This document shows positions 1-22,572 of a stretch of DNA of 22,572 bases, piece after piece. The notes beneath the pieces were generated by a model, which did no database searches, was not told where the DNA came from, and saw nothing but the letters and a program-made list of their open reading frames with translations. This stretch comes from Candidatus Aenigmatarchaeota archaeon (GTDB lineage Archaea > EX4484-52 > B79-G9). A program made the translations under genes and the position numbers. The stretch spans positions 1 through 22,572 of the forward strand of contig JAGLIP010000001.1 of NCBI GenBank assembly GCA_023142905.1. The letters are read 5' to 3'. The stretch's first letter is position 1; each line of letters begins with the position of its first letter.

Positions 1-47
1 TATTAACCCAATCAGGAATAAACAACCTAAATATAAGCGCGTATGAT

Positions 48-54
48 AAAAAAA
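48..54 (-). terminator. Second possible oligo-T terminator
   Basis: Another seven-T run on the minus strand about 130 bases after the last stop. Together with the run at 97-103 it could give staggered termination. The remaining sequence from 1 to 184 shows no supported gene, only frames shorter than 20 codons. Confidence 0.35.
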
Positions 55-96
55 TCTCCGCCCTTAATCATACTGCGCCTTCGGCATTTTTCTCGC

Positions 97-103
97 AAAA
101 AAA
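97..103 (-). terminator. Possible oligo-T terminator after the last gene
   Basis: Seven consecutive T on the minus strand about 80 bases after the stop at 185. Oligo-T runs act as intrinsic terminators in archaea; no strong hairpin accompanies it. Confidence 0.4.
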
Positions 104-184
104 CACATAACAAATGATTAAAACACTTCATATGACTCGCTTTTAAGCGGCTCAACAAACTCCCAATTCATAAACCCGCCAAGT

Positions 185-3100
185 TCAAAACAGCGCAGCA
201 AATCCTAAAATCCATAAGAATATATACCCCACAATCAAAAACTCTCCAAGAAGCAGAAGATATAATATCATGCGAGGAACATCTGATTTCGGTCTCTCAC
301 CCATCTGCGCTTTTCTTTTTCTTATCCGCGCATAGACCACCAAAATCAAAGTCCATAAAAGTGCCAAAATAGGTGTCAACTTCCAGCCGAATGGCAATAA
401 CGGCGGTGCAGGCTTCACAATGATTGTAATCGGTGCAAAAGCATATGCCTCTTCTTTTGACTCAATTATAAGGCTTGTCTTACACATTTTAGGCCCTTCA
501 AGAGAAGTCACCTTAAGTTCTAAAGAGCGCGTCTCATTAATCTCTATTATTGAGTCAAGACTGTCCTGAAAGCTTAGGCAATCTTCTGCATTTTCAAGCC
601 GCATAGTTACATTGTGCAAAACTTTTCGTCCGGTATTTTTAACAAATATCGGTATTGTAAGATTAGACAACTGATCCATCTCAACTTCAAATGGTGATTC
701 CAAAATCTCTATTTTTGCCAGATGTTTTCCAAATAAAACAGTAACTTGAATATACGATATATCTGCGACCTCGCCATAAACAATTGCCTTTATAGGTATC
801 ATATATATTGCCGGTGTTGTATTCTCTCCGGGCCGAATCATAAGCGTCCGGTTCACAGTAGCCCCTGCTAAAAGAGTCCCTATAATTGTTTCTGAAAAAT
901 TCCATTCAGGACCGGGAAGTACCGGCTCAATCAGGACATTAGTTACCGTAGCCCCTAAATTTTCAACATCGAAATATGTCGGAATTGCCTGACCTTGATA
1001 GACCACATATTTATCTTCAATCGGTGTTAAAATAATCTCAACTATCGGTATTGGTTCCTGCTCAGGTTCAGGCGTTGGATCAGGTTCAGGCGTTGGTTGT
1101 GGTATGGGTTGAGGTGTAGGCACACGATTCTCCGGCTGTTTTGCAACTACGAAAAGTCCCGGTATGTATTGTGCATCCATTTCAGGTGCCCCGCCATCAG
1201 ACGCATTTACAGGAAGCAAAAACATCTCATCTACAAGGCTTTTTGCCGTAAATGAGAAAACAACATTTTCACCGTTTGAGACATTGCTGGTTCCGGTACA
1301 CATCACCCAGGGATATGGATCCGCAGATTCGTAATTATGGATTGTCAAAGAGCATGAAGACCCGGAAACAAACTGTGCAGAAGTTACTTGCCAGATTGAA
1401 GGTATATCAATTTTTATATACCATGTACCTGAAGGTCTTGTGTCTCCTGAAACAGATGTTGAATTTACCGTAAATGTTGTATCTTCAAGAGCCATAAAAG
1501 ATCTTCTTCCTCGCGCATCGGCCAAGTCTTTCCCTTCAGGAACAATATCATAATTGAAAGATGGCTTATTTATAAGATTCATCTCACGGGATTCGGCAGG
1601 GTTGTATACGGGCATTTTCTCATATACGCTTTTTGTAAAGTTATAGGCATCAAGATATGTTCCGGAAGCAGAAAATACATACTTCGTCTTCATAGAAGAA
1701 GAATAAACATTCATTTTTTCAGAAGGGACAATAGAATAATCAAGTATTACATATGCTCTTGGAAAAAGCTTTTCAGTTATAATAAATTGAACATAATACT
1801 GATAGTCTTTATCACCCGGAAGTACAGTGCAGGTATACGCAGAATTTGAATTACATATATAGTCTATAGGCTCAGCATCTTCCTTCAGTGCAGATGTATT
1901 CAGGTACATGCTTTCAATTATTGTAATATTTGAGGTATTTTCATTTCCAGAATTATATACTATAAGCCGCACATTCGTCTGTGTGCAGGATCCATTCCAA
2001 GGGTTAGTTGGGCTGCAATTTGTTACCTGGTATATCTGCGGCGGCATCTCACGAATTATAACTAAATCAGACGGCCCCACACCGCCGTATTTCTTTACCG
2101 TAAAATTAGCAGACCCATTGGTCGCACCATTACAAAAAAACGGCATGCCTTCAACAATAGTATTCACAATATATGTTGAATTCATAACCGCAATATACTC
2201 GCCTTCAGGATATTCATCACTGTATTCGGTATATGTTTGTCCGGTATAATTTCCGGGAACTAAAATCCCCGAATAATTATATGTTGGCAGGCTCTTAAAA
2301 AAAATGTCCGGTCCTTCCGCAGTTTTTCTGTAAATATTAAGTGTTGATCTAGTACTATTATATGCAACAGAACCGCAATTTTCAAGATATGCGTAAATCT
2401 TAAAAGGTTGACCTTCATAGACGGTATCTGGATCTACATAAATTATCTGCATGCCGCAACAGGCCGGATCAACCTTTATATCCACTTTCGCATCATCAAC
2501 ATAGAACGGGACATCCGTAAAATAATAGTCTTTGCTTTTAATTATATTTCCTTCGGCATCCTCAACAAAAATATTGAATACATAAAAAACTTCATGATCC
2601 GTTATCGTGTGAGACCAATAATGCAAAGAGCCAGAGGTATTAAGTGCTTCCCGAATTGGAGTGTGAAATGGCATACCGTATATAATCGATGCATTAACAA
2701 CATCTGAATTGTTGTTTGTGGAATTTGTATCATCGGTTATGTCTAAATAAAATTCGATATCCTGACCTAAAGAATTATAATAAATAACCCCTAAAGAAGT
2801 TTTAGTGGATCCATAAGCAACCAGGAAATCTAATGTTGGGGGATATCCAATTGCATAAAAAGTTTTTATAGCTGATGATTTCCAAACCCCCCCTTCTTCA
2901 ATCCAAATCTTGTATTTGTATGCCGGGCTGTAAGTATCAATGTTTAATACTGATGTGGTATTTGCAGGCCCATAAATAAAAGAATAATTCCATTCATCAC
3001 CTATATTTCCATCAAAATTCATCGTAAAATTTTTGGATTCTGATAACGGTTCAATAATCTCAAGGCGGGCATCAGTTATTGCCTGCGCCCCCCAGGTTAT

Positions 3101-3583
3101 TACAGTTGTGTTAATAGAAATATTATCAACATCATATATTATCTGAGGACCTGAATCAATTATGTCTAAAAAATAGGGGTATTCTCTTGACTGAAATGCA
3201 AAAATTCCTGTTTGGCTGACATTCCCGTCGATTGTATTCACCCATACACGATAGATATACTGTGAAACTGTCGCCGGATCAAAAAGAAAAGTATATTCAC
3301 TATTATTTGCATCAATAATTGTTATTGTGTCATTTAAAACATCCCCTGCTTCTGGGTCAAGTATCTTAAGATATGCTGTATCAACAAGCGAGCCATTGGT
3401 TGTTATGTTTACAAAAACAGTTATATTTCCGCCGTCAACAGAAATAGGATCCGGCAAATCCACAGGTTCTGAAATTATGGCGGGTGCTGCATAAACAAAA
3501 GGAATTAATAAAAACAGAACCAATAGTAAAAAATAGTTTTTCCCGGCAACTGTTGTTTTTTTCATCAAATCAAACCAAATCAT
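185..3583 (-). CDS. Membrane-anchored surface protein with Pro/Glu spacer and C-terminal two-helix hairpin
   Basis: 1132 residues from an ATG overlapping the preceding stop (ATGA). A second ATG at 3565 (residue 7, MKKTTVAGKNYF) gives a more typical signal peptide and may be the real start. Residues ~34-360 are repeated Ig-like beta domains. The region ~370-520 resembles CARDB-type 'N-x-G' domains (motifs such as YENCGSVAYNST and VYNSGNENTSNI). Further beta-rich sequence follows to ~820. A Pro/Thr/Glu/Gln spacer (~821-846) is followed by two more CARDB/NEW3-like domains (FDVENLGATVTNV; FVKNTGRKVLHNV). The end has two hydrophobic helices (~1067-1087 and ~1105-1132) joined by a basic loop (RKRKAQMGERPK), placing the loop inside and the extreme C-terminus outside or in the membrane. 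It is the last gene of the cluster on this strand, with oligo-T runs shortly downstream. It is probably a surface or anchoring component; no catalytic motif is seen. Confidence 0.9.
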   Translation of the reverse strand: MIWFDLMKKTTVAGKNYFLLLVLFLLIPFVYAAPAIISEPVDLPDPISVDGGNITVFVNITTNGSLVDTAYLKILDPEAGDVLNDTITIIDANNSEYTFLFDPATVSQYIYRVWVNTIDGNVSQTGIFAFQSREYPYFLDIIDSGPQIIYDVDNISINTTVITWGAQAITDARLEIIEPLSESKNFTMNFDGNIGDEWNYSFIYGPANTTSVLNIDTYSPAYKYKIWIEEGGVWKSSAIKTFYAIGYPPTLDFLVAYGSTKTSLGVIYYNSLGQDIEFYLDITDDTNSTNNNSDVVNASIIYGMPFHTPIREALNTSGSLHYWSHTITDHEVFYVFNIFVEDAEGNIIKSKDYYFTDVPFYVDDAKVDIKVDPACCGMQIIYVDPDTVYEGQPFKIYAYLENCGSVAYNSTRSTLNIYRKTAEGPDIFFKSLPTYNYSGILVPGNYTGQTYTEYSDEYPEGEYIAVMNSTYIVNTIVEGMPFFCNGATNGSANFTVKKYGGVGPSDLVIIREMPPQIYQVTNCSPTNPWNGSCTQTNVRLIVYNSGNENTSNITIIESMYLNTSALKEDAEPIDYICNSNSAYTCTVLPGDKDYQYYVQFIITEKLFPRAYVILDYSIVPSEKMNVYSSSMKTKYVFSASGTYLDAYNFTKSVYEKMPVYNPAESREMNLINKPSFNYDIVPEGKDLADARGRRSFMALEDTTFTVNSTSVSGDTRPSGTWYIKIDIPSIWQVTSAQFVSGSSCSLTIHNYESADPYPWVMCTGTSNVSNGENVVFSFTAKSLVDEMFLLPVNASDGGAPEMDAQYIPGLFVVAKQPENRVPTPQPIPQPTPEPDPTPEPEQEPIPIVEIILTPIEDKYVVYQGQAIPTYFDVENLGATVTNVLIEPVLPGPEWNFSETIIGTLLAGATVNRTLMIRPGENTTPAIYMIPIKAIVYGEVADISYIQVTVLFGKHLAKIEILESPFEVEMDQLSNLTIPIFVKNTGRKVLHNVTMRLENAEDCLSFQDSLDSIIEINETRSLELKVTSLEGPKMCKTSLIIESKEEAYAFAPITIIVKPAPPLLPFGWKLTPILALLWTLILVVYARIRKRKAQMGERPKSDVPRMILYLLLLGEFLIVGYIFLWILGFAALF
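1048..1122 (-). repeat. Pro/Glu-rich spacer with short DNA repeats
   Basis: Encodes a Pro-Thr-Pro-Gln / Pro-Glu-Pro spacer of about 25 residues in the last gene. The plus-strand word caggttcaggcgttgg occurs twice nearly back to back, so the spacer length could vary by slippage. It separates the N-terminal beta domains from the two membrane-proximal CARDB/NEW3-like domains. Confidence 0.7.
3580..3583 (-). other. ATGA stop/start overlap
   Basis: The stop TGA of the 296-residue protein overlaps the first ATG of the 1132-residue protein. Coupling is likely, although the ATG at 3565 may also be used. Confidence 0.75.
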
Positions 3584-4470
3584 TTAGATTTCCATATTCT
3601 ATAAAGCACAAACGCGCCCAAAAGCACAAACAGGATAGTATATATATTGTATGCGCCAGAGGATATTGCATTTCCTGTTGCAAGACCGGTTATGAGATTT
3701 CCGCCATCATCATTTAAAGCATCATCATTTTCTGTACCTTCACTCACCCCACCGGCATCGCCCAAAACATTAAGCCCGTCGGTATTAAGGTTAGGATTAT
3801 TGCCATTACGGTCATCAGTTAAAGGAAGTTCATCATTAACGAAATTATTCCCCAGATCTGAAAAAGAACTATCGGTAGTTGTATCATCCGTATTGTCATT
3901 TCCTGAATTTCCGGTATCCGGATTCGGGCTGACACCGCTTATATATACAGTCACAGGAAATTCGCGAATTTGTCCTATTGGTGTTAAAGCGCCTTCTGAA
4001 GAATTACTTGCCTGAACCGTCATTGCGCGAAATAAAATATGATAAACATTTCGCGCATATGTATTTTTATTAGGCACCTGTATTGAAAAATAAACTTTTT
4101 TTGCCGGAACATATGTATCTCCCTGCACAACCCAGGTCTTGTCCGGATCAGATGCAGGCGTTGTTGTTATAAGCCCTCCCGGAAGGAAAACATACGGATT
4201 TGTTGCAAGCCCCACAACATCCCGCTGCATAACATAAGTATACATATCAACCCCTGAAGAAGAACTATAAATTGGCATGACCTGCACTAGTTCTAAATTA
4301 ATGTCCCCATCCCCCGTATTAAAAAAAGAGACTTCTATATTCTTATGCTCTCCCGGAGCAAGAGTAATATTTGAAACAGTCATAGTGCTCCCAAGAGAAA
4401 CACTGGCATGTGCAATTGGCAGTGCAAAAAACACTGCAAAAACAACTAAAAACAAAAATTTTATTGGCAT
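3580..4470 (-). CDS. Small membrane-anchored surface protein with Asp/Asn-rich stalk
   Basis: 296 residues. Residues 1-22 are a signal peptide (hydrophobic core FLFLVVFAVFFALPIAHA). A single beta-sandwich-like domain (~23-180) opens with SNITLAPGEHKNIEVSFFNT. That is the 'P-G then N-x-G' pattern of carboxypeptidase-D/transthyretin-like or DUF916-like surface domains, but I cannot assign a family firmly. Residues ~183-255 are a low-complexity Asp/Asn/Gly/Thr stalk. The tail has a small-residue motif ITGLATGNAISSG, a transmembrane helix (~275-291) and a short basic end (WKSK). The start is supported by GGGTGAGGG six bases upstream. A 66-base gap separates it from the giant protein gene, and it overlaps the next gene by ATGA, so the two are probably co-translated. 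Its size and topology suggest an accessory or anchoring partner of the larger surface proteins; this is inference from context. Confidence 0.88.
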   Translation of the reverse strand: MPIKFLFLVVFAVFFALPIAHASVSLGSTMTVSNITLAPGEHKNIEVSFFNTGDGDINLELVQVMPIYSSSSGVDMYTYVMQRDVVGLATNPYVFLPGGLITTTPASDPDKTWVVQGDTYVPAKKVYFSIQVPNKNTYARNVYHILFRAMTVQASNSSEGALTPIGQIREFPVTVYISGVSPNPDTGNSGNDNTDDTTTDSSFSDLGNNFVNDELPLTDDRNGNNPNLNTDGLNVLGDAGGVSEGTENDDALNDDGGNLITGLATGNAISSGAYNIYTILFVLLGAFVLYRIWKSK

Positions 4471-4476
4471 AATTTA

Positions 4477-4485
4477 CCCTCACCC
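4477..4485 (-). promoter_or_regulatory. Ribosome binding site of the 296-residue protein gene
   Basis: Minus-strand GGGTGAGGG lies six bases before the ATG at 4470. It contains GGTGA, complementary to the archaeal 16S rRNA 3' end, and fixes this start well. Confidence 0.7.
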
Positions 4486-4521
4486 ATATTATTATTCTTT
4501 TCAACATTAATAATTATTGCC

Positions 4522-4527
4522 TTTAAA
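4522..4527 (-). promoter_or_regulatory. Possible TATA-like element in the 66-base gap
   Basis: Minus-strand GGATTTAAAGG in the only sizeable gap between two genes. A TATA box here would place transcription start about 25 bases downstream, leaving a leader of roughly 28 bases with the GGGTGAGGG site. The match is to a short AT-rich word in AT-rich DNA, so it is weak evidence for an internal promoter. Confidence 0.25.
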
Positions 4528-4536
4528 TCCATTTTA

Positions 4537-5390
4537 TCACGCAGTTCCATTCACTTTCACCCACACGGTTCCTGAATACCCGCCCACCTGTGAAGATATC
4601 CCGTATGGCACATCCAAAAACAGCACAAAATCCTGCGATTGACCGGAATTAAGGCTGGCAAGCATCAGAGTATAATATTCCTGAAGCTCATTTGCAGATG
4701 TTGAAAGACATGCAACAGCCGAATTAGGCGTTGGGTATGCTGCAAGATTTCCAAGGCATCTCGAAATATTGTGTATTGGTATCTCATACGATGACGCTTG
4801 TATTGATGTCAAATTCTCACCAATAATCCAGACACCCCCGTTTGCATCAGATGAATTGTCAGACAACGATACCGTGACAGCACTTGACGCCCTTGTGCCT
4901 GTAGTCCCTGGCTCAATCCAATTTACAGCCCCTAAATAATTATCTGCAGGATCTGTTGGCACATCATGCCATGTGCTTATCGCATCAGGAGTTACTGTCA
5001 ATATCAAAAGATATTTTATTTCAATTGTTGCGTTCAAAGTCCGGTTATCCACTGAGGCCGTCCCTTCAAAAAGAACAGTTATATTCCATACCGTATCAAT
5101 GTCTCCTGTTGCGTTTATCACCCAGGTTAAATTGCATTCATCATTCTGGCTCATAACACCGCAGGTTTTAGGATTAGGCTCCCCGTCATTGACATAGAAC
5201 GGAGTTCCGGAACCAACAGGTATTGTATTAGGCCCAATTGTCGCATTTGAATACTGCAATGTGCCATCAACTGTACCGCATGCCCCGTTTATGCATTTTA
5301 CAGTCGCATTTACGGTTATGTTCCTGTATTGCGCAACTTGTGTTGTTGCAAGTTCAGGCGGCACAACTAAAGAGACTTCAAAAGCTCCGC
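4537..5390 (-). repeat. C-terminal module, copy in giant protein
   Basis: About 285 residues with landmarks NITVNATVKC, CG-x-V-x-G, IPVGSGTPFYV, PNPKTCG, CNLTWVINATG and an end at VNGTA. It is homologous to the last 255 residues of the surface protein encoded at 19704-22572. The four cysteines of the first half (K-C, A-C-G, T-C-G, E-C-N) are conserved between copies. No membrane helix follows, so the module itself may carry the attachment or assembly function; that is inference. Confidence 0.85.
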
Positions 5391-8300
5391 TAATACCGGT
5401 TTCAGTTATATTCACAGTTGTATTGTCCTCAAATACAGAAGTCATATTGTAATAGACATCAGCATCATCGGTTATGTTGCACATAGGATAATATATCCCC
5501 CCGGCATAAATTGAGGAATCAGCAAACCAGTCATATGTCGCGTTTCCTGTAGATGAGCTTATATTGTCTCCAAGATACCATGTTTGTGTCTCATTATACA
5601 CATAAAAACTCACCGTATGGTTCCAAATACCCGAATTTGTATAATTATTCGCAGCAAAGCATGTAAGCGGTATTGTAGCCCCTTGAGAATAATTACTTAC
5701 CGAAGCAGGCGACTGCCACGAAATATTTGACCACCCCCAGACATAAATTGTTATATTGCTCTCATCAGAAGTATAAGCCGTCTTTGTTACATTCACCCTT
5801 ATTGTTTCAGACCCAATGGAATGCTCAGCAGGAATCGTCCATGTGTAATTCTCATCTATGTCTGTCGGGTTTAATTTTGCCGTGGTATTATACCATTTTG
5901 CAGTATCTGGCGTTATAGGCGTTATTGGATTTTTTGTAATGGATTTAAGATTAACAGAATCGCCCAAATTCACATTTGTCTTATTTGCGGGCTCAATTAT
6001 GGTTGTATTAAGAACCCCACCAAGAGTTATTGTCGCGGAATCTTCGTTGTTTGCGCTGACACTCTCATAATAATAAATGGTCGTGTTATCTGATATCGAG
6101 CAGCTATAAATGTAAGATTTCGGCGTGTATCCTGTTGTGTTTACTTTCAATATAGCAATGCCGCTTGAGTTGGTGAAGTTTGTGCCAATTGGGTTTCCAT
6201 CCTCATAAAAAAACACTTTATATCCTTCAATTACGGTCAGGCTGTCCTCATCAGATACATTGCAGGCCGTATAAAAAACATCACCCTCATCATACCCCGC
6301 CCCGTTTTCAGGCACACCCATGCTTATCCGGCCATACCCATAAACTGTAAACTGAAGATACTCTAAAGTATTGTTCCAGTTATTAAATATATCCGATGCA
6401 TTGAGTTTTGCAACATGGGAGCCAACAGTCCAGCTTTGGTTTATCGTAAATGTATGATTTGTCCAGTTTCCCGAAACTGTTTGTGTTGCCTCGCTTATAA
6501 TTGGCGTTGTCCTATTGAATGACACAAAAGAACCACTGGTTGTGTCTATAGCCTCATCCCATTCAGCGTATATTTTCAAAGAATTTACCGAATTTACAAG
6601 CCCTCCTTTGTTCACCTGCGTTGCGTTCAGGTCGTAGTTATTTGTATTTGGAGGCGTTATATCCACCAATCTTACATGTAATAGGTCATAAGCAGAATCC
6701 AAAGAAATATCTGTATCATATTTCAGTGTATTGTTGTTGTATATCTGGCAGGTGATATAATAATCAACATCTGACAATGAGCCATCAGTATAATTTACCG
6801 AAACCCACCCGTTTGAATCTGTTATGCTGGTATTAAATACTTCTGTATCATTCCAGAACTCCACAAAATAACCGGAAATTGGATTGGATGACTTTTCGTC
6901 GATTACCCGGCAGCTGATGTTCGTTGTTGTGCCGTTAAATATTATATCCGGATTAAGTATGCCATTACTTACAGTTGACCAGCCCCACACATCCAAAGTC
7001 CTGTTTTCAGTTACATTAAGGTTGCCTGAAGTATCATTGGCCCAAACCCTCCATGTAAGATTATTCGGCATATCCATTTCAACAGGAACCTGTATTGTAA
7101 AGTTTGCCCAATCCTGCGTGCCGGACATAGCAGCAGGGGTAACAATAGTATTGTTCTTCCATACAGTTCCATTATGCCATTCTACAAAACCGTAAGACAG
7201 CTCAAAATTATCAGTCCAGTTTGAATAAAGATATGCATATTCGCCCTTGTATATTTTTCCGGTAATATTTGAATCAAGAGGCAAATGCCATTTTGGCGGC
7301 GCGCCTTCAAGAGTTGTAAGTGTTATATTCTGTTCATTGGTCAAAGAAGCGTTATATTTCTTTGATGGATCGTCAATTATGTAGCATGAAAGATTCTCTT
7401 CACCGGGGCTGTTATCCTGATAAGAATACGATGCCCAGCCGGAGAATACCGTCGTGTTTGAGCCAAGATACGAAGTAGAATTATAAAACAACACAGTATA
7501 CCCGGAAATTGATGTTGAGTCATCGGCCGTAACTTTACAGCGTATTGTCGTACTCTCGCCAACATCTATAGTATTGTCTGTAAGTTCTATATCGCTTGCA
7601 AGTATATATGACCAGCCCCATACATCAAAAACAAGATAATCAAGAGTATAGTTGAAATTATCATAAGTGTCATTGGCGTAAATCTTTACAGCATGATCTC
7701 CTAAAAGCCAGTTAGAATCTGTTGATATTGTATAATTTGTCCACGACCCCTGCGGCGTTATAGTGTGATTTGAAAAGGATGAAGCAGTTGAATTGTACTC
7801 CACCAAAGCAGCACCAATAGTCTCATTCCACTTCGCATATACCAAAATCGTATCTCCGCGGTTTATTTGGGTCATGTTTGTGCCATATATGCTGTTCTCA
7901 AGATAGGGTGAATCATAATCCTCATCAACAACATTGTAGGTATCATATTCAGTTCTGGTAAAATCTGTTGTATTTATTGTAAATCTTACAGAATATGTGC
8001 CCTGCGAGTTAGCCGTTACATTAAATACATAAAAGAAAGTTGCATTGTCCCCAATCTGAACAAGTCCTCCAAGTGTGGAATTCCACGCCACAATACCTTC
8101 TGACCAGTTCCCACCTGTAAAGTTCTGCGTGTTGTTGCCATACCAGATATCATTTGCCGAATTTATCTGCCATGTAGAATTAAGGGTTTGATGAGTTATG
8201 TTATCAGAATCCGTAATGGTCCAATTCGCCTCACTTGTATCGCTATTATTAATTTCCACTTCAAAACGATAATCATGATTGACAAACAAGTCAAATGTTT

Positions 8301-11300
8301 CATTAAGCCCTGTCGCCCAAAGAATTGACTTATCTGTCTTTGGGTCAGAGGCATCAGTCACATCATAAATTCTTACTTCAACAAATGTAATATTTACAGA
8401 TTCTGTTATGTTAAATTCATACACATCACTTATATTTTCGTTGTTATCATTTTTAAGAATATTATCAAAAGGATCCGTAAGAGCGGCATAAATACGATAT
8501 AATCCCGGCTCGTTTTTGTCAGTATTCCAGCCAATAGAATTCCATATATCATAAATTGTAAGCTCAGAGTTCGACACAATTGTTTTCACGGAATTATACA
8601 CCGTATCTACAACAGACCATGTGCCGTCAACAAATTTTTGAACCTGCATCAGAAGGTACCCTCGTATGTTTGTCGAGCCGGTATTCAGCAATTTAGACTC
8701 ATTATTCGTCTCCTCCGCCCCAATGGATGCTGTAGCTGCCTGATAATACTGGTAAAACGCTGTTTTGTCGCTGTCAGCATGGCTGTTATTGAAAAAATTT
8801 GATGAATCCCCTTTCGAGATACCTGCAAGATGCGTTGATTGATCATAAAGTACTGTTGAGTATCGAAACATTATATCTCCTGTCTTGTAAAGCACCATCT
8901 GCAACAAAACATCAGAACCGGCGCCTCCGCTATTGGTGTTTGTATCCCAGGTATATATTACGCGGTCAGAATATTCTTTTTTGTAAGTATCTTCATTGTT
9001 TCCAATCCACGGATCATAATCATCCCAGATGACCGCCGCCATTTTCCTTGCAATAAATTCGCTCTCTGATGGCGTCGGGTCAACTGTAGGGTCTGTAAAA
9101 TCCACAAACCCATTGTCGAAAATATTTGTTGTTGTATAGTTTGTTCCAAAAAATGAGAAAGTAAATGGAAGAGCATAACTGTTTTTGACCTGTTCATCAT
9201 CAAGATTAAGCGCCGTTTTCCCGGAATCATCATCAAGTCCCTGGGGAATATCCTGTCTGGAATAATAAACACTCGAGCAATCGGAAGCATTCGATGCCTC
9301 ACTGCAAGAATCAGCCCATATTGTATAGCTCGGGGTTATTGCCGCAGTATTGGCATAATACAGATAATATGTATTTGTCGATGTGTTGGTTATGTTTACA
9401 ATAAACGAAAACTCAGCAGACTGGCACTTTTCTTGAGAGTAAGCCTCGCTGATTATCCTTATCGGTATTTCTGTACCAACACTATCTATTATCCTAAAAT
9501 CCCTTATACAGTTAAGCCCGTTTCCATCGGTTGAGACATTTACATAGAACGGCCAGTTTGTCCTGTTTGAAACGCCCGGTTCAGTTACATTTATCTCTTT
9601 TCTGTACTGCCATGATGAATTCCACCACCCTAGCGGTGCGCTTGTTAAATTCACATCCTCATTTGCCCGGTATGTATCGTTTAGTGTTTTCACCACAAAA
9701 GAAGCATTTGCCGCCACATAAAAATTGTAGGTCTGGCTTGTGTTTGTCTCACCCGCAGTATTGTTTGCCCAGATATAATATGCGTGGGCGCCGCGCTGCC
9801 AGATATCTGTAAAATTATACGAGAAATTTTCAGGCGTTGCATTCACCATCACAAAATTTGATGTTGTTGTGTTCGGATAGGTTATATAAACCTTCACACT
9901 ATCAACGCCATTATCATCGGATACATTCACTGATAGGCTTACATTATATCCAAAACCAACAGTCTGCGGTGATGCTATTGTGCCTGTGAAATTAGGCCGG
10001 TCATTTACAGTTATATTGATTGTAGTAAAATTTAAATTAAGATATATCGCATCGCTTCCCGCAAAACTTGCATTGAGTATATGAACGCCCGTAAATGCAT
10101 CTGATGGTATTGCATAATTTATTTCTGCAAGCCCCGCCCCATCCGTAATATCTTTTCCTATAAAATAAGGCTGTGTTGTGTCATTAAATGAAACATTAAG
10201 ATTTGAAACCGCAGTTCCATTGTCATAATAAAGCCATACTTTAAGATTTACCGTATCTGCCGCGACAACCACCGTGTCATTTACCTGAAAATTTGAAAGT
10301 GTTGTGTTTGCATACACTAAAACATCTACATTCGTCCAGTCTTCCCTGCTTTCATTGTCTGTTGACCTTAATCTTATCTGCTGTTGCCCGAGAGCAGCGG
10401 TTATACTGACATTTGCCGTTATATTATTCCACAAAAGAGAGCCGCCCAAAAGTTCATCAGTATATTGCGTCAAATTCCCCGAATAGTTTGTCCACCCCGA
10501 AGGGAGTGTCCAGTTAGCCCATATTTTGTAAAGAGACGAAGCTATTGTATTATTCGCATAACCGATAAGGTTTGCATAGCCATTTCTCGTTATTTTTGTC
10601 ATAGCCACAGGAATGGTTACATTTGTTACAAGCTCTCCGCCAACGCGTATTTGAAGAATCTTATTTTTCTGCCCAACCCATGTACGGGCATCGCCTGTAG
10701 GGTTTGTATAGTTTACAGTAACATTAAGATCATAATCTCCTGCAGGGGTCGAGCTGTTTGTTGATATGTTAAATGGTGCAATTTCTTGCATGCCGTTCGT
10801 CACATTTAAAAGATTACAATAATCCTGCGCCTCCTGGCCGGTTAAAGTACAGTTGCAAATAATCCCCGTAATCTGGGGGCAGTTCATCGTGATAATAACA
10901 TCTGTTATGTTTTTAGACCATACATTCCCGATTGTAAAATTATATTCCGCAAATTCTCCTGAAAATATTTTTACCGGATTGAGTGTAGATGAGAAATTAT
11001 CAGGCATGTGATGAACTGTAAAATTCACACTATTGTTCTGGTTGGATGCGCCGTTCTGCCAGTCAATAAAAACATTCCAGTAAAAAGTATACACTCCCGC
11101 GGTTGCATCTAACGGTATTATATATCCGCTTGTTGAATTATCATAAGTTTGTTCGCAGGTACTTCCTTCGGGGATATCGCCGCAGCCTTTTGTCTCATTT
11201 GAAGGTCCCCATGAGACATCATCCTTGCTTGTGTCCTGAACATTCAAAGTAATGTTCGCATCAATAGCAATAGCATTCTGGGCAATAACAGTTATGTTAA

Positions 11301-14300
11301 TCCAATTTATTACATCTCCTGTCTCATATTCATTAATCGAGAAAACCTCAGGATTCTTATGTTCAATATCTGTTACAACAACAGTTGCGCCAACAATCGT
11401 AAAATTGTATGTCGCCATAAGGTATACATTGTTCTCATCACGCATCATTACAGGCGGCATAGATGCATCATAAATTGCAAGCTTAACACGATATAACCCC
11501 GTAGCTCTTATAAGCGTGTTCCACCCCTCCGCATCCCATAAAGAACCAAGATAGGTTATAGAGTTATTGGCTGTCTGCCTGTCTGTTTCTGCCATTGTAT
11601 CATCCAGAACCGGATTTCCTAAATTTACCCAGCTTCCGCTGTCGTATTTCTGAACTCTAAGTATTGTCCTATATGTCACATCCGTATTTCCAATGTTTTG
11701 AACTTTTGATTCCCTAGGCTCGGCATCACTCTGCGTTTGGGTAAGCGTCCCTGAAGGAGCACCTCCCGACAGCGCAGCGTAGCTTGGATATGTCTTGTTT
11801 TCAAGCTCCGCCACATCAAAGTAAACATAATACGCCCTCTCTGTATCTGCCGGGGTCGTACCGTTCATATCCCACGAAATATCAAGTAATGCATTTGATT
11901 TCTCATCATAAGAACTGCCATTTACACTCAAGGTTATATTATCAAAATCAGCATATGCATACTCATCATTATCCCAATCGCCAATTTTAAGACCCATATC
12001 AAGATAATACCATCCCGCAGATGTTATGTATTGGGTCACATCAAAAGAGAAACTATCAGATATTGATGATGGGTCAACTGCAAAATAGACTTCATTATCC
12101 CCATCAGCAAATGGGTCTCCAAAATCTAGATTGCTTCCAAGATAATACATCTGCGTTGTAGTTCCGATTCTTGCCTTTATCCATAAGACATCGCCGGAAT
12201 CAAGACCAAAATCAGTTACAGACCAGTCGAATGAAAAATTTGCCTCTCCGCCGTTTGAAATTGCGTCAGATACATATTCGCTCACATAAAACGAAACCCC
12301 GTATGCTCCCGAAGCCTGGCCGTCATTATCACAGAAATCATCTCCAATTGTTATTCTAATCAAATCATCATTCAAAACATCAGCATTATTAAAAACAACA
12401 CAGGTTGATGAAAGGCCGTAAACGCTTCCTGCCCAGTCCCAGCCGTCATTGGATCCGGATGATCCGAAAGTGTTTGCCGTTGAGTTAAGCCCGTTTGTAA
12501 AATCAACAGGCTGCGGCATATCTTGTGAAACTTCCCACAGGTCAATCTCTGGCGGCGGTGTATCAACAAAACTTGAATTTATTTCAATATTTATGCCTGC
12601 GGTTTCATTCCATTCTATGATTCTGACAGAATTATTGTCTAAAGACATCCCGTAAGCCCCAAGATAAAAAAGATGTTCTGTAAAATCCACAGTCTCTGTT
12701 ATCAGCACATCAGTCTCCAAAACTGTGCTCGACACAGTCACAGGAATACGATAATTAAAGGATGTATTCCACCAGTCATGCGCTTTTATCTTTACATCTT
12801 CATTAGGGCCGTATTCTTTTTTCTCAGTTATTGCCCTTATAGATAAGTTTGAATAAACATTAAAATAACGAATATCATCGGAGGTGTCATTGTAAAGGCC
12901 GAAAGAATCATTAGCCCACACATAAAAACTATATGTTCCGTAAAGCCATGCAGTGTAATTGTAGCCCCATCTGCCCGACTCATTTGTCCCCGAAACAAGT
13001 GTCATAGGGTAAGAAATCTCTCCGTAAACACTATGATTTATGTAAACAAGTGCAGTTTCAATCTGGTTTGTATCATTTATGCTTACCCACATACTTACAG
13101 GATAACCATTCCCGACAACAGATGGCGAATTAGAAACATTGAACAATATAACAAAATCATGTACATTAATTTCTGTTTCAATACTTGAAGGATTTGTATA
13201 TATCACAGAACTTCCGTTATAAGACACATTTATTGTGTGATTTCCGGTATTGGATGTTATCGGCACCATGTAATCCAGATACACCCATCCAAGAGAATCT
13301 GTAATATTAGTTCCCATTAAAATGCTGTCAGTTTCGTCAAAAAACTCTACTGTTTCCCCAACAACCACAGTATTATTGTCATATCTCAATTTTGCCGTTA
13401 TCCTCACGGTCTGACCGCGTATCGGATCATATGGTTTTGAAGGCTGGTCAAGATTTGCGACATCCAGATTATAAAACACGGTATTTGCGTATACATCAAT
13501 AAGCGCATAATCATCATCATGCCCGCCCTCAGTTGCATTTGATGATAGGTTTAATCTTTCTTGACCCAAAGGCGCAGAAAGGCTTATTGATGCTGTGATG
13601 TTATTCCATGAAGTGTTGCTGTAATTTAAAGTTCCCGCATACTGTGTCATATTTCCTGTAACATTCGACCAGTGCGTGGGAAGCGACCAGTTGAGCCACA
13701 CATTTGTCTTGTTAGTATCCCCCACATATGTCACCTTACCATAAAGATCCTGATTCGTATTTCTTGTGACTTTTGCAGGGGCATCAAAAACAGCAACAAT
13801 AAGATCTTCAGAACTCTGAATCTCAAGTATCCGATTTTGAACTTCAGGCCATGTGTGCGCCTGATTGCCTGGATTGGTATAATTCACAGTAACATTCACA
13901 TCATAATTTATCATGGGTGTGCCCGATGTGGTGGATACATTAAATGATGCGTAATTTGTAGCCAAAGATGTTATGTTTTCAAGTTCGCAATAATCCTGAT
14001 TTGTCTGTCCTAAAAGAGTGCAGTTGCACACGATACCTATTGCCTTCGGGCAGTTTATAGAAACATTCACAAAAGTTAAATTTTTGCTCCAGGGATTGTG
14101 TATTGAAAAATTGTATAACCCATCATCTCCCTGTATGAATTTAAATGGAGTTGGGTCTATTTGGGAATTCAAGTCATTTTCGGGAATATTATATATTTTG
14201 AAAGTCGCAGACGAATTCTCAGTCGATGTACCCGACCAAAGAACAGTTGTGTTTAGCTTGTATGTTCCGGCGATTTCACCCTCAGGAATTATGTATCCGT

Positions 14301-15573
14301 ATGAGACATTATCATAAGAAACCTTACAGGTTGTGTCTTCCGAAAGAAGGGAAGCACATTCTTTGTTGTCATCCGGCCCCCAGAGCACAATACCGTCAGT
14401 TGTGTTTAGTATATTAAGTGTTGTGTTTACTTTTGATGCGTTTGCGCTTTTCGCTTCAGCGGTTATGTTTATCCATGTTATGTTGTCAAGAGTCTCGTAT
14501 TCCAAGACACCGAAAACATTCTTGTTTTCATATTCAATATCCGTCTGGCTTACAACAGACACTAAAACATACTCTGTTTCATCAGAAACATTCGCTTCGG
14601 AATTCAAAGATGTTGAATTACATCTTACAATATAACTCCCAAGCTCTTTTTCAGTAATCGTAAATGAAAAACCATCCGTTGCGCCATTTGAAATGTTCCC
14701 CGCATCATACAATGCATTGCTTGTGGTAAGGTTCGAAGAGATTGTAGGCATATTAATAAAATCAGTACAACCAACACCCGTGCAATACTGAGGATAAAGG
14801 ACAACATCATTGCACTGGCCAAAATCGCATGTAGCATTGCATGTAAGTAAAAATGTTCCTTCATCATAACCATATACTATTGCAGTTGGGACAGTCATGT
14901 TTGTTGTAAGAATTACACCGCCATAGGATAAATCAACTCTGCTGTTTCTTGTATTAATATCATAACCAAGATAATAAAAAATATTCCGATTATCCCCGGA
15001 ACCTTTATCTGTTGAAACATACGGATGCACCTCAGCTATTAGTCGATGCCCTTTTGGAAGTAAATAATTGACATTTGAAAGAGTGTATGTATATTCCGCA
15101 TAACTTATAGAACCCATTAGCGTGTCAGTATCATTTGTTGCAATCACGGTTGTTGATGCATCATCCGGGTCAAAATCAATCAGCTTCACAAAATCTATAC
15201 TGACTTGATCCTTGTTTCCCGCAATAGAAGAAACATACGACCAGAAATAAAAAATCTGTGTGCCGGTTACATTAATATCGTAATCAAACACAGGGGAATA
15301 AAAATCATAATGAGGGCAATCATCCGTTGAACATGAATTGCTTCCAAAACTATCTTCCCTTAATGTGCCCGTAGGTGCTGTGTCATTAAAAAGGCGGTTT
15401 GATGTTGTTGAAAGCCCGACAGATACATCAGGGTCAACCCAGTGAAAATAATAAGTTGGTGTGACGATGGCCGCATAAACCATCACAACATTTGCAAATA
15501 ACGCCAATATAATAATAATTGACAAAAACAGATTTCCTTTTGCACTTACCTGCGATTTAGGATTAATTCTCAT
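4537..15573 (-). CDS. Giant modular secreted surface protein (3678 aa)
   Basis: An uninterrupted 3678-codon gene. Residues 1-35 form a signal peptide (hydrophobic core FLSIIIILALFANVVMVYAA). The order is: jelly-roll-like domain (~36-225); Cys-rich Ig-like domain (~226-342); two tandem copies of a ~1000-residue unit (~343-1395 and ~1395-2392); an 'IWY' module (~2393-2552); four ~200-residue units carrying a VWGWS-like hinge (~2552-3395); and a terminal module with four cysteines ending at VNGTA. Each large unit contains a C-x7-C-x-C-x10-C motif, Ig-like and invasin-like domains, and a DUF2341-like domain starting WWN-S/T-S. Copy 1 carries an inserted jelly roll; copy 2 carries a NIDO-like domain (PFTFSFFG, later WDDYDP). 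There is no C-terminal membrane helix, so retention must be by another route. It is very rich in N-x-S/T. The start overlaps the upstream stop by ATGA, with AGGT 10 bases before it. It is probably a surface fibre or adhesin; the function is inferred only from architecture. Confidence 0.93.
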   Translation of the reverse strand: MRINPKSQVSAKGNLFLSIIIILALFANVVMVYAAIVTPTYYFHWVDPDVSVGLSTTSNRLFNDTAPTGTLREDSFGSNSCSTDDCPHYDFYSPVFDYDINVTGTQIFYFWSYVSSIAGNKDQVSIDFVKLIDFDPDDASTTVIATNDTDTLMGSISYAEYTYTLSNVNYLLPKGHRLIAEVHPYVSTDKGSGDNRNIFYYLGYDINTRNSRVDLSYGGVILTTNMTVPTAIVYGYDEGTFLLTCNATCDFGQCNDVVLYPQYCTGVGCTDFINMPTISSNLTTSNALYDAGNISNGATDGFSFTITEKELGSYIVRCNSTSLNSEANVSDETEYVLVSVVSQTDIEYENKNVFGVLEYETLDNITWINITAEAKSANASKVNTTLNILNTTDGIVLWGPDDNKECASLLSEDTTCKVSYDNVSYGYIIPEGEIAGTYKLNTTVLWSGTSTENSSATFKIYNIPENDLNSQIDPTPFKFIQGDDGLYNFSIHNPWSKNLTFVNVSINCPKAIGIVCNCTLLGQTNQDYCELENITSLATNYASFNVSTTSGTPMINYDVNVTVNYTNPGNQAHTWPEVQNRILEIQSSEDLIVAVFDAPAKVTRNTNQDLYGKVTYVGDTNKTNVWLNWSLPTHWSNVTGNMTQYAGTLNYSNTSWNNITASISLSAPLGQERLNLSSNATEGGHDDDYALIDVYANTVFYNLDVANLDQPSKPYDPIRGQTVRITAKLRYDNNTVVVGETVEFFDETDSILMGTNITDSLGWVYLDYMVPITSNTGNHTINVSYNGSSVIYTNPSSIETEINVHDFVILFNVSNSPSVVGNGYPVSMWVSINDTNQIETALVYINHSVYGEISYPMTLVSGTNESGRWGYNYTAWLYGTYSFYVWANDSFGLYNDTSDDIRYFNVYSNLSIRAITEKKEYGPNEDVKIKAHDWWNTSFNYRIPVTVSSTVLETDVLITETVDFTEHLFYLGAYGMSLDNNSVRIIEWNETAGINIEINSSFVDTPPPEIDLWEVSQDMPQPVDFTNGLNSTANTFGSSGSNDGWDWAGSVYGLSSTCVVFNNADVLNDDLIRITIGDDFCDNDGQASGAYGVSFYVSEYVSDAISNGGEANFSFDWSVTDFGLDSGDVLWIKARIGTTTQMYYLGSNLDFGDPFADGDNEVYFAVDPSSISDSFSFDVTQYITSAGWYYLDMGLKIGDWDNDEYAYADFDNITLSVNGSSYDEKSNALLDISWDMNGTTPADTERAYYVYFDVAELENKTYPSYAALSGGAPSGTLTQTQSDAEPRESKVQNIGNTDVTYRTILRVQKYDSGSWVNLGNPVLDDTMAETDRQTANNSITYLGSLWDAEGWNTLIRATGLYRVKLAIYDASMPPVMMRDENNVYLMATYNFTIVGATVVVTDIEHKNPEVFSINEYETGDVINWINITVIAQNAIAIDANITLNVQDTSKDDVSWGPSNETKGCGDIPEGSTCEQTYDNSTSGYIIPLDATAGVYTFYWNVFIDWQNGASNQNNSVNFTVHHMPDNFSSTLNPVKIFSGEFAEYNFTIGNVWSKNITDVIITMNCPQITGIICNCTLTGQEAQDYCNLLNVTNGMQEIAPFNISTNSSTPAGDYDLNVTVNYTNPTGDARTWVGQKNKILQIRVGGELVTNVTIPVAMTKITRNGYANLIGYANNTIASSLYKIWANWTLPSGWTNYSGNLTQYTDELLGGSLLWNNITANVSITAALGQQQIRLRSTDNESREDWTNVDVLVYANTTLSNFQVNDTVVVAADTVNLKVWLYYDNGTAVSNLNVSFNDTTQPYFIGKDITDGAGLAEINYAIPSDAFTGVHILNASFAGSDAIYLNLNFTTINITVNDRPNFTGTIASPQTVGFGYNVSLSVNVSDDNGVDSVKVYITYPNTTTSNFVMVNATPENFSYNFTDIWQRGAHAYYIWANNTAGETNTSQTYNFYVAANASFVVKTLNDTYRANEDVNLTSAPLGWWNSSWQYRKEINVTEPGVSNRTNWPFYVNVSTDGNGLNCIRDFRIIDSVGTEIPIRIISEAYSQEKCQSAEFSFIVNITNTSTNTYYLYYANTAAITPSYTIWADSCSEASNASDCSSVYYSRQDIPQGLDDDSGKTALNLDDEQVKNSYALPFTFSFFGTNYTTTNIFDNGFVDFTDPTVDPTPSESEFIARKMAAVIWDDYDPWIGNNEDTYKKEYSDRVIYTWDTNTNSGGAGSDVLLQMVLYKTGDIMFRYSTVLYDQSTHLAGISKGDSSNFFNNSHADSDKTAFYQYYQAATASIGAEETNNESKLLNTGSTNIRGYLLMQVQKFVDGTWSVVDTVYNSVKTIVSNSELTIYDIWNSIGWNTDKNEPGLYRIYAALTDPFDNILKNDNNENISDVYEFNITESVNITFVEVRIYDVTDASDPKTDKSILWATGLNETFDLFVNHDYRFEVEINNSDTSEANWTITDSDNITHQTLNSTWQINSANDIWYGNNTQNFTGGNWSEGIVAWNSTLGGLVQIGDNATFFYVFNVTANSQGTYSVRFTINTTDFTRTEYDTYNVVDEDYDSPYLENSIYGTNMTQINRGDTILVYAKWNETIGAALVEYNSTASSFSNHTITPQGSWTNYTISTDSNWLLGDHAVKIYANDTYDNFNYTLDYLVFDVWGWSYILASDIELTDNTIDVGESTTIRCKVTADDSTSISGYTVLFYNSTSYLGSNTTVFSGWASYSYQDNSPGEENLSCYIIDDPSKKYNASLTNEQNITLTTLEGAPPKWHLPLDSNITGKIYKGEYAYLYSNWTDNFELSYGFVEWHNGTVWKNNTIVTPAAMSGTQDWANFTIQVPVEMDMPNNLTWRVWANDTSGNLNVTENRTLDVWGWSTVSNGILNPDIIFNGTTTNISCRVIDEKSSNPISGYFVEFWNDTEVFNTSITDSNGWVSVNYTDGSLSDVDYYITCQIYNNNTLKYDTDISLDSAYDLLHVRLVDITPPNTNNYDLNATQVNKGGLVNSVNSLKIYAEWDEAIDTTSGSFVSFNRTTPIISEATQTVSGNWTNHTFTINQSWTVGSHVAKLNASDIFNNWNNTLEYLQFTVYGYGRISMGVPENGAGYDEGDVFYTACNVSDEDSLTVIEGYKVFFYEDGNPIGTNFTNSSGIAILKVNTTGYTPKSYIYSCSISDNTTIYYYESVSANNEDSATITLGGVLNTTIIEPANKTNVNLGDSVNLKSITKNPITPITPDTAKWYNTTAKLNPTDIDENYTWTIPAEHSIGSETIRVNVTKTAYTSDESNITIYVWGWSNISWQSPASVSNYSQGATIPLTCFAANNYTNSGIWNHTVSFYVYNETQTWYLGDNISSSTGNATYDWFADSSIYAGGIYYPMCNITDDADVYYNMTSVFEDNTTVNITETGISGAFEVSLVVPPELATTQVAQYRNITVNATVKCINGACGTVDGTLQYSNATIGPNTIPVGSGTPFYVNDGEPNPKTCGVMSQNDECNLTWVINATGDIDTVWNITVLFEGTASVDNRTLNATIEIKYLLILTVTPDAISTWHDVPTDPADNYLGAVNWIEPGTTGTRASSAVTVSLSDNSSDANGGVWIIGENLTSIQASSYEIPIHNISRCLGNLAAYPTPNSAVACLSTSANELQEYYTLMLASLNSGQSQDFVLFLDVPYGISSQVGGYSGTVWVKVNGTA
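5390..7920 (-). repeat. Four tandem ~200-residue 'VWGWS' units
   Basis: Within the giant protein, four consecutive two-domain units each contain an Ig-like domain (pattern ..W..; ..ANDT..N.N) ending in a hinge. The hinges are VWGWS (7610-7627), VWGWS (6976-6993), VYGYG (about 6330-6347) and VWGWS (5729-5746). Each hinge leads into a second, invasin-like domain with a cysteine pair (for example C-K-V..GYTVLFYN..C-Y-I). Hinge spacing is about 200-217 residues, showing a regular array. The third copy has Tyr in place of both Trp. Confidence 0.82.
7925..8395 (-). repeat. 'IWY' module, copy in giant protein
   Basis: About 155 residues with landmarks STWQINSANDIWYGN, FTGGNWSEGIVAW, FFYVFNVT and DTYNV. 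It matches a module in the surface protein encoded at 19704-22572. Here it sits just before the VWGWS array; in the other protein it directly precedes the C-terminal module. Confidence 0.82.
8400..11390 (-). repeat. Tandem duplication unit 2 inside the giant surface protein
   Basis: About 1000 residues paralogous to the unit at 11390-14550. Matching landmarks are DIEHKNPEVFSINEYET, the GYIIP segment, the same C-x7-C-x-C-x10-C spacing, NYTNP..TW, AALGQQQIRLRS, the YYIWANNT Ig-like domain, WWNSSWQYRKEI (DUF2341-like, ending TYYLYYANTA) and ESKLLNTGSTN..GLYRIYAALTD. It differs from unit 1 by holding a NIDO-like domain (about 9300-8720) where unit 1 has a jelly roll at another position. Boundaries are approximate. 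Confidence 0.85.
11390..14550 (-). repeat. Tandem duplication unit 1 inside the giant surface protein
   Basis: About 1050 residues of the 3678-residue protein. The unit starts near DIEYENKNVF and runs through a GYIIP segment, the four-cysteine motif, NYTNP..TW, APLGQERLNLSS and the FYVWANDS Ig-like domain. It continues into the DUF2341-like start WWNTSFNYRIPV and closes with ESKVQNIGNTD..GLYRVKLAIYD. Every landmark recurs in the same order in the adjacent unit 8400-11390. The copies are clearly diverged at the DNA level, so the duplication is old. Boundaries are approximate. Confidence 0.85.
15570..15573 (-). other. ATGA stop/start overlap
   Basis: The stop TGA of the CBM-containing gene overlaps the ATG of the giant protein gene, indicating translational coupling and co-transcription. 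Confidence 0.85.
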
Positions 15574-18500
15574 TTCTTTTTCGACCTAATATTTTCTTTT
15601 ATTTTACGCAATTGCTGTGTTCTTATTGACTGCGCTAACTGAATATTTCTTCGTTTGGGTATTCTTCGCTTCACATGCTCTTGCACATTCTTATTTGTAA
15701 CAAGAAGTCCTGTTCCTGCAAGCGCAAGAAGTGAAGCAAGGACAGAACCGATAGATGCGATATAATCAAAAAATCCTTTTTTGTCTTCAACTTTATCTAA
15801 ATTATTGTTTGTATTTGTTTCCTGCGTTTCATTCAAATCCCTTATTGCATCTGGCTGCTCATTTTCATCTTCAGGAATATTCTCAACAATATTCGTTCCA
15901 TCATTGCTATCTTCTGTATCTTCAGGGATTTCTAGAAAGAGTGTACTTGGCGTGTTGGTGTTTTCTTCAGGCACATCATCTACAGCCACATCACAGTCAC
16001 CGCCGGTTATTTTGTATTTTTTTTCCGGTGTTTCGACTATATTTCCGTCCGTATCATTTGCCCACCAGACATATTTGTATTCTCCGCACGCAAGGTCAAC
16101 CAAACGATATTCATAAGTAATATTCGACCGGTTACTATCTGTATAATCCACACCATCAAGTTTGAAAACAACAGAATCTATACCAAAATCATCAATCCAA
16201 TCAATACTAAAAACATATTCTTTATCTTGTACCCATTCAGTTGGTGATAATGGCGAAACACCTCTGTTCGACCATTGCGGTTCAAAAGGAAGATAGTTTA
16301 TTTCAAGACTGTTAGTTCCAAAAGTTGCTGTTAAGTCAAACAACACCAAAGTTCCGGAAACATTATTGTAAACATACTTGTTTGTTTCAAGAACCCCGCC
16401 ATTGTAAGACACCGTTGATATGACTCTATGCGGTTCAGTATTCAATTCAGTCTCATCAACAATGTAATCAAAAACATCACTATTTTTGATATTTACAGTT
16501 CTTAAATCCTCAGAAATGCTGCTTGAAATAACCTCAACATCTATTTTTTCAAGCAGTTCATCAGCACCATATATAACTTCTGCACTGCCCGAATCATCCA
16601 GATATACTTTTTCAATAAGGTTTTGGTTCATCCGTAAAATAGCCTCATCAAAAGTTTCGCTGTCCGCTTCAGCTTCGCTTAAGACCGATGTAAAAACATG
16701 CATAGATATTTTCGCCGAACTGCCAGAACCAACACTTCCTGTATTGAATTCAAACACTGTTGAGGGTATAATACTGCCATAATCAGCATAAACAAGTTCA
16801 AAAGAATCATTTATCTCTGGCGGGAGCAAAAATGACTCATCCGCCATATCCGTATTTTTAAGATAAGTTGTGTATGGCTGAATCGGGCAATAAAGCGCAC
16901 TTTGATGCACCTGCTCTTCTGCCAAACCAATGCATCTTGTTTTTTCCTGGTGATGCATCAATTCTTTTGTGGTATTACTATTTTCGTAAAACGCATACTG
17001 CTTGTTTAGGTCATCATTCTTAAGCATGTATACAAAGTCAACAAGCCAAACATCATAATTCTTAGAAACCATATCAATATTTGTAAGTTCATAAGAAAGT
17101 ATTGTTTCAGCCCCTTTTACGATAATTGTCCTTTTTAAATCGGCAGTTATATTTTGGACATGCTTGTACGCTGTATGCGTAAAACTATCTGCATCAATCT
17201 GTGTCTCCGTGTTATCCCACCCCACATTTGCCCAATAATTTGAAGGGCTTATAGCATCAAAAGCACCTGTTCCGGTTGATATGTGAAGCCCCTCGATTGT
17301 AAAAGGTATGCGATATTGTTTTGAAACATTGTCTGTCACAGTCCATCTGCTTGGCTCGCCTTCAAGCTGGCCGTATGAGTAAAAATTATAATTAGTTGCT
17401 TTATTGACGGAACTATCAAAAATAACAGAACTTATTTCCATATCCGGTTCTTGCATTTCAAAACCTTTTGGAGCGTATTTTACAAAAGGCAAATCTGCAA
17501 TGATTCGGGTCGTAGTATTTGAAAAGTGTATAAATGCACCATTAAAATTCGTTATTCCGTTATGCTCACCTTTGCCCAAAAAATATCCATGTGCCCCAAC
17601 CACCTTTTCAAATGTTGCCTCAATTCCGCGACTAGTTATCTCAAAAAAAGGCATATTTGCAGAAACCTCTAAAATATCTCCATCAGAAACATAAGGCCAG
17701 ACAACCCGCACATTGGTATAATTCATAGAAAAATTCGTAGGCAAAATGAACGCGTATTCTCTTTCAGCTGAAAATGTCCAACTCCCATCGGTATCAGATA
17801 TAGGCTCTACCCACCGGTTCAAATCAAAATTTACCGGCTCTATTGTTGCATTCCATGTAATAAATATTGAATGCTCATTTTCATTAAACTCAGGAACTTC
17901 AAAGAAAAGTTTGGCGGGATATGAAGAATCATCCAATGTTATTGCAAGTGATAAATTTGACTGAATCACATATTCATCACCAAGTTCATCATCACCATTT
18001 GTATCGTAAAGACCCCACAAATTAATGGTCATATTTTTATCATCCGTATTGTTCAGCGTTACTTTGTAAGCCATAAGAAACGGGTTGCCGGTTGTAATAT
18101 TTTGTGAGTTCTGAAAATATGTTTCTTCAGGATACTCAACAGTAAATGTTCTTGTTGTATTTCCTGTATTTCCTGCCTCATCAACACATGATAAGACCAA
18201 GGAATTTAAACCATCCCCCGCCAGAAGGGTTGTATTCCCTAAAAGTGCAACAGTTTCAGTATCATTCAAAGAATAGGTACAGATTACATTTTCCTCACTT
18301 ACAGCATAATTAAGAGGTATCAAATTCGACAAGTATGTTTTCTCTTCAGGCGAAAATAACTGCACAACCGGAGCTGTAACATCAGCATCAAAACTATATT
18401 CCTCAAAGCCCCGGCCGCCGTCAGTATCATTACAATAGACCTTAACTGCGTATATGCCATCCGCATTGAAATATAAAGCATGCTCAAAGACCCCGCCAGC

Positions 18501-19694
18501 CACAGTACTCATTGTTTCATTTTCGCCGCCGCCAACAGACAGTATGCATGAATCAATCACGCTGTCAGTCGTCGCATTGACTTTTATTATTGTCCCGTTG
18601 GCGACAACAGAATTGTTTTCAGGTTCGACCAAAACTATTGAAATCGGTATGTTCTCTAATATTGTAAATATTCTTGACTGGTGAGATATCCCTTCTGTGT
18701 CGTTCGCCCATACATCAAGCATGTATGTCCCGTAATCAAGAAGAATAGATATCTCATCAATTAAAACGGTCCCCGTGTATGTGTTGTCATCGTATGCAGG
18801 CATAAGCGCTATATCTATATATGCCGCATCCACGGATATGTCTGGCGTTGTGAAATTTATCTTAAACCAGCCATCACCTGCATCAGTCCGCAAATATTCT
18901 GTAATGCTTTCTGTTGCCCAATCATCAAAAGACCATGCATCTGTATTATTAAAACACATATAAAACTGATCCAAAAATCCCTCTACAGCATCATCATCAG
19001 ACGAATAGAATGCAAGACAATAACCATAGATTGAACTGCCGTTATTGAATGTCATATCCGGCTTTACATAAAACTCAACATCAAAATTCTTTTTTCCGGT
19101 TCCCACAAACATTGAATATAAAAGATAATCATTAGAATCGTTCCCGTCATATGTAAATTCAAGAGCATTATCTCCAAAAAGTGTATCGCTTGTAAGCGCA
19201 TAGCTGTCTGAATTCCACTCAATAAGTGTTGTAGAGTCATAGAACTGCCAGTGGAGAGGAACAAGAGAGCCATTTTCTGTAACTGCCGTCTCAAAACCTC
19301 CGTTTGCAATCAGGCTTATGTTCTGAGAAACACTATCATCGTAAACGCCGATAGTGATATTTGCACCGCTGTCAAGAGAATACCATATTGAATCCGCACC
19401 AACTGCCGAAACATCAAGTAGCGGGTTTCTATCCTGCATATACCCCGATATTGGTGAATTTATTATAATTGCAGGAATGGCGCTCGCCAAAGCCCCAAAT
19501 ATCAGCAACATCCCAAACAAAAACACTGCAGTTTTTATCATCCCTTCACCCACCATATTCTTCAGATTTATTGGTGCCCTGCGGGAAATTGGATTGGAGT
19601 TTAAGAAACTCTTTTTCCCGCAAGGGCTATTATCCTTTCTGGATAAACATGAATTCTTAATTTCTTTTCTGATTTTTGATTTTGTATCTGTCAT
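15570..19694 (-). CDS. Membrane-anchored modular surface protein with CBM-like domain and basic cytoplasmic tail
   Basis: 1374 residues from the first ATG. A signal peptide-like segment lies at residues 52-72 (MIKTAVFLFGMLLIFGALAS). The ATG for residue 52 (19541) is preceded by GGGTGA, so the mature gene may start there rather than at 19694, which has its own GAGGG. From residue ~80 an Ig-like domain is split: its first half (IWYSLDSGANITI) and second half (GTYMLDVWANDTEG, ~320-336) flank a jelly roll of about 190 residues opening with the NGGFE motif typical of CBM4/9-like domains. Further Ig-like domains follow (~340-520), then a long beta-rich region I do not recognise, a final Ig-like domain, and an Asp/Glu/Asn-rich stalk (~1245-1305). 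One transmembrane helix (~1307-1333) is followed by a 41-residue tail rich in Lys and Arg. The expected topology is outside body, inside tail. It lies 9 bases after the previous stop and overlaps the next gene by ATGA. A binding or anchoring role is inferred. Confidence 0.88.
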   Translation of the reverse strand: MTDTKSKIRKEIKNSCLSRKDNSPCGKKSFLNSNPISRRAPINLKNMVGEGMIKTAVFLFGMLLIFGALASAIPAIIINSPISGYMQDRNPLLDVSAVGADSIWYSLDSGANITIGVYDDSVSQNISLIANGGFETAVTENGSLVPLHWQFYDSTTLIEWNSDSYALTSDTLFGDNALEFTYDGNDSNDYLLYSMFVGTGKKNFDVEFYVKPDMTFNNGSSIYGYCLAFYSSDDDAVEGFLDQFYMCFNNTDAWSFDDWATESITEYLRTDAGDGWFKINFTTPDISVDAAYIDIALMPAYDDNTYTGTVLIDEISILLDYGTYMLDVWANDTEGISHQSRIFTILENIPISIVLVEPENNSVVANGTIIKVNATTDSVIDSCILSVGGGENETMSTVAGGVFEHALYFNADGIYAVKVYCNDTDGGRGFEEYSFDADVTAPVVQLFSPEEKTYLSNLIPLNYAVSEENVICTYSLNDTETVALLGNTTLLAGDGLNSLVLSCVDEAGNTGNTTRTFTVEYPEETYFQNSQNITTGNPFLMAYKVTLNNTDDKNMTINLWGLYDTNGDDELGDEYVIQSNLSLAITLDDSSYPAKLFFEVPEFNENEHSIFITWNATIEPVNFDLNRWVEPISDTDGSWTFSAEREYAFILPTNFSMNYTNVRVVWPYVSDGDILEVSANMPFFEITSRGIEATFEKVVGAHGYFLGKGEHNGITNFNGAFIHFSNTTTRIIADLPFVKYAPKGFEMQEPDMEISSVIFDSSVNKATNYNFYSYGQLEGEPSRWTVTDNVSKQYRIPFTIEGLHISTGTGAFDAISPSNYWANVGWDNTETQIDADSFTHTAYKHVQNITADLKRTIIVKGAETILSYELTNIDMVSKNYDVWLVDFVYMLKNDDLNKQYAFYENSNTTKELMHHQEKTRCIGLAEEQVHQSALYCPIQPYTTYLKNTDMADESFLLPPEINDSFELVYADYGSIIPSTVFEFNTGSVGSGSSAKISMHVFTSVLSEAEADSETFDEAILRMNQNLIEKVYLDDSGSAEVIYGADELLEKIDVEVISSSISEDLRTVNIKNSDVFDYIVDETELNTEPHRVISTVSYNGGVLETNKYVYNNVSGTLVLFDLTATFGTNSLEINYLPFEPQWSNRGVSPLSPTEWVQDKEYVFSIDWIDDFGIDSVVFKLDGVDYTDSNRSNITYEYRLVDLACGEYKYVWWANDTDGNIVETPEKKYKITGGDCDVAVDDVPEENTNTPSTLFLEIPEDTEDSNDGTNIVENIPEDENEQPDAIRDLNETQETNTNNNLDKVEDKKGFFDYIASIGSVLASLLALAGTGLLVTNKNVQEHVKRRIPKRRNIQLAQSIRTQQLRKIKENIRSKKK
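19542..19551 (-). promoter_or_regulatory. Ribosome binding site for alternative start at 19541
   Basis: Minus-strand GGGTGAAGGG directly precedes the ATG of residue 52. GGTGA matches five bases of the archaeal anti-Shine-Dalgarno complement (GGAGGTGA), spaced about four bases from the ATG. The wider context AATATGGTGGGTGAAGGG resembles the leader of the gene starting at 4470, which favours this start. Confidence 0.5.
19576..19627 (-). other. Strong nested hairpin near the start of the CBM-containing gene
   Basis: The plus strand has gccctgcgggaaa (19576-19588) and tttcccgcaagggc (19614-19627), an inverted repeat broken only by one bulged base. Inside the 25-base loop is a second perfect stem, gagttt (19597-19602) and aaactc (19606-19611), with a 3-base loop. 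It lies between the two candidate starts of the gene. It may be a structured 5' leader if translation begins at 19541, or a coincidence within coding sequence if it begins at 19694. Confidence 0.6.
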
Positions 19695-19699
19695 TTAAT

Positions 19700-19704
19700 C
19701 CCTC
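19700..19704 (-). promoter_or_regulatory. Ribosome binding site for upstream start at 19694
   Basis: Minus-strand GAGGG overlaps the stop codon of the preceding gene and stands five bases before the ATG at 19694. GAGG is a four-base match to the Shine-Dalgarno consensus. It competes with the stronger GGTGA site before 19541. Confidence 0.4.
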
Positions 19705-20470
19705 TAGTAAGTTCCGTTCACCATGAAATAAATTGTGCCAATGTACTGGTCTGCTGCAGTTGAATTAGGGACTGTCATCCACCAGTAAAATGTCGTGTTT
19801 GTTCCTGAATTCATTGTGCTTTGCACAGAAAACCAATCACTTTCAAGCTCTTCAACAGTTGCGTGCGTTGTTGCATTCCAGTCAATTGTATCTGTAGACA
19901 CATTGTAGTCCGGCTGTAAAATATTTGTAAGATTGGCTCCCTTAATCCAAAGACCGCCGTCTGCATCATTTGAGTTCAAATCAAGTGTTGCATTGTAAAG
20001 ATTGCCCGCGTTTCCTACAGCAGATAGGTATTCGTTGGGATTGCCTACACCGAAATCAATAAGCGAGAACTGCAAGGAAAGCAAAAGCACTTTCCCGATT
20101 TGCACAGTTGAATCCAAAGTTTCATTGTTCGCAGGAGAAGTGGATGTGAACTCAACATCAATTTCGTACTTATCCTGAAGTGTGCCTGTTGAATTCACAA
20201 CCCATGTAAGTGTGCAATTATCTCCTTCATCCATGGTTCCGCATGACTTAGGGTTCGGCCCGTCATGTATGTAAAAAGGCATCCCCGACCCGACAGGTAT
20301 TGCCGTATCCGGTGCAGCCCCGGTATTGTTATATCTTGCAGTGCCCGAAACAACCCCGCAGTCATCCTCAAAGCACCAGACAGTCGCATTTATTGTAAAG
20401 TTCCTGTCTTTAGGAACAACTGTATCGTCTGGTGGTGTATTAAGTGTTGCATTTATCCAGCCGCCAAGAG
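19704..20470 (-). repeat. C-terminal module, copy in the 5'-truncated surface protein
   Basis: About 255 residues with landmarks NFTINATVWC, D-C-G-V-V-S-G, IPVGSGMPFYI, PNPKSCG, CTLTWVVNSTG, DADGGLWIKGANLT (compare DANGGVWIIGENLT in the giant protein) and an end at VNGTY. The module lies at the extreme C-terminus in both proteins, with the same four cysteines. Confidence 0.85.
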
Positions 20471-22572
20471 CAGTGACATTATATGTTGAGTAATCATAGC
20501 TTCCCGCATTCTGTGATGTATCGTTTACAAGGAAATATACAGGATATTCTCCGGACTCAACAGGCGTTATGTTAAATACATAATAGAAAGTCATCGTATT
20601 CCCCTTACCCAAAAGCCCGCCGTTTGAAAGATCCCATGATACCTTTCCGCCAGACCATGTCCCGCCCGTTTTATCAGGACCGCCAAGGTTGTACCAAATG
20701 TCATTTATTGCATCTATCTGCCATGACGAATTAAGTCCCTCTTGATATGCGGCATCTCCTGCCAGAATGTTCCAGTTAGCATCACCGTTATTCCTTACAG
20801 TAAATTCAACCCTCCATGTCTCATTCGCAATGACTTCGAAATCAATAGTTGTATTAATCCCGTAATCCATAAGAATTGTTCCGCCGGTATGCGTATCTCC
20901 AAGCCCGGTAACATTATACACAGTAATATTTGTAATATTGGGTATTGCTACTTTAGACCCGCCGCCAAAGGAATCAAAAGAGGTCGTGTTAAACCATATG
21001 TGTGTTGTATTCTCTCCGAAATCCACATAGTCGGATGTCTCATTTACATCCCATGAATTGCATTCTTTTGTGGCAAAGTTCCAGTCTGTGCAGTGAAGTA
21101 TGTTTGATATGTTAAGCCCCGATTTTGGAATGACAAGCCGTGCATACTCATACAACAGGCTCGAATCATCAAGAGCTATTATCGGCGTCACATTACATAT
21201 ATAATTGTAAGCAAATGCAGATTCTAAGATATCATTCTGCGGAAGCGTGCCGGAATAACCCTCAACAGACTGCACATCAATCTGCAGGTTGCCCGTTATG
21301 TTAATATTGTTCAAAGTCAGCCACATATTATCCGATACGGGCGATGTTATCTCAAGTGTATAATTATAGTTCTCTGCAACATTGTCAACAAAGGATGTTA
21401 AAGATTGCGTTAATATTTCGGAACTTACTGTTTCACCATACACATTCTTAAGGATAATACTTGTGCTGTCAATGCTTTCTCCTGCAAGGTCTGTGTTGGT
21501 CAAGGTAATTATATCAACCTCTTCAAGAGTATAATTAACACTGGCTGAGAATTGGTCAATATTGAATTCATGAAACCTTGTGGTGTCTAACGGTGTTGCA
21601 GTCCCGCTTTGCCAAAAACTTAAAGAGCCAGTCATATTCCCGTCCGCAGACATCGCATCAGTCACATTCGCGCCTGCAAGTGTCAGGACATGGGTTGTGT
21701 CAGAACCATTGGCATCAATCAGCTCTCCTGCAATCCATGCAGATGAAGAATAGTTATACCAGCCGAGGCGGTACGAATAGACATTGTTCGATGTTGGGTT
21801 ATCATAATATGCCCGGACATCCATATAATCAATATGCCAGTCATATCTGTTACCGTCATCTATTCCTTCATCCTCAAACATTACCCGAACCATGCCTGCC
21901 GCATCAATAAGATTCTCTACATCCGTTGTTGTCTCACAGATATAGGTAGTCCATGAGGTATCTGTTGCAGGAAGATATATGCACTCCGGCTGTACAGTAC
22001 TGCTTGAAGCAAAATCGTAGAAATGAAATCCAAGCCCTTCTGTTGTGCCTCCGGAAAACCTTCTTGCGACAACCTTTATCCCTAATTTACTGTATGTTGC
22101 TTCTATAGCGTATTCGGGGACATAAAACTCAAGACCTAAAAGATTAATATTATTTTGGGACGCTCCCTCCTGAAGCGTGCCGTAAATGCCGTCACCCTCA
22201 TAATGCATATCTGAAATAGCAGAATAGGTTATATCTCCTTTTGTCTGTGCAGAACTATACTTCGCATACGGCGCATTGTCTAAATGCCGTAACATATCCC
22301 ATGTGAAATTTATCTGGTTTACAACAAATTCCGGAGTACCCGCATTCGTCCTTATCCGCGCATAGTATGTGCTTTCAGTTATTGAATCCGAAACATTTGT
22401 CCAGTTAAGATACTCATCATCCGACACCTCAATCTCGCTGCAGGAACCTTGCAGAAAGCCGCCGGAATATGTTAAAGCATCACAATATACTGTCTCAACC
22501 CCCAGTGTTATCGTAAGGTTTAATGTTTTTGAATTTACGAGAGAATTGTTATAATAAAGTGTTGGCGCATCG
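19704..22572 (-). CDS. Large secreted surface protein, 5'-truncated by window edge
   Basis: The open frame runs to the right edge of the window without a stop, so the true start and signal peptide lie outside; about 955 residues are visible. The GTG at 22427 sits inside continuous coding sequence (..SEIE-V-SDDEYLNW..) and is not a credible start. The visible part begins with Ig-like sequence. A jelly-roll-like beta domain follows around 22250-21780. Next is a long beta-rich stretch with a C-T-D-W-N-F-x4-C motif near 21065-21110, a pattern I associate with archaeal surface proteins. An 'IWY' module (about 20950-20480) and a terminal module (about 20470-19704) with four cysteines finish the protein at VNGTY. 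Both last modules have homologues in the 3678-residue protein encoded downstream. There is no C-terminal membrane helix. N-x-S/T sequons are abundant, suggesting a glycosylated extracellular protein. Its role is inferred as a surface fibre or adhesin; no enzymatic motif is seen. Confidence 0.88.
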   Translation of the reverse strand, partial: DAPTLYYNNSLVNSKTLNLTITLGVETVYCDALTYSGGFLQGSCSEIEVSDDEYLNWTNVSDSITESTYYARIRTNAGTPEFVVNQINFTWDMLRHLDNAPYAKYSSAQTKGDITYSAISDMHYEGDGIYGTLQEGASQNNINLLGLEFYVPEYAIEATYSKLGIKVVARRFSGGTTEGLGFHFYDFASSSTVQPECIYLPATDTSWTTYICETTTDVENLIDAAGMVRVMFEDEGIDDGNRYDWHIDYMDVRAYYDNPTSNNVYSYRLGWYNYSSSAWIAGELIDANGSDTTHVLTLAGANVTDAMSADGNMTGSLSFWQSGTATPLDTTRFHEFNIDQFSASVNYTLEEVDIITLTNTDLAGESIDSTSIILKNVYGETVSSEILTQSLTSFVDNVAENYNYTLEITSPVSDNMWLTLNNINITGNLQIDVQSVEGYSGTLPQNDILESAFAYNYICNVTPIIALDDSSLLYEYARLVIPKSGLNISNILHCTDWNFATKECNSWDVNETSDYVDFGENTTHIWFNTTSFDSFGGGSKVAIPNITNITVYNVTGLGDTHTGGTILMDYGINTTIDFEVIANETWRVEFTVRNNGDANWNILAGDAAYQEGLNSSWQIDAINDIWYNLGGPDKTGGTWSGGKVSWDLSNGGLLGKGNTMTFYYVFNITPVESGEYPVYFLVNDTSQNAGSYDYSTYNVTALGGWINATLNTPPDDTVVPKDRNFTINATVWCFEDDCGVVSGTARYNNTGAAPDTAIPVGSGMPFYIHDGPNPKSCGTMDEGDNCTLTWVVNSTGTLQDKYEIDVEFTSTSPANNETLDSTVQIGKVLLLSLQFSLIDFGVGNPNEYLSAVGNAGNLYNATLDLNSNDADGGLWIKGANLTNILQPDYNVSTDTIDWNATTHATVEELESDWFSVQSTMNSGTNTTFYWWMTVPNSTAADQYIGTIYFMVNGTY
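20480..20950 (-). repeat. 'IWY' module, copy in the 5'-truncated surface protein
   Basis: About 155 residues with landmarks NITVYNVTG, SSWQIDAINDIWYNL, KTGGTWSGGKVSW, FYYVFNIT and STYNV. It aligns end to end with the module at 7925-8395 of the giant protein gene. It adjoins the shared C-terminal module without the hinge array between them. Confidence 0.82.

Follow-up and report, generated by a model that had tools for sequence, protein, structure and literature searches.

The window, by which we mean the whole analysed stretch of 22,572 nucleotides at the start of contig JAGLIP010000001.1 (GCA_023142905.1) of a tiny, uncultivated Candidatus Aenigmatarchaeota archaeon, comprises five genes, all on the minus strand, whose products measure 1132, 296, 3678, 1374, and 955 aa (genes were taken as the longest open frame, and membrane helices and signals were called with a simple hydropathy window). 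The largest product, giant protein B (4537..15573, 3678 aa), carries 195 N-x-S/T sequons and a hydrophobic N-terminal segment. Its gene is adjoined by that of a 296-aa protein, hereafter partner P (3580..4470), which combines a signal-like N-terminus, a putative Ig-like region, and a C-terminal membrane helix; the gene after P (185..3583) encodes the 1132-aa protein, which ends in two membrane helices and has an 813-aa homologue at the corresponding place in genome G014. Protein A (19704..22571) is visible over 955 aa, its 5' end being truncated by the window end; since its homologue in a congeneric genome (G001), whose end is 91% identical, runs to about 4,210 aa, A and B are both considered giants. 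Between them lies the gene for the 1374-aa protein (15570..19694), which has a C-terminal membrane helix and a basic tail. The hydropathy scan agrees with the original prediction that A and B lack a C-terminal membrane helix and that the proteins at 185-3583, 3580-4470, and 15570-19694 each have one. At the other end of giant B (window 15460-15573), the protein and its close database relatives P0025-P0027 start with KSQV followed by a hydrophobic stretch; we take this start to resemble the archaeal prepilin-type (class III) signal, and it could leave an N-terminal membrane helix in place.

The C-terminal regions of A and B are homologous, as had been claimed: a search of the organism's own genome with the terminal region found just two places at E up to 10, aligned at 41% identity (E 3.7e-39, query 6-283), and BLASTP gives E 4e-41. 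The motifs NATV-x-C, CG, PNPK-x-CG, and C-x-LTWV are present in A and B, as are the VNGTA and VNGTY ends, although VNGT is not a conserved end, as relatives finish in NATY, NATW, VKNGDPQP, etc.; the coding end had been placed at 4537-5390, which is one base off frame, and is correctly 4540-5391 on the minus strand. What had been described as one terminal module is better treated as two halves. The C-half occupies residues 3520-3678 of B (4540..5016, minus strand; profile 1-131 of 132, i-E 7e-37), where the match stops 1 aa before the stop, and residues 827-955 of A (19707..20093, minus strand; i-E 2e-43), where it reaches the last residue. The N-half, a four-cysteine, Ig/fn3-like region, precedes it at residues 3386-3519 of B (5017..5418, minus strand; i-E 9e-47) and 697-825 of A (20097..20483, minus strand; i-E 5e-49). 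Only the C-half retained the terminal character attributed to the module; modelling gives the N-half an ordinary Ig/fn3 fold (in protein A, to which the N-half of B is homologous), and this half has internal copies too. A single-unit module was rejected because the N-half is found without an adjoining C-half and is often divided by a large insertion, and the four cysteines were discarded as a defining feature because they belong to the N-half (all four occur in 45 of 56 N-half rows, 10 of the 11 misses being partial rows).

Several further features of these proteins may be recorded here. The insertion splits the N-half at one place, near profile position 80, in P0006, P0028, P0029, P0030, L071, L072, L076, and L078; precomputed Pfam accessions of FG-GAP type are attached to P0028 and P0029, the former having several split N-half copies in series. 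A second domain common to both giants was located by a BLASTP-type comparison at residues 2400-2548 of B (7930..8376, minus strand) and 549-699 of A (20475..20927, minus strand), with 41% identity (E 6e-26); it is non-terminal in both. This FTGGxW-containing domain occupies different places in A and B, and a sequence resembling it sits, as judged by eye, ahead of the module in P0004-P0006. Giant B also has a Big_3_5 match, which indicates further Ig-like stretches.

The terminal position of the C-half is a general property. It was called with the C-half profile or a profile of stand-alone versions (described below) at an i-E below 1e-3 in 70 genes of the fetched loci. Five of these were set aside, two as duplicate loci, two because the tail was masked, and one because the gene is open at its 3' end. 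In all 65 assessable proteins (20 of them profile seeds), the C-half ends no more than 6 residues from the C-terminus, a placement expected by chance in about 3. These proteins measure between 155 aa, for a fragment lying at the edge of a stretch, and 5183 aa, with a median of 487; none has a membrane helix in its final 60 residues, and one (L146) has an extra internal copy. Of seven further cases, two from loci that the filters had missed and the rest fetched afterwards, six (three of them seeds) are likewise terminal, with tails of 2-5 aa, L159 being cut at a contig end. The expectation of terminal hits was thus borne out almost throughout, the seventh case, the 466-aa protein of L157, having a weak, partial, internal match. 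In the first database search (P0001-P0006), the C-half lies no more than 4 residues from the C-terminus in five of the six proteins, and the sixth, P0005, is named partial and is matched over positions 2-80 only; among seven giants from the last search (P0024-P0030), four have the C-half at the end by profile, with tails of 1 aa, and the other three have similar ends by eye, without a profile call. The loci were picked for their profile hits, and some of them had also contributed to the P and C-half profiles that were then tested on them; the less circular test consists of genome-wide searches of 394 genomes, often incomplete, with the module profile and with P. The module profile finds matches in 70 of the 394, N-half-only matches included, and small frames in other archaeal families.

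The C-half also exists with little else attached. L077 encodes a 187-aa secreted protein that matches it over most of the mature length, and 17 database relatives of 181-215 aa do likewise, one of them named Aenigmarchaeota and one Pacearchaeota. Aligned profile to profile, the stand-alone family and the module are related with a probability of 98.6 (E 8e-16, columns 150-294 versus 32-190). At L130, L131, and L132, small C-half proteins are encoded alongside large ones, accompanied by a P-profile hit in L130 and L132 and without P in L131; in most loci, the window included, no small form lies within the stretch seen. These small proteins bear on the idea that the C-half is an export or sorting signal of the type IX secretion kind, recognised at the C-terminus and possibly removed by cleavage. 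Its strictly C-terminal location would suit such a role, but a protein that is little more than the signal itself is odd for something meant to carry cargo, many C-half proteins start, as judged by eye, with signal-like hydrophobic N-termini, and no Pfam sorting domain matches module or stand-alone members; we consider this explanation very improbable.

When 23 module and 17 stand-alone sequences were compared with Pfam at E up to 1, the matches were scattered and confined to one or two members (best E among modules 0.0042, among stand-alone proteins 0.0049), WxL (PF13731) was not among the families, and Peptidase_M73/camelysin (PF12389) matched neither C-half nor stand-alone members. Two conserved W-x-L motifs are absent from the module and stand-alone alignments (A2 and A4). 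A sequence search of the PDB returned no useful match, and none to archaeal thread or AbpA/TasA; NCBIfam gave no useful match for ten chosen proteins; and the literature, judged by titles and the beginnings of abstracts, contained nothing on the C-half domain. No known Ig family matches consistently, in keeping with the original proposal of a previously undescribed domain.

The gene neighbourhood offers a clue to function. For 44 of 64 C-half genes, the next same-strand gene within 250 bp encodes a protein of 140-450 aa with a C-terminal helix, as against 57 of 624 other genes in the same loci (Fisher p 4e-26); the proximity to membrane-anchored genes foreseen at the outset is thus usual, yet not invariable. 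With a profile of the conserved partner region, and counting the seeds, 34 of the 64 downstream genes score at E up to 1, compared with a single one of the 57 control cases. The linkage holds in the reverse direction too: the P alignment (A7), searched against the 394 genomes, gives 35 hits at E up to 1e-10, of which 29 lie beside a C-half hit (16 of 22 once the 13 seed sequences are removed; hit coordinates were compared by eye), and only in G010, among these 29, does P lie upstream of the C-half gene. P proteins measure 167-325 aa and have one conserved region of about 135 columns; their sub-families F3 and F7 form one family (probability 95.7, E 9e-9), and 2 of 15 members match NEW3-type Pfam families (best E 4.9e-5), which suggests, at the level of sequence, that P may be Ig-like.

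The wider surroundings of P are partly conserved. In related families, a seven-gene surface cluster (F4, F8, F2, F5, the module protein, P, and F6) is kept in six loci, and G360 (L128) has a comparable series of sizes and helices; in the loci with this cluster (L042-L048 and L128), F4, with about 340 aa and a C-terminal helix, is like WxLIP in size and layout. G260 and the window share a pattern of two C-half proteins, P, and then a larger helix-anchored protein, within which the window differs in having the 1374-aa gene between its two C-half proteins. In G012, the genes of two C-half proteins are separated by two others; P is also present, and a 1398-aa helix-anchored protein occupies the place corresponding to the 1374-aa gene. 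Matching gene positions had suggested homology between F6 and the 1132-aa protein and between F5 and the 1374-aa protein, which comparison did not support.

As the C-half is terminal in many archaea and lies beside a small anchored partner, it probably serves in surface attachment or fibre assembly of anchorless proteins. It might instead be an ordinary terminal Ig-type domain with no dedicated attachment role, its position and neighbours having been inherited from one ancestral operon; the adjoining N-half is, after all, Ig/fn3 by model, and the other Ig-like stretches of the giant fit such an origin. We think this rather unlikely, given that the terminal rule and the type of neighbour persist across proteins of 164 to more than 5000 aa whose N-terminal parts differ by eye.

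Structure models point to a pilin-like fold for the C-half. Chaperone-usher, archaeal thread, or bundling-pilus subunits account for 38 of the 50 best VIA matches of the stand-alone model (pLDDT 84.2), and chaperone-usher or thread subunits for 30 of the 50 best Foldseek matches; these include the pilin domains of FimH, PapG, and CsuE, with weak structural scores, and no WxL chain appears among either set of 50. The module model is dominated by the N-half Ig and has no chaperone-usher, thread, or bundling-pilus subunits among its best 50 VIA matches; its Foldseek matches include the WxLIP chains 9i1y and 9i25, which are taken as generic tandem Ig folds. Similarity of the models to donor-strand pilins, together with linkage to a membrane-anchored partner, leads us to favour attachment or polymerisation over export among the roles originally suggested for the module. 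A candidate donor strand can be pointed to. Stand-alone proteins carry a conserved segment after the signal peptide (EQTTxSNVTVxxYVAIGLS), whose SNVTV region forms no strand in the model and aligns, profile to profile, with STVQI of the giants, which is modelled as the last N-half strand (strand 150-155); many Ig matches of the module model span residues 34-156, ending at 155-156. On one reading, this segment completes an adjacent Ig-type fold, acting in cis within the giants and in trans in the case of the small proteins.

Chaperone-usher tip adhesins end in a pilin domain, and the C-half proteins resemble FimH, CsuE, PapG, and FimA in that a pilin-like domain forms the very end of a larger adhesin, the C-half being terminal in all 65 proteins above. 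Stand-alone forms with an N-terminal extension also recall chaperone-usher pilins, to which the modelled fold may correspond, the matches having weak scores; unlike chaperone-usher adhesins, however, the giants reach 5000 aa, and they have no sequence match in the PDB. Neighbours F4 and P have no Pfam chaperone match, and single-membrane archaea would, to our knowledge, be without an usher. A second parallel is offered by the WxL/WxLIP (DUF916-DUF3324) system of Gram-positive bacteria, whose clusters encode small and large domain-bearing proteins together with a two-Ig protein that has a C-terminal helix (PMC10599100, PMC9772566), and in which a DUF916 beta-hairpin strand is predicted to insert into WxL (PMC10599100). 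As in WxL clusters, a C-terminal domain of large proteins recurs in small domain-only proteins, and at L130 and L132 both lie with a helix-anchored, putatively Ig-type P; WxLIP, however, has two Ig domains in 337-365 aa, whereas P has one conserved region in 167-325 aa, and the hosts here are archaeal. With no WxL profile match or motif, the C-half system works like WxL at most, and membership is claimed in neither the WxL nor the chaperone-usher systems. The archaeal thread Saci_0406 has its own neighbours (0405, 0407, and 0408), unlike C-half loci (PMC9715654), and the available portions of the accounts of that thread and of Pyrobaculum AbpA and bacterial TasA (PMC9715654, PMC10151520) describe no giant proteins.

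We propose that the C-half is a secreted beta-sandwich of donor-strand-pilin type that would be obliged to end its polypeptide, and that P, encoded by the next gene and composed of a putative Ig-like region and a C-terminal membrane helix, would bind it after Sec export, probably by an added beta strand, and thereby hold the anchorless giant at the cell surface. Such tethering would be analogous to the binding and stabilisation of WxL proteins that has been proposed for WxLIP on Gram-positive bacteria. We give this proposal about an even chance. A possible but more doubtful alternative is a donor-strand filament made up of small C-half proteins or of F1, a secreted family of about 310 aa, to which the giants would contribute tip or lateral subunits in the manner of FimH and CsuE; P would then act as a membrane-bound chaperone or base only. 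The pilin-like models and the existence of small stand-alone versions are consistent with polymerisation, and F1 is a candidate rod subunit: 26 of the phylum's 34 genomes encode it, the window's own genome doing so four times over in two tandem pairs (G000:C3:662-2658 and G000:C20:120-2252), 4 of 12 members weakly match camelysin PF12389 (best E 0.001; one score of 17.3 bits falls below the 22.5-bit cut-off), and F1 aligns to the stand-alone family with a probability of 88.7. Its similarity to the module is weak, though (probability 22.9), so that F1 was rejected as a direct sequence relative of the C-half; moreover, among the 34 genomes of the phylum, a stand-alone-sized frame is found only in G015, G028 having a 330-aa frame, a genome search found none in the window's own genome, and no filament is known from these archaea. 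Binding of the C-half by P is the key prediction common to polymerisation and to tethering by P.

Beyond the tethering proposal itself, we tentatively suggest, as a bolder and less probable idea, that small-genomed archaea of at least two phyla dock adhesins of up to 5000 residues by an usher-free donor-strand mechanism, of which the literature searched gives no description, onto an anchored Ig partner encoded next to them, and that, because in the giants the homologue of the donor strand forms the final strand of the Ig domain before it, the giant tail is a covalent imitation of two strand-linked pilins. Because the terminal domain comes with a gene partner of its own, the pairing of the C-half with P offers a searchable signature by which candidate adhesins can be marked in genomes that otherwise lack annotation, and archaeal donor-strand docking can be tested directly using two small proteins.
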